Source of the DNA: Bacillus sp. F19
GTDB lineage: Bacteria; Bacillota; Bacilli; Bacillales; Bacillaceae
Reading direction: 5' to 3'
Length of the DNA stretch: 64,000 bases
Assembly: GCA_023823795.1 (NCBI GenBank)
Contig: CP085710.1
Coordinates: forward strand, 4,428,001-4,492,000
The notes under the pieces were generated by a model. It was not told the origin of the DNA. It made no database searches and saw only the letters and a program-made list of their open reading frames with translations. Made by a program: the position numbers and the translations under genes. This document shows, piece after piece, positions 1 to 64,000 of the stretch. Position 1 is the first letter of the stretch. The number at the start of each line of letters is the position of its first letter.

Positions 1-566
1 ACTGCCCCGCTGTATTCCAAATACCCGGGAAGGACGTCACGGGCATCTTTTGTATACAGCTTGTATGGAGGAACAACTGCCACTAGATCTACGTCGACTT
101 CATGAACGGCTACCAATTCTGTTTCTTGCTCCTGATGAAGCCCCACTACTAATCCTCCGTACAAAGATGCTCCTGCATTATCCGGGTGACCCTCAATAAT
201 ACTGGCCAGATGCAGCTTTTCATGCATACTTAACTTTAAAGAGCATAATTCATTTGCAAGCTCCACTCCCGCCACGATAGCAGCTGCACTGCTCCCTAAC
301 CCCCGTGCCATAGGAATATCGCTCCATACCTCAACTGTACAGCTGGGCAGGACAGATTCATAAGATGATGCCACTCTTTTTGCAACTTGATAAATGAGGT
401 TTTCTTCATCTCTTGGGATAGTGAGCATTTCCTCATTTAACGGAATAAAAGACCATGTTTCAGCAGGAGTAACCCTCAGTTCCAGATAACGATTTACAGC
501 AAGACCGACAGAATCAAAGCCAGGTCCAATGTTCGCCGTGCTTCCGGGAACTTTTATCTTTAACAT
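1..566 (-). CDS. thrB: Homoserine kinase, N-terminal part (gene runs off the window)
   Basis: Phosphorylates L-homoserine with ATP to O-phosphohomoserine, the substrate of the neighbouring threonine synthase. About 188 residues are visible; the family is about 300 long, so the C-terminal third lies outside the window. The protein begins [19 protein letters not shown] and carries the GHMP-kinase ATP-binding motif RGLGSSAAA. The ATG at 566 is preferred over an in-frame ATG at 584 because GAAGG lies about five bases upstream of it. It starts 11 bases after the thrC stop, so hom-thrC-thrB is one operon. Identification is certain; only the end is missing. Confidence 0.95.
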
Positions 567-577
567 GTCGCCTTCCT

Positions 578-1639
578 TCACCATGCACCCACTCCCTTAA
601 GCTGCTCCATAACAGCAAGTTCATCGTTAGGAAGCACGATTGGTTTGATTTCAGAGAGATCAACAGCTACGTTTGGATCTTTTAATCCATTTCCTGTTAA
701 AACAGCAACTGCTTTAGCTCCCTTTTGATAAACGCCCTTCTTCACGCTCTTTATTAATCCTGCAATGGAAGCGCATGAAGCAGGCTCTACAAAAATGCCT
801 TCAGTCTTTGCTAAAAGCTGATAGGCTTCAATAATTTCCGCGTCTGTTACTTCATCAATAAAGCCGTTTGACTGCTCCGCTGCATGAACAGCTTTATCCC
901 AGCTTGCCGGGTTGCCGATCCGAATGGCGGTTGCAATCGTTTCAGGATTTTCAATTACTTGATTGCGCACAATGGCAGCTGCTCCCTCTGCTTCAAAGCC
1001 GTGCATTTGCGGGAGGCCAGTCTGATGAATGCTGTCATATTCTAAAAAACCCTTCCAATACGCAGAAATATTTCCGGCATTGCCGACTGGGATTGCCAGA
1101 ATATCCGGAGCTGCTCCCAATGCGTCGCAAAGCTCGAATGCAGCTGTTTTTTGCCCTTCGAGTCTGTAAGGATTCACAGAGTTTACAAGAGTAATAGGAA
1201 GCTTCTCAGACATGCTGCGGACCATTGTCAGCGCCTGATCGAAGTTTCCCTTTATAGCAATGATTTCTGCTCCGTACATCACTGCCTGTGCCAGTTTTCC
1301 AAACGCAATTTTCCCGTCAGGAATGACAATAATGCAGCGCATTTTCGCTCTGGCTGCATAGGCAGCTGCTGCAGCAGATGTATTTCCCGTAGAAGCACAG
1401 ATAACTGTATCACTGCCTTCTTCTTTTGCTTTTGCAACAGCCATTACCATTCCTCTGTCTTTAAAGGAGCCCGTCGGATTGGCGCCTTCTGTTTTTGCAT
1501 ACAGCTCAAGCCCTAACTGCTCTGATAGAGTTGGTAAAAAAACAAGAGGGGTATTTCCTTCGTTAAGCGTAAGTAAAGGTGTTTTGTCATTTACGGGCAA
1601 GTAATTCCGGTATTGATTCAAGAGACCTTTCCACATCAT
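578..1639 (-). CDS. thrC: Threonine synthase
   Basis: PLP enzyme that converts O-phosphohomoserine to L-threonine, the last step of the pathway. It has 353 residues, normal for the short Bacillus form. The PLP-binding lysine is K60 in [10 protein letters not shown], and a glycine-rich phosphate loop (PVGNAGN) and a C-terminal VLTGNGLKD segment are present. The start ATG overlaps the hom stop (ATGA arrangement), which implies translational coupling. It lies between hom and thrB in the usual Bacillus order. Confidence 0.97.
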
Positions 1640-2934
1640 GAGTAACCGTTCCCTTCTACGCGATATGAGCTTTTAATGCCCTTTACGACTTCAAGATCAA
1701 GCAGGTTTGAAAGGATCTCATCAAAGTCTTTGTTTGATGCCTGATGCGTGACAATCACAATTTCTGCCAGATTGCTGTTTTTTAGCGGAAGCTGCAGAAT
1801 TTTCTCAAAGCTGACCCCGCGTTCTGAGAACAAGGAAGTAATTGTTGAAAATGCCCCCACCTGATCTTTCACATGAATCCGAAGGAAATGCTGGGCATAG
1901 ATTTCATCGCTCTGCTTCAATGCTTTTTCAAATTGAGGAAGCACTGCGCTTCGTCCATTCACTCCAAGTCTCATATTTTTCATGACGCCTACTAGATCAG
2001 AAACAACAGCTGTTGCAGTCGGCAGGCTTCCTGCACCCGGACCGTAGAACATCGTTTCTCCTACAGCTTCTCCGTACACATATACAGCATTATATTCGTT
2101 GTTAACCGATGCCAATGGATGATAATCGGGCAGCAGTGTAGGCTGTACACTGACTTCGACTTTATTATGGTTGCGGTTGGCGATGCCGATCAGCTTCATT
2201 GTATACCCAAGTCTCTTGCTGTAGCTGATGTCCTCATCCGTTACTTCACTGATCCCTTTAACACTTACATCCTCTAAATCTACGTGCATTGAAAAACCGA
2301 GACGTGCGAGAATCGCCATTTTGCGCGCAGCATCCAGGCCTTCTACGTCCGCAGTAGGATCCGACTCAGCATAGCCAAGATCCTGGGCTTCTTTCAGCAC
2401 TTCTGCATATGGACTTCCCTGTTTGCTCATTTTTGTTAAGATGAAATTCGTTGTTCCGTTCACGATTCCCATCATTTTGTTGATTCGGTCTGAAGCAAGT
2501 CCATCTACTAAACTTCTTAAAATCGGAATTCCGCCGGCAACACTTGCTTCATAAAATAGGTCACAGCCATTTTCTGTTGCAGCATCTAAAAGCTCCGTGC
2601 CATAGACGGCCATAAGATCCTTATTCGCAGTAACTACATGCTTTTTAGCCTGAAGAGCCTGAAGAATATATTCCTTTGTATGCAGGATGCCGCCCATTAC
2701 TTCAATAATGACATCTATTTCAGGATCGCAGATAACTTCATCAGCGTTTCTCGTCAGAAGCTCTTTTCCGAATTCAACCTGTCTTTTTTTATCAATATCC
2801 TGTACTAGGACCTTTTTCACTTTAACTGGACAGCCTACCTGGTGCATCAATTTATCCTGGTGATCGTTAATAATTTTCACTACACCGCTTCCGACTGTAC
2901 CTAGTCCCAATAAACCAACTTGAATTGCTTTCAT
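1636..2934 (-). CDS. hom: Homoserine dehydrogenase with C-terminal ACT domain
   Basis: NAD(P)-dependent reduction of aspartate semialdehyde to homoserine, at the branch point to threonine and methionine. It has 433 residues, equal to the B. subtilis enzyme. The Rossmann motif GLGTVGSG is at residues 10-17, the catalytic region includes ANKDLMA and [12 protein letters not shown], and an ACT domain from about residue 355 ([14 protein letters not shown]) would sense an amino acid, probably threonine. The start at 2934 is chosen because GGGAGTGG lies just upstream and homology begins there; an upstream in-frame extension has no support. It is the first gene of hom-thrC-thrB. Confidence 0.97.
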
Positions 2935-3009
2935 GAATTTATCCACTCCCTTGATGTCCTTCTTGTAAATACATTTGTATATGTATGATAGACACTTTCT
3001 ATTATTGTC

Positions 3010-3038
3010 ATTATAAACAGTGTGCCATTGCATATCAA
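3010..3038 (-). promoter_or_regulatory. Sigma-A promoter of hom-thrC-thrB
   Basis: On the minus strand TTGATA (3033-3038) and TATAAT (3010-3015) are separated by exactly 17 bases. Both hexamers are near consensus. Transcription would start near 3003, giving a leader of about 70 bases before hom. No T-box or riboswitch was seen in the leader. Confidence 0.75.
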
Positions 3039-3188
3039 TAGAGAATTTTCAGTAATATATTATGTAATCGCTTTCTTTGTTAATTATACTGGGTTTATAT
3101 TTTTTGGAAAATACTAATATGTAAATCGCAAGCGCCTTCGTCAGATCCGATCTGATCAAGGATCCAAGCTCTGAAGATCAGTCGTTTA

Positions 3189-3220
3189 AAAAAGACGTGC
3201 GGTAAATCGCACGTCTTTTT
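3189..3220 (-). terminator. Rho-independent terminator, probably bidirectional
   Basis: AAAAAGACGTGC and GCACGTCTTTTT form a 12-bp stem with an eight-base loop. It lies just after the stop of the small minus-strand gene at 3221-3394 and insulates it from the hom promoter. Confidence 0.8.
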
Positions 3221-3394
3221 CTATTCGCGGTCAAGCTGTATATCATTTTCGCTTTCTACTATTACATCAATGTGGCCTTTGCGCTCAAGTTTTTCTTTTT
3301 CAAGCATGGCTTCTTCCTCCGTTGGAAAAATGGGACCATCAAAGATCCTCTCCATTGTTTTTTTATCTGTATACTGCACTAAAAAACTGTTCAT
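3221..3394 (-). CDS. Small hypothetical protein, 57 aa
   Basis: Unrecognised short protein beginning MNSFLVQYTDKKTMERIFDG and ending in an acidic tail (SENDIQLDRE). It is acidic, soluble in appearance and has no signal peptide or membrane segment. Support for a real gene: a good GGGAGG ribosome site eight bases before the ATG, a stop immediately followed by a strong terminator, and a position as an isolated unit between hom and the 2-hydroxyacid dehydrogenase. Function unknown. Confidence 0.7.
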   Translation of the reverse strand: MNSFLVQYTDKKTMERIFDGPIFPTEEEAMLEKEKLERKGHIDVIVESENDIQLDRE

Positions 3395-3445
3395 TGTGAA
3401 ACCTCCCGTTTTAGAACACTATACCCCGTTCTTTAAATCAGTAAT

Positions 3446-4405
3446 CTAATTTAATGGCGTAATGGGTGGTTTCCCTGTTAAAACCGACTTGATATTCTGA
3501 ACACAACAATCGATCATAGCGTATCTTGTTTCAATCGTCGCACTGCCAATATGAGGGAGCGCAACTGTATTTGGAAGCTTTAACAGCGGATGATCGGGGC
3601 TGATTGGTTCATTTTCAAATACATCCAACCCCGCTCCTGCAATTTCACCTTCTTCAAGGGCTTTTATCAAATCCTCCTCCACAACGGTTCCGCCTCGCGA
3701 GGAATTAATAAAAATAGCTGAAGATTTCATTTTCCTGAAGCTGTCAGCGTTGAACATCTTTTTCGTTTCATTCGTAAGAGGCGTCATGCAGACAACAAAA
3801 TCCGATTGTGCCAGCAATTCATTCAGGTTTTTATAAACTGCCTCCAACTTATTTTCAGCATCGTAATCTCTAGACCGATTATGATACAGAATGTTCATGT
3901 CAAATCCTTTTGCTCGTTTTGCCACAGCCTGGCCTATTTTCCCCATGCCGACAATCCCGATCGTTTTATGATGAACATCTGCTCCAGCAAGCAAAAGAGG
4001 GCTCCAGCTTGTCCATTTCCCTCCCTTCACATAGTCTGCCGCTTCAATGACCCGCCTGGCAGCAGCGAGGATGAGGGCAAATGTGAGGTCAGCTGTTGTA
4101 TCTGTTAAAACATCAGGTGTGTTTGTGATAATCACATTTTTTTGCTTCGCATAGTCAAGATTAATATTGTCGTATCCTACAGCAAGGTTTGAAATGACTT
4201 TTACGTTTTCTGCTTTATTAAGCAGCTCCTCGTCAACCTGGTCGGAAAGCATCGTCAAGAGCGCATCTGCTTCCTTTGCTTTTTCAAGCAGCAGGTCCCG
4301 CGGACATGGCTCATCCTCTTTATCCCACATCTGCACTTCTGCTAAATTCTTAAGCGCTTCCAATCTTTCTTCAGGAAATTTCCGTGTTATGAATATTTTT
4401 GGCAT
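3446..4405 (-). CDS. D-2-hydroxyacid dehydrogenase (glyoxylate/hydroxypyruvate reductase type)
   Basis: NAD(P)H-dependent reductase of 2-keto acids. The Rossmann motif GIVGMGKIGQAVAKR is intact, and the catalytic Arg (NSSRGG), Glu (DVFENEP) and His (LPHIGSAT) of the D-isomer-specific family are all present. It has 319 residues from the ATG at 4405. An ATG two codons upstream has its GAGAGG directly abutting and is less likely; from 4405 the spacing is six bases. The substrate cannot be fixed from sequence; the GyaR/YvcT group (glyoxylate, hydroxypyruvate, 2-ketogluconate) is closest. It appears to be a single-gene unit. Confidence 0.9.
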   Translation of the reverse strand: MPKIFITRKFPEERLEALKNLAEVQMWDKEDEPCPRDLLLEKAKEADALLTMLSDQVDEELLNKAENVKVISNLAVGYDNINLDYAKQKNVIITNTPDVLTDTTADLTFALILAAARRVIEAADYVKGGKWTSWSPLLLAGADVHHKTIGIVGMGKIGQAVAKRAKGFDMNILYHNRSRDYDAENKLEAVYKNLNELLAQSDFVVCMTPLTNETKKMFNADSFRKMKSSAIFINSSRGGTVVEEDLIKALEEGEIAGAGLDVFENEPISPDHPLLKLPNTVALPHIGSATIETRYAMIDCCVQNIKSVLTGKPPITPLN

Positions 4406-4473
4406 TTTCATCCTCTCACCCTTTTTCCCTTTTCTTTTATCTTAACATTAGGTGTGAGAGGATTGAACAGGCC

Positions 4474-5484
4474 CTAAAGCCAATGTATAGCAGGCAAATA
4501 AATTTTTTTCGTCCGCATGGACAGTAATTGTGCATATGATTTCAGGAATCCCTCGTATTTGGAGGAAGTCTTGAGCATTTCCGAAAGCTTTGCCTCATAA
4601 TAGGGTTTATCTGTTTCTGATGATAAATAATAATCTTCAATGCATTCAAAATAATGAATCGGCAGCAGCAGGCGGCTGTATATGAGTCTCCATGAAAAAG
4701 ACGAGAGCGGCGTTGTCCGGTCATACTCATCTAAAAGTAAAAATCCATCCTGGCGGAGAGTATCGGGATGTTCAAAAAATTGGTTTCTTAAATATTCGGC
4801 AATATCTCTGCTGCAGTGATCAAACACCCAATCTGTCGGAATTTTGACAAGTCCTGATGATTTCCATGTATCCGAATAGAATCTGTGATGACAGACAGTT
4901 GCTGAATCTATGGGCTGAGGCTCATCGTCAAGTTCTGTGTCTACTAAGTATTGAATAGCATTTTCGGCAAGACCCATATAATATGGAAAGGATTCAGCGA
5001 ACATTTTTTCAAAAGAATCAAGCGGCTGCGAACGGACTTTTCCTCTCCAAAACCCCTCAAGCTGATCTGTGCGCTTTTCCCAAAGCATCTTCCATTGGCC
5101 GATTCTGCTTATCTTTGACACCTGATAGGGATAGCTCCTGGCTTTTTGGTGAAATCGTGCAAGTTCTCTTCCCACCTGAAACACCCGCTCACTTGGAACA
5201 TAAGAGGTTTTCAGAATTCCATATTTCCTTTTTTCCCATTCTATATATAAATTCCCTTGCTTCGTTAACAAAAAAACCGCCACAAACGGGTCACCGCGTT
5301 CAAGCAGAAATTGACTCATATTATACAGTTCATAAAGCTCTTCATCGTCTATATGTGACAGCGGGACGATCAAATAGACATGCTGATGATATGAGAAAGC
5401 ATCATAACTACCCACTCTGAATGTCTCTGCCACTCTAAGTCCATATTGTTCCCGTATCAATTTTTCCACCAGTTTCTCCCCCAT
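4474..5484 (-). CDS. yutH: YutH-like spore coat-associated protein
   Basis: Member of the CotS/YutH family, kinase-fold-like proteins associated with the spore coat; no enzyme activity is established. With the ATG at 5484 it has 336 residues, close to the family size. A GTG 75 bases upstream (5559) is open but has no ribosome site. Visible features are an N-terminal MGEKLVEKLIREQYGLRV, a YHQHVYLIVPL strand region and conserved aromatic stretches (WKMLWEKR, HCSRDIAEYLRNQ). It is followed by yutG-yutF-yutE as in B. subtilis. Identification rests mainly on synteny and overall resemblance; the start is uncertain. Confidence 0.75.
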   Translation of the reverse strand: MGEKLVEKLIREQYGLRVAETFRVGSYDAFSYHQHVYLIVPLSHIDDEELYELYNMSQFLLERGDPFVAVFLLTKQGNLYIEWEKRKYGILKTSYVPSERVFQVGRELARFHQKARSYPYQVSKISRIGQWKMLWEKRTDQLEGFWRGKVRSQPLDSFEKMFAESFPYYMGLAENAIQYLVDTELDDEPQPIDSATVCHHRFYSDTWKSSGLVKIPTDWVFDHCSRDIAEYLRNQFFEHPDTLRQDGFLLLDEYDRTTPLSSFSWRLIYSRLLLPIHYFECIEDYYLSSETDKPYYEAKLSEMLKTSSKYEGFLKSYAQLLSMRTKKIYLPAIHWL

Positions 5485-5639
5485 ATATATAAAAGTCCTT
5501 ACCCTATCGTAATCGCAAGTTTGCTCATTTATGTATATTTTGGTTCCTAAGTTAAACACTTTTTAATGATTGACATTTTTTATTACACATTCAGAAGACC
5601 GTTTGCGTAAAATAGTAAAAACAAGATTGGGTGAAATGG

Positions 5640-6140
5640 ATGAAAGAAAAAGAAAAGATGGATATTGTTGAAAAAACAGCAAGACAATGGATACAGGACC
5701 GTGGAGTAAAAGTAGAAGATATCGCAGAACTCGTATACTTTCTGCAAGTAAAATATCATCCTTCATTAACAATCGATCAATGTTTGGAAAATATAGATCG
5801 AGTATTATCAAAAAGAGAAGTGCAAAATGCCATATTAACCGGCATACAATTAGATATTCTGGCGGAGAAAAAGATGCTTGAGGAACCGCTTCAGGCCATT
5901 ATCGAAAGTGATGAAAGCCTTTATGGGGTTGATGAAATCATTGCCCTGTCCATCGTCAACATCTATGGATCAATTGGATTTACGAACTACGGCTATATCG
6001 ACAAAGAAAAACCTGGAATCCTTAAATTCCTCAATGATAAATCATCCGGAATGGTCCATACCTATCTCGATGATATCATTGGAGCTATCGCAGCCGCAGC
6101 ATCAAGCAGGCTTGCTCATCGGGCTAAGAATACTGAGTGA
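5640..6140 (+). CDS. yutG: Phosphatidylglycerophosphatase A-like protein YutG
   Basis: PgpA/YutG-type protein, probably a phosphatase acting on phosphatidylglycerophosphate, though this short soluble form is not biochemically certain. About 166 residues. Family hallmarks are VYFLQVKYHPSLT, YGVDEIIALSIVNIYGSIGFTNYG and the C-terminal HTYLDDIIGAIAAAASSRLAHR. The ATG at 5640 with GGGTG upstream fits better than the GTG at 5631; an internal ATG at 5661 is possible. It is divergent from yutH, with about 150 bases between the two starts. Confidence 0.85.
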   Translation: MKEKEKMDIVEKTARQWIQDRGVKVEDIAELVYFLQVKYHPSLTIDQCLENIDRVLSKREVQNAILTGIQLDILAEKKMLEEPLQAIIESDESLYGVDEIIALSIVNIYGSIGFTNYGYIDKEKPGILKFLNDKSSGMVHTYLDDIIGAIAAAASSRLAHRAKNTE

Positions 6141-6202
6141 TAACGAAAATCGGATCCAGACAATCCCAAATGTGAATCGCCTGGTTATCCCAGGCAGACC
6201 GA

Positions 6203-6249
6203 AAAGGGTCCGCCATATAAGGAGCTTTTAACTTGTATGGCGACCCTTT
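6203..6249 (+). terminator. Long inverted repeat after yutG, possible terminator
   Basis: AAAGGGTCCGCCATATAAG at the left and CTTGTATGGCGACCCTTTC at the right pair over about 18 bp with one bulge and one mismatch. No long T run follows, so it may be a terminator or an RNA structure. A smaller GCCTGG/CCAGGC hairpin lies just before it (6179-6195). The rest of 6250-6400 holds no gene; the start (AAAAGCGGAG) resembles the edge of the dispersed intergenic repeat seen elsewhere in the window. Confidence 0.45.
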
Positions 6250-6404
6250 CTAAAAGCGGAGTTAAACGCCGCAGCTGGACACCGCTGCCGGCATACGTAT
6301 TAAAGTTTATAGCGAAAATCGCCATTTTATATGCGGAAAATTGATTTTAGCAAGCTAATTTATTAGCTTATATTCCCTTATTTTAGCTGCCACAATATAA
6401 AAAA

Positions 6405-6427
6405 AGCGCATCAAAACCCGATGCGCT
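6405..6427 (-). terminator. Terminator of yutF
   Basis: AGCGCATC and GATGCGCT form an 8-bp stem followed on the minus strand by seven T. It lies 10 bases past the yutF stop. Confidence 0.8.
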
Positions 6428-6437
6428 ATCTGCTTCT

Positions 6438-7208
6438 TTAAATTTTGTCAAACCACTCAGACAATGAATCAACCGTATAAGTTGGCTTTTCCTCATAGTT
6501 CAGCAAATGCTCGCGCAGGGTCACACCAGTATGGACAAGCAGAGTGTCCAAACCTGTATTCATGCCCGCCTTAATATCTGTATCATAGTTATCGCCGACC
6601 ATTAACGTATCTTCAGAGTCTGTACCCAGTACTTTTAAAGCCTGTTTCATAATGATGCTTTCCGGTTTACCGATAAAAATCGGCTGTACGGTTGTAGAAA
6701 CAGAAATGACCGATGTTAATGAACCGTTGCCCGGGAGCAGTCCGCGTTCTGTAGGTATGGCAATATCGCCATTTGTTGAGATAAAAGTTGCGCCACCTCG
6801 AACAGCGATACAGCCCAATGCTAATTTTTCATAAGTAATGTCTCTGTCTATCCCTGTTACGACAAAATCAGGATTTTCATCAACAAGCTTCAGGCCCCGT
6901 TCGATCAATGCCTGCTGAATGCCTTCTTCTCCAATCACGTAAACGGTCGCACCTGCTTTTTTCTCATAAATGTAATTTGCCGTTGCCTGGCTTGTTGTAA
7001 ATACTTTATCCTCGTCTGCAGGAATATCAAATGAATTTAATTTATCCGCTACCTGCTGAGGTGTTCTTGATGAATTATTGGTAACAAATAAATACGGTAT
7101 TTCTTTGTCTATTAATAATTTAACGAAGTCGCTTGCTTCTTCGATTCGTTCTTTGCCGCGATACATGGTTCCATCCAGGTCAATTAAATAGCCTTTGTAC
7201 TTCTTCAT
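6438..7208 (-). CDS. yutF: HAD-family sugar/nucleotide phosphatase, NagD-like
   Basis: HAD-superfamily phosphatase of the NagD/p-nitrophenylphosphatase group (YutF). Motif I is LIDLDGTMYRG, motif II FVTNNSS, the motif III lysine lies in GKPESIIM, and motif IV is LMVGDNYDTDIKAG; all catalytic Asp residues are present. 256 residues from the ATG at 7208, which has AAGGAG eight bases upstream. Physiological substrate unknown; related enzymes act on nucleoside monophosphates or sugar phosphates. It is followed by its own terminator. Confidence 0.93.
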   Translation of the reverse strand: MKKYKGYLIDLDGTMYRGKERIEEASDFVKLLIDKEIPYLFVTNNSSRTPQQVADKLNSFDIPADEDKVFTTSQATANYIYEKKAGATVYVIGEEGIQQALIERGLKLVDENPDFVVTGIDRDITYEKLALGCIAVRGGATFISTNGDIAIPTERGLLPGNGSLTSVISVSTTVQPIFIGKPESIIMKQALKVLGTDSEDTLMVGDNYDTDIKAGMNTGLDTLLVHTGVTLREHLLNYEEKPTYTVDSLSEWFDKI

Positions 7209-7230
7209 CCATCTCACTCCTTGCTTTATG

Positions 7231-7266
7231 AAAAAAAATGAGACGCCTTCTTAAAAAGGAAGCGTC
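7231..7266 (-). terminator. Terminator of yutE
   Basis: GACGCCTTC and GGAAGCGTC form a stem with a TTAAAAA-type loop, and the minus strand continues into an eight-T run (7231-7238). It ends transcription from yutE before yutF. Confidence 0.8.
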
Positions 7267-7290
7267 CATTTATTATAATACGTTTATTCT

Positions 7291-7728
7291 TTAATGTCTA
7301 AAAGCAGAAACCGGTCCAAGTTCATTTTCCAGATAAGCTCTTACGCGGGAAGGAAAACCGTCAAGCACATCCGACTGTTTTTTCAAGATATCTGTAAGTG
7401 CAATGTGATCGATGAATAGATACTCCTGTACGAGCTGTTTACGGAAACCGATTACTTCTTTCAATCCATCAGCTTCAGCAGCGGCAACCACTTTTTCATC
7501 GAGCAAAATATCGATAATATCCTCATAGCTGCCAGGGTCTCTCATAATAAAACCGTCAATAATTGCGTTTCCGGCATCGAGTATGGCTTCAATCATCATT
7601 TGGGCAAGACGTTCAAGCGCTTTCACTTCGATATCTGTTTTCCATTCTTTGTGCTCTGAAAATAGAGTAAGGTTTTTTTCAAAATAAACCAGAGTTTCTT
7701 CGATTTTTTCGCGATCTACAAAATACAT
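7291..7728 (-). CDS. yutE: YutE, DUF86 / HepT-like protein
   Basis: All-helical DUF86 protein of 145 residues from the ATG at 7728 (GGGAG nine bases upstream). Family landmarks are EVKALERLAQMMIEAILDAGNAIIDGF and the C-terminal FRKQLVQEYLFID. In active HepT toxins the last segment reads R-x4/6-H-x-Y; here the His position is Gln (RKQLVQEY), so RNase activity is doubtful. No MNT-type antitoxin lies next to it, which matches stand-alone YutE in Bacillus. Function unknown. Confidence 0.8.
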   Translation of the reverse strand: MYFVDREKIEETLVYFEKNLTLFSEHKEWKTDIEVKALERLAQMMIEAILDAGNAIIDGFIMRDPGSYEDIIDILLDEKVVAAAEADGLKEVIGFRKQLVQEYLFIDHIALTDILKKQSDVLDGFPSRVRAYLENELGPVSAFRH

Positions 7729-7886
7729 CTTTTGACACTCCCAACTTTCTCTTTCAAGTGCAGCACGCATGCGCCGCTCAATAATTGTATTTTATCACAA
7801 TTTGGCTGATTTCAATTTATTCCGGTAATAATTCCTTTCACTGAAAAACGAAATGTTTACAACTTGTTTCGGTAAAGTGAAACGTT

Positions 7887-7895
7887 TGCTATGAT
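7887..7895 (+). promoter_or_regulatory. Possible extended -10 promoter
   Basis: TGCTATGAT matches the extended -10 form (TGnTATAAT, one mismatch) and lies 36 bases before the DUF3055 start. No convincing -35 was found at 17 bp, which is tolerated by extended -10 promoters. Confidence 0.35.
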
Positions 7896-7930
7896 TAGAT
7901 AAAATGATCTGGTCCAAGGGGGAAATGAAC

Positions 7931-8197
7931 ATGTCCGAAAGATTTTATTTATACGATGATACAGTCGAAACAAAAACGCGCTTTGTCAGCTTCATGGGTG
8001 AAAACAGCCGCTTTGATTTAGCCATTGTTAAGTCAGATCGCTATTATGGAAAACACCTTGTTCTGAATTTATTGAGCAGCCGTTTTGCGATTATCGGCGA
8101 GGATGACTTAAACGAACCGGGATATATTGAACATGCTTTCAGCCTTGAGGAAGAAGAAGCAAATGAGCTGAGGGAATTTTTATATGAAATGGTGTAA
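7931..8197 (+). CDS. DUF3055 family small protein
   Basis: Small soluble protein (88 residues from the ATG at 7931) beginning MSERFYLYDDTVETKTRFVSF, characteristic of the DUF3055 family found next to yutD/yutE in many Bacillaceae. AAGGGGG lies eight bases before this ATG, so the upstream in-frame ATGs at 7904 and 7925 are less likely. Acidic C-terminus (EEEEANELREFLYEMV). No function is known. Confidence 0.85.
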   Translation: MSERFYLYDDTVETKTRFVSFMGENSRFDLAIVKSDRYYGKHLVLNLLSSRFAIIGEDDLNEPGYIEHAFSLEEEEANELREFLYEMV

Positions 8198-8235
8198 GGA
8201 TAAGATACGGTCATCCATCGTAAACTAAGTCAGAA

Positions 8236-8345
8236 AAGAGAAAGCGCCCGTTTAGCTCAAGGATGGCAGATCGGCAGAAAAGTCCGGGTTTAATTTATTT
8301 TGACGGATTTGTTCTGGCCGAGGAATTGGGCAATTCAGCTTTTCA
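8236..8345. repeat. Dispersed intergenic hairpin repeat, copy 1
   Basis: About 110 bp containing AAAGCGCCCGTTTAGCTCAA, GGCAGAAAAGTCCGGGTTT and GGATTTGTTCTGGCCGAGGA. The same blocks in the same order recur at 9754-10310 (five tandem copies), 48906-49022 and 62971-63096. It lies in the gene-free gap between the DUF3055 gene and the 95-aa gene. Confidence 0.75.
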
Positions 8346-8398
8346 TCAATGCACAGAACTTTATACTTTCTTATCTCTAGAAAAAAGCAGGTGATACA

Positions 8399-8686
8399 AT
8401 GGATGATAAAGAAAAACGGGAGTATACTGATTTTTCAAATGTTGAAGACATGAGAAATATGGTCCTGCCGGAAATTTTTCCAGAGGGGCCTTACGGTGCA
8501 CCGCGGGGCAAGAATGAACCTGTGGAAAACAAAAGCTCTGAGTGGAAAGAGGGTCAGCGTTATTACAGCGCTTTTACCTATGAGTTTAAATCGCTGCATC
8601 AGAATCTGCCAAGGCAGTATCCGGGAGCACATCCTGCCCACGACGACCCGGAGAAAAATGAAGAACCTCCATATACGTCAAAATAA
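8399..8686 (+). CDS. Small conserved-looking hydrophilic protein, 95 aa
   Basis: Unrecognised function. The protein starts MDDKEKREYTDFSNVEDM, contains a proline/glycine-rich core (LPEIFPEGPYGAPRGK) and a histidine-rich tail (PGAHPAHDDPEK). No signal peptide or membrane segment. AGGTGATACA directly precedes the ATG, and a strong terminator begins at the stop codon. It converges with yutD across that terminator. Confidence 0.75.
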   Translation: MDDKEKREYTDFSNVEDMRNMVLPEIFPEGPYGAPRGKNEPVENKSSEWKEGQRYYSAFTYEFKSLHQNLPRQYPGAHPAHDDPEKNEEPPYTSK

Positions 8687-8715
8687 TAAGCCGTGGATTT
8701 TCCCCACGGCTTATT
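8685..8715. terminator. Bidirectional terminator between the 95-aa gene and yutD
   Basis: AATAAGCCGTGG (8685-8696) and CCACGGCTTATT (8704-8715) form a perfect 12-bp stem. It overlaps the stop codons of both convergent genes. Confidence 0.85.
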
Positions 8716-8986
8716 TCTTTATTCTCTTTAAAACAAAATGGGCACATCCAAAATTGCAATACTCAAAAATGTATTCATCAAGGGTGCTGATTTTTGTGTC
8801 ATAGGAAGCTTTTTGATTTTGATCATCAAAAAAGCCTTTAAGTCTAAGCTGGTTATAGCCCCAGTCACCGACGATGTAATCATACTTATTGAGGATTTCT
8901 GAATAACGTGCTTTAAATGCCTCTTCATTGAATCCATTTTTTTCGTCCTTAATGAGTTCAAAGCTTTGATTTTGAACCGTTATCAT
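8711..8986 (-). CDS. yutD: YutD family protein (DUF1027)
   Basis: 91-residue soluble protein with the highly conserved YutD core: GFNEEAFKARYSEILNKYDY, then VGDWGYNQLRLKGFFDD, then DTKISTLDEYIFEYCNFGC. Function unknown; widely conserved in Firmicutes. Start ATG at 8986 is preceded by GAGGTGATAGTA; upstream in-frame ATGs lack a ribosome site. It is divergent from the lipoprotein gene yutC, as in B. subtilis. Confidence 0.92.
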   Translation of the reverse strand: MITVQNQSFELIKDEKNGFNEEAFKARYSEILNKYDYIVGDWGYNQLRLKGFFDDQNQKASYDTKISTLDEYIFEYCNFGCAHFVLKRIKK

Positions 8987-9099
8987 TACTATCACCTCGC
9001 ATGAAAGCTTTCTAAATACTATCATAATCGATTTCCCCATCAATTGCTAAGAAAGATTGCGTCTGTTTTGGTCAACCTAAGGTTACGGAGGTGTTTGCG

Positions 9100-9753
9100 A
9101 TGAAGAAAATCGCGTTCACGGCGTCCTTGATAGGTATGATCATCATGAGTGGATGCCAAAATACTGCAAGTGAAAATGAGTTATTTGAAGACGGCGGCAA
9201 TACCGTTAATGTAAAAAATGAAAACGGCATAGAAAACAGAAAAGACAATCAATCATCTGATTTTGGCTATGTTCGTCATGTAAAGAGCAATCTGGCCGAA
9301 GACGAGGATTACAACAAAGTACCTGGTATTGATCACGAAGAGGTTGCTAATGCCATTTCAAGCTTAATTGTCCAGCTTCCCAATATTCAGGATGTTGCAA
9401 CGCTCGTAACCGATGAAGAAGTACTGGTCGGATATAAGACCGATTCTAAAAATCGAAATGAAACAGCCGATCAAGTGAAAAAAACAGCGATTTCCGTAGT
9501 GCCAAGATATTACCACGTATACCTTTCAGATAATCCTGAAATGATTAAGCAAATTGAAGGGTACTCAGGTCTTGATCCAAACAACAGAGATATTGATCAA
9601 ATCATCAATAATACAATAAAAGAAATGCTGAAATCGCCACAAGGCCGCATACTCAACAAAGGTGAGAACGCAAACGGGGAAGGCTACGGTGAAACAAACG
9701 AAAACCTTGACCAGGATATGAAGGATAACTACGAGCAGACTAGGTATAAATAG
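9100..9753 (+). CDS. yutC: YhcN/YlaJ-family sporulation lipoprotein (YutC-like)
   Basis: 217-residue lipoprotein. The signal peptide is MKKIAFTASLIGMIIMSGC with lipobox MSGC, giving a lipidated Cys19. The mature part has the YhcN/YlaJ pattern (VANAISSLIVQLPNIQDVATLVTD, then EVLVGYKTD). Members are spore or forespore membrane lipoproteins, some involved in germination. The ATG at 9100 with GGAGGTG six bases upstream is preferred to the GTG at 9091. Position between yutD and lipA matches B. subtilis yutC. The gene ends directly against the first tandem intergenic repeat. Confidence 0.85.
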   Translation: MKKIAFTASLIGMIIMSGCQNTASENELFEDGGNTVNVKNENGIENRKDNQSSDFGYVRHVKSNLAEDEDYNKVPGIDHEEVANAISSLIVQLPNIQDVATLVTDEEVLVGYKTDSKNRNETADQVKKTAISVVPRYYHVYLSDNPEMIKQIEGYSGLDPNNRDIDQIINNTIKEMLKSPQGRILNKGENANGEGYGETNENLDQDMKDNYEQTRYK

Positions 9754-10310
9754 AAAAGCGGAACCGACTGTTCAGCTCCGACAGACAGATAAGAATTCCC
9801 CGGAAAAGGCCGGTTTTGCCTTTTTCGGGGAATTTGTTTTGGCCGAGGAGTTAGGAGGTGGAGCTAGACAACTTAGAAAAGCGGAACCGACAGACAGATA
9901 AGAATTCACCGGAAAAGGCCGGTTTTGCCTTTTTCGGGGAATTTGTTCTGGCCGAGGAGTTAGGAGGTGGAGCTAGACAACTTAGAAAAGCGGAACCGAC
10001 TGTTCAGCTCCGACAGACAGATAAGAATTCACCGGAAAAGGCCGGTTTTTGCCTTTTTCGGGGAATTTGTTCTGGCCGAGGAGTTAGGAGGTGGAGCTAG
10101 ACAACTTAGAAAAGCGGAACCGACTGTTCAGCTCCGACAGACAGATAAGAATTCACCGGAAAAGGCCGGGTTTGCCTTTTTCGGGGAATTTATTCTGGCC
10201 GAGGGGCTAGGAAATGGAGCTGGACAACATAGAAAAGTGGAATCGACTGGTCAGACTCGGGCAGGCAGATAAGAATTCACCCGAAAAGTCCGGGTTTGAC
10301 CGCATATCTT
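9754..10310. repeat. Five tandem copies of the intergenic hairpin repeat
   Basis: Units start with AAAAGCGGAACCGAC at 9754, 9877, 9986, 10110 and (diverged, AAAAGTGGAATCGAC) 10233. Lengths are 123, 109, 124, 123 and about 78 bp; unit 2 has lost a 14-bp piece (the CTGTTCAGCTCCGA segment) and unit 5 is truncated. Each full unit holds a long stem, AATTC[C/A]CCGGAAAAGGC with GCCTTTTTCGGGGAATT, then GGCCGAGGAG and GAGCTAGACAA. Open frames running through it are by-products of the repeat. 10311-10403 holds nothing else recognisable. Confidence 0.9.
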
Positions 10311-10403
10311 TGATTATTAAAATTAAACAACCGAAAATTGAAATTATCTGCCTGTTTTCAACTTTATATCAACCAAACGGATCCTACCCGCTGCCCGCAA
10401 ATA

Positions 10404-10437
10404 CAAAGCACCCGCATCAAATGATGCGGGTGCTTTG
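10404..10437 (-). terminator. Terminator of lipA
   Basis: CAAAGCACCCGCATC (10404-10418) and GATGCGGGTGCTTTG (10423-10437) make a perfect 15-bp stem with a 4-base loop, three bases past the lipA stop. Confidence 0.85.
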
Positions 10438-10440
10438 TTA

Positions 10441-11337
10441 TTACGCCTGTGCCTGTCTTGCCTTAGTTGCTGCATTAACCTGCTCATCTGCATGGTATGA
10501 AGAACGTACGAGCGGGCCAGCTTCACAGTGGCTGAAGCCTTTGCTCATTGCAATTTCACGAAGCTCTTCAAATTCCTCAGGTGTGTAATATTTCAATACT
10601 TTAAGATGCTTTTTTGAAGGCTGCAAGTATTGGCCGATTGTCATAATATCTACATGATTTGCACGTAAATCATCCATTGTTTCGATAATTTCTTCTTTCG
10701 TTTCGCCAAGGCCGATCATTAAGCTTGATTTTGTAGGAATATCAGGCTGCATTTCTTTAGCGCGGCGTAAGAATTCAAGGGAACGATCATATTTTGCACG
10801 TGCGCGAACTCTTGGAGTTAAACGTTTTACTGTTTCAATGTTATGGTTTAGAATGTCTGGTCTTGCGTCCATAAGGGTTTTTAAGTTTTCCTCGATCCCG
10901 CCCATATCAGATGGAAGGACTTCTATAGAGGTAAACGGGCTTTTGCGGCGGACAGCGCGGACTGTCTCAGCAAATACATTAGCTCCTCCGTCACGGAGAT
11001 CATCTCTTGCAACAGCTGTAATAACAGCATGTTTTAAGTTCATTAGTGCTACTGAATCTGCTACACGTTCCGGCTCTTTCAAATCAAGCTCGTTTGGCAA
11101 GCCAGTTTTTACGGCACAGAAACGGCATGCACGAGTGCACACATCGCCAAGAATCATAAATGTCGCTGTGCGTCTTACTGCCCAGCATTCATGAATATTA
11201 GGACATTTTGCTTCTTCACAAACGGTGTGAAGGTTGTTCTCGCGCATCATTTTTTTCAAGCCTGTGTAATTTTCATTGGTGTTCAATTTTATTTTTAGCC
11301 AATCCGGCTTTCTCAGGTATTCTTCTTTCTTAGCCAT
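10441..11337 (-). CDS. lipA: Lipoyl synthase
   Basis: Radical-SAM enzyme that inserts two sulfurs into protein-bound octanoate. 298 residues from the ATG at 11337 (GGAG nine bases upstream), equal to B. subtilis LipA. The auxiliary-cluster cysteines are C40, C45 and C51 ([12 protein letters not shown]), the radical-SAM cluster is C67-x3-C71-x2-C74 (CTRACRFC), and the C-terminal RSSY motif is present. The lipoyl products are needed by GcvH, also in this window, and by the 2-oxoacid dehydrogenases. It is divergent from lytH. Confidence 0.98.
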
Positions 11338-11562
11338 CTGAATCATCTCCAGTATGTATTGTAAGTATTCCTCTGTGTTTTCTGCGAATGATCAGCATAA
11401 AAGGAAAATGAAAATAAACATGTACATTAGTCACTTTAACATAACAGATCAAGATAGGACAAGGGAAGGTGATTGAAGAAATTTCTAACATTTTCTACAT
11501 ATGAATTTTCTTTATTACACCAAACTAAGGTTATGAAATTGGTTTTAAAGGAGACCGGTAAT

Positions 11563-12558
11563 GTGAGAAAAATATGGATCCTGTTTATTCTTTGTTTCTT
11601 CTGTACCGCCCTGCCGAATCAAGTGCTGGGTGCAGATAAAAGCATCGAACAAATTAATCAAGAACGAATGAACTTATTTAAAAAGGCTGAAACCATTACT
11701 CAAATCCCCTGGTACGTACTGGCCTCTGTTGATCAATATGAGCGTAATGTAAGAAGAACCAGGAATGATATCCCAAAAGCAAAAGGCGTAATTGGCATCT
11801 ATATCAGACCGGAAGTATGGGCCGGTGTGCAAAATCCAGACCAATCTGACACAAACCCAACGAGCATCTCATTGTTCGGAGGAATTGGAATTGACGGAGA
11901 TGGCGACGGCAAGGCTGAGCCTGACAATGACGAAGATGTGCTATTTACGTTTGCAGCCTATTTGCTGTCTTATGGAATTGATCTCGAAAATATAAAAATT
12001 GGTCTTTGGGATTATTATCAGCGTGATAAAACGATTGGATTGATCTCGGGGCATATGAAGCTTTTTCAAAAATACGGTAGATTGGATCTTGATCAGCATT
12101 CTTTCCCTGTGCCCATTCGCTTCAATTACAGTTATAAAAATACATGGGGAGATGCACGCGGCTGGGGCGGGCGAAGAATACATGAAGGCACAGACATCTT
12201 CGCTAATTACGGAGTTCCTGTGAGCTCTACTTGCTATGGTATTGTTGAAATGAAAGGCTGGAACAGGTTCGGCGGCTGGAGACTTGGTATACGCGACAGC
12301 TCCAACACCTACCATTATTTTGCCCACTTAAACGGATTTGCTGACGGGCTGCAGCCAGGACAAATTGTAGAGCCTGGCCAGTTAATCGGTTCAGTCGGCA
12401 GCTCAGGCTACGGTCCTCCCGGAACCTCGGGAAAATTCCCTCCGCATCTCCATTACGGCATGTATAAGGATAATGGCAGGACAGAATGGTCTTATGACCC
12501 TTATCCGCAGTTAAAAGTTTGGGAACGTGCAGAATACAGAAAAAGAAAAAGAAAATAA
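11563..12558 (+). CDS. lytH: LytH-like cell-wall endopeptidase (M23)
   Basis: Secreted zinc endopeptidase; B. subtilis LytH (YunA) cleaves L-Ala-D-Glu in the spore cortex. With the GTG at 11563 (AAAGGAG nine bases upstream) it has 332 residues and a clean signal peptide, RKIWILFILCFFCTALPNQVLGA. A TTG start at 11473 would add 30 residues and bury the signal peptide. The M23 zinc ligands are visible as HEGTD and HLHYG, with YYFAHL between them. The N-terminal half contains GIDGDGDGKAEPDNDED, resembling a lytic-transglycosylase-like region. Followed by its own terminator. Confidence 0.88.
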   Translation: MRKIWILFILCFFCTALPNQVLGADKSIEQINQERMNLFKKAETITQIPWYVLASVDQYERNVRRTRNDIPKAKGVIGIYIRPEVWAGVQNPDQSDTNPTSISLFGGIGIDGDGDGKAEPDNDEDVLFTFAAYLLSYGIDLENIKIGLWDYYQRDKTIGLISGHMKLFQKYGRLDLDQHSFPVPIRFNYSYKNTWGDARGWGGRRIHEGTDIFANYGVPVSSTCYGIVEMKGWNRFGGWRLGIRDSSNTYHYFAHLNGFADGLQPGQIVEPGQLIGSVGSSGYGPPGTSGKFPPHLHYGMYKDNGRTEWSYDPYPQLKVWERAEYRKRKRK

Positions 12559-12595
12559 AAAGCAGGTCAGCAGTGATACGCTGACCCGCTTTTTT
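12559..12595 (+). terminator. Terminator of lytH
   Basis: AGCAGGTCAGC and GCTGACCCGCT form a stem with one mismatch, followed by six T. It begins at the lytH stop. Confidence 0.8.
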
Positions 12596-12707
12596 AGTAT
12601 GATGGCTCCGCTCTAAGTTTTATCAACAGGCTTAAAAACTGGAACAAAGACAGCAGCTCAAGGCACACTGTCTTTACATGAAGATATAATAGAATTCAGC
12701 ATCTTTT

Positions 12708-13475
12708 TTACCTTCCAGATGAGCCCTCAGGAACATCAATTGCAGGAGGAGAACTTCCTCCGCCGCCATTGTAATAACTTGGAACCTGCCCCTGTACAGC
12801 TTTTATTGCAATTGGGATTGTGTTTCTTACAGTAGCGGTTTGAGTGGAAAAGGGGATGACAACTTCTACATTCACTTCAATTTCAACCGCAATCTCTATT
12901 AAAGCATTATTAATTCCATACTGCTGAATGGTTTCTTTTACGTCAGTCTGCACTTCTCCCACGACATAGAAGCGAACCGGAACCCTTGGCCCCAGGTTAC
13001 CGATCAGCGCATTATTTGCAGCCTGACCCAATGGGATGGAATAGATAATTCCCTCTCCCTGCTCATCTTTTGATATATGTTCTCCCTCAGGAAGCTCAAG
13101 TGCATCTATATTTCCTTTCGAAGCTTCTCTCAAGTTCGTTTGAATTTTATCTGTTGTTTTAGCAAGCACGCTTCTTACAAACTTCGCGTTGAAATCTATC
13201 GTAGTAACATTCCCTTTTTCATCTGTATCGACAACAAACATTTCATCCACATCAACGTCTTCTTTTATGTCTTTATTAATTGCATTTTGAATGACGAGTG
13301 TTGCAATCCGTTTCGTTTCTGTCTCTGCAACAGTCATTAATGTTGGTTCAATTCCTTTATTAACGATCCACAGACCTGCAGCTGTAGAAAAAATAAAAAA
13401 GACAAGTGAAAGCAGGAATACATACCGGAAAGGAAGCGGCCCCTTCTTCTGAGGGCGTTTGCGGAATCTGGCCAA
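12708..13475 (-). CDS. yunB: Sporulation protein YunB
   Basis: 255-residue membrane-anchored protein. A basic N-terminus (MARFRKRPQKK) is followed by one hydrophobic helix (VFLLSLVFFIFSTAAGLWIV, about residues 19-38); the rest is predicted outside, with conserved IEPTLMTVAETETKRIATLVI and PLGQAANNALIGNLGPRVPVRF segments. B. subtilis YunB is a sigma-E-dependent sporulation protein. The tail is Gly/Pro rich (YNGGGGSSPP). It lies between lytH and yunC as in B. subtilis. Confidence 0.9.
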   Translation of the reverse strand: MARFRKRPQKKGPLPFRYVFLLSLVFFIFSTAAGLWIVNKGIEPTLMTVAETETKRIATLVIQNAINKDIKEDVDVDEMFVVDTDEKGNVTTIDFNAKFVRSVLAKTTDKIQTNLREASKGNIDALELPEGEHISKDEQGEGIIYSIPLGQAANNALIGNLGPRVPVRFYVVGEVQTDVKETIQQYGINNALIEIAVEIEVNVEVVIPFSTQTATVRNTIPIAIKAVQGQVPSYYNGGGGSSPPAIDVPEGSSGR

Positions 13476-13606
13476 AAATAAATCCCCCCTTTACATGATA
13501 TGTTTATGCAAGCAAGGAGGGATGTACGCATTCTTTTTCATCTATGATTTTGAAATGAATATTTAATAAGCTATTCCTAAAATAAGGCGCTTTTGTTTTT
13601 ATATCA

Positions 13607-13909
13607 TTACAGCATTCTCAACAGTGCTTCTCTGCCGCTCATACCGACGTGTATGCCGCGATTTTCCGCTTCAAATGTAATGGATTCAAGAGGGGCATCA
13701 AGCAGCTGTTCAATGGTACGGACGCCTACTGCACGCCCAGCAATAATTCCGCGGTCTTTTAATTTTTCATTGAGCAAAGCTACATCAAGCGCGCCGCACA
13801 TAATGTATCCCTTCTCACTTGTCACAGCCAAAAAATTGGTTTTTGGCAATGCTACCGTAATGGCTGTAAACTGATTGTTTTCAATAATAATTGGTGTCAT
13901 TGATACCAT
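13607..13909 (-). CDS. yunC: YunC family protein (DUF1805)
   Basis: 100-residue soluble protein with the DUF1805 pattern GYIMCGALDVALLNEKLKDR and a following GRAVGVRTIEQLLDAPL. Function unknown. The ATG at 13909 has GGGAG 11 bases upstream; an ATG three codons later is possible. It is adjacent to yunD on the same strand. Confidence 0.9.
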   Translation of the reverse strand: MVSMTPIIIENNQFTAITVALPKTNFLAVTSEKGYIMCGALDVALLNEKLKDRGIIAGRAVGVRTIEQLLDAPLESITFEAENRGIHVGMSGREALLRML

Positions 13910-13969
13910 CTTATTTCACACTCCCTTCCTTCTACAATTTATGAAGAAAGCAGACATGGAGTGTGAAAA

Positions 13970-15373
13970 TTAGGCATTCTTGGACGAATGTACCTGTTTT
14001 AGCTTCCAGGCAAGCAAGTCCCTCAGCATTTCGGGCATATGATACGTTTTCTTTTCCGCATGACCTATAGCTGGATACAAGACACCAAGTGTAAACATAT
14101 CCACCGTAGCTACTGCATAAATTCGATCAGGCTGTATGGGTGCCCCTGATACCAAGATTTCTTTTACATGGTGCAGACCGTCTTCTAATGGCTCTGTAAA
14201 AACCTCAATTCCGTCAAAAACCATTCGTCCCATTACATGGCCCCGGAATCCAAGACCCTTTAATTTCAGCTGCTCCATCCTTTCTGAGCGCGCTTCTAAA
14301 ATAACTTCCTTAAGGACGTCTCCTTTTAAATAAACAGTGCAGGGATTAATAGGATGCGGACAAATTCGGTGCAGATCCTTTTTGGTGACAGGGCCTTTTT
14401 TAAGAGGCTCAAGCAGCATTCCCGCATTCACCATGCTGACTTCTCCCTTGCACCATTCTTTTATCGCAGCTGCTAATAGATTAGGGAATTCTGAGGGACC
14501 AAACCAGTCCAATGATAAATCCTCTTCTAAAACAGTGACTGTTTCTGATAGGATCTCATCACTTTTTATAGTCTCATTTACTAGAAATTGTTTTGTGTCT
14601 TCACATTCGGACTCTGAAAGAATGTTAATAACTTCAGCTTCCTTTTCTACTAAGGTGCGGGCATTATCCACAGTGAGAGAAATATGCCCAACCAATCCAC
14701 AGTTTTTCCCTGCACCTGTTAATAAAGTGCCATGCAATAGTTTCCCTTTTTCAAATATATGATGAGTATGAGCTCCTAGTATGACATCAATATCCGGAAA
14801 CTCTTTTGCCGCGATTTCATCATCATTTATTCCTAAATGAGAAAGCAAAATGATAATATCCGCTTCATCTTTCACCATTTCAATCGTCTCCTGCAGACTT
14901 AGAAACGGATCTTTTATTTTCCAGCCGAGCAATTGATAAAATTTTTCGTAAAAAACGCTTACTCCGAGTAATACTGCCTTCGTGCCATTTGATAGAGTGA
15001 TGATTTCATAAGGCTTAACCCAGCTCGGACGTTCACCAAGTTCGGTGTATAAGTTTGAAAGAACAACCGGAAAACGCGCATCTTTATATAGAGTATCAAG
15101 CGCTTCATGAGGGAGAGTAATCCCTTCATTGTTGCCGATGGTAACTGCATCATAATTCAGGGCATTTAGAAGGTCGACATTTGCTTTTCCTTCTGTTGCT
15201 TCTGTAATGGGATGAACACGGTCGATGTGATCTCCTACATCTACTAAAATCATTTCTTCACCGTTTGCAGCATGTTCTTTTTTCATTCTTTTTAAATAGT
15301 GCGCAACTTTGGGCCAGTTTTCAAAATAACTGTGCAAATCGTTTGTGTGATATAGATGAATGGTCTCTGCCAT
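13970..15373 (-). CDS. yunD: Metallophosphoesterase / 5'-nucleotidase family protein YunD
   Basis: 467-residue protein with an N-terminal calcineurin-like phosphoesterase domain (residues about 1-270) and a C-terminal 5'-nucleotidase domain (about 290-450). Metal-binding motifs are HTNDLHSYF, DVGDHIDR, TIGNNEG, LLSHLG and GAHTHHIF. No signal peptide, so unlike classical 5'-nucleotidases it is cytoplasmic. Substrate unknown, probably a nucleotide or sugar-nucleotide. yunE follows 15 bases upstream on the same strand, so yunE-yunD may be co-transcribed. Confidence 0.9.
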   Translation of the reverse strand: MAETIHLYHTNDLHSYFENWPKVAHYLKRMKKEHAANGEEMILVDVGDHIDRVHPITEATEGKANVDLLNALNYDAVTIGNNEGITLPHEALDTLYKDARFPVVLSNLYTELGERPSWVKPYEIITLSNGTKAVLLGVSVFYEKFYQLLGWKIKDPFLSLQETIEMVKDEADIIILLSHLGINDDEIAAKEFPDIDVILGAHTHHIFEKGKLLHGTLLTGAGKNCGLVGHISLTVDNARTLVEKEAEVINILSESECEDTKQFLVNETIKSDEILSETVTVLEEDLSLDWFGPSEFPNLLAAAIKEWCKGEVSMVNAGMLLEPLKKGPVTKKDLHRICPHPINPCTVYLKGDVLKEVILEARSERMEQLKLKGLGFRGHVMGRMVFDGIEVFTEPLEDGLHHVKEILVSGAPIQPDRIYAVATVDMFTLGVLYPAIGHAEKKTYHMPEMLRDLLAWKLKQVHSSKNA

Positions 15374-15388
15374 TTACATTCTCCTCGA

Positions 15389-16213
15389 TTAAAAAATACC
15401 TTCATAAATCAGTTTTATACCGGACAGAATGAGGACAAGACGCAGTAAGTTAATCACGGTTTTACCCGATAGCTTTGTTGCAATCTTGGCTCCTGCAATC
15501 CCGCCAGCCCATGCACCCGGTATTAAAGCTAAAGCAAAAAGCCAGTTCACATTTCCAAGCGCGATATGCATGACAGAGCTTGAAAGACCTGATAGAAAAA
15601 TAATAAACATCGATGTAGCGACTGCAATATGCGGCGGAAATAAGAACAGCATCACCATTGCAGGCACCATTAGAGCTCCGCCGCCAATTCCGAACAGCCC
15701 TGAGATAAATCCAACTCCAAATGAGATAAAGACAGCAGGTGCCGGTTTATAAAAATAAGCAGCATCTTTGCCGTTTTCAGATGGATAATAGCGGATTACA
15801 TCACCCAGACCCGGCTCTCTGTATTTTGGCTTCCATTTATCTCTCATCATAAGCAGCAGTGAGACAGCAATCATGAATAACCCAAAATAAAGAGAGAAAG
15901 AATCCAAATTTAAATACTTATTAAGATAAGCGCCTAATAATCCTCCGGGACCGCTTCCGATAAAAAAGATCCATCCGCTTTTATAATCTACTTTTTTAAC
16001 CTTCATATAAGCAATCGTTGAGGATAAGCCAGTGAAAATCACAACAAGCAAAGAAGTTCCGACTGCCGTCTGCGGAGTTACGTTTTCAAAAATCGTAAAA
16101 AAGGCAGATGAAAAGAGCATAGCAGGAACAACAATGATGCCTCCACCAAGCCCCACAAGACTCCCGATCGTGCCAGCAATAAAACCGATCAGGACAAGAA
16201 ATATCCATTCCAT
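15389..16213 (-). CDS. yunE: TauE/SafE-family sulfite (organosulfonate) exporter-like permease
   Basis: 274-residue integral membrane protein with about eight hydrophobic segments. It shows the duplicated TauE signature, GSLVGLGGGIIVVPAML near the N-terminus and SGLFGIGGGALMVPAMVMLF in the second half. Members move sulfite, sulfoacetate or related anions. It sits between yunF and yunD, 15-20 bases from each, suggesting a yunFED transcript. Confidence 0.9.
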   Translation of the reverse strand: MEWIFLVLIGFIAGTIGSLVGLGGGIIVVPAMLFSSAFFTIFENVTPQTAVGTSLLVVIFTGLSSTIAYMKVKKVDYKSGWIFFIGSGPGGLLGAYLNKYLNLDSFSLYFGLFMIAVSLLLMMRDKWKPKYREPGLGDVIRYYPSENGKDAAYFYKPAPAVFISFGVGFISGLFGIGGGALMVPAMVMLFLFPPHIAVATSMFIIFLSGLSSSVMHIALGNVNWLFALALIPGAWAGGIAGAKIATKLSGKTVINLLRLVLILSGIKLIYEGIF

Positions 16214-16233
16214 TTAAGCCAACTCTTTTCCGT

Positions 16234-17091
16234 TTATTCACCGCTGAATAAATCCAGCTGTCTGGGTGCAAGGTCTTCGTACTCAATACTTAAAAGCTTT
16301 TGCATTTGTTTTGCATTATCTGCAGCGTCTCCGCCTGAATTATTATTAAAGAGAAGATAAATATCTTTAGTCGCATCTTTCAGCTGATCAATCTTTTCAT
16401 GCCATTCCTGCAACTCATGCTGATTGTACCGGTATAGGTACCTGACTTCTCGCCAATCTTCACCAATTGCAGGTCTTGTCCATCCATGCACATTTCTGCC
16501 GTGCATCCTGATTAACGTTTTATTGTTATCTGTCGCTCTCACTACAGCAGGAATGGATCCGCTGCCAGCTTGAGGCTCGTCGCAAATGCTGTGAATCCAC
16601 TTTTCCTGTTCCATAAAAGTTAGGGTCTTCTCATATGTATTAGGTGCAAACCATGATTGATGCCTGAATTCTAACGCAACGGGAACTTGACCCATTTGCT
16701 CTTTGCACCATCTCAAATAACTGACATTCTCTTTTTTGCATTCAAACCATGGCGGGAATTGAAATAAAACCATCCCAAGCTTACCTCCTGCCTGATACGG
16801 TGCAATAGAATGATAAAAAGCCTGGAACATCTCTTCTTTAGAATTAAAAGGTATATCTCCCCGCTGATGTCCTGTCATTCCCTGATAAGCTTTCACGATA
16901 AATTGAAAGCTGTCAGGGGTATCCTTCACCCATTTTTCTGCGTTGCGCTGAGGCTGCACAGCATAGAAGCTGGCATCCACTTCAACAATCGGAAAATGTC
17001 CAGAGTATTCCTTCAGCTTAGCTCTGGCAGAAGTACCATTAGGATAAAGCGCATCATGATCTCCCCAGCCTGTAAGTCCAATATAAATCAA
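16234..17091 (-). CDS. yunF: DUF72 family protein YunF
   Basis: 285-residue TIM-barrel DUF72 protein. Landmarks are YIGLTGWGDHDALYP, VEVDASFYAVQPQRNAEKW, GKLGMVLFQFPPWF and LLFNNNSGGDAADNAKQM. No catalytic function is established. First gene of a probable yunF-yunE-yunD unit. Upstream, 17092-17336 has no gene that I can recognise. Confidence 0.92.
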   Translation of the reverse strand: MIYIGLTGWGDHDALYPNGTSARAKLKEYSGHFPIVEVDASFYAVQPQRNAEKWVKDTPDSFQFIVKAYQGMTGHQRGDIPFNSKEEMFQAFYHSIAPYQAGGKLGMVLFQFPPWFECKKENVSYLRWCKEQMGQVPVALEFRHQSWFAPNTYEKTLTFMEQEKWIHSICDEPQAGSGSIPAVVRATDNNKTLIRMHGRNVHGWTRPAIGEDWREVRYLYRYNQHELQEWHEKIDQLKDATKDIYLLFNNNSGGDAADNAKQMQKLLSIEYEDLAPRQLDLFSGE

Positions 17092-17336
17092 AGCAGCCTC
17101 AGCCTCCTTTATTATTTTATGATACTACAAGGCATTAAAAAATTCATTGAAAAGGACATTCATTTACTGTTCTGGCGGAGATTTTAGTTTTTGGAGAAAC
17201 TTATAAAGAAGGAAATATACAGCTCTTTCGATTTAAGGGAGGGCATGTATATAATAAAAAAGTGCGATACAAAAGGTAGTCTCCGGATAAAGTCAGAAAT
17301 AGAGATTATACCTTCCTTATCACAAATCACAAAAAA

Positions 17337-17363
17337 GCTCACCAGAAACTGGTGAGCCTTTCT
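17337..17363 (-). terminator. Terminator associated with the displaced sufB tail
   Basis: GCTCACCAG and CTGGTGAGC form a perfect 9-bp stem with an AAA loop; the minus strand then reads into six T. It lies just past the stop codon of the sufB remnant at 17372-17407, so it was probably the original terminator of the suf operon before the island inserted. Confidence 0.75.
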
Positions 17364-17371
17364 TTCTTTTA

Positions 17372-17407
17372 TTAACCGATAGAACCTTCCATTTCGAACT
17401 TGATTAA
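17372..17407 (-). pseudogene. sufB: Displaced 3' end of sufB (left island boundary, attL-like)
   Basis: On the minus strand this reads TTA ATC AAG TTC GAA ATG ... TAA, encoding [11 protein letters not shown] and a stop, exactly the C-terminus of the intact SufB at 39166. The two DNA copies match at 33 of 36 positions in the same orientation. Sequence upstream of the remnant (from 17408) no longer matches sufB in frame. This is the pattern left when an element integrates into the 3' end of a gene and replaces its tail. Confidence 0.85.
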
Positions 17408-17577
17408 CGAAGACTTTCATAACATATTCAATAGATTCAAATGGAAACATCCAGCAACCAATCACCGGCTATATTTGTTTTAGAGCACTCATTTCACTTT
17501 ACCCATTTAGGATATAAGTGAAAGGTGATTCTATGGTCTACTCATCTGTTTCATTCAATCTATGATTTAGTTAGCTT

Positions 17578-20500
17578 TTACTTGACATACACTTTACCAG
17601 CGGCTGTTCGACGAGATTCATTTCCATAAGCATCTCTCATCACCACTTCGATCACAGCACCGTTGATCGTGTTTTTTGGTGCCTTCCAGATACCAACATA
17701 GTGACCTTTTCCTTGTTCTGTTAATGGTATTTCAACAGAAGCGGCGGTTGCGGATGCATAGGCTGAAGGTACGCTTAACGAGAAGAAACCACTAATTCCT
17801 GGCTCACTATCTAGTTCGACAGTCAACGTCTTACCCCTTTTTATCACCACATTTTGATCTGGTTTTAAGTTTTCGATCGCAGGTGGATTAAACTTGGCGT
17901 AAACAGTGACTTCCTTGTTAGTTTCGTTTCCTGCACGGTCTTTTGCGGCAACTGTAAATTTATTTTCTCCATTATTGAGCAGGACATCTAGGGAGTAGGA
18001 GCCATCTTCTGTGACATTTGCTTTTTGACCATTAATTGTGACTTCGGATAGATGCAGGTCGGTCGCTTTTCCTTCGATTGTAACTGTTTGTTGATCCGTC
18101 TTAAAACCATCAGCAGGTTTGGTAATGGTTAGTTCTGGTTTTGCTTGGTCAAGGGTGATCTTCACTGGATCGGACGGTTTCGTACTACCTAGATCAGATG
18201 AAGAGGTAGCTGTCAGTACGTTTTCACCATTTTGCAGGGGAACCTCTACAGAGAAAGTGCCATCTTCTCTAGCTGTTGTGGTAGCCTCTTTTTTCCCTTT
18301 ATTGAAAAGATTAACTTGGGTAGCAGGTGAAGCTTGCCCTTCTACTGTGAAAGTAGATTGATTGGTGATGGCTGCATCTTTAGGTGTTGTAATCACTGGA
18401 GCCATTGCTTCATATTTTACCTGTGCCCGAATCATAATGTTCTCGTAAGGGGCTGGTCCAAACTCTCCATTATACATTATCCAACTGTGTCTCGCAGGTG
18501 TAGTACTTGTATCAGATGAAATTGCTGGCGTATTCGGGCTGACGTTTTTTTGGATATAGACCATATAGAATCTGTCTTTTACCACGATTCCTTTGTCTGA
18601 CAGATCGACAACCGTCCATTCCCCATTTTGCACAGCAGTTGCATCAAATGGACCCGCCACTATTTTACCAGGAGAACCATTCACGCCAGGTCCACTATTA
18701 TCATAAATGGCAACCTGAAAGGCTGTTCCACCTGGTTTTATATTTGAGGTAGATGAATCCTGGAAACGGAAGAGACCAGCAGTGACTAAAGCGCTAGTTT
18801 TGCCTTCAGGTAGAAACATTTTTACAGCATAACCACTATTAACGGCATCCCATGTGCGATGGGCTTCTGCTGTCCCATCATCATAGCCTATCTCACTAGG
18901 ATAGCCGACAAATGGTTGTAACGAGACATTTTGTTCGATATTTCCGTTTGCAGGGACAGTAATCCTGATATCTTGGTTCAGATAGAAAGGCGCGGACACA
19001 TGCAAGGTATAGTCTCCTTCATAGGCAGTGATAGAGAAGCGTCCGTTTTCATCTGTTTGTACAGGTTGAACAATCGCGTCTTCGATCAGAGAGAGTGTTG
19101 CGTTAGCTATCGGCTGACCTGTTTGCTTGTTCGTGATCGTTCCGTTAATCGTTCCTTGCGGAAGCGGTTTTAAGGTGAAATTGGCTTCTGCTTCACCATT
19201 GGGAGCAATCTTCACTCGTTGATCTGAAGAGTAGTATCCATATGACTCCGCACGTAAGGTGAACTCACCAGCAGGATGAGTCGACATAACATAGCTGCCA
19301 TCAGCTGGGTTGGTGACAACAGAACGTCCTGATTCAAGCACGCTCACTGTAGCTCCAAGTGGCAGGGACATAGGTTTGTCTGCTGTTGGCGTTACCGTTA
19401 CCGTGGCGGTTGGTGCCATCACGTCTTGGATTTCTGTTAGTTTGATTGCTTCCGAATTTTCCAATTGCACATCTTCTAGATCAATATTTGCTGTGGTAAG
19501 TGCTGTATTACTTAAAGCGACATCATCGATATACCACCCTGTTGTCGTGAATTTATCGTCTGTGGTGACGTTAAAGGCGATATAAATTAGTTTACCAGCA
19601 TATGCGGATAGATCGATTTGGTGTTGGGTCCATGTCGAAGAGTTACCAGTAAAGCTGGACAGATGCTGCCAGTTTTGTTTGTCTGTCGACACAAACACAT
19701 TACCAAAGTCTTTGCTTTCTTTGTCTTCAAGTTGATACCAGTCTTTAAACTGAAGATAGCTGTTACCTTCAGGCAAGATGATTGGAGGCATCATCAAGTT
19801 CATATTGGCATTGAAATCAACATGACCATTTAACTTGGTTCCGTACACTTTTTCACCAGAAGCGGCCTTTAATGGCCCAGCGGTAGGTACTCCCCATTCC
19901 CAAGAGTTTTGGGTACCATAAGAAATCCAGCCATTCGGTGTAGATTCAAAATCTTGAAAATATCCGGTGCTGATTCCAGTTTTGACAGGTACGTTGTAAT
20001 TATCAGATGTAACCTCGTGTGCACCATAATCTGTGATGCGCCAACGATAGGTGAGGGTTGAGTTCTGTACTGCTTCAGCCGGAATTACAGCTTGGTACGT
20101 TCCGCCTTTATAGTTACCTGTGGTACGACTTGCCATTACTGTTTGCCAATCGGCAGTTTCGCTTGCACGGTATTGTAGCTCTACACTTTTTACGCTGACA
20201 TTGTCTTGTGCTTGAACAGTTAGAGGTAATACCATATTCGTATAGGTTTCTTTTGGAGCGGTATGCTCATAAGTTGGATTTTCAGTATCTTGACCTTCAT
20301 GAACCACTTGTCCTTGAACTCCGCCTATTCCGGTTAAAATGGAGGAGACAGCGTTATAGGCGTTAACTAGACCATGACCATAACCATTGTTTGGCGAAGT
20401 TGGATATCTAGAGTCAGTTAATGGAATTGCGGTTTCAGTTAATATTTGTTCAATAGCATCAACGGAAAGAGATTTATTCGCCTGCTTGATCAAAGCAACG

Positions 20501-21873
20501 ACTCCAGCAAGGGCTGGTGAAGCCATCGAAGTTCCGCTCATTAATCCATAGTTGCTGCCTGGTATAGAAGAGCGAATGCCCACACCTGGAGCAGAGATAT
20601 CTGGCTTCATTACTCCATATGCCGAAGGACCACGTGAGGAGAAATCAGCAATCTGATTTTTAGTATCTGTTGCGCCAGTAGCAAACGATTCCGGATAATT
20701 GCCTGGCAAGCCGACGCTTCCATCAGCAGGACCGGAATTTCCAGCAGAGAATGCAGGGAAAATTTCAGCTGCACGCCAGTTTTTCACCATTTGTCGGTAA
20801 AAATCATCGATAAAAGGGCCGGAACCCCAAGAGTTGTTCACTATGTCTGGTGCTTTTTCTGGATGCGGATTGCCCTGGGCATCCTTTGGAGCTAGAACCC
20901 ACTCTCCAGCTGCCAGTAGATCATCAGTGGTTGCACCCTGCGCTGTAAAGGCTTTTACAGCAATCCATTTTGCACCTGGAGCGACACCGATTTGGTTCGT
21001 GCCATTTGGCTCAGAACCCACCATCGTACCTACGGTGTGAGTTCCGTGACCATGATCATCATAAGGTGCAGCTTTCCCATTAATAGCGTCAAACCAGTTG
21101 TAAGTGTTATCAGGTTGATCTGGATTGGCTGGGTCGTAACCCCGATACTTTGTTTTTAAAGCTGGGTGATTCCACTGGACTCCTGAATCAATACTAGCAA
21201 CTACAATTCCTGTACCATCAATGCCCATCTTCCAAACTGGTGGTGCCTCGATTTTTGCCATATTCCATTCGGTTGAATCGAGAGGATTAACTATTGATTG
21301 AGTGGATTTGTTACTGCTTTCAGATGGGATTAACTGTACCTTTTCGTTAGGTAGAATTTCTTCGACTTCAGGGAAGGTAGCAAGTTTTTCCATCACTTGT
21401 TTGGTTCCTGTTACCGCCATGCCGTTTACGATATAGAAAGATTCAAACTCTTTAACATTTCCTTTCTTTTTTTCTTGTTCTAGATAAGTTTTGACCGAGT
21501 ATTGAGTTTCATTGGCTTTAGCTCGGAGAGTGGAGACGATAGCTGAGCGTTTCATCAATTCGGTTTTGGCTGCTGTTTGTTTTTGAGCTTTAGCTTTTTT
21601 AGCTGTTTCGATTGCAACTTTGTTTGTATCCACTTGATCTTTAAATTCTAATAAAAATGAAACAGTTTTATTCTTATTAAACTGATCGTTCAGTTTTTTG
21701 TCTATCTTTGTTTCCGCACTCTTAGATTCTCCATCAGAACTTTCCTGAAGAGAAATACTTTCTTTGGAGTTGGGTTTAGCCAAAGCGAAATTTGGTAAAA
21801 AAGTAGAGATCAACAATAATGCACATAAAATAAAACTAAATGTGACGTGGCCTTGTTTTTTCCTTTTTATCAA
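17578..21873 (-). CDS. bpr: Bacillopeptidase F, active-type secreted serine protease
   Basis: Large extracellular subtilisin-family (S8) protease of 1431 residues, matching B. subtilis Bpr in size. Order: signal peptide (1-32), propeptide (to about 200), S8 domain (about 205-510) with catalytic Asp229 (ASIDSG), His276 (HGHGTH), oxyanion Asn379 (SAGNSG) and Ser449 (SGTSMASP), an MAM/immune-inhibitor-A-like domain (about 635-790), carboxypeptidase-regulatory-like repeats (about 840-985) and two Ig-like repeats near 1150-1330. The start is a TTG with AAGGAGG upstream. It lies downstream of an inactive paralogue with the same architecture. Three tandem 20-bp repeats lie 61 bases before the start. 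Confidence 0.95.
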   Translation of the reverse strand: MIKRKKQGHVTFSFILCALLLISTFLPNFALAKPNSKESISLQESSDGESKSAETKIDKKLNDQFNKNKTVSFLLEFKDQVDTNKVAIETAKKAKAQKQTAAKTELMKRSAIVSTLRAKANETQYSVKTYLEQEKKKGNVKEFESFYIVNGMAVTGTKQVMEKLATFPEVEEILPNEKVQLIPSESSNKSTQSIVNPLDSTEWNMAKIEAPPVWKMGIDGTGIVVASIDSGVQWNHPALKTKYRGYDPANPDQPDNTYNWFDAINGKAAPYDDHGHGTHTVGTMVGSEPNGTNQIGVAPGAKWIAVKAFTAQGATTDDLLAAGEWVLAPKDAQGNPHPEKAPDIVNNSWGSGPFIDDFYRQMVKNWRAAEIFPAFSAGNSGPADGSVGLPGNYPESFATGATDTKNQIADFSSRGPSAYGVMKPDISAPGVGIRSSIPGSNYGLMSGTSMASPALAGVVALIKQANKSLSVDAIEQILTETAIPLTDSRYPTSPNNGYGHGLVNAYNAVSSILTGIGGVQGQVVHEGQDTENPTYEHTAPKETYTNMVLPLTVQAQDNVSVKSVELQYRASETADWQTVMASRTTGNYKGGTYQAVIPAEAVQNSTLTYRWRITDYGAHEVTSDNYNVPVKTGISTGYFQDFESTPNGWISYGTQNSWEWGVPTAGPLKAASGEKVYGTKLNGHVDFNANMNLMMPPIILPEGNSYLQFKDWYQLEDKESKDFGNVFVSTDKQNWQHLSSFTGNSSTWTQHQIDLSAYAGKLIYIAFNVTTDDKFTTTGWYIDDVALSNTALTTANIDLEDVQLENSEAIKLTEIQDVMAPTATVTVTPTADKPMSLPLGATVSVLESGRSVVTNPADGSYVMSTHPAGEFTLRAESYGYYSSDQRVKIAPNGEAEANFTLKPLPQGTINGTITNKQTGQPIANATLSLIEDAIVQPVQTDENGRFSITAYEGDYTLHVSAPFYLNQDIRITVPANGNIEQNVSLQPFVGYPSEIGYDDGTAEAHRTWDAVNSGYAVKMFLPEGKTSALVTAGLFRFQDSSTSNIKPGGTAFQVAIYDNSGPGVNGSPGKIVAGPFDATAVQNGEWTVVDLSDKGIVVKDRFYMVYIQKNVSPNTPAISSDTSTTPARHSWIMYNGEFGPAPYENIMIRAQVKYEAMAPVITTPKDAAITNQSTFTVEGQASPATQVNLFNKGKKEATTTAREDGTFSVEVPLQNGENVLTATSSSDLGSTKPSDPVKITLDQAKPELTITKPADGFKTDQQTVTIEGKATDLHLSEVTINGQKANVTEDGSYSLDVLLNNGENKFTVAAKDRAGNETNKEVTVYAKFNPPAIENLKPDQNVVIKRGKTLTVELDSEPGISGFFSLSVPSAYASATAASVEIPLTEQGKGHYVGIWKAPKNTINGAVIEVVMRDAYGNESRRTAAGKVYVK

Positions 21874-21933
21874 TTTGAATCCTCCTTAAATCTGCTTGTA
21901 TTAAGACTTGCGTAAGGGAGCAGTATTTTTAAT

Positions 21934-21993
21934 TGTTGTAGATGGCCACCAACTGTTGTAGATGGCCACCAACTGTTGTAGATGGCCACCAAC
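21934..21993. repeat. Three tandem 20-bp repeats upstream of bpr
   Basis: TGTTGTAGATGGCCACCAAC occurs three times head to tail (21934, 21954, 21974). Each copy has GTTG/CAAC arms around an 11-base centre. A single related copy (TGTTGCAGATGAACACCAAC) lies at the same distance upstream of the paralogue at 26521. The flanking bases toward the start codon are also conserved between the two genes, so this is promoter-region sequence and may be an operator. Confidence 0.85.
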
Positions 21994-22043
21994 TTTCTTT
22001 ATTTTTATAAATCTTTTATAAATTGAATCTATCAATCTATGAT

Positions 22044-25000
22044 TTACTTAGGTCTTACGTTTACATACACTTTACCATCGGCTATTTGACGAGATTCGTT
22101 TCCATAAGCGTCTCTCATTACCACTTCGATTACAGCACCGTTAATCTTGTCTTTTGGAGCCGTCCAGGTACCAACATAGTGACCGTTTCCTTGCTCTGTT
22201 AATGGTATTTCAACAGAAGTGGCGGTTGCGGTTGCTGTTGTTGTTTTTGTTGTTGTTGTGGCTTCAGCTGCATAGGTTGAAGGTAAGCGAACAATGAAGG
22301 AGCCACTAATTCCATGTTCACTATCTAGTTCGACAGTCAACTTATTACCCTTATTTATCACCACATCTTGAGCTGGTTTTAAATTTGTGATTGCAGGTGG
22401 ATTAAACTTGGCGTAAATAGCGACTCCTTTGCTAGTTTCATTTCCAGCACGGTCCTTTGCAGTGACCGTAAATTTATTTTCTCCACTATTGAGTAATAGG
22501 CGTAGGGAGTAAGAGCCATCTTCTGTGACATTCACTTTTTGACCATTTATAGTGACTTCGGATAGATGTAGGTCGGTCACTTTTCCTTCAATCGTAACTG
22601 CCTTCTGATTTGTTTTGAAACCATCAGCAGGTTTGGTGATGGTTAGTTCTGGTTTTGCCTGGTCAAGGGTGATCTTCACTGGCTCGGACGGATCCGTACT
22701 ACCTTGATTAGATGAAGAGATAGCTGTCAGCACGTTTTCACCTTTTTGAAGGGGCACATCTACAGAGAAAGTGCCATCCTCTCTAGCTGTTGTGGTAGCC
22801 TCTTCTTTCCCTTTATTGAAAAGATGAACTTGGGTAGCAGGTGAAGCTTGCCCTTCTACTGTGAAAGTAGATTGATTGGTGATGGCTGCATCTTTTGGTG
22901 TTGTAATCACTGGAGTCATCGCTTCATATTGTACCTGTGCCCGAATCATAATGTTTCCCTGATTTTGAGGGAACGGTACCCAAACACCATTTTGCATTTG
23001 CCAGCTCCGACCCGCGCTTTTACTGTTTGTATCAATAGCAAGTCCTGGAGCATTCGGGTAGACGCCTTCTTGAAGATAGACAAAATAGAAGTCGTCGTTT
23101 ACGAAGATGCTTTCATTTGACAAATCGACAACCGACCATTGCCCATTCGTTAGTGCAGTCGAATCAAATGGACCCGCTATTTGTTTGCCAGGACCACCTT
23201 GATTTCCACTATTATCATAGATGGCAAGCTTAAAGTCTGTTCCACCTGGAGACGGCCATCCTTTATCCCAGAAGCGGACGAGACCTGCAGTGACTAAGGC
23301 GCTTTTTTTGCCCTCAGGTAGAGAAATTTTTACAGCCCAAGCATTTTTTTCAGTAACACTCCAAGATTTAGCATTTTCCGCTGTCCCATCATCATAGCCT
23401 ATCTCACTTGAATAGCCTACAAATGGTGGTAACCCAACATTTTGTTCACTCTGCCCGTTTGCTGGGATGGAGATGGTGATATCTTGGGTGAAAAAGAAAG
23501 GCGCGGACACATGTAATGTATAGGTTCCTTCATAGGCAGTGATAGAGAAATGTCCGTTTTCATCAGTTTGTACAGGTTGAATGACCGCGTCTTCGATCAG
23601 AGAGAGTGTTGCGTTAGCTAGCGGCTGACCTGTTTGCTTATTTGTGACCGTTCCGTTAACCGTTCCTTTCGATGCCGGTTTTAAGATAAAGTTGGCATCT
23701 AACGTACCATCTTTAGGAATCTTCACTCGTTGCTCGGAAGAGACATATCCATATGACTCTGCACGTAAGGTGAACTCACCAGCAGAATGTCTCATGGTAA
23801 AGCTACCATCAACTGGGTTGGTGATAGCAGAACGTCCTGATTCGAGCGCGCTCACTGTAGCCTCAAGTGGCAGGGTCATGGGTTGTTCTGCTGCCGGTGT
23901 GATCGCGGCGGTAGGTGCCATCACGTTTTGTATTTTTATTGTTTTGATGGTATCCGAGTTTTCCAGTTGTCTTGCATCTTCTAGTTCTACATTGGCTGTA
24001 GTAAGTGCTGTATTGCTTAAGGCGACATCATCGATATACCAGCCTGCTCTTTGGCCCAATTCGTCTGTGGTGAGGTTAAAGGCGATATAGATTTCTTGAC
24101 CAGCATATGCGGTTAGATCGATTTGGCGTTGAGTCCATTCAAGAGAGTTACCAGTGATGCTGGACAACTGTTGCCAGTTTTGTTTGTCTGTTGACACAAG
24201 CACATAACCATTATCGTAACCGCTTTCAATTTGATACCAGTCTTTAAACTGCAGATAAGTATTACCTTCAGGCACGATGATTCGAGGCATCATCAAGCTC
24301 ATATTGGCTCTAGCGTCATATTGACCACTTAACTTGGTTCCGTACACTTTTTCACCGGAAGCGGCCGTTGCTGGTCCATTGTCGTAGGCAGGTACTCCCC
24401 ATTGCCAAGTGTTTTTCGTACCATAAGAAGTCCAGCCGTTCGGTATAGATTCAAAATCTTGATAATAACCAGTGCTAATACCCGCTTTGACTGGTACTTT
24501 GTAATCGTCAGAAGTAACCGCATTTTGTCCATAGTCCGTGATGCGCCAACGATAGGTAAGGGTTGGAACCTGTATGGCATCAGCCGGAATCACGGCTTGG
24601 TACGTTCCGCTCTTATAGTTACCTGCGGTACGAGTTGCTGCTACTGTTTGCCATTCGGCAGTTTCGCTTGCACGGTATTCTAGCTCTACTCTTCTAACAC
24701 TGACATTGTCTTGTACTTGAACAGTAAGAGGTAATGTCATATTTTCAAAGTTTTCAGTTGGAGCGGTATGTTCATAAGTTGGATTCTCAGTATCCTGACC
24801 TTCATGACCCACTTGTCCCTGAACGCGGCCAAGTCCGCTGGTTATGGATGATACGGCCATATAGGCGTTTACTAGTCCATGACCATACCCATTGTTTGGT
24901 GAAGTTGGATAGGTGGAATCAGTTAATGGTGTTGCTGAATCTTTTAAAATTTTTTCAATTTCATCAACAGAAAGAGATGGATTCACCTGCTTCATCAAGG

Positions 25001-26456
25001 CAACGACTCCAGAAATGTGTGGTGCACCAAACATAGTCAGAGATAAAGTCGAATAGCTGCCACGTAGGTCGGAAGAGCGAATGTTCTCACCTGGAGCGGA
25101 AATGTCTGGCTTCATTACTCCATATGCCGAAGGACCGCGTCCTGAGTGAAACCCCCGCAGATTATTACTATCTGTATACCCAACAGCAAACGATTCCGGA
25201 TAGTTGGCTGGGGTCCAGATTAACCCTTCTTTATAGCTTGAATTTCCAGCAGCGAACACAGGGAAAATCTCAGCTGCACGCCAGTTTTGCACCATTGGAC
25301 GGAACCATTCATCGACTCCTTCTTGAACTGAACCCCATGAGTTGTTCACTACATCAGGTGCTTTTTCTGGATGTGGGTTGCCCTCAGCATCTTTTGGAGC
25401 TAGAATCCATTCTCCGGCTTCCAGTAGATCGACTTGGGTTCCGCTACCACCATAGCTTGAAAAGGCTTTCACAGCGATCCATTTTGCACCTGGAGCAACC
25501 CCAATTTGATTTGAACCATTAGGTTCAGAACCTACCATGATTCCTGTGACGCGGGTACCTTGTTTAGTTGTATCATTTGGAGTCGAACTCCCATTAACAG
25601 CATCAAACCAGTTGAAGGTATGGTCAGGTTGATCTGGATTGGCTGGGTTGTAACCCCGATACTTTTCTTTTAAAGCAGGGTGATCCCACTGGACTCCTGT
25701 ATCGATACTAGCGACTACAGTTCCCGTACCATCAAAGCCCATCTTCCAGACATTTGGTGCGTCAATTTTTGCAATATTCCATTCGACTGAAGTGGTGTCT
25801 GTCTGAGTGTCTTCCCGAGTGTCCGCTTGGGTGTCAGTTTGAGTTTCTGCTTTAGCATCAGCTGTTGGTTGAGTGGATGTATTACTGCTTTCATTCGGGA
25901 TCATCTGTACCGTTTCGTTAGGCAGAATTTTTTCGACTTCAGGGAAGGTTGCAAGTTTATCCATCACTTGTTTAGTTCCTGTTACCGCCATACCGTTGAC
26001 GATATAGAAGGATTGAAACTCTTTGACATTTCCTTTCTCTTTCTCTTGATTCAAATAGGTTTTGATCGAGTATTGAGTTTCATTAGCCGTAGCTCGGAGT
26101 GTGGAGACGACAGCCGAACGTTTCATTAATTCGGTTTTGGCAGCAGTTTGTTTTTGAGATTTAGCTTTTTTAGCTGTTTCGCTGGCAACTTTGTTTGTAT
26201 CCACTTGATCTTTTAATTTTAATAAAAATGTAACGGTTTTATCCTTATTAAACTGATCGTTCAGTTTTTTATCTACCTTTGTATTCACATTTTTAGATGC
26301 TGCCTCTGAACTTACTGCCTCAGAACTTTCATGAAGAGTAATACTTGCTTTGGAGTTGGAATTAGCCAAAGCAAATTGAGGTAAAAAAGTAGAGACGAGT
26401 AACAACATGCATAAAATTAAGTTAACTGCAACAAGACCATGTCTGTTCCTTTTCAT
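22044..26456 (-). CDS. Full-length bacillopeptidase F paralogue with dead active site (pseudoprotease)
   Basis: 1470-residue secreted protein with signal peptide and the same domain order as the neighbouring Bpr, aligning along nearly its whole length. The catalytic Asp is kept (SIDTG, residue 253 counting from the TTG), but the His of HGTH is Gln300 (KQGTRV) and the Ser of GTSMASP is Met476 (LSLTMFGAP). Both codons were read directly (25560-25562 and 25032-25034). The oxyanion Asn406 remains. Two simple-sequence insertions distinguish it from Bpr: an acidic Thr/Gln/Asp stretch near 200-224 and a Thr/Lys/Ala stretch near the C-terminus. The frame is intact, so this is not ordinary decay. Start TTG 26459 or ATG 26456, with AAAGGAG upstream. 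Confidence 0.93.
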   Translation of the reverse strand: MKRNRHGLVAVNLILCMLLLVSTFLPQFALANSNSKASITLHESSEAVSSEAASKNVNTKVDKKLNDQFNKDKTVTFLLKLKDQVDTNKVASETAKKAKSQKQTAAKTELMKRSAVVSTLRATANETQYSIKTYLNQEKEKGNVKEFQSFYIVNGMAVTGTKQVMDKLATFPEVEKILPNETVQMIPNESSNTSTQPTADAKAETQTDTQADTREDTQTDTTSVEWNIAKIDAPNVWKMGFDGTGTVVASIDTGVQWDHPALKEKYRGYNPANPDQPDHTFNWFDAVNGSSTPNDTTKQGTRVTGIMVGSEPNGSNQIGVAPGAKWIAVKAFSSYGGSGTQVDLLEAGEWILAPKDAEGNPHPEKAPDVVNNSWGSVQEGVDEWFRPMVQNWRAAEIFPVFAAGNSSYKEGLIWTPANYPESFAVGYTDSNNLRGFHSGRGPSAYGVMKPDISAPGENIRSSDLRGSYSTLSLTMFGAPHISGVVALMKQVNPSLSVDEIEKILKDSATPLTDSTYPTSPNNGYGHGLVNAYMAVSSITSGLGRVQGQVGHEGQDTENPTYEHTAPTENFENMTLPLTVQVQDNVSVRRVELEYRASETAEWQTVAATRTAGNYKSGTYQAVIPADAIQVPTLTYRWRITDYGQNAVTSDDYKVPVKAGISTGYYQDFESIPNGWTSYGTKNTWQWGVPAYDNGPATAASGEKVYGTKLSGQYDARANMSLMMPRIIVPEGNTYLQFKDWYQIESGYDNGYVLVSTDKQNWQQLSSITGNSLEWTQRQIDLTAYAGQEIYIAFNLTTDELGQRAGWYIDDVALSNTALTTANVELEDARQLENSDTIKTIKIQNVMAPTAAITPAAEQPMTLPLEATVSALESGRSAITNPVDGSFTMRHSAGEFTLRAESYGYVSSEQRVKIPKDGTLDANFILKPASKGTVNGTVTNKQTGQPLANATLSLIEDAVIQPVQTDENGHFSITAYEGTYTLHVSAPFFFTQDITISIPANGQSEQNVGLPPFVGYSSEIGYDDGTAENAKSWSVTEKNAWAVKISLPEGKKSALVTAGLVRFWDKGWPSPGGTDFKLAIYDNSGNQGGPGKQIAGPFDSTALTNGQWSVVDLSNESIFVNDDFYFVYLQEGVYPNAPGLAIDTNSKSAGRSWQMQNGVWVPFPQNQGNIMIRAQVQYEAMTPVITTPKDAAITNQSTFTVEGQASPATQVHLFNKGKEEATTTAREDGTFSVDVPLQKGENVLTAISSSNQGSTDPSEPVKITLDQAKPELTITKPADGFKTNQKAVTIEGKVTDLHLSEVTINGQKVNVTEDGSYSLRLLLNSGENKFTVTAKDRAGNETSKGVAIYAKFNPPAITNLKPAQDVVINKGNKLTVELDSEHGISGSFIVRLPSTYAAEATTTTKTTTATATATSVEIPLTEQGNGHYVGTWTAPKDKINGAVIEVVMRDAYGNESRQIADGKVYVNVRPK

Positions 26457-26520
26457 CAATTCGACTCCTTTCTGGAATTTGCTTACATTAAGACTTGAGA
26501 TACAGGGTTATATTTTTTAT

Positions 26521-26540
26521 TGTTGCAGATGAACACCAAC
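26521..26540. repeat. Single 20-bp copy of the bpr upstream repeat
   Basis: TGTTGCAGATGAACACCAAC, 17 of 20 positions equal to the unit tripled at 21934-21993 and at the same distance (61-62 bases) from its gene start. Confidence 0.75.
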
Positions 26541-26619
26541 TTTCTATGTTTGGATAGATTTGATCTTTGACCTTTGCTCATTCCTTTCCCCCCTTGCCTG
26601 ATAATGTAATGCTATTCAA

Positions 26620-26658
26620 ATTGTACAAACCCCTAAAAAAAAAGTATATTGGGGGATT
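26620..26658 (-). promoter_or_regulatory. Promoter of the pseudoprotease with CCCCC block
   Basis: Minus strand: CCCCCAA at 26649-26655 touches TATACT (-35, 26643-26648), then 17 bases, then TACAAT (-10, 26620-26625). The same arrangement with identical spacing precedes both lactocepin-like genes (31233 and 37579). It would give a leader of about 155 bases. The rest of 26541-26866 is AT-rich and shows no gene. Confidence 0.6.
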
Positions 26659-26866
26659 TCACTTGAAATTATTAATATATTTTTTTAATACTTTAATACT
26701 ATAAAATGTCATTTAATTCATATTTTTTAAAAATTTTCGGTTATTTTTTAGAGGAATGTTGTGCAAATATTGTAAATTTTCAGTTAAAATTCAAGGGAAT
26801 ATGGCAATTTCTCGTATTTTTTTAGAAATACATTTAAAAATAATAGATTAAAAAAGGAAAAAAGTT

Positions 26867-26986
26867 CTATTTGCCCCTATATGATTTATAAGCTTTTATT
26901 ACTTCTTCCGAACCCCATAAAATTAGGTTTTCTGTGAATTTCGACATAGATTGTATTAATTCTTTTTCACTTAAAGGTTTTCCCAT
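26867..26986 (-). pseudogene. 39-residue fragment of an unknown protein
   Basis: Reads MGKPLSEKELIQSMSKFTEN followed by LILWGSEEVIKAYKSYRGK. It looks like the end of a longer protein rather than a complete gene: no ribosome site, AT-rich surroundings and a C-terminal segment of the kind seen in conserved membrane-associated proteins. Tentative. Confidence 0.3.
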
Positions 26987-27034
26987 TTTGCTTCAGCAGG
27001 GGAAAATTTTATACTTTCTTATCTATTAAAAAGA

Positions 27035-27059
27035 GGAGGAATGTCTGTTTCATTCCTCC
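27035..27059 (-). terminator. Terminator after the protease fragment
   Basis: GGAGGAATG and CATTCCTCC form a perfect 9-bp stem, and the minus strand continues TCTTTTT. It lies 14 bases past the stop of the fragment ending at 27074. Confidence 0.7.
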
Positions 27060-27073
27060 CCTTCTACACCTTG

Positions 27074-27447
27074 CTATTGCTTCGGCTCAAGACCGACCAG
27101 ACGCAGGAAGCAGTTCAGTCCTTTCATGCTATTGCCGAGTGTTTCTTTTGGCTGCTTGTCAGCCGGTGCATCTGGTCCTTTCATTAAGAAGTTTTTCTCA
27201 ACGCAGCGAATGTCTATCTCGTTGACCACTCCGTCTTGATTGATATCTTGCGGCACATGGATGGATCATTTGTACCATAGGCCTTAGTGATACTTTGAGC
27301 ATGAATATACCCTTCATATCTTCCTGACGTAGCGCTGGTTGGAATCGTGATTTTTGGCTGGAGCTCCTGTGATTGCCCGCTTGATACTGTAATCGCTGAA
27401 TGTGAAAAGTCGTTCCTAGGCAAACATCTATGCGGTTTTAGAATCAA
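27074..27447 (-). pseudogene. C-terminal remnant of a fifth secreted protease, frameshifted
   Basis: Two overlapping minus-strand frames join into one domain tail. The first has an Fn3/C5a-peptidase-like strand pattern (SQELQPKITIPTSATSGRYEGYIH). The second has a dockerin-like calcium-loop motif (DINQDGVVNEIDIRCVEKN) and ends RLVGLEPKQ. The frame changes near 27250 and no N-terminal catalytic part exists nearby. It still has its terminator, so it was the 3' end of a gene similar in type to the neighbouring proteases. Confidence 0.6.
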
Positions 27448-27482
27448 ATGGTTCCGTTTTCTTAAAAGGTAGGGCTGTTAAC

Positions 27483-27510
27483 AAGAGCCTCTAAAGTGGG
27501 GCTCTTTTTT
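27483..27510 (+). terminator. Terminator-like hairpin
   Basis: AAGAGCC and GGCTCTT form a 7-bp stem followed by T run on the plus strand. No plus-strand gene lies upstream, so it is probably a relic. Confidence 0.4.
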
Positions 27511-27542
27511 ATATGAAACATCCCGGATTCGTGCATGATAAA

Positions 27543-27578
27543 ACCTCAATCCTTCTAACCATCATAAAGGATTGAGGT
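27543..27578 (-). terminator. Terminator of the first lactocepin-like protease
   Basis: ACCTCAATCCTT and AAGGATTGAGGT form a perfect 12-bp stem with a 12-base loop, 21 bases past the stop at 27600. Confidence 0.8.
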
Positions 27579-27599
27579 ATTATCTTATGGTTTCGTTTT

Positions 27600-30500
27600 T
27601 TAAGGTTGCTCCACCGTCATATAACGTGGAGTTGTGGTGATCTTTAGACCTGTTTCATCTTCCATCTCAGCGATCACTTTATATTTCCCACTAGGTAGAT
27701 CAGCAGATGGACTCCATTTTATATAAGCAGTCTCTGTATTCGCTTCTTTATAAGTATGAACCACTTTTCCTTCAGGATCTTGGATTGTAATGGTCCAATT
27801 CAATTTTTTCATGCCCACTCCCAAAATATGACCTGGCTCCTTTTGCGTTATTGGTCTAGCCCATACATCCCACGCTGAAAGGAATAAATCCTGTTTTACA
27901 TACGAGCGATCTCCGTATATTTCATAAGTGACATTACCTGCCCAGTCAAATGGCACTACGATTACACTTTTCGGTTCTTCATTTACTAGTAAGGACGATT
28001 GTGTTGAAGAAATAGCCTTATACTTGCCATCGACATAAACCATCGATTTTGTTAAGCCGCTTCCCCCTGCATTATCCATCATGTCCCAACTAATCATATA
28101 CTTATTTTCTGGTGTTTTGCTGACTTGAATATTTTCTGCTTTTGGTGCAACAGAATCTACATTAATCGGGAACTTAATCGTTTGTGGACGTGCTCCTTCA
28201 TAATCTAATGTGCTCTCTATAATAAATTGATACTTTCCGTCCGGAACGTATTTTCCATCCTCTGATTTCAAATCCCAGCGATATCCCCCCCAATAGAATT
28301 CGCTTCTTGACATTACATTTTTTCTAAATTTCCATGGTTCCCCTGTTTCAGTAACTTCACTGTAATCTCCAAGATTACGAACTCGATTACCTAATGCATC
28401 TTCAATGTACATGTGCACCTTTTTTACATTGCGCAAGGCGGTAAACATCGAATAAACACCTTGATTCGCAGCTTGTGGAGAGATGGCCATTCTTTCTTCT
28501 GAGAATGTTTTGGTCACTCTATCATAACCAATTGCTATAGCTGGTTTGCCAAGCCAGTTTTTCTGACCATAGTAAGGAAATAGAGCTGTTTCTTGTAAAA
28601 ATGAATTTTTGTCCCACATCGGTGCATCTAAGTTCTGTGGTTGATCCCAGTCACCATAAAAGCCCATATACGGCAAGGTTAAAGACGGAATCGAAGCTTG
28701 ATCTCCATTTTTCGGAACAAAGCGTACAAATCCCTCAACAAATATATTTTTCTTCAATCCATCTGGAAGTTTAATATCCACCTCTAAATCTTGAAGATGA
28801 CCTTTTTTCACGGTGAAAGTGGCAGGTGTTGTATGGCTAAAATCTTTTCCATTGATCTTCGCTGTTGCTCCTTCGATCCGCTTACTTGTTAGCTTTAGCA
28901 CTTCCATCGTCTTTTCAATTTTCCCATCGCGATTTAAATCTAGATCTTTCTGCTCGGTATCATCTGTTAAAAGATCTAGATAAACATCATAGGTAATCTC
29001 TTCTGGAGAAGATTTACCCGCTAACGCCTCTAACTCCAGCATAAATTTTACTTTATCATGCTTAATCTCTTTTAACTCCACAGCAGCTGCATTTTCTGGA
29101 TTAGCAAACTTATCTTTCACTAATACAGGTGTTTTTAGTGCATTAGCAATCTGCATCATCCCTGAGCCTTGTTTACGTGGAGAATATGGAATGTTACTTT
29201 CTGTTGTAGGGTCCATTAAGATTTGAGCTGTATTCATCAAAGCTGTTTTCGCCTGATAAATAGCATCTGAACCTCTCATCACGCCTTTTTCATAGAGCGA
29301 CTGTAACACTAGAGCTCCTGCACCCGCTACATGTGGCGAAGCCATCGAAGTTCCGCTATATATATCATATTTGTTATCCATGACAGTAGAATAAATCTTA
29401 CCGCCAGGTGCGGTAATTTCAGGCTTAAAATCAAGGGTGTGCGGTGCTCCATATGATGAGAATCCAGACATAGTCCCCTTGGTTTTATTATCAATCAAGG
29501 TTCCATTACCCACTTTAACCTTAATCTTTTCACCATCTTTCAAACGTTGAATCAGGGCTTTTCCTTCAGTGATCCCAGTACTAATTCCTGGAACGTTGCC
29601 ATAAGGAGAAAAAAGTAATTTGGCATAATCTCCTTGTGCCGCTAAAGGAACCATTATCACTCCTTTTGCTCTACCCTTTTGAGCAGGAGATTGTATGTAT
29701 TGTTCACTGCCCGCCCATTGTTGTTCTGCAACCACGATTTTGCCGTCTACATCTTTTCCAGCGAAATCCTGAGTACTACCATAGCCTACATAAACTAACT
29801 CAATCTCTTCACCTGGAGCAAAGACATCTGCCATTTGAACATAACCTGCATGGCGTTTGTAAATAAGTGGTTTCCCATCTGAAAGAGTAAGTGTGTCCAT
29901 ATGGATTTTATCATTTTCATAAGAAGCTACTTGTAAAGCATATGGACTTGAACCAGGTGCTCCTACTACTCCAATATCAGGATTCTGAGCATAAGGTTGA
30001 TGAGTGTATGCGGTGGATCCACTTTTAGTACTGTAGAATGCGTTTCCACCAGCTGCTACCACTAAAACTCCTTGCTCTGCAGCAGTACGAACTGCTTTTT
30101 GGATGGGGTCTTCTTCATTCACAAAATTAGCGTCTTGCCCTAAGCTTAAGTTGATGACATCGGCATCCATTTCAACCGCATGATTGAGTCCGGCTATGAT
30201 ATCGTCTGCAAATGCCCCACCCCCATAATCGGAAAAGACTTTTTCCGCTATGATCTGTACATCAGGTGCAATCCCTTTCACCCTGTCTACTTCATCGGTT
30301 CCATTAGCTCCAATCGTTCCTGCTACATGCATTCCATGTGAGGTAGCATAAGGAAGAACATCTTGATCTCGGTCCGCCCAATCATAACCCGCTGGAACTT
30401 TATCTGAATACCAGCGATCCTCTACAGCTGTTTCAGCTAATTTTTCTTGAATATTAGTAGAATTCCAATGGGCTTTCGCTTTTCCTCTGTCAGACATAGT

Positions 30501-31112
30501 TAGATCTTGATGGCGATAGTCCACTCCGGTATCGACAACAGCAACCACCATTCCCTCCCCATGGTAACCTAACTCTTCCCATACTTTTTTCGCTTGTACC
30601 ATGGATTTACTGGAGCTCATCGTTTGTTGATAAGTCTCTGCAATATGAACACGAGCCACTCCAGCTAATTTTTCGATTTCTTTGATATTTTTGAACAGTG
30701 TATCCATACTGAAGCCATTAATACCTGTCACAAAGTGATGTCGCTCTTTCACATTCAGCTTTTTCGTTTCTTTCATTTCTCGAATCAAGGATTGTTGAGC
30801 ATGTTTTAATTTTTTCTTTTCAGCTTCATTTCCTTTGGCACTATGTACAGGTTCTCCTGTCATTTCCACTATCACTCGTACAGTATCGTTAGGTGCATAC
30901 TGATTATCAACTGGCTTGTGGGCTTGGTCTGTCGCCTTTTCTTGATCAGACAGTTGGTTCTCTAACAAACTAGTCGCAAATTCTGGGTTGGTCAATAGTG
31001 ACTCGGTTGAAGTGTCATTCGTTTCCGCAAAAACTGTGAATGATGAAAGAAGTAAGGATGTTACAGCCGCAGTAGTCATCACTTTAAATGCCTTCAATTT
31101 ACTCTTGGTCAT
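27600..31112 (-). CDS. Lactocepin/C5a-peptidase-like secreted serine protease 1
   Basis: 1170-residue S8 protease. Signal peptide ends at TVFAE; an I9-type propeptide follows. The catalytic triad is Asp196 (AVVDTG), His261 (SHGMHVAG, Met replacing the usual Thr of HGTH) and Ser591 (SGTSMASP), numbered from the upstream ATG; Asn359 is in AGGN. A PA-type insert (about 420-545) lies between His and Ser, then Fn3-like and Ig-like domains. No LPxTG anchor is present, so it is secreted or held non-covalently. The ATG at 31112 is better spaced from AAGGAG than the one at 31118. The first 40 residues are almost identical to the paralogue at 33957-37469. Confidence 0.92.
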   Translation of the reverse strand: MTKSKLKAFKVMTTAAVTSLLLSSFTVFAETNDTSTESLLTNPEFATSLLENQLSDQEKATDQAHKPVDNQYAPNDTVRVIVEMTGEPVHSAKGNEAEKKKLKHAQQSLIREMKETKKLNVKERHHFVTGINGFSMDTLFKNIKEIEKLAGVARVHIAETYQQTMSSSKSMVQAKKVWEELGYHGEGMVVAVVDTGVDYRHQDLTMSDRGKAKAHWNSTNIQEKLAETAVEDRWYSDKVPAGYDWADRDQDVLPYATSHGMHVAGTIGANGTDEVDRVKGIAPDVQIIAEKVFSDYGGGAFADDIIAGLNHAVEMDADVINLSLGQDANFVNEEDPIQKAVRTAAEQGVLVVAAGGNAFYSTKSGSTAYTHQPYAQNPDIGVVGAPGSSPYALQVASYENDKIHMDTLTLSDGKPLIYKRHAGYVQMADVFAPGEEIELVYVGYGSTQDFAGKDVDGKIVVAEQQWAGSEQYIQSPAQKGRAKGVIMVPLAAQGDYAKLLFSPYGNVPGISTGITEGKALIQRLKDGEKIKVKVGNGTLIDNKTKGTMSGFSSYGAPHTLDFKPEITAPGGKIYSTVMDNKYDIYSGTSMASPHVAGAGALVLQSLYEKGVMRGSDAIYQAKTALMNTAQILMDPTTESNIPYSPRKQGSGMMQIANALKTPVLVKDKFANPENAAAVELKEIKHDKVKFMLELEALAGKSSPEEITYDVYLDLLTDDTEQKDLDLNRDGKIEKTMEVLKLTSKRIEGATAKINGKDFSHTTPATFTVKKGHLQDLEVDIKLPDGLKKNIFVEGFVRFVPKNGDQASIPSLTLPYMGFYGDWDQPQNLDAPMWDKNSFLQETALFPYYGQKNWLGKPAIAIGYDRVTKTFSEERMAISPQAANQGVYSMFTALRNVKKVHMYIEDALGNRVRNLGDYSEVTETGEPWKFRKNVMSRSEFYWGGYRWDLKSEDGKYVPDGKYQFIIESTLDYEGARPQTIKFPINVDSVAPKAENIQVSKTPENKYMISWDMMDNAGGSGLTKSMVYVDGKYKAISSTQSSLLVNEEPKSVIVVPFDWAGNVTYEIYGDRSYVKQDLFLSAWDVWARPITQKEPGHILGVGMKKLNWTITIQDPEGKVVHTYKEANTETAYIKWSPSADLPSGKYKVIAEMEDETGLKITTTPRYMTVEQP

Positions 31113-31141
31113 TAACATTGCTCCTTTTTTATTTGATTTAA

Positions 31142-31640
31142 GTTTTATATTTATTTCACTACTTTTTATGAGATTAGTAATTTAATAAAATTACAATTTA
31201 CTAACCATTCCGAGTAAATAAATACAAATAGAATTGTACATACACCATAAATCACAGTAAATTGGGGGATTTAGGCGATTAAATCATAGTTTAATAGACC
31301 TATATATTTAAAATTTCATTAAAAAAGATTGTCATTTAAACAAAGTTAAAATAGAATTTCAAGTTATTATCAGGAAAAATATTTTTTTATGATTTTGTCG
31401 AAATCAATATTTTCAGTGGCGTATTTTCTCTTAAAATGGGGGAAATAAACATAATTAATAGAATTTTATGAAAATACAAAAAACAATTGATTAAAATGTA
31501 TATAAAGAACTAGAAACTATATGGTATATTGGACATTTATTCATTATGTAGAAATATAATATTAATTGCCGAACAGCCCTTACATTCCTTGATCCTGTGC
31601 AATAAAAAAAAAGGGGTAGCGTTTAGCTACTCTGATATTA
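31142..31640. repeat. Upstream leader duplicated between the two lactocepin-like genes (copy 1)
   Basis: This segment and 37495-37945 share many blocks in the same order: CAGTAAATTGGGGGATTTAG, AATAGACCTATATATTTAAA, AAAGATTGTCATTTAAACAA, GGGGGAAATAAACATAATT, CTTGATC.TGTGCAATAAA and a degenerate GTAGC/GCTAC hairpin. It contains the shared promoter and a second CCCCC block (31438-31442). No gene is present in it. Confidence 0.8.
31233..31268 (-). promoter_or_regulatory. Promoter of lactocepin-like protease 1 with CCCCC block
   Basis: Minus strand: CCCCCAA (31262-31268), TTTACT -35 (31256-31261), 17-base spacer, TACAAT -10 (31233-31238, preceded by TG). Same arrangement and spacing as the promoters at 26620 and 37579. 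Confidence 0.6.
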
Positions 31641-31717
31641 TCCCCTCTAAGTAGACAGTGTAAAAAGGCTACAGTTTATCTGTAGATGATACACTCATAC
31701 TTGGAGGGGATTTTACT

Positions 31718-31885
31718 ATGTCTAGAAAAATTCATTGATCGTTTCTAGCAATTTTACTGCTTTAGTAATTACGATTTGGTATAGTACTTTTGTTTTATGC
31801 AGGTATAGAACCAATAACAGCAAGAGTTACATCCTATGTTTTATTTTCAGAAAAGGAGAAATGTGGGATGATAAAGGTTAATTAG
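31718..31885 (+). pseudogene. Broken small membrane or secreted protein gene
   Basis: A strong ribosome site (TTGGAGGGG) precedes ATG at 31718, but the frame MSRKIH is stopped at once. Read through three stops it continues hydrophobic (SFLAILLL, FGIVLLFYAGIEPITARV) to a final TAG at 31883. It looks like a short signal-peptide-bearing or membrane protein that has decayed. Identity unknown. Confidence 0.45.
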
Positions 31886-32065
31886 GTGATATTTCTGAAT
31901 ATTGAATAAACCCCCAGTTGATACTAAATTAGTTGAAAAATTTTAATAACCTGATGTTGAAAGACAGATCAGCGTATTAAATGTGCAGTTAAGTCATCAG
32001 CACGAAACCTTCACATTTTTACAAATATATTAATCTACTATTTAGTAAGGAGGAGGAGAGGTTTA

Positions 32066-32370
32066 ATGAGGAAAAGGAGAAACAAAAAAATTATTAATGT
32101 ATAACCGCAGGCTTGGCTACTGCATTACTTTTGTCAACAAGTACTGGTAATTCATTTGCTTATGATGACACCACCGCCGAAACGCCGGCCACCCAGGCGT
32201 CCCAGCCACAGCAGAACGGCTTGCAGGCGGCGACGCTCGCGCCCGCGCCTGATGGCACCCCAATATTTGAAAATATTTCCGCTTTATGTTTTCATTCAGT
32301 AAGTCTGATGTTCAGAAATTGTATTTTGTATGATTTCCTAAGGTATTTCATCAATTATTTTTTTTATTAA
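32066..32370 (+). pseudogene. Frameshifted small secreted protein with a GC-rich insert
   Basis: AAGGAGGAGGAGAGG lies just before the ATG at 32066, which reads MRKRRNKKIINV and stops. In the next frame the sequence continues as a signal-peptide core and cleavage region (ITAGLATALLLSTSTGNSFAY), so one base has been lost or gained near the A7 run. The mature part is a Thr/Pro/Gln/Ala-rich segment (TTAETPATQASQPQQNG) from about 32166 to 32262 that is strikingly GC-rich in AT-rich surroundings. It sits directly upstream of the HTH-TPR regulator, a position a signalling-peptide precursor could occupy, but this is only a suggestion. Confidence 0.5.
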
Positions 32371-32491
32371 CCAATCCTGAAGTAATTCTTAAGTATTACT
32401 CCGTAAGTTTCTCCAATATTCTAAATATACTTAATTTGTTGATAAATGTAGAATTTTATTATTATCGATATTAAATAGGGGGGCTTTGGTT

Positions 32492-33714
32492 ATGTATGAG
32501 GGGAGAATCATTAAGTTTTATCGAGAAAAAAAAAACTCACCCAAGAACAATTAGGAAAAGATATATGTTCAACATCTCATATTAGTAAAATAGAGTGTGC
32601 CCAAACAACTTACGCTACACAAATTACCAATTTATTATGTGAACGACTTGAGATTAATATGGAAGAAGAGTTAACTAAACTTACGAATATCAAACAAAAA
32701 TTACTGTATTGGCAAGAAACAATTATTATGCAGCTTTATAATGAAATGGATCAAATTAATAGTGAGCTAGAGAACGAGGAATTATTAGAAATTTCGAAAT
32801 ATGTATACATGTATCAATTACTCCGAGCTAGGTATTTGCTTATGTATCATAAGTCAAATGAGGCATTTAAAATCCTCAAAAATATTCAAAGAAAATTAAA
32901 TAGACTCTCACCTTATGAAACCAATTTATTAAAGCATACATTTGGTATTTATTATTTAGAAATACAAGATTATATAAGTGCAATTCAATCGTTTAAATCA
33001 ATTCAAATTACTGTTTATAATAACCCGGAATATTATTATCATCTTGCAGTTTCTTATCACACGACACAATCACCTATGTTAGCATATTATTATGCCGAAA
33101 AGGCACATCAATATTTTAAGAACATCAATAACTATCTTAGAGTCATTGATGCAGAGATGCTAATGCTTATTCAAGTAAAAGATGACTTCAGTACAGATGA
33201 TGAAATTATAAAACGATTAAAAAATTTAATTAAGAGTTGTGAATTATGTAATGCCCCTGATCGGAAAGCAAGAGTATTGCATAATCTTGCTTTTGAATAT
33301 TTACGAAGGTCTAACTATGAGCTAGCAAGTATTTATTATAAAGAATCTATGGCAATAAAAGATCAAGTATCGAATTCCTACTTACTTTCTTTAGAGGGGT
33401 ATATTCGAAGTTCATTAGAAGGAGGACTTTTACCAAAAAATGAACTTATTATACTTGCTGAAAATGGGTTTACGATTGCAAATAATATGAATTCTTTATT
33501 ATATATTCATCTTTTTAAACTCCTTATCTATTTATTAAAGTGTAAAGAGAAAGAATATTATCAATATTTAGTCGATAAAGCATTACCAATGTTCAATAAA
33601 AATGGATTTTATTATTTAATTGAACGCTCGAATAAAGAATTATTTAATTATTATTCCACGATGAGATTAAATGATCAGGCAATGGAAATCGCTAAATTAC
33701 TCATAAAAAATTAA
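32492..33714 (+). pseudogene. HTH-TPR quorum-sensing-type regulator (RRNPP family), frameshifted at an A10 run
   Basis: An ATG at 32492 (AGGGGGG eight bases upstream) opens MYEGRIIKFYREKK and stops after 20 codons. One extra A in the A10 run at 32526-32535 would join it to KLTQEQLGKDICSTSHISKIE, an XRE helix-turn-helix, then about 350 residues of helical TPR repeats (for example YYLAVSYHTTQSPMLAYYYAEKAHQYF-like pairs). Total about 407 residues, the size and layout of NprR/Rgg-like RRNPP regulators that bind signalling peptides. The region from 32659 is open and could be made as a TPR-only protein. It is flanked by secreted-protease genes, the usual targets of such regulators. Confidence 0.8.
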
Positions 33715-33860
33715 TATAAAGAAAACTCGCCGGCTGGCTAGCATTTAAGGCGAAGATTTAAGGCGTAGTTGCACTTATACTTAATACCTAGAACTGGAAA
33801 ACACGCATGGTACTCTTCCTCGCTGCCAATTATTCTTTCTTAACCTGCAAAAGAAAAAAT

Positions 33861-33887
33861 AACCAAGAATACCTCGTATTCTTGGTT
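33861..33887. terminator. Bidirectional terminator between the regulator and protease 2
   Basis: AACCAAGAATAC and GTATTCTTGGTT form a perfect 12-bp stem with a 3-base loop, followed by TTTAT on the plus strand. It serves the convergent regulator and protease genes. Confidence 0.8.
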
Positions 33888-33956
33888 TTATATTTAGGGG
33901 AGATTTTATACTTTTCTAAACATAAACAATAGAAGTTGCAGAATACAATTATAAGG

Positions 33957-36900
33957 TTATTGAACAACTGTTACTGTTTTAGGCGTTGTTGTAACTTTAA
34001 AACCGTCTTTTGTTACAAGATCAGCTGAGATAAAGTAATTTCCATTTGGCAGCTCCGGTTTAGGTGCCCATTTTTTATGAGCTTCTTTTTCATTTTTAAC
34101 TTCAAACGTATCGATTATATTTCCATTTGCATCTTTAACATAAAACGTCCAGTCTACTCTGTTTGAAGCAAAGTAATCAATTTCTGTTGGAGTATTTTTG
34201 CTTAAATTTTTGGACGGAAATACACTAGAATTTGAAAGAACTATCCATTCACTCATATATTTTGGACTTTGATCTCCCCAAACTGTGTACGAATGGTTAA
34301 ATGCGTTATCAGCCGCTTTAACAACAATACTTTTCGGTTCTGCATTTACGAGGAATTTTGTCTCTTTTCCTGGAGTGTAATAATTTCCGTCAACCCAAAC
34401 CATTGCAGCAACATATCCACTTCCGTTTTCATTATCTGTGCCTTTCCAGGAAATTTCGTATTTTCCATCCTTTGGAGTTACAGTAATGTCTGTAACTTTA
34501 GGAAGTATGGAATCTACTTTAACAGGCATTTTAACTTCCTGCGGTTTTGCACCTGGATAGTCTAATGTCGTTTTAATCACATATTGATAATTTCCATCTG
34601 GTACAAATTGTCCAGACTCATCTCTCATATCCCAATAATAGAGTTCATTGTAATAAGTGTCCCCAAATGACATGACATTCTTTCTGAATTTCCATGGTGT
34701 TCCTGTATATTCACTGAAGTCACCTAAATATTTTACGATATTACCGGATTGATTTTCTATATACATTTCTGTTTTTTCCAAGTTACGTAAAGCTGTAAAT
34801 GAAGAATAGATACCTAATAGATGGAAGTTTGGCGAGATGGCAATTTTGCTAAGATCAAACGTTCCAGTACTAGAATCATATCCCTTTGGATAACGCTCTG
34901 AAGTGCCATCCCAAAGTGCAGTATAACCTAAAAATGCATCTTTCTCCCATGCTGGAGGATCAATATTTTGTGGTTCATCCCATTTTCCATAGAAGCCCAT
35001 ATATGGTATAGATAAAGGTACGACTTTATCTTGGTCTTTGGCAACAGGAACTAGACGAACAAATCCTTCTACAAAACTATTTGACTTTAAGGAATCTGGT
35101 AAATTCACATTAACTGTCAGCTGTTTTGTTTGACCAGGTTTAATTTTAAGAAGTGCTCCTTCTGTTTCTGTAACTTTATTATCATTGACAGTAACAGTTG
35201 CACCATTGATTCGTTCACTTTTTAATTTTAGATACTCCTTGGATTCCAAGTCACCATCATTGTCTAAATCATATTCTTTCATTTCAGTTTGATCCTTTAA
35301 AACATCTACAAAAACTTTGTATTCGATTTCCTCACTATTATTTTTTCCCTTAGGAGTTTCAAAAGCTTCCACATTTAATTTAAAGCTTGTATTTTGGCCT
35401 ATTTCCTTCAAAGCAACCGCTCCAGCTTGTTCTAAAGGCGTGTTTCGACTTGTCACAATGACAGGCGTATTAATTGCATTTTGAATTTTCATTAAACCAG
35501 ATCCTTGTAAGCGTGGTGAATATGGAACTTCACCGTTTGTTCTTGGATCCATGACAACATTAGCTGTATTCATTAAAGCAAGCTTTGCTTTTAACACCGT
35601 ATCTTCTGAATGGGTTAATCCTTTTTGATAAAGTGCCTGCAATAACAATGCAGAACCGCCTGCAACATGAGGAGCGGCCATCGATGTACCGCTCATCACT
35701 TCATAATCATTACCAGGTACAGTTGAATAAATATTTCCACCTGGTGCAGAAATCTCTGGTTTAAAATCTAATGTACTTGGAGAACCATAGGATGAAAAAC
35801 TGGACATTTTGTCTTTCTTTGCGTTATCTATCCAAGTTTCCCCTGCTAATTTCATCTTGACCATTTGACCACTTTTAAGTTTATTTACTAGTTCTTGCCC
35901 TGGAGCCTTACCTGTTGTAGCAGTTGGAATGGAATTTTCAGTTAATCTTAGATAAGGATAATCAGTCGCCATATTATCAGCTGGTATTATGATTACCGCT
36001 TTTGCTCCATACTTTTCTGCGTTAAATTGAATAGAAGAATAAGAATAATATTCATTTAATAATTTTATTACTGCAATGTAGCCAGTTTTATTGGCAGGAA
36101 AATCAGCTTTGTTTCGTCCTTCGTTTACATATACCATTTCATACTCTTGATTCGGATTTAAAAATCTTGAAAGTTTAAAGTTATATTTTGCGGGAAACAT
36201 CGTTTGATCTTGGAAAGGAAGCTTTAAACCATTTGTTTCAGCTAAAGAATTTAAATGCATTTTTGTATTTTCATAGGATGCTACCGATAAAGCATATGGA
36301 CCTACACTCGGTGCACCAACTGTCCCAATATCAGGATTTTCTGCATATGGCTCTAAAGCAGAGTCAAGGAATAAATTATTTTTCGTACTATGAGCGGAAT
36401 TACCAGCTGACACTACAACAAGAGTTCCATGTTCTGTCGCAACTCGGATTGCTTTTTGTACAGGATCGTTTTCTTCACCTACATAGCCTGAGTCAACACC
36501 TAAGCTCATGTTTATCACATCTGCATCCATAGTAATGGCATGCTCAATCCCTGCGATAATATCATCCTCGTAGGCTCCGCCGGCATTATCTGAAAATACC
36601 TTCTCCGCTAATAGCTGCACACCTGGTGCAATACCCTCGACACCGTCATTCGCTTCGTCCCCGCCTGCTCCAACTGTCCCAGCAACGTGTGTACCATGCG
36701 GACTGCCATTTGCTCCAGGAATGACATTGCTATCATTGTCTGCCCAATCATAGCCTGTTGGGACTTTATCGCTATACCAAATATCGTTTACGTCTGTCTC
36801 TTTAAATTTTTGATTGATTTTATCTTGAGTCCACTTTTCTTGCGCTTTGGCTGTATCTGATAGTTTCATATCTTTGTGTGTATAATCAAGCCCGGAATCT

Positions 36901-37469
36901 ACGATCGCTACCAGTAATCCTTCACCTTTATAACCATATTGCTCCCATACTTTTTGAGCTTGTACTAATTCTTTACTTGCTGTCATTGATTCCTGGAATG
37001 TTCTAGCAATATGTACACTCGTAACCCCTGGAATAGACTCGATTTCTTTCATATTCTGAAACTCAGTTTCTAAACTGAATCCGTTAAAACCTTCAAAATA
37101 ACGGTGTTTCACTTTCGTTGGTGAATTTGATTTAGAAGTTTTCGTTTTAGTGATTTCATCAATAACTTTGTCTTGCTTTTCCTTCATTATTGACTTTTTA
37201 TTTTTTGATGATTTCTCCACATCAGTTGGTTGTTCAACTTCAACGATTAGGCGGACCATTTTATTTGGGCTATACGCTTTAGTTAAACCTTCTTTAGTAA
37301 CAGCTTTACTATAAAGATCATTACTTCCTTGCTCCACTGTATCTCTCAATATTTGAGACTCGGTTGAAGTGTCATTCGTTTCCGCAAAAGCTGTGAATGA
37401 TGAAAGAATTAAGGATGTGACAGCTGCAGTAGTCATGACTTTAAACGCCTTTAATTTACTTTTTTTCAT
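33957..37469 (-). CDS. Lactocepin/C5a-peptidase-like secreted serine protease 2
   Basis: 1170-residue S8 protease, paralogue of the product of 27600-31112. Signal peptide ends at TAFAE. Catalytic residues are Asp191 (AIVDSG), His258 (SPHGTHVAG), Asn356 (SAGNSA) and Ser596 (SGTSMAAP). A PA-type insert lies between His and Ser, then Fn3-like and Ig-like domains; no sortase motif. AAGGAG lies nine bases before the ATG. Its 5' region duplicates that of protease 1, so the pair arose by duplication of gene plus promoter and then diverged. Confidence 0.93.
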   Translation of the reverse strand: MKKSKLKAFKVMTTAAVTSLILSSFTAFAETNDTSTESQILRDTVEQGSNDLYSKAVTKEGLTKAYSPNKMVRLIVEVEQPTDVEKSSKNKKSIMKEKQDKVIDEITKTKTSKSNSPTKVKHRYFEGFNGFSLETEFQNMKEIESIPGVTSVHIARTFQESMTASKELVQAQKVWEQYGYKGEGLLVAIVDSGLDYTHKDMKLSDTAKAQEKWTQDKINQKFKETDVNDIWYSDKVPTGYDWADNDSNVIPGANGSPHGTHVAGTVGAGGDEANDGVEGIAPGVQLLAEKVFSDNAGGAYEDDIIAGIEHAITMDADVINMSLGVDSGYVGEENDPVQKAIRVATEHGTLVVVSAGNSAHSTKNNLFLDSALEPYAENPDIGTVGAPSVGPYALSVASYENTKMHLNSLAETNGLKLPFQDQTMFPAKYNFKLSRFLNPNQEYEMVYVNEGRNKADFPANKTGYIAVIKLLNEYYSYSSIQFNAEKYGAKAVIIIPADNMATDYPYLRLTENSIPTATTGKAPGQELVNKLKSGQMVKMKLAGETWIDNAKKDKMSSFSSYGSPSTLDFKPEISAPGGNIYSTVPGNDYEVMSGTSMAAPHVAGGSALLLQALYQKGLTHSEDTVLKAKLALMNTANVVMDPRTNGEVPYSPRLQGSGLMKIQNAINTPVIVTSRNTPLEQAGAVALKEIGQNTSFKLNVEAFETPKGKNNSEEIEYKVFVDVLKDQTEMKEYDLDNDGDLESKEYLKLKSERINGATVTVNDNKVTETEGALLKIKPGQTKQLTVNVNLPDSLKSNSFVEGFVRLVPVAKDQDKVVPLSIPYMGFYGKWDEPQNIDPPAWEKDAFLGYTALWDGTSERYPKGYDSSTGTFDLSKIAISPNFHLLGIYSSFTALRNLEKTEMYIENQSGNIVKYLGDFSEYTGTPWKFRKNVMSFGDTYYNELYYWDMRDESGQFVPDGNYQYVIKTTLDYPGAKPQEVKMPVKVDSILPKVTDITVTPKDGKYEISWKGTDNENGSGYVAAMVWVDGNYYTPGKETKFLVNAEPKSIVVKAADNAFNHSYTVWGDQSPKYMSEWIVLSNSSVFPSKNLSKNTPTEIDYFASNRVDWTFYVKDANGNIIDTFEVKNEKEAHKKWAPKPELPNGNYFISADLVTKDGFKVTTTPKTVTVVQ

Positions 37470-37494
37470 TTACGTCTCTCCTTTTTTAGTTTTA

Positions 37495-37945
37495 TATTTA
37501 TTTATCTTCAATATAAGGTTGGTAATTTAATAGCATTAGACCTAACTTATCCCTACCGAGAAAATAAATACTATTTAAATTGTAACTTCACCAAAAAGCA
37601 CAGTAAATTGGGGGATTTAGGCGATCAAGAAACAGTTCAATAGACCTATATATTTAAAACTTCATTAAAAAGATTGTCATTTAAACAAAATAAAAAATAA
37701 AATTTTAAGTTAATATATGGAAAAATATTTATAATTTAGTTGTGAAGTTTCTCTCTTAAAATAGGGGGAAATAAACATAATTCATCAAATTTTATGATTT
37801 TTACGAAAAATTAATTTGATTAAAATATGTATAAAGAACTACAAACGTATATGGTATTTTGAACATTTATTCATTTTGCCGAATAGCCCTTACACTCCTT
37901 GATCTTGTGCAATAAATAAAAAGGGGCAGCGTTGAGCTACTCCCT
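37495..37945. repeat. Upstream leader duplicated between the two lactocepin-like genes (copy 2)
   Basis: Counterpart of 31142-31640. It carries the shared promoter, a second CCCCC block (37764-37768) and the AAAGGGGCAGCGTTGAGCTAC end. No gene is seen in it. Confidence 0.8.
37579..37614 (-). promoter_or_regulatory. Promoter of lactocepin-like protease 2 with CCCCC block
   Basis: Minus strand: CCCCCAA (37608-37614), TTTACT -35 (37602-37607), 17-base spacer, TACAAT -10 (37579-37584). Same layout as at 26620 and 31233. Confidence 0.6.
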
Positions 37946-37954
37946 TAAATTTGC

Positions 37955-38170
37955 TTACACTATCTTTATCTTTATTCCAAGCTTTCCGCTCCTGATATAA
38001 TCGGTTCTGGGACCTTCTGCTGAAATTGCTTCATAAACTACATAGATTGTTTTAGCCAGTAATATTTGTATGTACTTAGACTGAATCGAATAAGGATCGC
38101 CCTCATCCACACCACAATAAGAGCAATCGGCATAACCTTTTTTCTTCTTTTGGATAAGGTAAGCCCTCAC
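37955..38170 (-). pseudogene. Short frame with CxxC motif, probable N-terminal fragment
   Basis: 71 codons from a GTG with no clear ribosome site. It contains YADCSYCGVDEGDP and an aromatic stretch KTIYVVYEAISAEG. A single CxxC followed by this pattern faintly recalls the N-terminus of RES/HEPN-type proteins, but that is a weak guess. It lies among gene debris at the right end of the island. Confidence 0.25.
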
Positions 38171-38296
38171 ATTTACCGCTTAAAAACGCAGCCGGTGAAG
38201 AAGTCCCCAAGCTACATTCTCTTCCCGTCTTGCAGACACGTTCGGGCTATCGTGGTCACATCTATGAAACTTTGAACCTTATCTTCTAGTTCTTCG

Positions 38297-38653
38297 CTTC
38301 TTCCAGGTGTATACCTTGCCTTAGAAAAGTTTCATAGTAAGGAATTTAGTAAAACGATACAAGAGGGGCTTTTTAACAAAGGTGAAGTGCTACCTACATT
38401 TTGGGAAGTATTCATTCTTCTTTTGCTTTTTAAAGTCTTCTTAGATGTAGGGACTAGATCTCCTAAAAGTACCGTAATATTAGTTTCACTCATAGCTGCA
38501 ATTGTTATTGGAGAAACCGCTGTTACAGCCAACATCATTCACCCACCTGGATTAATTGTTGTGGGATTGAGTACGTTTCTATTATTTTTAATCACATATA
38601 TGGGACAAATCGGAGTAGTTTTTACTTTAAAGTATCTTTTCTTATTCGCCTGA
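38297..38653 (+). pseudogene. C-terminal fragment of a GerA-family germinant-receptor subunit
   Basis: The frame reads LLPGVYLALEKFHSKEFS, then GEVLPTFWEVFILLLLFKVF, then GETAVTANIIHPPGLIVVG. This matches the GerA/GerKA pattern (LLPGLYVALTTFH, PTFxExLLLELxFE, IGxAAVxAxIVSP). The N-terminal soluble domain and first membrane helices are missing, and the sequence upstream (38066-38296) is disrupted. Not functional. Confidence 0.65.
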
Positions 38654-38673
38654 AGCCGTTAGATTTATACGAA

Positions 38674-38865
38674 TTGTCAGCAGCGGAGCTTATTGTTACT
38701 GATGAAAATATGGATTACGCATTTATGAGTATTTATGATTCTTTTAACACTTTGTTTCTTTCTAAACAAGGAAATAGTAAAGAAATAGTACAGAAAATGA
38801 ATTGGGAAGCGATCATCTGTGATCAACAAACTTATATTGATTGGTTTCTTCCTAATAAGTATTGA
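38674..38865 (+). other. Short unidentified frame, 63 codons
   Basis: Encodes an acidic, aromatic peptide (DENMDYAFMSIYDSFNTLFL, ending TYIDWFLPNKY). No ribosome site and no family recognised. It lies between the germination-gene fragment and the right island end, and is probably the tail of a lost gene. Confidence 0.25.
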
Positions 38866-38914
38866 ACTATCTTCGTCAACAATCGGGTGCTTTAATGGAA
38901 TAAGGATATAAAAA

Positions 38915-38945
38915 AACGATCAGATAGAAATCTGGTCGTTTTGAT
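38915..38945 (+). terminator. Terminator-like hairpin
   Basis: AACGATCAGAT and ATCTGGTCGTT pair over 11 positions (one G-U) and are followed by TTTTGATG. It follows the 38674-38865 frame. Confidence 0.55.
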
Positions 38946-39085
38946 GTTATTTACATATCTAATTACAGTGTTTATTTATCTGCTAACTAGTATGAGATTT
39001 TACTTTTTGGACTTCAAAAGAGAGCCCGATCACACCACAAATTTTTTAATTATCCTTGTCTTATTGAACCATAAAAGATTTTAAG

Positions 39086-39103
39086 TTGGCACAAAATTGG
39101 CAC
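39086..39103. repeat. TTGGCAC direct repeat near the right island end
   Basis: TTGGCAC occurs twice with an 11-base period (39086-39092 and 39097-39103), 60-80 bases from the attR-like sufB end. Short direct repeats at this spacing are typical of tyrosine-integrase arm sites. 38946-39085 shows no gene. Confidence 0.4.
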
Positions 39104-39124
39104 GACACTATTTTTCACATAAAA

Positions 39125-39157
39125 AAGCCTTGGTATATTCCTTATATACCAAGGCTT
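39125..39157 (-). terminator. Present terminator of the suf operon
   Basis: AAGCCTTGGTATA and TATACCAAGGCTT form a perfect 13-bp stem; the minus strand continues with T residues. It lies nine bases past the sufB stop, within the island, and replaced the displaced terminator at 17337. Confidence 0.85.
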
Positions 39158-39165
39158 TTCGGACT

Positions 39166-40563
39166 TTATCCGATTGAACCTTCCATCTCGAACTTGATTA
39201 AACGGTTCATTTCAACCGCATATTCCATTGGAAGTTCTTTAGTGAATGGTTCAATGAATCCCATAACAATCATTTCAGTTGCTTCTTCTTCTGAAATACC
39301 GCGGCTCATTAGATAGAATAACTGCTCTTCAGATACTTTTGAAACCTTCGCTTCATGCTCTAAAGAGATGTTATCATTGAAGATTTCGTTATATGGAATC
39401 GTATCAGATGTAGACTGATTATCCATGATTAACGTATCACACTCAATGTTGGAACGTGCACCTTCAGCTTTGCGGCCGAAGTGAACGATTCCGCGGTACG
39501 TTACTTTACCGCCTTGTTTAGAAATTGATTTTGAAACGATTGTTGAAGACGTATTTGGTGCTAAGTGAATCATTTTCGCACCTGCGTCCTGATGCTGGCC
39601 TTTTCCTGCTAATGCAATGGATAATGTCATACCGCGAGCGCCTTCACCCTTAAGGATGACAGCAGGGTATTTCATCGTTAATTTAGACCCAATGTTTCCA
39701 TCGATCCATTCCATTGTAGCGTTCTTTTCACAAACTGCACGTTTTGTAACAAGGTTAAATACGTTGTTCGCCCAGTTTTGAATCGTTGTGTAACGGCAGT
39801 AGCCGCCGTCTTTTACGATAATTTCAACTACAGCACTGTGCAGAGAATTAGTTGTGTAAACCGGAGCTGTACAGCCTTCTACATAGTGCACATGTGCACC
39901 TTCATCAACAATAATCAGCGTACGCTCGAACTGACCCATGTTTTCAGAGTTAATGCGGAAGTATGCCTGAAGCGGTGTATCAACTTTGATGCCTTTTGGC
40001 ACATAGATGAACGATCCGCCGGACCATACAGCTGAGTTTAGTGCTGAGAACTTATTGTCAGTCGGCGGAATGACTTTGCCGAAATGCTCTCTGAAAATAT
40101 CTTCGTTTTCTTTAAGAGCTGTATCTGTATCTTTAAAAACGATACCCAGTTCTTCAAGATCTTCTTTCATATTGTGGTATACAACCTCAGATTCGTACTG
40201 AGCAGATACACCGGCCAAGTATTTTTGCTCTGCTTCAGGAATTCCAAGTTTATCAAACGTGCGTTTGATTTCCTCAGGTACTTCATCCCAAGAGCGCTCT
40301 GATTTTTCAGATGGTTTTACGTAATACGTAATTTCATCGAAGTTAAGTGCAGCCATATCGCCGCCCCATTGAGGCATTGGCATGTTATAGAAATGCTCCA
40401 GTGACTTCAGACGAAAATCAAGCATCCATTGAGGCTCGCTTTTCATGCGAGAAATTTCTTCAACAATTTCTTTAGTTAATCCCCGCTTTGAACGGAAAAT
40501 CGAAACGTCTTTATCAGCAAATCCATACTTGTAATCGCCGATTTCTGGCATTTTTTTAGCCAT
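39166..40563 (-). CDS. sufB: Fe-S cluster scaffold subunit SufB
   Basis: 465-residue core subunit of the SufBCD complex, which assembles Fe-S clusters on sulfur delivered by SufS/SufU. Conserved stretches include [26 protein letters not shown] and [31 protein letters not shown]. Last gene of sufC-sufD-sufS-sufU-sufB. Its final 36 bases are the right-hand copy of the island direct repeat, so the C-terminus is intact but may be element-derived. Confidence 0.98.
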
Positions 40564-40644
40564 CCGTTTTCACTCCAATCATAGTAGAATGAGGTCTGCC
40601 CCCATTCTTTTTCTTAAGAAGGCATAAATTTACAGGTTCCGCTA

Positions 40645-43587
<2,943 letters not shown>

Positions 43588-43604
43588 CTTAATCCCCCTA
43601 ACGC

Positions 43605-44390
43605 TTACGCTTCTTGACCAACAGTTTCGTCTTCGATGCCAAGCTCATGTTTAATCCAGTCATAGCCTTCTGATTCTAAACGCTGAGAAAGCTCAGGACC
43701 GCCCGATTTTACGATGCGTCCCTGCATCATTACGTGTACATGATCAGGTGTGATGTAGTTTAACAGGCGCTGATAGTGAGTGATGATCAGGCAGCCGAAA
43801 TCTTCGTTGCGCATTTGGTTAATGCCTTTTGAAACAACTTTTAATGCATCGATGTCAAGACCTGAATCGATTTCATCAAGAATCGCGATTTTAGGCTCGA
43901 TCATCATTAATTGAAGAATCTCATTGCGTTTTTTCTCTCCGCCGGAGAATCCTTCATTTAGGTAACGCTGTGCCATATCAGGATCCATTTCAAGGAATTC
44001 CATGTTAGAGTCCATTTTGCGGATGAATTTCATTAAAGAAATTTCCTGTCCTTCTTCTTTGCGTGCATTGATAGAAGAACGAAGGAAGTCAGCATTTGTT
44101 ACTCCGCTGATTTCGCTTGGATATTGCATCGCTAAGAATAGACCTGCACGTGCGCGCTCATCTACTTCCATCTCAAGAACATCTTCACCGTCAAGAGTGA
44201 TGCTTCCTTGTGTTACTTCATATTTAGGGTGCCCCATGATCGCAGATGATAGTGTGGATTTACCAGTACCATTTGGTCCCATGATTGCGTGGAATTCTCC
44301 GCCTTTTATTTCAAGGTTTACACCTTTTAAAATTTCTTTCCCGTCAATTTCAACATGTAAATCTTTAATAACTAAAGTAGAACCTGCCAT
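43605..44390 (-). CDS. sufC: Fe-S assembly ABC-type ATPase SufC
   Basis: 261-residue soluble ATPase of the SufBC2D complex. Walker A is GPNGTGKS (38-45), the signature is FSGGEKKRNE, Walker B is AILDEIDSGLD, and a H-loop is present (IITHYQR). First gene of the suf operon, downstream of the promoter at 44457-44485. Confidence 0.98.
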   Translation of the reverse strand: MAGSTLVIKDLHVEIDGKEILKGVNLEIKGGEFHAIMGPNGTGKSTLSSAIMGHPKYEVTQGSITLDGEDVLEMEVDERARAGLFLAMQYPSEISGVTNADFLRSSINARKEEGQEISLMKFIRKMDSNMEFLEMDPDMAQRYLNEGFSGGEKKRNEILQLMMIEPKIAILDEIDSGLDIDALKVVSKGINQMRNEDFGCLIITHYQRLLNYITPDHVHVMMQGRIVKSGGPELSQRLESEGYDWIKHELGIEDETVGQEA

Positions 44391-44427
44391 AAATAACTAT
44401 ACCTCCAATAATCTATAAGATCTCAAT

Positions 44428-44455
44428 TTAATCATTCTCATTTTATTCTCATTCT
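44428..44455 (-). promoter_or_regulatory. Tandem AATGAGAAT repeat, possible Fur-type operator
   Basis: On the minus strand AATGAGAAT occurs twice with an 11-base period, the second copy continuing as TGAGAATGATTA, which matches about 10 of 14 positions of the TGATAATnATTATCA Fur unit. It lies between the suf promoter and the sufC ribosome site. Weak match; another regulator is possible. Confidence 0.35.
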
Positions 44456-44456
44456 A

Positions 44457-44485
44457 ATTTTATAACAAATGAAATGTGAATACAA
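44457..44485 (-). promoter_or_regulatory. Sigma-A promoter of sufCDSUB
   Basis: Minus strand: TTGTAT (44480-44485), 17 bases, TAAAAT (44457-44462). Leader to sufC about 60 bases. Confidence 0.6.
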
Positions 44486-44530
44486 CTTTTTCGGAGGCTT
44501 CTCTAAAAGGGCCGGGTTTATTTATAACTT

Positions 44531-44561
44531 AAAAGGAATCAGCCAGTGACTGATTCCTTTT
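44531..44561 (-). terminator. Terminator of the small gene upstream of suf
   Basis: AAAAGGAATCAG and CTGATTCCTTTT form a perfect 12-bp stem, 12 bases past the stop at 44573. It separates this gene from the suf promoter. Confidence 0.75.
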
Positions 44562-44572
44562 GGATTGGTATA

Positions 44573-44740
44573 TTAATTCCTTTTACGGTCTAATACTGCG
44601 AATAGCTGTTTGCTTTGCTGATAATCTTTTTCACGATTCTTTTCTACTTCCATACGCTTTTCATGGTTTCTGCTGTACACTGCATATCCCATTTTATGAG
44701 ACTGCATTAAGGCTTTTTCCATTTCAGTTGTGTATTTCAA
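44573..44740 (-). CDS. Small charged protein with uncertain start, about 55 aa
   Basis: Frame KYTTEMEKALMQSHKMGYA followed by a charged helix (HEKRMEVEKNREKDYQQSKQ) to a TAA directly before a strong terminator. No ATG opens it well: a TTG at 44740 lacks a ribosome site, while AAAGGATG lies just upstream of in-frame ATT/ATC codons about 27 bases earlier. Real by its terminator, codon flavour and isolated position; unidentified. The rest of 44741-44939 shows no gene. Confidence 0.45.
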   Translation of the reverse strand: MKYTTEMEKALMQSHKMGYAVYSRNHEKRMEVEKNREKDYQQSKQLFAVLDRKRN

Positions 44741-44939
44741 ATCAAGCTTTTGCTGACTTGCGTAGATAATGAATCATCCTTTCAAGGTTTATCAATTAGT
44801 ACTGGTTAAATGATAACACCTGATCAAATCAGCCTCAATCATCATATAGAAGGATATGAAAGGATCGTGGTTCTTCATATCGGATTTCAGCATTTTGAGA
44901 CACAGTTCTTATATAAATACTCCAATATGCTCGAGTATG

Positions 44940-45353
44940 CTATTGCTTAAGCTGATTCAATTCTGTGATGCACTCTTGTACTAAGGTAACGGATTGACTC
45001 ATTGCCGCTCCACCGCCAAAAGCAGCTGTTACTCCTGCCGTTTCTAGAATCTCCTGTTCGCTTGCCCCCTGATCTAAGCAGCCTTTTGTATGATAAATAA
45101 TACAATATTCATCTTGTGAATAGATGCTTATGCCAAGTGCAATCAACTGCTTTTCTTTTTGGGAAAGTGTTCCTTCTTTAAAACATTCTTCAGTGAATTC
45201 ATTATAAAGGTGCGCAAGCTCAGGCATTTTTTCTGTAAAAACTCCCAGACCTTCTTTGTAATTATGCAAAGCGGCTTCACTTATATTTCTCGCTTCAAAA
45301 TGCTGCATCAATTTCCAGCTCCATTCCTGATAGTAATCACCGTTAGTATGCAA
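44940..45353 (-). CDS. yurZ: Carboxymuconolactone decarboxylase / AhpD-like protein YurZ
   Basis: 137-residue AhpD-fold protein with the family redox region [12 protein letters not shown] (C-x3-H) and the following [17 protein letters not shown] segment. Probable peroxidase-like or decarboxylase-like function; unproven. The start is a TTG at 45353 or an ATG at 45308 (GGAG about ten bases upstream). It lies between suf and metNPQ as in B. subtilis. Confidence 0.85.
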
Positions 45354-45447
45354 AACATTCAGGAGATGTATGCGTAAAAAGAGTTTTTCAGGGAGCTTTT
45401 ATTCCTAATTTCTACCATTATAATATATTGGTATATTTCAGATAAAA

Positions 45448-45477
45448 AAGAGAGCACCAAATTTCGGGTGCTCTCTT
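45448..45477 (-). terminator. Terminator of metNPQ
   Basis: AAGAGAGCACC and GGTGCTCTCTT form a perfect 11-bp stem with minus-strand TTTTT. It begins six bases past the metQ stop. Confidence 0.85.
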
Positions 45478-45482
45478 GCTAT

Positions 45483-46316
45483 TTATTCTCCGTCAACAGG
45501 TACTACTGCACCTTCATATTTTTCTTCAATAAATGATTGAATTTCTTTTGAATGAAGCACTTCAACTAAAGCTTTAATTTCTTCTTTGTTTTCGTCGCCT
45601 TTGCGGACTGTGATGATGTTTACATATGGTGATTCTGAACCTTCAAGTGCAATCGCATCTTTTTGTGGATTGAGTCCTGCACCAATTGCATAGTTCGTAT
45701 TAATTAATACAGCATCGCCTTCATCGTTATTATAAGCCTGCGGAAGAATGCTTGCTTCTACATCTGCTTTGAATTTCAGATTTTTATTGTTTTCATCGAT
45801 ATCATCAATTGTTGCAGTTGTTTTATCGACACCTTCTTTAATCGTGATTAAGCCTTCGCTTTCAAGCAATGAAAGCATACGGCCATGGTCAGCTACAGAA
45901 TTACTCATGATAATTGTGCCGCCCTCTGGAATATCTTCTAATGATTTATGTTTTTTAGAATACACACCAATTGGCTCGATATGGATGCCGCCTGCATTAA
46001 CAAAGTCATAATCTTTATTTTCTGCCATTTGAGACTCTAAATATGGAATATGCTGAAAGTAGTTGGCATCAATTTCTTTACTTGCGAGAGATTTATTCGG
46101 CAGGATATAATCCTGGAACGGCACGATATCAAGCTCAATGCCTTTTTCCTCAAGCAAAGGCTGTGCTTCCTCCAGAATTTCCGCATGCGGGACATTTGAA
46201 GCACCGATTTTCAGCGTTTTTGTTTCTTCTCCTTCGCCATTTCCGCCTCCAGAACCACATGCAGCAAGAGCGAAAGCAGAAGTTGCGAATACAGCACTTA
46301 ACAATAATTTCTTCAT
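45483..46316 (-). CDS. metQ: Methionine ABC transporter substrate-binding lipoprotein
   Basis: 277-residue NlpA-family lipoprotein. Signal peptide with lipobox LAAC, lipidated Cys20. Conserved core KIGASNVPHAEILEEAQPLL and DANYFQHIPYLE. Binds methionine (possibly also its sulfoxide) for MetNP. Last gene of metN-metP-metQ. Confidence 0.96.
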   Translation of the reverse strand: MKKLLLSAVFATSAFALAACGSGGGNGEGEETKTLKIGASNVPHAEILEEAQPLLEEKGIELDIVPFQDYILPNKSLASKEIDANYFQHIPYLESQMAENKDYDFVNAGGIHIEPIGVYSKKHKSLEDIPEGGTIIMSNSVADHGRMLSLLESEGLITIKEGVDKTTATIDDIDENNKNLKFKADVEASILPQAYNNDEGDAVLINTNYAIGAGLNPQKDAIALEGSESPYVNIITVRKGDENKEEIKALVEVLHSKEIQSFIEEKYEGAVVPVDGE

Positions 46317-46329
46317 ATAAATTTCCTCC

Positions 46330-46986
46330 CTAGCGTTTATCTAATTTTGATGTTATAAAGTCTCCAATAAATTGGATGATAAATACAATGACTAATATCA
46401 AGATTGTCGCAATCATAGTTACAGCATTATTATTCCGCTGGAAGCCTTCAAGAAATGCAAGATTTCCTAATCCTCCGGCGCCGACTACCCCTGCCATGGC
46501 TGTATAGCCGACAAGTGCAATAGCGGTTACGGTAATACCTGAGATAAGCGCAGGAGATGATTCAGGTATTAACACCTTCCAAATGATCGTTGATGTTTTT
46601 GCACCCATCGATCTTGCAGCCTCAATGACTCCTTTATCTATTTCACGAAGAGCCATTTCAACCATCCGCCCATAAAATGGCGCAGCTCCAATAATTAAAG
46701 CCGGCAATGCTGCTTTTGCTCCAAGGAACGTATCTAAAATGGCCTTTGTAAAAGGAATCAGCAAAATGATAAGAAGAATAAACGGAATCGACCGGAAAAT
46801 ATTCACGAATGCAGATATAATGATATTTACCGGTTTATTTTCCCAAATTCCGCCTCTGGAAGTTAAGAACAACAGCAGCCCGAGTATAATGCCCAAGACA
46901 AATGTTGCAGCCACGGAGAATCCTGTCATGAATAAGGTTTCACTTGTAGCTTCCCATACATTTTCCCATCTCACATTCTCAAACAT
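46330..46986 (-). CDS. metP: Methionine ABC transporter permease
   Basis: 218-residue permease with about five membrane helices and the EAA loop (EMALREIDKGVIEAARSMGA). The ATG at 46986 has GGAGGTG seven bases upstream and overlaps the end of metN by eight bases, implying coupling. Confidence 0.95.
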   Translation of the reverse strand: MFENVRWENVWEATSETLFMTGFSVAATFVLGIILGLLLFLTSRGGIWENKPVNIIISAFVNIFRSIPFILLIILLIPFTKAILDTFLGAKAALPALIIGAAPFYGRMVEMALREIDKGVIEAARSMGAKTSTIIWKVLIPESSPALISGITVTAIALVGYTAMAGVVGAGGLGNLAFLEGFQRNNNAVTMIATILILVIVFIIQFIGDFITSKLDKR

Positions 46987-48004
46987 TCGCAATCACCTCC
47001 GCTTCTACTTCTTGAGTGCGGATAAATGCCATTGCCTTATCCAGTTCTTCAGGCTGCCCGTCCATATGAATGAACAAGGTTCCATATGATCCGCTTTGAG
47101 TTTGCGATATTTTCCCTTGAAGGATGTTTACTTCAATCGGATGGTTTCGGATAAGATTCGTTATAAGCGGACTTTCTGTTGAATCCCCGACAAATGTTAG
47201 CTGAATAACCATGCCGTGTTTGTATTTTTCTAGAATCAATTCCAACGTTTCCTGTGTATCATCAGGCTCTGTAATTTGTTTCACAAAGCGCTTAGTAATA
47301 GGCTGCTGCGGTTTTTTAAATACATCGAGCACTTCACCCTGCTCAACAATCCTTCCGTTTTCCATAACGGCAACACGATGGCAGATTTTACGAATAACAT
47401 GCATTTCATGTGTAATCAGGACAATGGTTAAACCCAATCTTTCGTTAATATCCACCAGCAGTTCAAGAATTGAATCTGTTGTTTGAGGATCCAGTGCTGA
47501 TGTTGCTTCATCACAAAGCAATACTTTTGGATTATTCGCAAGAGCTCTTGCAATGCCGACACGCTGTTTTTGTCCCCCGCTCAGCTGGGATGGATATGCA
47601 TCTTCCCGTCCTTCCAGCCCAACAAGCTTAATCAGCTCTTCCACACGTTTCATCCGCTGCTCTTTTTTCACTCCGGCGATTTCTAATGGAAACGAAATAT
47701 TTTCCCGAACCGTTCTTGACCAAAGGAGATTAAAATGCTGAAAGATCATGCTTATTTCGTGTCTTGCCTTTCTCAGCTCATCTCCGCGGATTGTATCGAT
47801 CTTTCTTCCCGCTACTTGAATGGTACCGCCTGTGGGCTTTTCAAGTCCGTTCAGCAATCTGATCAGTGAGCTTTTTCCCGCACCGCTATAACCGATAATT
47901 CCGAAAATTTCACCTTGATTTATATTCAAGTCAACCGAATCAACCGCGGTAACATTTCCGCTTTTTGATTGAAAGACTTTTTTGACATCTTTTAACGTAA
48001 TCAT
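46979..48004 (-). CDS. metN: Methionine ABC transporter ATPase
   Basis: 341-residue ATPase, equal to B. subtilis MetN. Walker A GYSGAGKS (38-45), signature LSGGQKQR, Walker B VLLCDEATSALD, and a C-terminal NIL ligand-sensing domain. The ATG at 48004 follows AAGGTGAAGTC. The tandem repeat array ends about 80 bases upstream, and the SAM riboswitch lies more than 1.1 kb upstream. Confidence 0.96.
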   Translation of the reverse strand: MITLKDVKKVFQSKSGNVTAVDSVDLNINQGEIFGIIGYSGAGKSSLIRLLNGLEKPTGGTIQVAGRKIDTIRGDELRKARHEISMIFQHFNLLWSRTVRENISFPLEIAGVKKEQRMKRVEELIKLVGLEGREDAYPSQLSGGQKQRVGIARALANNPKVLLCDEATSALDPQTTDSILELLVDINERLGLTIVLITHEMHVIRKICHRVAVMENGRIVEQGEVLDVFKKPQQPITKRFVKQITEPDDTQETLELILEKYKHGMVIQLTFVGDSTESPLITNLIRNHPIEVNILQGKISQTQSGSYGTLFIHMDGQPEELDKAMAFIRTQEVEAEVIANV

Positions 48005-48084
48005 GACTTCACCTTCTTCCAAAATTCCACTCACTATCATTTTGCACGAAATGCGTCAGGTTCATGTTTTTCATTAAGAAACTT

Positions 48085-48905
48085 TATTTCGAGACTTTGA
48101 CACATTATTCCGAGACTTCCACACTTTATTCCGGGACTTTCACACTTTATTCCGAGACTTCCACACTTTATTCCGAGACTTTCACACTTTATTCCGAGAC
48201 TTTCACACTTTATTCCGAGACTTTCAATTAATTCCGAGACTTCCACACTTTATTCCGAGACCTTCACACTTAATTCCGAGACTTTCAACTAATTCCGAGA
48301 CTTTCACACTTAATTCCGAGACTTCCACACTTAATTCCGAGACTTCCACACTTATTTCCGAGACTTTCACACTTAATTCCGAGACTTTCACACTTTATTC
48401 CGAGACTTCCACACTTTATTCCGAGACTTCCACACTTTATTCCGAGACTTTCAACTAATTCCGAGACTTTCACACTTTATTCCGAGACCTTCACACTTTA
48501 TTCCGAGACTTTCAACTAATTCCGAGACTTTTACACTTTATTCCAAGACTTTCACACTTTATTCCGAGACTTTCACACTTAATTCCGAGACTTTCACACT
48601 TAATTCCGAGACTTTCAACTAATTCCGAGACTTTGACAATTTATTCCGAGACTTCCACACTTTATTCCGAGACTTTCAATTAATTCCGAGACTTTCACAC
48701 TTTATTCCGAGACTTTGACACTTAATTCCGAGACTTCCACACTTTATTCCGAGACCTTCACACTTTATTCCGAGACTTTCAACTAATTCCGAGACTTTCA
48801 ACTAATTCCGAGACTTTGACACTTTATTCCGAGACTTTCACACTTTATTCCGAGACTTTGAAACTTTATTCCGAGACTTCCACACTTTATTCCGAGACTT
48901 CCACA
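48085..48905. repeat. Array of about 40 tandem 19/21-bp units in the metNPQ leader
   Basis: All units have the same orientation. The plus-strand core is ATTCCGAGACTTTC; most units are 21 bp (with CACACTT[T/A]), about eight are 19 bp (with AACTA or AATTA). There are no spacers. On the minus strand a 21-bp unit reads as heptapeptide SLGIKCE, but the 19-bp units break the frame, so the array is not a long coding region. It lies between the riboswitch terminator and metN on the transcribed strand. A short diverged array is at 61114-61210. Confidence 0.95.
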
Positions 48906-49022
48906 AAATCGGAACCGGCTGTTTAGCTCTGAGAGGCAGATAAAGATTCACCGGAAAAAGTCCGTGCTTGACTTTCTTTAGGAACCTGTTCTGACCGAGG
49001 GAGGTGTAGCTAGACATCGATG
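48906..49022. repeat. Dispersed intergenic hairpin repeat, copy next to the array
   Basis: Contains TCGGAACCGGCTGTTTAGCT, AGATTCACCGGAAAAAGTCC, CTGTTCTGACCGAGGGAGG and TAGCTAGACATCGA, the same blocks as at 8236, 9754 and 62971. It abuts the last unit of the tandem array. Confidence 0.75.
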
Positions 49023-49051
49023 CGCAGATTATTATTTCCTCTTTAACTTAA

Positions 49052-49094
49052 AGAAAACAAAAATGCCTTTCTGCATAAATGAGCAGAAAGGCAT
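49052..49094 (-). terminator. Riboswitch-controlled terminator of metNPQ
   Basis: ATGCCTTTCTGC and GCAGAAAGGCAT form a perfect 12-bp stem, followed on the minus strand by TTTTTGTTTT. It is the expression platform of the adjacent SAM riboswitch: with SAM bound it stops transcription before the array and metN. Confidence 0.85.
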
Positions 49095-49111
49095 ATCTAT
49101 AGAAGAACCTT

Positions 49112-49225
49112 TCTCTCATCTTTCAAAACTGAATAACAGCTTTGAGTGAATTGGCACCTTTTCAATAAAATTGACGGTTGCCGGGCTTCGCAGGGCACTT
49201 TCCCTCCACCTCTCTGGATAAGAGA
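49112..49225 (-). ncRNA. SAM-I (S-box) riboswitch of metNPQ
   Basis: Minus strand shows the S-box hallmarks: CTCTTATCCAGAGAGGTGGA, then GGGA, GCCCTGCGAAGCCCGGCAAC, GGTGCCAATTC and the closing GATGAGAG that pairs with CTCTTATC (P1). Its natural target is metNPQ downstream on the same strand, although more than 1.1 kb separates the aptamer from metN. Confidence 0.93.
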
Positions 49226-49283
49226 CTTACAGTTTATTCAATTAAGTAACGTTTTATTTTAGTGAGTTAGTAGTATGTGTGTG

Positions 49284-49313
49284 ATTTTATCACGTGCCAA
49301 AAGACGGTGTCAA
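49284..49313 (-). promoter_or_regulatory. Sigma-A promoter of the metNPQ riboswitch transcript
   Basis: Minus strand: TTGACA (49308-49313), 18 bases, TAAAAT (49284-49289), about 60 bases before the aptamer. It lies just past the metY stop. Confidence 0.75.
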
Positions 49314-49329
49314 TCAAAAAGTTTTTTAT

Positions 49330-50652
49330 TTAATTCGAAAAGACGGATGATTCAATTAATGATTTCACACCCGTTGCTTGTTCAATTGCCTGTTCAAGAT
49401 CCTCCAGAAGGTCATCTATGTGTTCAATCCCAACTGACAATCGAATTAAATCTTCTGTTACTCCTGATTTTTTTAAGCCTTCTGCATCCAGCTGCTGATG
49501 TGTCGTGCTGGCAGGATGAATGATCAGGCTTTTGGCATCTCCGACATTTGCTACATGCGACCACAGATTAACAGAATTAATCACCTTGGCGCCGGCTGCA
49601 CGGCCGCCATCAATGCCGAACACTACAACCGCTCCTGCCCCTTCAGCTAAATATTTATTTGAGAGGGCCTTGTCAGGGTGCTGTTCATCTTCAGGGTACA
49701 GCACCCATTTAACTGCAGGATGCTCATTTAAATACTCAACCACTTTTCTCGTATTAAAAATATGCTCTTTCATTCTTACATGAAGTGTTTCTACTCCAAG
49801 ATTAAATTGAAATGCATTAAAAGGACTAATAGCCGGCCCTAGATCCCTGAGGAGCTGAACTCGGGCTTTTACAATAAAGGCAGCCTCTGGCAATGCTTCT
49901 GCATATACAAGATTGTGATAGCTTGGATCTGGTGTCGTAAAGCCCGGGAACTTATCGCTGTTCCAATCAAACTTTCCTCCGTCTACGATAATTCCTCCGA
50001 GGGTCGTGCCATTTCCAAGCAGCCATTTGGTGGCAGAGTGAATGACAATATCTGCTCCGTGTTCGATCGGCCTGCATAAATAAGGAGTTGCAAAGGTGTT
50101 ATCAATTATTAGTGGGATACCGGCTTCATGAGCGATTTTTGCAACTGCCTCTATATCGAGTACCTGCAGACTTGGATTGCCAATCGTTTCTGCAAAAATG
50201 GCCTTTGTTTTAGGCGATATGGCATCCCTGATATTCTCAGGATCACCCGCATTTACAAACTTAGTCTGTATTCCGTACTTAGGCAAAGTGGTTTGAAAGA
50301 GGTTGTAGGTCCCACCGTATAGGCTTGAGGCAGAGACAATCTCATCCCCTGTTCCGGCAATATTTAATACGGCAAGCGTTATCGCTGCCATGCCGCTTGC
50401 TACAGCAAGACTTCCTACACCCCCTTCTAATTGGGAAACTCTTTCTTCAAAAACCGTTGAGGTAGGATTATGTATCCGGGTATAAATGTAACCCTGCTCC
50501 TTTAAGGCAAATAAATCCGATGCATGTTCCGTGTCATTAAAAACATAGGCGTTAGACTGATAAATTGGCACAGCCCGGGCTCCTGTTGCAGGATCCTTCT
50601 GCAGACCCCCATGTACATTTAACGTCTCAAGCCGATACTTATTTTGTCCCAT
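49330..50652 (-). CDS. metY: O-acetylhomoserine sulfhydrylase (Cys/Met-metabolism PLP enzyme)
   Basis: 440-residue PLP enzyme that makes homocysteine from O-acetylhomoserine and sulfide. Motifs: [16 protein letters not shown], the PLP lysine in [24 protein letters not shown] and the C-terminal [16 protein letters not shown]. Length over 425 and these signatures fit MetY rather than cystathionine gamma-synthase. The ATG at 50652 follows AAAGGGG by nine bases; two earlier ATGs fit worse. A SAM riboswitch lies directly upstream. Confidence 0.93.
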
Positions 50653-50683
50653 ATTTCCCATCCCCTTTTTCATTTAATCATAT

Positions 50684-50706
50684 AAAAAACCCCTTCAAAG
50701 AAGAGG
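50684..50706 (-). terminator. Riboswitch-controlled terminator of metY
   Basis: CCCCTTC and GAAGAGG (one G-U) form a stem followed by TTTTTT on the minus strand, between aptamer and metY start. Confidence 0.75.
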
Positions 50707-50723
50707 CTGAATCACCATATCTC

Positions 50724-50833
50724 TTCTTATCTTCCAGAGCAGTCTTGCCTGCTCTGATGGAATTGGCACCGTGTTGCAATAACCGGTTGCCGGGCTTCAT
50801 AGGGCCAAATCCCTCCACCTCTCTTGATAAGAT
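50724..50833 (-). ncRNA. SAM-I (S-box) riboswitch of metY
   Basis: Minus strand: CTTATCAAGAGAGGTGGAGG, GGCCCTATGAAGCCCGGCAA, GGTGCCAATTCC, and GATAAG closing P1. All conserved S-box blocks are present. Confidence 0.93.
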
Positions 50834-50854
50834 CAAACTATTGAATCTAAATGA

Positions 50855-50884
50855 ATTGTAACACCGCTTCATTTACCCAGTCAA
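50855..50884 (-). promoter_or_regulatory. Sigma-A promoter of metY
   Basis: Minus strand: TTGACT (50879-50884), 18 bases, TACAAT (50855-50860), about 20 bases before the aptamer. Confidence 0.7.
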
Positions 50885-50908
50885 TTAGTAGTTTGAATTT
50901 TTAGATTA

Positions 50909-51232
50909 TTATTTAGACAACTGGATAATGGATTCAAGCCTTAGTACATTGCGAAATGATCCTTTTACTTCAATCGCTCCAAGCTTTGAGAGCTGAAGAA
51001 GTCTGATTGGTGAATGAAAACAGTCAGAAAGATGATTTTCATCACCTGAAACCAGTACATGTGCTGAAAGATTGTCATTGTCACTGCTTAAAAAACATGC
51101 CCCCTTTTTTAAAACAAGCAGGATGGGTTTTTGTTTTGAACTGGTTATCCGTATTCTCAATTCTTCGTTTGGAAGCAGAGGCTGAATAAAATAAGACGCA
51201 TTCATTTTTTCTACAAACGAAAATAAGTCCAT
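50909..51232 (-). CDS. yusD: SCP2-like protein YusD
   Basis: Small (107 residues) protein resembling the SCP2 sterol-carrier fold: MDLFSFVEKMNASYFIQPLL, then RIRITSSKQKPILLVLKKGA and VLVSGDENHLSDCF. Lipid-binding role assumed. GGGGAG lies about ten bases before the ATG at 51232; an ATG at 51250 is also possible. Synteny with B. subtilis yusD supports the call. Confidence 0.75.
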   Translation of the reverse strand: MDLFSFVEKMNASYFIQPLLPNEELRIRITSSKQKPILLVLKKGACFLSSDNDNLSAHVLVSGDENHLSDCFHSPIRLLQLSKLGAIEVKGSFRNVLRLESIIQLSK

Positions 51233-51393
51233 TTCTTTTTCTCTCCCCATTTCTTTCCTATCAGATCATAACGTATTAATTCGTTTTAATACGACTTATC
51301 ACCTTTATGAAAGGTTCGACACTTTATTGGACTTGGAGAGACAAAATAATCGTTTTTTCTATTTCCCAAGAAATATGTCAAATGCCGCCCTGC

Positions 51394-51702
51394 TCAGGCG
51401 GCATATTCTTTCAATATTTGATAAATATATTCAACAGAATGAAAGGCATATTTCTTGTGGGTAACCGTTCCATTTTCAAATATAAGCAGGCAGGGAACAC
51501 TTTCAATTCCCCACTCTATCGCTTGCTTAGGCAGGAAATTTAGGTTTGCCGTATGAATCGCTAAAGCTGGGAGCAACTCTTCAACAACAGACAGCATTTT
51601 TTTTGCAAGCTGACATGTTCCGCAAAACGGAGTGTAAAGATAAAGGATGCCAAATTCTTTTTCAGCAAACATATCTAATTGTTCTTCCTTTATTTCAATC
51701 AT
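51394..51702 (-). CDS. yusE: Thioredoxin-like protein YusE
   Basis: 102-residue thioredoxin fold with active site TPFCGTCQLAKK (Cys27, Cys30) and cis-Pro motif SVPCLLIFENG. Probable cytoplasmic disulfide reductase; partner unknown. It is 26 bases from yusF on the same strand. Confidence 0.88.
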   Translation of the reverse strand: MIEIKEEQLDMFAEKEFGILYLYTPFCGTCQLAKKMLSVVEELLPALAIHTANLNFLPKQAIEWGIESVPCLLIFENGTVTHKKYAFHSVEYIYQILKEYAA

Positions 51703-51727
51703 TGCTTTTCATGAGACTCCCTTTATT

Positions 51728-52075
51728 TTATAAGTATTTCGCCTGTACATCGATATTTGCGCTTAATAGCACAGCAGCAACATGCTGATCAGGTGCAGTC
51801 GCAACTTCACGGTACATTCTATCTATAAACAAATGCGCAGCTTCGGGCAGTTCCCGCTTGAATTGCTTTCTGAGGCGATCCCCTGATTCATCTGAGTCTA
51901 CGAGCACGTATACGTCTCTATAAAACAGAGCATCAATCATTTCGTCTAATCGAGTAAGACTTATTGTTCCATTTGTACAGATAATTTCTACAGGTTCATT
52001 AACAACATTAAGAACCTTTCGTTTGTCAGATGTTCCTTCAACAATTATGACCTTTTCAACCTCAATTGCAGACAT
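51728..52075 (-). CDS. yusF: Toprim domain protein YusF
   Basis: 115-residue stand-alone Toprim domain: IIVEGTSDK (catalytic Glu) and VLVDSDESGDRLRK (DxD-type metal site). Such proteins resemble RNase M5 and may act on nucleic acid; function unproven. The ATG at 52075 with AGGTG upstream is preferred to earlier GTG/ATG codons. Confidence 0.88.
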   Translation of the reverse strand: MSAIEVEKVIIVEGTSDKRKVLNVVNEPVEIICTNGTISLTRLDEMIDALFYRDVYVLVDSDESGDRLRKQFKRELPEAAHLFIDRMYREVATAPDQHVAAVLLSANIDVQAKYL

Positions 52076-52160
52076 CGCCATCACCTATTCAGTTAAAGTA
52101 TGTGTTATCTTATAACCTATTCGAATTGCATGAGGTTGTTTCTTAAAATAATTGAACAAA

Positions 52161-52188
52161 AATGGCAGTGGAACATTCCACTGCCATT
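52161..52188 (-). terminator. Terminator of yusG
   Basis: AATGGCAGTGGAA and TTCCACTGCCATT form a long stem three bases past the yusG stop, followed by minus-strand TTTTG. Confidence 0.8.
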
Positions 52189-52191
52189 CGA

Positions 52192-52404
52192 TTAGCACCA
52201 GCCGTTTTCTTCGTCACAATCTACATACTGGAAAAAGGAATGGTTTTCTTCTTCATATCCATTTTTCAATGAAACCTGATTTCCATTTTGACTAAAAGAC
52301 ATTGTGCCAATTTGCTCTTTTTCAAAAAATAAGTTCATTTGACCTTCTGAAAAGCGTCCTGTTACCCGGTCTGTAATATCTAAGCGCTTCTTTTCAAATG
52401 ACAT
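52192..52404 (-). CDS. yusG: YusG family protein (DUF2553)
   Basis: 70-residue protein beginning MSFEKKRLDITDRVTGRFSE, with an acidic C-terminus (YVDCDEENGWC). A strong AAGGAGGG-type site precedes the ATG. Function unknown; position next to gcvH as in B. subtilis. Confidence 0.85.
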   Translation of the reverse strand: MSFEKKRLDITDRVTGRFSEGQMNLFFEKEQIGTMSFSQNGNQVSLKNGYEEENHSFFQYVDCDEENGWC

Positions 52405-52457
52405 CCTTGAACACCCTCCTTTTTAAACCTAGGGGGGTCCCGATTTCATGCCGTTTA

Positions 52458-52841
52458 TCAGTCTTCGTTTGTCATTTCCACATATTGCTCAGCAGTCATT
52501 AGGCTGTCAACATCACTTACATTGCTTGGCTCGATAACAATCATCCATGCTTTTTCGTATGGAGATTCGTTTACAAATTCTGGGCTGTCATCTAGATCCT
52601 CATTGATTTCAACAACTTTTCCGCTGATTGGCGCATAAAGCTCAGAAACCGTTTTTACAGACTCAACGCTTCCGAAAGGCTCGTCTGCTTTAATTTCATC
52701 TCCAACTTCAGGAAGCTCAACAAATACAATATCCCCAAGTTCTGATTGAGCAAAATCGGTAATGCCGATACGTACTTTTTCGCCTTCAACTTTAACCCAT
52801 TCGTGCTCTTCAGAATAACGAAGTTCTTTTGGTGTGTTCAT
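52458..52841 (-). CDS. gcvH: Glycine cleavage system H protein
   Basis: 127-residue lipoyl carrier. The lipoylated Lys63 lies in [15 protein letters not shown]. Besides glycine cleavage, GcvH is the lipoate relay protein in B. subtilis and so links to LipA, also in this window. The ATG at 52841 follows GGAGGTAATAAAA. Confidence 0.97.
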
Positions 52842-52902
52842 TTTTATTACCTCCAAGTTTTATCATGTTTATTTGTAAAAAGACTGAAGTTAAAGTCTTC
52901 TA

Positions 52903-53262
52903 CTACTTTGTCCACGCTGCTTCGAATTGATCTTCTTTAAAGCCGACGGTAATTTTCTTGCCGTCTGTTGCTAATGGCCGTTTGATAAGCATGCCGTCTG
53001 ATGCCAGAATCTCAAGCAGTTCTTCATCAGATAAAGAAGCAACCTTCTCTTTCATGCCTAATTCGCGGTATTTTTGACCGCTGGTATTGAAAAACTTCTT
53101 TACTTCTATCCCGCTGTTATCAAGCATCGTTTTTAATTCTTCTTTTGTCGGTGGATTTTCGACAATATGTACATCTTCTACCTGCAAATTGTGATCTTCA
53201 AACCACTTTTTTGCTTTTCGGCATGTACCGCATTTAGGATACCAATAAAACGTAATAGCCAC
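52903..53262 (-). CDS. yusI: ArsC/Spx-like protein YusI
   Basis: 119-residue ArsC-family thioredoxin-like protein with YPKCGTCRKAKKW (Cys11, Cys14), NPPTKEEL and LIKRPLAT motifs. The two-Cys site resembles Spx/YusI rather than a true arsenate reductase. The start is a GTG at 53262, eight bases after AGGTGG. Confidence 0.9.
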   Translation of the reverse strand: MAITFYWYPKCGTCRKAKKWFEDHNLQVEDVHIVENPPTKEELKTMLDNSGIEVKKFFNTSGQKYRELGMKEKVASLSDEELLEILASDGMLIKRPLATDGKKITVGFKEDQFEAAWTK

Positions 53263-53373
53263 TCTTCTCACCACCTGCAACCGTAATTGAACAAGATTAT
53301 TTTACCACAATCAATTGGACAATCATAATCACAAGTTTATATTATGTAAAATTTAGTTTCCTCAAAAAAATAA

Positions 53374-53399
53374 GACCTTTTCCGTTACTGGAAAAGATC
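53374..53399 (-). terminator. Terminator of fadN-fadA-fadE
   Basis: GACCTTTTCC and GGAAAAGATC form a 10-bp stem with one G-U; the minus strand continues TTATTTTTTT. It lies 19 bases past the fadE stop. Confidence 0.8.
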
Positions 53400-53417
53400 C
53401 ATTTCTTACACTTTGTT

Positions 53418-55202
53418 TTAAGCGCGGTAACCATTTTCTTCAATTAATGCAGCTGCAATTTCTCGTTTTTTGGCAATCACGTTGATCGGAGTGTGACGCG
53501 TGAATTTTCTGAGTGCCGAAATCATCATGCGAAGCGTATCGCCCTGCTCAATTGCAACTAATGATTCCTTCGCGTGTGCTTCAATCTCATTAAATGCTTC
53601 CTGACAGTACACTTGTGTATACAGGAGCTTTTGAGCGCTCTTTGCTTCTCCTGCTTTGCTGATTGCTTTTTCAGTGCGCAGAATCGCTGATTCCATTGCA
53701 TAAATGCAGCTTACGATATCTGCAATGTTCACTAATAATTCTTGCTCCTTCTGCAATGCCTGACCGTACTTTTGTGCAGCAAGCCCTGCGATCATCAAGC
53801 CGATCTTTTTAGCATTCTTCAATAAATGTTTTTCTTGTTCAAGAACGCATTCGCCAACATCTTCAGGCATGAGCATCATTAACTCTTCCTGCAGAGCCTG
53901 TGCCTTTTGCAGCAATGGCAGTTCACCTTTCATTGCTTTACGTAAATACGTTCCAGGCACTAATAAGCGGTTAATTTCATTTGTTCCTTCGAAAATGCGG
54001 TTAATACGGGAATCACGGTACGCTCTTTCCACTTCGTATTCTGCCATAAAACCATATCCGCCATGGATTTGAACGCCTTCATCTACTACATAATCAAGCG
54101 TCTCAGATCCTAATACTTTATTTAATGAACATTCAATTGCATATTCGGCAATGGAAGCAGCTACTTCTTTACCGTCTTTCACTTCTTCAGACGACAGACG
54201 GCTCATGCGGTCTTCAAACAACCCTACAGTACGGTATACAGAACTTTCCATTGCATAGGTTTTAGAAGCCATATTAGCCAGTTTTTCCTGAATCAGAGAG
54301 AAGCTGCTGATTGGCGTTTTAAATTGCTGGCGCTGATTTGCATATTGAACAGAGACATCGATAATGCGTTTTGATCCGCCGATAGTTCCCACTGCTAATT
54401 TATATCTTCCGATGTTAAGGATGTTAAATGCGATAACATGGCCTTTCCCAAGGTCGCCTAATAGATTTTCCTTGGGAACCAATGCATCTTCAAGAATAAG
54501 AGTTCTAGTTGAAGAGCCTTTGATTCCCATTTTCTTTTCTTCCGGTCCTGTTGATACTCCAGGATATTCTTTTTCTACGATGAAAGCCGAGAAGTGCTCG
54601 CCGTCAACTTTTGCATAGACTACAAAAACATCAGCAAAGCCAGAGTTTGTAATCCATTGCTTTTCTCCATTCAGTACATAGTGCGTGCCTTCAGCATTCA
54701 ATCTCGCAGTTGCTCTTGCACCCAGCGCATCTGATCCGGAACCAGGCTCAGTTAATGCGTAAGCTGCAATACGCTTGCCTGTTGCAAGGTCTGGAAGATA
54801 TTGCTGTTTTTGTTCTTCATTGCCGAAGAGCACAATTGGAAGAGATCCGATTCCTACATGCGCGCCGTAGGATAATGAAAAACTGCCTGCACGTGCAAAT
54901 TTTTCTGTGATCAAAGCTGAACTGATTTTGTCGAGTCCAAGGCCGCCGTATTCTTCAGGAACATCTGCTCCAAGCAGACCCAGCTCGCCTGCTTGCTTAA
55001 GCAGCTTCACAGATTTATCAAATTGATGATTCTCAATATCTTCTAAGTGCGGCAAAACATCATTTACGACAAAATCCTCTGTCGTTTTAGCAATCATTTT
55101 ATGCTCATCTGTAAAATCCTCAGGTGTAAATACACTTTCAAAAGTCACATCATCTAATAAAAAGCTGCCGCCTTTAATTACATTTTCTGTCGTTTTAGAC
55201 AT
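53418..55202 (-). CDS. fadE: Acyl-CoA dehydrogenase
   Basis: 594 residues, equal to B. subtilis FadE. FAD-dependent oxidation of acyl-CoA to enoyl-CoA, first step of beta-oxidation. Signatures: YALTEPGSGSDALGA, ITNSGFADVFVV, QIHGGYGFMAEYEVERAYRD and INRIFEGTNEINRL. A C-terminal helical extension is typical of this long form. Third gene of fadN-fadA-fadE. Confidence 0.97.
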   Translation of the reverse strand: MSKTTENVIKGGSFLLDDVTFESVFTPEDFTDEHKMIAKTTEDFVVNDVLPHLEDIENHQFDKSVKLLKQAGELGLLGADVPEEYGGLGLDKISSALITEKFARAGSFSLSYGAHVGIGSLPIVLFGNEEQKQQYLPDLATGKRIAAYALTEPGSGSDALGARATARLNAEGTHYVLNGEKQWITNSGFADVFVVYAKVDGEHFSAFIVEKEYPGVSTGPEEKKMGIKGSSTRTLILEDALVPKENLLGDLGKGHVIAFNILNIGRYKLAVGTIGGSKRIIDVSVQYANQRQQFKTPISSFSLIQEKLANMASKTYAMESSVYRTVGLFEDRMSRLSSEEVKDGKEVAASIAEYAIECSLNKVLGSETLDYVVDEGVQIHGGYGFMAEYEVERAYRDSRINRIFEGTNEINRLLVPGTYLRKAMKGELPLLQKAQALQEELMMLMPEDVGECVLEQEKHLLKNAKKIGLMIAGLAAQKYGQALQKEQELLVNIADIVSCIYAMESAILRTEKAISKAGEAKSAQKLLYTQVYCQEAFNEIEAHAKESLVAIEQGDTLRMMISALRKFTRHTPINVIAKKREIAAALIEENGYRA

Positions 55203-55242
55203 GTATGGTTCCCCCGTTTACTAAAGTTTTATTTCAAGATCA

Positions 55243-56418
55243 TTAAACTAGTTCGAACACTCCTGCAGCGCCCATTCCGCCGCCGATGCACATTGTAACA
55301 ACTCCAAATTGTTCATTGCGCCGCTTCATTTCATGAATAAGGGACAGGGTCAGCTTTGCTCCCGTACAGCCAAGCGGATGCCCGAGTGCAATTGCACCGC
55401 CGTTAACATTCACTTTATCTTCATCTAATCCAAGCTCTCTAATCACCTGGATCGATTGAGAGGCAAATGCTTCATTCAGTTCAAAAAGTCCGATGTCAGA
55501 TAAGCTCAGTCCAGCTTGTTTTAAAGCACGGGGAATCGCTTCAATCGGGCCAATCCCCATTACCTCAGGCGGAACTCCTCCCACAGCGAAGGACCTGAAT
55601 TTTACAAGGGATTGCAGACCTAGTGCATCTGCTTTTTCACGGTCCATCACCATAACTGCCGCAGCCCCGTCACTTGTTTGTGAAGAGTTGCCCGCTGTTA
55701 CAGATCCCTTAACGGAAAATGCAGGTCTTAAATTCGCAAGAATCTGCATGCTTGTTCCAGGACGTACACCTTCATCTTTCGAGAATTGGAAATGTTTTTC
55801 ATGAAGCTTATTGTCGCTTCCAACGCTTCTTTGTTTGACATCTACTGCAATAATTTCATCATCAAATTTGCCTTCTTGGATGGCTCTTGCAGCGCGCTCA
55901 TGACTGCGTACGGCAAATGCATCCTGATCTTCACGGCTAACGCCGTATTTTCTTGCCACCTGCTCAGCTGTATGCCCCATTCCCATGTAATATTCAGGAG
56001 CGTTCTCAGCCAGATTTGCATTTGGACGGACAACATGCCCCATCATCGGAACCATGCTCATTGATTCTGCTCCGCCTGCAATCGCTGTATCTGAATGTCC
56101 AAGCATAATTTTTTCTGCTGCATAGGCAATACTCTGCAATCCTGATGAGCAGTAGCGGTTAACGGTAATGGCGGGAACTGTGTAAGGCAGTCCGGCCAGT
56201 GCCCCGATGTTTCGCGCTAAATTTAATCCCTGTTCTGCTTCAGGCATTGCACACCCGATAATCAAATCGTCTATATTTCCTTCATAGCCCCCGGCACGCT
56301 TCAGCGTTTCTTTTACAACTAGAGCTCCTAAATCGTCTGGTCTTACAGTTGCAAGTGATCCTTTTTTCGCTCTTCCTACAGGTGTTCTCGCACCTGCTAC
56401 AATGACCGCTTCTCTCAT
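55243..56418 (-). CDS. fadA: Acetyl-CoA acyltransferase (3-ketoacyl-CoA thiolase)
   Basis: 391-residue thiolase. Nucleophile Cys90 (NRYCSSG), His347 (LGHPLG) and Cys377 (CIGGGMG) are all present. Last beta-oxidation step. It begins 14 bases after fadN. Confidence 0.97.
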
Positions 56419-56432
56419 AACAGTGCACCCTC

Positions 56433-58817
56433 CTAATTACGTAGTGGTTTCCCTTTAACAAGCATGTGCTGCATTCTTTGCTGTGACTTGCCCTCTTGAA
56501 CCAAGCTCAGAAAAGCTTCTCTTTCTAAATCCAACAGGTACTGTTCATCCACTTCGGTGCCAAATGGAACCTTGCCGCCAGCAATGACATAAGCAAGTTT
56601 TTTTGCGATTTTTAAATCGTGCTCTGAAATATATCCTGATTGAAGCATGGATTGTGCACCTAGCAGCAGTGCTGCATATCCTGTTTCACCTACAACCGGA
56701 ACCTTTTTGCGGATAGGTGCTTTATATCCTTTATCAAACAGCTCAATTGCTTTTTGCTTTGCATCATGCAGGAGATGATCTCCATTAAAGCTCACAGAAT
56801 CGCTTTCATTTAAGAAAAAATTGTTTCTCGCTTCAGCAGCAGAGGCTGAAACCTTTGCAGTAGCAATTGTCTCAAAGACTTTATTTGCGACATTCTGAAG
56901 ATCAAAGTCTACGCCTTTAGGAATACTGTTAAGCAGTTTAATGTAAAGCTCTTTGTTTCCGCCACCGCCCGGGATTAAGCCAACGCCTGCTTCCACTAAT
57001 CCCATATATGTTTCACTTGAAGCCTGTATATGCGCAGCAGGCAGACAGATTTCAGCTCCTCCTCCGAGCGTCATGCCAAACGGTGCTGCTACAACTGGCT
57101 TTGGACTATATTTAATCTTCATCATCGCCTGCTGGAAGTGGCGGACAACCATGTCAACTTCAAAATAGTTGTCATCCTGTGCTTCCATTAAAATCATCGC
57201 AAGATTTGCTCCAACACAGAAGTTCTTGCCCTGATTTCCGATGACAAGCCCTTTGTAATTTCTGCTGACTTCATCGATTGCGAAATTGATCATTTGAATG
57301 ATATCCATGCCAATCGCATTATTTGGGGAATGGAACTCAAGAAGGGCAACATCATCTCCAAGATCAATTAAACTTGCACCGCTGTTCTTTTTAATGACCC
57401 CTTTTTTCTCTTTTATATCTTTTAAATCAAGGACTTTTTCGTTTTGCTGGATGCGTCTGTAATCACCTTCATGATAAAAATAAGAGATGCCATCTTCTTT
57501 TTTATAAAATGAAGTAAATCCACGCTCAAGCATGTCTTTAATCCAAGCCGGAATACTCTGGCCTTCTGCCTCCATTTTTTCAACCGACTTTGAGAGCCCA
57601 ATGGCATCCCATGTCTCAAATGGACCATATTGCCAGCCAAAGCCCCATTTCATTGCTTCATCAATCGCAACGATGTCATCTGCGATCTCTCCTGATAATT
57701 GTGCCGAGTAAAGGAGTGTCGGACTTGTAATATTCCATAGTAATTGGCCAGCTTTGTCCACAGAATAGATAAGCGCTTTCATTTTGGCTGCTGCACCTTT
57801 TGCCTGTTTTGCAATCTCTATGCTTTGGGAGTTTAATTTTTTTCTTTCTCCGTATTCGAGTGTGTCAGGATTCAGCTCAAGAATTTCTTTTCCTTCTTTT
57901 TTGAAGAAGCCCTGGCCCGATTTGCTTCCAAGCCAGCCATTTTCAAGCATTTTCTTCATAAATTCAGGAATTTCAAAAACAGCTTTCTCTTTTCCTTCAA
58001 CCTGGTCATAAACATTTTGCGCTACATGTGCAAATGTGTCGAGTCCTACAACATCCAGAGTTCTGAAGGTGGCGCTTTTCGGGCGGCCGATTAACGGTCC
58101 TGTGACAGAATCCACTTCGCCTATACTGTAGTTTCCTTTCAGCATTTCCTGAACAGTGACAAGCAGACCGTATGTTCCGATTCGGTTTGCGATAAAGTTT
58201 GGAGTGTCTTTCGCTTCAACGACGCCTTTGCCAAGCACATCTTCCCCGAACGTTTTAATGAAAGATAAAACCTCAGATGATGCTGCTTTTGTTGGAATGA
58301 CTTCGAGCAATTTTAAATAACGGGGCGGATTAAAGAAATGTGTTCCAAGGAAATGCTTCTGAAAATCCTCAGATCTTCCCTCTGACATCGCCTCAACTGA
58401 GATTCCTGATGTATTAGAGCTTACAATACTGCCTTGTTTTCTATATTGATCTACTAATGTAAAGACTTTTTTCTTTATGTCTAAATTCTCAACGACTACT
58501 TCAATAATCCAATCAGCTTCAGACAATCTGTACATGTCATCTTCGAAGTTACCCGCTTCGATCAATGAAAGATTTTCCTTAGCAGTCAGCGGAGCCGGCT
58601 TTTGTTTTAATAACTTTTGGATAGATTCATTAGAGATTCGGTTTCTGACAGATCGATCTTCTAAAGACAGCCCTTTCTTCTCTTCGTTGTCCGTAAGTGA
58701 ACGCGGGACGATATCAAGCAATAAAACAGGGATTCCGATATTTGCCAAGTGTGCAGCAATTCCTGAACCCATAACACCAGATCCTAAAACTGCAGCTTTT
58801 TTAATTCGCTGAACCAT
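56433..58817 (-). CDS. fadN: 3-hydroxyacyl-CoA dehydrogenase / enoyl-CoA hydratase
   Basis: 794-residue bifunctional protein. N-terminal NAD-binding dehydrogenase (GSGVMGSG, residues 12-19; NTSGISVEAMSE; THFFNPPRYLKLLEVIPT) and C-terminal crotonase domain (NQGKNFCVGANLAMI, EAGVGLIPGGGG). The ATG at 58817 follows AAAAGGGGGA. First gene of the fad operon, behind a FadR operator. Confidence 0.96.
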   Translation of the reverse strand: MVQRIKKAAVLGSGVMGSGIAAHLANIGIPVLLLDIVPRSLTDNEEKKGLSLEDRSVRNRISNESIQKLLKQKPAPLTAKENLSLIEAGNFEDDMYRLSEADWIIEVVVENLDIKKKVFTLVDQYRKQGSIVSSNTSGISVEAMSEGRSEDFQKHFLGTHFFNPPRYLKLLEVIPTKAASSEVLSFIKTFGEDVLGKGVVEAKDTPNFIANRIGTYGLLVTVQEMLKGNYSIGEVDSVTGPLIGRPKSATFRTLDVVGLDTFAHVAQNVYDQVEGKEKAVFEIPEFMKKMLENGWLGSKSGQGFFKKEGKEILELNPDTLEYGERKKLNSQSIEIAKQAKGAAAKMKALIYSVDKAGQLLWNITSPTLLYSAQLSGEIADDIVAIDEAMKWGFGWQYGPFETWDAIGLSKSVEKMEAEGQSIPAWIKDMLERGFTSFYKKEDGISYFYHEGDYRRIQQNEKVLDLKDIKEKKGVIKKNSGASLIDLGDDVALLEFHSPNNAIGMDIIQMINFAIDEVSRNYKGLVIGNQGKNFCVGANLAMILMEAQDDNYFEVDMVVRHFQQAMMKIKYSPKPVVAAPFGMTLGGGAEICLPAAHIQASSETYMGLVEAGVGLIPGGGGNKELYIKLLNSIPKGVDFDLQNVANKVFETIATAKVSASAAEARNNFFLNESDSVSFNGDHLLHDAKQKAIELFDKGYKAPIRKKVPVVGETGYAALLLGAQSMLQSGYISEHDLKIAKKLAYVIAGGKVPFGTEVDEQYLLDLEREAFLSLVQEGKSQQRMQHMLVKGKPLRN

Positions 58818-58840
58818 GAATGCTCCCCCTTTTGTCAATT

Positions 58841-58858
58841 TGAATGAATACTCATTCA
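58841..58858. promoter_or_regulatory. FadR operator
   Basis: TGAATGAATACTCATTCA fits the B. subtilis FadR consensus TGAATGAMTANTCATTCA at every position. It lies between the fadN promoter and ribosome site, so FadR would block transcription until long-chain acyl-CoA releases it. Confidence 0.93.
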
Positions 58859-58903
58859 TTTTTTGGTGAAAAAAATAGTCAGGAATCAATTCCTCTATAT
58901 ACT

Positions 58904-58932
58904 AATATAAAATATTTCGAAAATTTGTTCAA
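58904..58932 (-). promoter_or_regulatory. Sigma-A promoter of fadN-fadA-fadE
   Basis: Minus strand: TTGAAC (58927-58932), 17 bases, TATATT (58904-58909). Transcription would start near 58897, with the FadR operator about 40 bases into the leader. Confidence 0.7.
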
Positions 58933-59018
58933 TACATTTACAAAAAATTCACATATTTATTGCTGACAGAATGAAAAAAAGCGGGTCGGGAAGGCTAAAA
59001 GCCAGGAGGTGACCAATT

Positions 59019-59168
59019 ATGGCAAGATTAAAGAAAGAACCATCTAAAGCAGGAGTAAGTGCATCCAGCGTAAAAGGCAGCTCTGGTCCAACAAATGAAA
59101 TGGACGGCGGGGGCAAACGCTCGAGTACAAATCAGCAATATAAAAAGAAAAACATGGGACATGAATAA
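59019..59168 (+). CDS. yuzL: YuzL-like small protein, 49 aa
   Basis: Very small basic protein: MARLKKEPSKAGVSASSVKG, then SGPTNEMDGGGKRSSTNQQY, then a lysine tail. The GPTxExDGGGK and NQQYKK pattern and position beside fadN match YuzL of Bacillus. Looks unstructured, SASP-like in composition; function unknown. CAGGAGGTGACC precedes the ATG and a terminator follows. Confidence 0.75.
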   Translation: MARLKKEPSKAGVSASSVKGSSGPTNEMDGGGKRSSTNQQYKKKNMGHE

Positions 59169-59178
59169 ATAAAGATGG

Positions 59179-59210
59179 AAGCTGATTCTCAGTAGGGAAT
59201 CAGCTTTTTT
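59179..59210 (+). terminator. Terminator of the yuzL-like gene
   Basis: AAGCTGATTC and GAATCAGCTT form a perfect 10-bp stem followed by TTTT. A small TCACGGG/CCCGTGA hairpin lies further on near 59293-59309; 59211-59378 has no gene. Confidence 0.85.
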
Positions 59211-59378
59211 ATTCTGTTACTCTCCGTCACTCGTTTATTGAAGTAGTAAAAGGCGTAAAAATAACATTGGAGAGGACAGCCAGCCATATTCCTTCACGGG
59301 TGGCCCGTGAGCCAATAAAATGCTTGAAAATCAGATAAATGAGCTCCCTGAAAAAGTCTATCGCTTCCTTGTTTCTTC

Positions 59379-60296
59379 TTATTTTTTAACCATACCCCTT
59401 AAAACGAATGCCACGTTTGCCGGCCTTTCTGCAAGACGGCGCATAAAGTAACCGTACCAGTCTATTCCGTATGGGACATACACCCGCATTTTATATCCTT
59501 CTTTCACTAGTTCGAGCTGGCGTTCCGGCCTGATGCCATACAGCATTTGAAATTCAAATTGGCCATTTGGGATGTTGTTTTCTTTTACAAACCGTTTTGT
59601 AAATTCGATTATTGCATCGTCATGGGTTGCGACTGCTGTATAATTTCCATTTACTAAATGCATTTTGATTATTTTCTTAAAGTTTTCGTCCACATCTTTC
59701 TTTTCAGGAAAAGCTACACGCGGAGATTCTTTATAAGCTCCCTTAACAAGCCGTAAATTGGGATGAAACTGATTCAGATCATCGAGATCTTTGACCGTTC
59801 TATATAGGTAAGCCTGAATAACCGTTCCAACGTTATCATACTCTTTTTTCAGGCTTTTAAAGATTTCTATTGTTTTCCCGCAGCGCGAATAGTCTTCCAT
59901 ATCAATGGTCACAAAAACATTGTTTATCTTTGCGGCTTCAAGAATCCTCCGCATATTCCGAAGGACAACCTCATCTGAGATATCAAGACCCATAGAAGTC
60001 ATCTTTAAGGATAGCTGTGACTGCAGATCTTCCCTGCCTATTGCTTCAATTGCTTTTATTGAATGATCAGCCATTTCATTAGCCTCTGCTTCGTTATCGA
60101 TGAATTCTCCCAAATAATCAATCGTAACATCTAAACCCTTCTTATTTAGCTCTTTAATTGCAGCCGCTGCCAGTTCAATTGTTTCTCCTGCAACAAAGCG
60201 AGCCGCTCCAAATCTCAGTCCATACCTTTTAGCTGCTTTGGTCAGTACTTTATTTTTTGATAAAAACAAAAAAAAGCTTCGAAGTAATTGCTCCAT
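59379..60296 (-). CDS. fadM: Proline dehydrogenase (YusM/FadM type)
   Basis: 305-residue FAD-dependent proline dehydrogenase, a stand-alone PRODH barrel oxidising proline to pyrroline-5-carboxylate. Motifs: TIDYLGEFIDNEAEA, VTIDMEDYSRC, RLVKGAYKESP, ATHDD and the C-terminal VYVPYGIDWYGYFMRRLAERPAN with the conserved Arg pair. The name fadM/yusM is by synteny with B. subtilis. Confidence 0.93.
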   Translation of the reverse strand: MEQLLRSFFLFLSKNKVLTKAAKRYGLRFGAARFVAGETIELAAAAIKELNKKGLDVTIDYLGEFIDNEAEANEMADHSIKAIEAIGREDLQSQLSLKMTSMGLDISDEVVLRNMRRILEAAKINNVFVTIDMEDYSRCGKTIEIFKSLKKEYDNVGTVIQAYLYRTVKDLDDLNQFHPNLRLVKGAYKESPRVAFPEKKDVDENFKKIIKMHLVNGNYTAVATHDDAIIEFTKRFVKENNIPNGQFEFQMLYGIRPERQLELVKEGYKMRVYVPYGIDWYGYFMRRLAERPANVAFVLRGMVKK

Positions 60297-60459
60297 ATGA
60301 AGTCCCCCGCTCTTCAGCGCAAAAATTAAGAATTATCTGTTATTTTATCATTTTTAGAATAGTTTGTAAGTACATTTGCAATACTCTTCACTAAAATTCC
60401 GTATAGAATTTTATGGATTAGGAACGATAAGGAAGAAAATGTTTGAAGGAGGTTATACT

Positions 60460-60729
60460 ATGCAACAACAGCAGAATACAGGCACACAGCAAGGAATGAT
60501 GCAGCAGCCGCCGTCTGTCATTACAACAAAAGATCACCTTTATTTAACAGATATGCTTTCATGGAATCTGCTTGCCATGAAAAAAGCTCACTTCTTTGCA
60601 TCACAATGCAGTGATCAGCAATTAAAAAGCGAGCTTGAGAAGGTTGGAAAAATGCATGAACAGCATTATTCTAAAATTTTAACTCATTTAAATCCAAATC
60701 AGGAAGCATACAGAACTCAGCTTCAGTAG
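60460..60729 (+). CDS. CotF-like spore coat protein
   Basis: 89-residue glutamine-rich coat protein: MQQQQNTGTQQGMMQQPPSV, then the CotF-family helical pair YLTDMLSWNLLAMKKAHFFA and MHEQHYSKILTHLNP. GGAGGTTATACT precedes the ATG at 60460; codons upstream of it are not part of the gene. Twelve bases before the next, related gene. Confidence 0.85.
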   Translation: MQQQQNTGTQQGMMQQPPSVITTKDHLYLTDMLSWNLLAMKKAHFFASQCSDQQLKSELEKVGKMHEQHYSKILTHLNPNQEAYRTQLQ

Positions 60730-60741
60730 GAGAGGTGCAGG

Positions 60742-61080
60742 ATGAATAATAATCAGAACCAGAATAAAATCGGCAACCCTGAAACACAGGTACCTAAAAC
60801 CCCTCAAATGAATGACCGTGACTTTATTAATGAATTGCTGGCTACTGAAAAATATATGACAGATTCTTATTGCACAGCCCTAAATGAGATGAGCCATGAT
60901 TCTCTTTATCAGGATATTCAGGGAATCTTCAACGAAACTCAAAATTGCCAAAGAGAATTATATAATGTAATGTACAAAAACGGCTGGTACAAGCTTGAAG
61001 CAGCGGACAGCCAAAAGCTTCAGCAATCTTATCAGCAGTTTGCTGATTATCTGCAGCAGCAATCACCTTATCTTCAATAA
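60742..61080 (+). CDS. yusN: CotF-like spore coat protein (YusN-like)
   Basis: 112-residue coat protein with a polar Asn/Gln-rich N-terminus (MNNNQNQNKIGNPETQ) and the CotF helical core NDRDFINELLATEKYMTDSY, then QRELYNVMYKNGWYKLE. Paired with the preceding coat gene, probably in one sporulation transcript (GGAGAGGTG ribosome site). The symbol is by synteny. Confidence 0.8.
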   Translation: MNNNQNQNKIGNPETQVPKTPQMNDRDFINELLATEKYMTDSYCTALNEMSHDSLYQDIQGIFNETQNCQRELYNVMYKNGWYKLEAADSQKLQQSYQQFADYLQQQSPYLQ

Positions 61081-61113
61081 AGATAAGCGGAATCGACATT
61101 TCTTGATTTACAA

Positions 61114-61210
61114 CCTTTATTCCTAGACTTTTCGTATTAATTCCCACACTTTTATATTTAATTCCGAGACTTTCTAAGATTATTCCAAGACTTTCACAAA
61201 TAATTCCGTA
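61114..61210. repeat. Second, short and diverged copy of the 19/21-bp tandem array
   Basis: About five units: TTATTCCTAGACTTTT, TTAATTCCCACACTTTT, TTAATTCCGAGACTTTC, TTATTCCAAGACTTTC and TAATTCCG. Same strand orientation as the 48085-48905 array. It is preceded by AAGCGGAATCGAC (61085), the edge of the dispersed hairpin repeat. Confidence 0.8.
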
Positions 61211-61270
61211 CAATTGTGAACGTCCACATTTAAAAAAAGTCTTGTGTCTTTCAAGAATCGAAACAAAAAA

Positions 61271-61306
61271 AAAAAATGGAAGCAGCATTATGCCGCTTTC
61301 ATTTTT
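61271..61306 (-). terminator. Terminator of the C26 hydrolase gene
   Basis: ATGGAAGC and GCTTTCAT flank a small internal hairpin (GCA/TGC), with long A and T runs on each side. It overlaps the stop at 61299. Confidence 0.7.
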
Positions 61307-62021
61307 TTTTGCATTTACCTACAAATGTTTTAAACAGATTATGCATCGCCTCATCCTGGGCAGCCATTTCCTCAGGATGCCATTGAACAGCAAGCACATA
61401 CCACTCATTATCGGTTCCTTCAATTCCTTCTATAATCCCATCAGTTGCCTTGGCTGTTGCCACTAGTCCATCTGCAAGCTTTCCGACTGCCTGATGATGC
61501 ATACTGTTCACACGGACTGTTTCTGTTCCAAAAATGTTCTGCAGTTTGCTGCCTTTCTCAATCGTGATTTCATGAGTTGGATTTGGGCGGTCAGCTGTTT
61601 GATAATGCTTAATCGGATTCTCGTAATTGCTTTCGATATCCTGGGTGACCGTTCCTCTAAGAGCTGCGTTAAGCATAGCTATGCCCCTGCAGATTCCAAA
61701 AACGGGCTTTTTATTTTCTTTCGCATATTTCACGACGGCTATTTCCATTTCATCACGCGTGCCATTTGTTTTTCTAAGTTTCGGGTCCGGGTCCTCACCG
61801 TAAGAATGAGGGTCCACATCCTCCCCGCCGCTTAAGATGAAGCCATCACATTTTGACACAATAACCTTTGCCATTTCATCATTTACAAGAGGTATAACGA
61901 CCGGAATGCCCCCCGCCTGAATGACAGAACTGATATATTTTTGATGCACATGCACGCTCGGTATATCTCCGTGATCTACTACTGAGCTTGATATGCCGAT
62001 AACTGGTTTTGTATCGTCCAT
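61299..62021 (-). CDS. Peptidase C26 / gamma-glutamyl-GABA hydrolase-like protein
   Basis: 240-residue class I glutamine-amidotransferase-fold hydrolase of the PuuD/C26 group. Catalytic Cys in FGICRG, His-Glu in QWHPEE, and the LSGGEDVDPHSYGE family block are present. Likely cleaves gamma-glutamyl amides (for example gamma-glutamyl-GABA); the exact substrate is not set by sequence. GGGAGAGTGAATACAA precedes the ATG. Confidence 0.9.
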   Translation of the reverse strand: MDDTKPVIGISSSVVDHGDIPSVHVHQKYISSVIQAGGIPVVIPLVNDEMAKVIVSKCDGFILSGGEDVDPHSYGEDPDPKLRKTNGTRDEMEIAVVKYAKENKKPVFGICRGIAMLNAALRGTVTQDIESNYENPIKHYQTADRPNPTHEITIEKGSKLQNIFGTETVRVNSMHHQAVGKLADGLVATAKATDGIIEGIEGTDNEWYVLAVQWHPEEMAAQDEAMHNLFKTFVGKCKKK

Positions 62022-62110
62022 TTGTATTCACTCTCCCTGGCAATTACTCTTCTTCTATCTATACCCCTCACGATCCCAGGTCGAATCCGCTTTTTATCAT
62101 TTTATAAAAT

Positions 62111-62653
62111 TTATCTTTTTGCAAATCGTTCTTCCCACTCTTCCCGCAATAAACCGATTCTGATGGAATCGTAGTATTCTCCATTTACCACTCTGCATTT
62201 TCTCATGCGTCCCTCTACTGTCATGCCAAGCTTTTCTCCCACTTTGATCATTCTTATATTTCCAGACCATGTGGTGTAGCCGACTCTTACAATGGGCAAT
62301 GTCTCAAATAGGTGATCTATCCATAAGCGGAAGGCTTTCGTTCCATGTCCATCGTTCCAATAAGAAGGATCATAAATGCCTATCCCCATTTCAAGCCATA
62401 GTGAAGGCTCATGCTCCCAATAATAGCTTACTGTCCCGATGATTTTTTCACCTGCAGCGATCGCCCAATAATCTTCTTGATTTACGATACTGTCTTTCTG
62501 TGAAAGGAAGTCTGTCAGAGTAAGATTCTTATGTTCAAAATAAGGTGCATCCCAATTCTTCCACTCAGGATGCTCGTCTTTATACTTGATCTTCCATAAA
62601 TGAATAAGATCCTTCGTTTCAATTGGACGGATCATTGCTATTGACTGACACAT
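62111..62653 (-). CDS. GNAT family N-acetyltransferase (RimJ/RimL-like)
   Basis: 180-residue acetyltransferase. The fold markers are RPIETKDLIHLWKI, the beta4-beta5 region LEMGIGIYDPSYWNDGHGTKAF (acetyl-CoA loop) and VGEKLGMTVEGRMRKCRVVNGEYYDSIRIGLL. Substrate unknown. The ATG at 62653 follows GGGGGA; a later ATG (62635) has no ribosome site. Confidence 0.88.
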   Translation of the reverse strand: MCQSIAMIRPIETKDLIHLWKIKYKDEHPEWKNWDAPYFEHKNLTLTDFLSQKDSIVNQEDYWAIAAGEKIIGTVSYYWEHEPSLWLEMGIGIYDPSYWNDGHGTKAFRLWIDHLFETLPIVRVGYTTWSGNIRMIKVGEKLGMTVEGRMRKCRVVNGEYYDSIRIGLLREEWEERFAKR

Positions 62654-62775
62654 AACTTGTTAGTCCCCCATTTTTACAAGAATTTATTCACTGATAAAAG
62701 ATTTTGCAGCTCTTTTCCTCTTTTAAAATATACAGTATAATCAAAATAAAGGAAAATTTTGGAGTTGATATTTCT

Positions 62776-62991
62776 ATGAAATATTATGCGGCATCCGTGC
62801 TAATCTATCTATTTTCTGTAGGTCTTTTATATGCGGCAGGCTATGCATTTGAGATTGTTTGGCTGAAGTGGGAACACACAGTCACTTATGAGGATGGATC
62901 TATTAAAGCGGTTTCAGGATCCATTATACCCTTTTTCTTATGTGTGCCTATCTATTATTTCCTTATAAGAAAAGCGCAAGCGCCTGTTTAG
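62776..62991 (+). CDS. Small membrane protein, 71 aa
   Basis: Two predicted membrane helices (AASVLIYLFSVGLLYAAGYAF and SIIPFFLCVPIYYFLI) joined by a polar loop (EHTVTYEDGSIK). Unrecognised family. GGAG lies 11 bases before the ATG. Its last codons (RKAQAPV and stop) are encoded by the dispersed repeat that begins at 62971, so the original C-terminus may have been altered. Confidence 0.7.
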   Translation: MKYYAASVLIYLFSVGLLYAAGYAFEIVWLKWEHTVTYEDGSIKAVSGSIIPFFLCVPIYYFLIRKAQAPV

Positions 62992-63096
62992 CTCAGGCAT
63001 GGCAGACTATCACCCGGCAGAAAAGGTCCGGGTTTGACTTTTTTTTGCGGATTTGTTCTGGCTGAGGAGGGGGGCTATGGAGGAGCCAGACATCGA
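62971..63096. repeat. Dispersed intergenic hairpin repeat, copy near the window end
   Basis: AAAAGCGCAAGCGCCTGTTT, AGCTCAGGCATGGCAGA, GGCAGAAAAGGTCCGGGTTT, GGATTTGTTCTGGCTGAGGA and GAGCCAGACATCGAAGC: same blocks as at 8236, 9754 and 48906. Both this copy and the one at 8236 are followed within about 20 bases by TACTTTCTTAT. 63097-63156 has nothing else. Confidence 0.8.
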
Positions 63097-63156
63097 AGCA
63101 ACAAATACTTTCTTATATCTTAAATCAAAAGAGTCTTCCAACGATCAAAAATAAAA

Positions 63157-63189
63157 AATCCCAGAGCTCTTTCATTGTTCTCTGAGATT
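63157..63189 (-). terminator. Terminator of the YusU-like gene
   Basis: AATCCCAGAG and CTCTGAGATT form a 10-bp stem with one G-U, followed on the minus strand by TTTTTTATTTTT. It overlaps the stop at 63188. Confidence 0.75.
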
Positions 63190-63457
63190 ATGATTCATTA
63201 TTATTTGTCTGTGATTTTGCTCGATGCTGTTCATTCAGCTGCTTAATTTCAGAAATAAGCTGTTTGACCTTTTCTTTCTCTGCCGGATACGTTTCATTCC
63301 AATGCTTCGCAAGCGGCGGCATGGACTTGGCAATATGTGAATAAATCACCCAGCTTTTCACTTTTTCCTGAAGTTCAGGCGTCGCCTCTCCAAGAAGCAA
63401 TTCAGTGTATTTTTCAATCAGGCCATTCAGCGGTTCTTTAAGATTTTCCTGCAACAA
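63188..63457 (-). CDS. yusU: YusU-like protein (DUF2573)
   Basis: 89-residue helical protein: LIEKYTELLLGEATPELQEK, SWVIYSHIAKSMPPLAKHWN, then a charged tail. This resembles the DUF2573/YusU family; function unknown. AGGAGGAGATC precedes the ATG. The symbol is tentative. 20 bases separate it from the upstream iron-reductase-like gene. Confidence 0.65.
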   Translation of the reverse strand: MLQENLKEPLNGLIEKYTELLLGEATPELQEKVKSWVIYSHIAKSMPPLAKHWNETYPAEKEKVKQLISEIKQLNEQHRAKSQTNNNES

Positions 63458-63477
63458 GATCTCCTCCTAATCATCCA

Positions 63478-64000
63478 TTATGTTAAACAATGCTTCGGAC
63501 AAGTACTGCAGCGATCTTTTTTCTCAGAAGTCAGATAGTAAAGACAGCATGTTTGTCTTGTTACTTGCCCTTGTTCTCTATAGAAAGGCAGGAAAGGGTT
63601 TTTCATTCCTTCTCCGAAAAGTTCTCCGTCTGCTTCTTTCACTACATACATATAATCCGCCTGTATTTGCTCTATCGTAACATACTCAGGTATGTTTGCA
63701 AGCAGCGTGTTATACATCCATACAACGTAAAGGACGATATTCTCCCAAAGGATCAGTTTAGAAATTCTAGCTTTCTCTGACACGATGGTCACAATTTTAC
63801 TTAAGTGATTCCGAAATAAATCTCTCAGAATTTCGTCTCTCCACGCATCTCTGCTTTCTCCAGCAGAAACACACTCCAACGAATGAAAGTAAAAAGAAGG
63901 GAGCCATAAAGGATCCTTATCATCTGTCTCAAGTGTTAAATTTAAAGGGTCAGTATTCATCTTTTTCCCAAAAACAGTCATGGAAAAAAGGGCCATAGCT
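63478..64000 (-). CDS. FhuF-like siderophore-iron reductase, partial
   Basis: C-terminal part of a [2Fe-2S] protein of the FhuF group, which reduces ferric siderophores to release iron. The cluster motif is at the end: QTCCLYYLTSEKKDRCSTCP (C-C-x10-C-x2-C), with LWENIVLYVVWMYN-type helices before it. At least 172 residues are visible; family members are about 250, so the N-terminus probably lies beyond the window. An ATG at 63996 could be internal. Confidence 0.75.
   Translation of the reverse strand, partial: AMALFSMTVFGKKMNTDPLNLTLETDDKDPLWLPSFYFHSLECVSAGESRDAWRDEILRDLFRNHLSKIVTIVSEKARISKLILWENIVLYVVWMYNTLLANIPEYVTIEQIQADYMYVVKEADGELFGEGMKNPFLPFYREQGQVTRQTCCLYYLTSEKKDRCSTCPKHCLT

Follow-up and report, generated by a model that had tools for sequence, protein, structure and literature searches.

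In the 64,000-nt stretch of Bacillus sp. F19 DNA analyzed here (the window), an intact bacillopeptidase F (Bpr)-type subtilase gene lies directly downstream of a full-length copy in which two residues of the catalytic triad have been replaced. Our preferred explanation, to which we assign a probability of roughly 45%, is that this predicted inactive (dead) copy is a maintained secreted pseudoprotease that serves as a non-catalytic partner of the active Bpr. This proposal draws on the occurrence of the dead lineage in ten genomes, its open reading frame, the retention of its fold and prodomain, the apparent co-transfer of the two genes, and the remodeling of its cleft.

Results

A full-length subtilase gene with a replaced catalytic site

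The dead gene is open from 22044 to 26456 on the minus strand (1470 codons), and an alternative TTG start is present 3 bases upstream (26459). Its product belongs to the S8 family (PF00082, E 3.4e-48) and has the Bpr domain order; the profile matches gave S8 family names only, and Bpr is the name that we take to apply to these proteins. Codons and alignment agree with the replacements of His by Gln and Ser by Met reported in the initial annotation, which was also accurate in describing a retained Asp and oxyanion Asn, an unbroken frame of about 1470 codons, and accessory domains that are kept: the main Pfam domains (I9 propeptide, S8, MAM, carboxypeptidase-regulatory, Big_6 and Glucodextran_B) match those of the neighboring intact copy. 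Lacking the Asp-His-Ser triad of an active peptidase, the protein would be classed as a non-peptidase homologue and, with its open frame and fold residues retained, as a putative subtilase pseudoprotease. The features of the locus are given in Table 1.

Table 1. Features of the pseudoprotease locus, in window positions
Feature	Position	Strand	Remarks
Dead Bpr-type subtilase (predicted pseudoprotease), 1470 aa	22044..26459	-	Open frame, Pfam, orthologues; extends from a signal peptide (identified by eye) through Ig-like domains at the C-terminus
Prodomain, residues 61-186	25899..26276	-	Pfam Inhibitor_I9; purifying selection
Pseudocatalytic S8 domain, residues 236-535	24852..25751	-	Rim variable, core kept
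Catalytic Asp252, kept	25701..25703	-	Kept in 11/11 dead copies
Gln299 (CAA) replacing catalytic His	25560..25562	-	His in the 96 intact relatives inspected
Two-residue insertion (337-338) in loop 332-345	25443..25448	-	
Oxyanion Asn405, kept	25242..25244	-	Kept in 10/11 dead copies; His in L005
Met475 (ATG) replacing catalytic Ser	25032..25034	-	Ser in the 96 intact relatives inspected
Region 1011-1180, without Pfam name	22917..23426	-	Fast evolving in dead copy
Intact Bpr-type subtilase, 1431 aa	17578..21873	-	D/H/N/S all present; partner of dead copy
Intergenic GTTGGTGGCCATCTACAAC, three copies	21935..21993	-	Candidate regulatory element
Single related copy GTTGGTGTTCATCTGCAAC upstream of dead gene	26522..26540	-	
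36-bp 3′ end of sufB, one island end	39166..39201	.	Repeated at 17372-17407
Second 36-bp repeat copy, other island end	17372..17407	.	3 mismatches

Dead copies in other genomes

Eleven of the 107 Bpr-type open reading frames inspected, spread over ten genomes, are dead. The His position is occupied by Gln in nine of these and by Arg in two, and the Ser position by Met in six, Ser in two, Tyr in two and Gln in one; both His and Ser are gone from 9/11, and the two copies that retain the catalytic Ser together with the oxyanion Asn (L004 and L088) have Gln in place of His. The same Gln in nine copies from separate genomes argues that the replacement in the window did not arise by chance, and the dead orthologues elsewhere rule out a lone oddity of the window's genome. 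A survey of homologues for the Gln/Met pair, as suggested in the initial annotation, finds the dead site in relatives as well, but the exact combination is confined to six of the eleven (the D-Q-N-M copies).

The nine Gln-type copies form one clade in the whole-protein tree (support 100/99) and do not do so in trees of the prodomain, the middle region or the C-terminal region. The prodomain tree places the six D-Q-N-M copies with their own six active mates (99/97), apart from the other dead copies. Whole-protein data reject descent of the 11 dead copies from one dead ancestor (p 5.5e-5), and S8 alone does not (p 0.20; 0.31 without the rim defined below). Two histories are compatible with these results: either catalysis was lost twice, or it was lost once and the tandem copies later exchanged sequence. 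A pattern search of IMG/VR viral contigs for the dead copy gave no match, and none of the 293 matching PLSDB plasmid records reached at least 60% identity.

The tandem pair and its transfer

An intact copy follows the dead one immediately downstream at each of the ten loci whose sequence extends to the next gene. A block of about 9 kb containing the pair is common to the window and five other loci at 93-95% DNA identity. Across these five genome comparisons, dS is 0.051-0.075 for the pair and 1.47-1.95 for sufB. The pair therefore appears to have moved as a unit, horizontally, between distantly related bacteria. In the window it resides in an island of about 21.8 kb between the two 36-bp repeats. 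The persistence of an intact dead copy beside a working sister, together with this apparent co-movement, suggests a distinct function for it.

Divergence of the cleft and conservation of the prodomain

We defined the rim as 70 cleft-rim residues of S8, whose positions we assigned from subtilisin subsites rather than from a solved complex. As the initial annotation had noted, differences from the active Bpr cluster at the active site, with the two proteins of the window 40% identical in the rim and 77% identical in the rest of S8; across all ten pairs, these values are 40-63% and 75-90%. Among the six D-Q-N-M copies, 25/70 rim residues vary versus 25/230 elsewhere in S8 (p 5e-6). When the rim is redefined as lying within 6-10 of positions 299 and 475, the enrichment persists in the dead copy (11/26 versus 39/274, p 0.001) and is gone in the active mate (3/26 versus 35/274, p 1). 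Outside the cleft, 57/64 family-invariant S8 residues are unchanged throughout the 11 dead copies, a figure close to the 61/64 of ten active mates. Inside it, 10/23 are kept across the dead copies, with catalytic positions 299, 405 and 475 being three of the 13 altered. An AlphaFold2 model of residues 121-540 is confident (mean pLDDT 87.4), and the insertion at 337-338 is found in all nine Gln-type dead copies and is absent from the two Arg-type copies and ten active mates. Judging from these residue patterns, it is the cleft that is remodeled rather than the fold. The rims of dead and active proteins correlate beyond the other domains (partial correlation 0.63, 10 pairs), which is suggestive of co-evolution of the two surfaces, although the correlation among the six closest pairs is 0.31 (p 0.23).

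Prodomains of dead and active mates are 83-95% identical, and the prodomain is more conserved than S8 in 10/10 pairs, versus 0/2659 ordinary Bpr pairs with S8 identity of 60-85%. By these identities, conservation is inverted relative to ordinary Bpr, with the prodomain exceeding the protease domain, the cleft being most variable, and the fold outside the cleft kept. Some of the within-pair prodomain likeness may derive from past exchange between the tandem copies, given the grouping of D-Q-N-M prodomains with those of their mates and the lower prodomain dS of the window pair (0.32 versus 0.51 for S8).

Selection on the dead gene

The claim of the initial annotation that selection maintains an intact, non-catalytic secreted protein is supported by the sequence comparisons: dead residues are held in common, fold residues are kept, no stops are observed in six dead copies where 20.7 would be expected over 534 changes, and ω (dN/dS) of the dead copy is low in the prodomain (0.27, p 4e-6) and the C-terminus (0.41, p 6e-5). 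The domain-wise dN/dS called for in that annotation favors it in these two regions and less so elsewhere, as ω is 0.74 for the whole gene and near 1 for S8 overall (rim, 1.87, p 0.108 against 1; rest, 0.84, p 0.59; rim against rest, p 0.053). Intact triads in all homologues combined with neutral dN/dS had been named there as counting against the claim; some homologues prove to share the dead site, although the S8 value does lie close to neutrality. Region 1011-1180 has ω of 1.5 in the dead copy (p 0.11 against 1) and 0.5 in the active mate. One ordinary Bpr pair at dS 0.001, which is outside the comparison range of dS 0.1-0.3, gives ω of 0.60.

A class of S8 sites with ω >1 is favored in both the dead copies (2dlnL 57) and the active mates (39), in a test performed with a home-made script that ignores recombination; three control sets, each made up of six ordinary Bpr, did not favor such a class. 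All likelihood scripts were home-made, using branch lengths obtained by scaling those of an IQ-TREE tree, and site lists were left out for the rest of the gene (dead) and for 1011-1180 (active), where the fits had an empty class. Six of the 11 sites listed in this class for the active mate fall within the rim (p 0.02). The active mate also evolves unusually fast, so rapid evolution is not confined to the dead copy, and the accelerated change in the two clefts is suggestive of a pair following a shifting target.

Discussion

Alternative explanations

It is exceedingly improbable that the gene is a recently inactivated or decaying duplicate. Both catalytic residues are gone and the whole-gene ω is high, but decay is rejected by the same Gln in nine orthologous copies and by the absence of stops, barring the sampling of every genome immediately after the loss, and the significant purifying selection in two regions differs from the frame disruption or neutrality throughout that would mark a pseudogene. 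Enzymatic activity retained or gained through a different mechanism might be entertained for L004 and L088, in which Ser and the oxyanion Asn persist; with both His and Ser missing from the other nine copies, and Ser replaced by Met, Gln or Tyr, we regard it as very unlikely. Unlikely as well is an arrangement in which S8 is a passive, relaxed spacer and only the prodomain and C-terminal domains are under selection, whether for adhesion, for binding of carbohydrate or matrix, or for a trans effect of the prodomain on active Bpr. Once catalysis was lost the cleft would be free to drift, and because S8 as a whole has an ω near 1 in the dead gene, as against values well below 1 in the prodomain and C-terminus, constraint on the cleft may indeed be relaxed. 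A passive spacer is nevertheless difficult to reconcile with invariant residues outside the cleft that are kept nearly as well as in the mates, with a domain that is predicted to fold, or with the ω >1 site class within S8.

The initial annotation listed a decoy among possible roles, and a dead paralogue that soaks up inhibitors aimed at active Bpr would share the features of a signal peptide, a position adjacent to the active gene, and the same fold. Inhibitor-binding inactive paralogues have precedent, for example in an inactive cathepsin B paralogue that binds cystatin (PMC7054455), and rapid divergence of both clefts is what an arms race with inhibitors could produce. The rim of a decoy would be expected, however, to resemble that of the protein it guards, and the rim, which here stands in for the inhibitor-binding surface, is the part of S8 least like that of the mate in 10/10 pairs, with more than half of the invariant cleft residues altered. 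With dead rims only 40-63% identical to those of their mates, a simple inhibitor decoy is disfavored, and we consider it unlikely.

A proposed non-catalytic partner of active Bpr

If the dead protein is instead a partner of the adjacent Bpr, then in the absence of His and Ser it would be unable to cut its own prodomain, and would thus be expected to stay zymogen-like unless processed by another protease. Its remodeled cleft could bind a ligand, a foreign protein or the partner itself, and the dead protein might alter the activity, maturation or targeting of active Bpr, by analogy with CspC and CspA in the CspB pathway. In an extended version, which we rate as unlikely, the two genes would encode a horizontally mobile extracellular system, with positive selection driving joint diversification of the clefts of the protease and of its dead copy. 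The cleft of the latter would then recognize a variable target or its partner, and each transferred pair would bring a matched specificity, much like a polymorphic effector and its cognate partner.

Subtilisins are among the best-studied enzymes, yet our searches of the open-licence PMC literature turned up no secreted exoprotease of Bacillus with a maintained dead partner. The pairs, of which six are close, two are more distant and two carry other dead residues, form a natural series for the passage from protease to non-enzyme, which also allows one to ask what the dead cleft is selected for. Co-transfer and inverted conservation make the role of the dead copy testable by single gene deletions.

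Comparison with known systems

The dead copy has the domain order, signal peptide and propeptide of Bpr, an S8 multidomain exoprotease, and is about 45-60% identical to ordinary Bpr-type proteins; it differs from them in its missing catalytic His and Ser, its tandem arrangement with an active copy, and its inverted conservation. Inactive paralogues are known elsewhere. Scabies mites possess families of inactivated serine protease paralogues within one organism, although these belong to another protease family (S1) and to a eukaryotic parasite, and are not known to form a mobile tandem pair. In Phytophthora, XLP1, an inactive paralogue beside an active enzyme, is reportedly a decoy for XEG1. 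Cathepsin B1.6 of Trichobilharzia is likewise an inactive paralogue of an active enzyme (PMC7054455). Unlike in known paralogous decoys, the rim that probably faces inhibitors is here not common to the dead copy and its active partner.

The closest parallels are CspC and CspA. CspC of Clostridioides difficile keeps Asp and its prodomain and has lost His and Ser (PMC6636752). Both are subtilisin-fold pseudoproteases with two catalytic residues changed, the prodomain of CspC stays uncleaved, and an active family member, CspB, operates in their pathway, as the dead copy here adjoins an intact Bpr. The clamp loop of CspC, running from strand 4 to helix 4, is also longer than that of CspB, and Gln-type dead copies carry their two-residue insertion in a loop that, going by subtilisin topology, we take to be equivalent. 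CspC and CspA are spore proteins, whereas the dead copy is a relative of Bpr-type multidomain exoproteases. It lacks the jelly-roll insertion of about 130 residues in their S8 domains, with residues 243-527 matching profile positions 1-288 in 285 residues, and it scores 17.2 bits against the curated NCBIfam CspC model NF040808 (cut-off 675). As a proposed partner of Bpr, the dead copy resembles CspC and CspA in logic, and not in family.

A dead Bpr-type subtilase is a member of a lineage

Comparison with the intact neighbor and other intact relatives bore out the proposal of the initial annotation that a bacillopeptidase F (Bpr)-type subtilase has lost its catalytic His and Ser to Gln299 and Met475 while retaining Asp252 and the oxyanion Asn405, and the coordinates offered for the gene and both codons proved exact. 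The claim of an unbroken frame of about 1470 codons with accessory domains likewise held, with the S8 and accessory domains of the neighbor matched along the whole gene (Pfam).

Features of the tandem pair and its island
Feature	Position	Strand	Remark
Island	17372-39201		about 21.8 kb; different cargo at same site in genomes G050 and G085
sufB 3′ end, last 36 bases	39166-39201		one end of island
Second copy of these 36 bases	17372-17407		other end; pair lies between the copies
Active mate	17578-21873	minus	intact Bpr-type subtilase
Dead Bpr-type subtilase	22044-26456	minus	open frame, 1470 codons
Gln299 codon, CAA	25560-25562	minus	replaces catalytic His
Met475 codon, ATG	25032-25034	minus	replaces catalytic Ser
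19-base repeat	21935-21993, 26522-26540		ahead of both pair genes; three copies before active gene
Large S8 proteases	27600-31118, 33957-37469	minus	His/Ser motifs intact by eye
Segment upstream of 27600-31118	31314-31564		94% identity with the stretch immediately ahead of the pair at loci L113 and L115
N-terminal remnant	32113-32370	plus	by eye, like start of 1266-residue protein in G085 island (L135, 8488-12288)
TPR protein	32659-33714	plus	weak match to quorum sensor NprR (E 7e-8); top Pfam match TPR_12, under its cut-off
Short fragments	38387-38865	plus	by eye, look like decayed membrane (germination-type) protein gene

The dead copy is not a single case. Six relatives came from an initial genome scan, and more were sought in whole-genome searches by family, class and order (1364 genomes by tool count, overlaps included). 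From 122 loci, 107 sequence-distinct Bpr-type ORFs above 700 bits were inspected, and the inspection took in the matches of at least 60% identity that cover the S8 domain. Numerous weaker matches that gave no locus fell outside it, as did one of 80% confined to the C-terminal part (G085 contig C120); further dead copies may therefore exist among more distant relatives. The Asp, His, Asn and Ser positions are intact in 96 of the 107, and 11 copies, spread over ten genomes, are dead (G505 carries two pairs). Six read D-Q-N-M at these positions (the window, Sporosarcina globispora L001, Neobacillus niacini L002, Peribacillus alkalitolerans L003, G535 and G505), two D-Q-N-S (Paenisporosarcina HGH0030 L004 and G727), one D-Q-H-Q (Bacillus sp. 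7884-1 L005) and two D-R-N-Y (G504 and G505). An intact copy lies directly downstream on the same strand, across a gap of roughly 105-175 bp, at all ten loci where the next gene is visible. At L005 the contig stops 172 bases past the dead gene, and the C-terminal fragment on C120 may be part of its mate. Another adjacent tandem pair, found by chance in Polycladospora coralii (L006), has two intact copies and the ordinary conservation pattern.

The fold is held and the cleft rebuilt

In ordinary Bpr (3081 pairs overall), conservation is stronger in S8 than in the prodomain, the reverse occurring in 0 of 2659 pairs at 60-85% S8 identity, 1 of 214 at 85-90% and 11 of 154 at 90-97%. This pattern is inverted in 10 of 10 dead/active pairs, with identities of 83-95% in the prodomain, 67-84% in S8 and 40-63% in the rim (70 cleft-rim residues chosen from subtilisin subsites). 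Exchange between tandem copies may have contributed to the prodomain likeness, since in the window pair prodomain dS is 0.32 versus 0.51 for S8; it does not explain a lower identity in the rim than elsewhere in S8. Of 64 family-invariant S8 residues outside the rim, 57 are unchanged across all 11 dead copies and 61 across ten active mates. Of the 23 within it, the dead copies retain only 10 and the mates 20, three of the 13 altered residues being the catalytic positions themselves. The fold is therefore held and the cleft rebuilt. That the dead copy serves as a decoy for inhibitors of its mate is thus an unlikely reading, as a decoy would be expected to share the mate's rim, the least shared part of S8.

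An AlphaFold2 model of residues 121-540 (420 residues) has a mean pLDDT of 87.4 and a pTM of 0.87; its linker is modeled with low confidence. The six D-Q-N-M copies have a longer, TQTDTQ-type linker joining prodomain and S8, and a two-residue insertion in the loop after KA(F/T) occurs in all nine Gln-type dead copies and is absent from the two Arg-type copies and ten active mates.

Selection on dead and active copies

Across the six D-Q-N-M copies, whole-gene omega (dN/dS) is 0.74, with values of 0.27 in the prodomain (p 4e-6 versus 1), 0.87 for residues 536-1010, 1.51 for 1011-1180 (p 0.11) and 0.41 for 1181-1470 (p 6e-5); within S8, it is 1.87 in the rim (p 0.11) and 0.84 in the remainder (p 0.59). 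For the six active mates, values in the prodomain (1.24), rim (1.14) and other S8 (1.01) do not differ from 1, and those for 536-1010 (0.49), 1011-1180 (0.51) and 1181-1470 (0.56) fall below it. No stops were observed in the dead copies, versus 20.7 expected for 534 unconstrained changes from the active gene's stop fraction of 0.0387 (about 21.6 from the dead gene's 0.0405).

Variable S8 residues concentrate in the rim in both dead copies (25/70 versus 25/230 elsewhere, p 5e-6) and active mates (18/70 versus 20/230, p 7e-4). Site-class models of S8 favor a class with omega above 1 (2dlnL 57.3 dead, 39.3 active), and the rim holds 9 of 12 high-posterior sites in dead copies (p 1.6e-4) and 6 of 11 in active ones (p 0.02). 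Three control sets of six ordinary Bpr gave S8 omega of 0.021-0.028 without a class above 1, and no rim enrichment in variable sites was seen in four ordinary groups of 7-8 sequences, each cluster being capped at its first eight members; in one of these groups the rim is less variable (p 0.045). The active gene's own S8 omega, from six relatives, is also near 1, against the far lower range of the ordinary sets. Whole-gene omega is 0.04-0.17 in ordinary pairs (dS 0.1-0.3) and 0.36-1.15 in tandem-family pairs (dS 0.02-0.1), dS ranges that do not overlap, and short divergence inflates omega; one ordinary pair at dS 0.001 gave 0.60.

Descent and mobility of the pair

The nine Gln-type copies form one clade in trees of the whole protein (100/99) and S8 (100/100), a grouping not recovered in trees of the prodomain, middle or C-terminal parts. 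The prodomain tree instead places the six D-Q-N-M copies with their six active mates (99/97), a sign of exchange between tandem copies, and over the whole protein each of the two Arg/Tyr copies falls with its own active mate. Whole-protein data reject a single clade of all 11 dead copies (p 5.5e-5), and S8 alone does not (p 0.20; p 0.31 without the cleft rim). The results therefore fit either two separate inactivations, both striking the upstream member of a pair, or a single loss with later exchange.

The window and five loci (L001, L002, L003, L116 and L114) share a block of about 9.06 kb whose DNA is 93-95% identical; in the flanks, only the TPR gene and some short segments matched. Between the window and these five genomes, dS for the pair is 0.051-0.075, against 1.47-1.95 for sufB. 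Of 81 genomes from the window's family, the window genome alone shows matches above 60% identity. The sister species G050 (sufB 99.4% identical) has only an ordinary Bpr, at 54%, and different DNA at the same place. More copies of the 36-base repeat occur in G050 and G085, and the sufB 3′ end looks like an integration hotspot. No integrase was found among the five large ORFs of the island. The repeat is absent from nine other pair-bearing stretches (up to 9 mismatches allowed), so those pairs sit in different settings.

DNA of the TPR gene is 94-97% identical near four of these nine pairs (L002, L113, L115 and L116), has 72-75% matches, some partial and on the other strand, near two (L001 and L003), and was not seen near three (L004, L114 and L117); the pair may be accompanied in transfer by a peptide-sensing regulator. 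The 19-base repeat has two copies, some imperfect, in seven of nine relatives; the other two, L004 and L117, lack it and have a long hairpin in its place. The segment upstream of 27600-31118 reads as if the proteases had a common promoter type. The N-terminal remnant appears by eye to be a broken gene for a secreted protein.

Comparison with known pseudoproteases

Taken as sequence evidence, these results show an open gene that keeps its fold residues, is transferred together with its mate, has a rebuilt cleft and conserves its prodomain. Its product would be secreted (signal peptide by eye), would probably be unable to cut its own prodomain, and would act by binding. Among the papers listed in searches of the open-licence literature, no title or opening of an abstract described such a dead/active pair; inactive serine protease homologues are already known in prokaryotes, with 42 among 966 in 91 genomes over five families (PMC2605481). 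Membership in the CspC family was rejected, the curated model scoring 17.2 versus a cut-off of 675. By analogy, the nearest working model is CspC of C. difficile, which forms a heterodimer with the pseudoprotease CspA, in a complex without CspB (PMC12880746). PMC6636752 describes its prodomain as uncleaved and held via a longer strand 4-helix 4 loop, and its active site as having lost His and Ser with Asp retained, the same combination found in the dead copy of the window.
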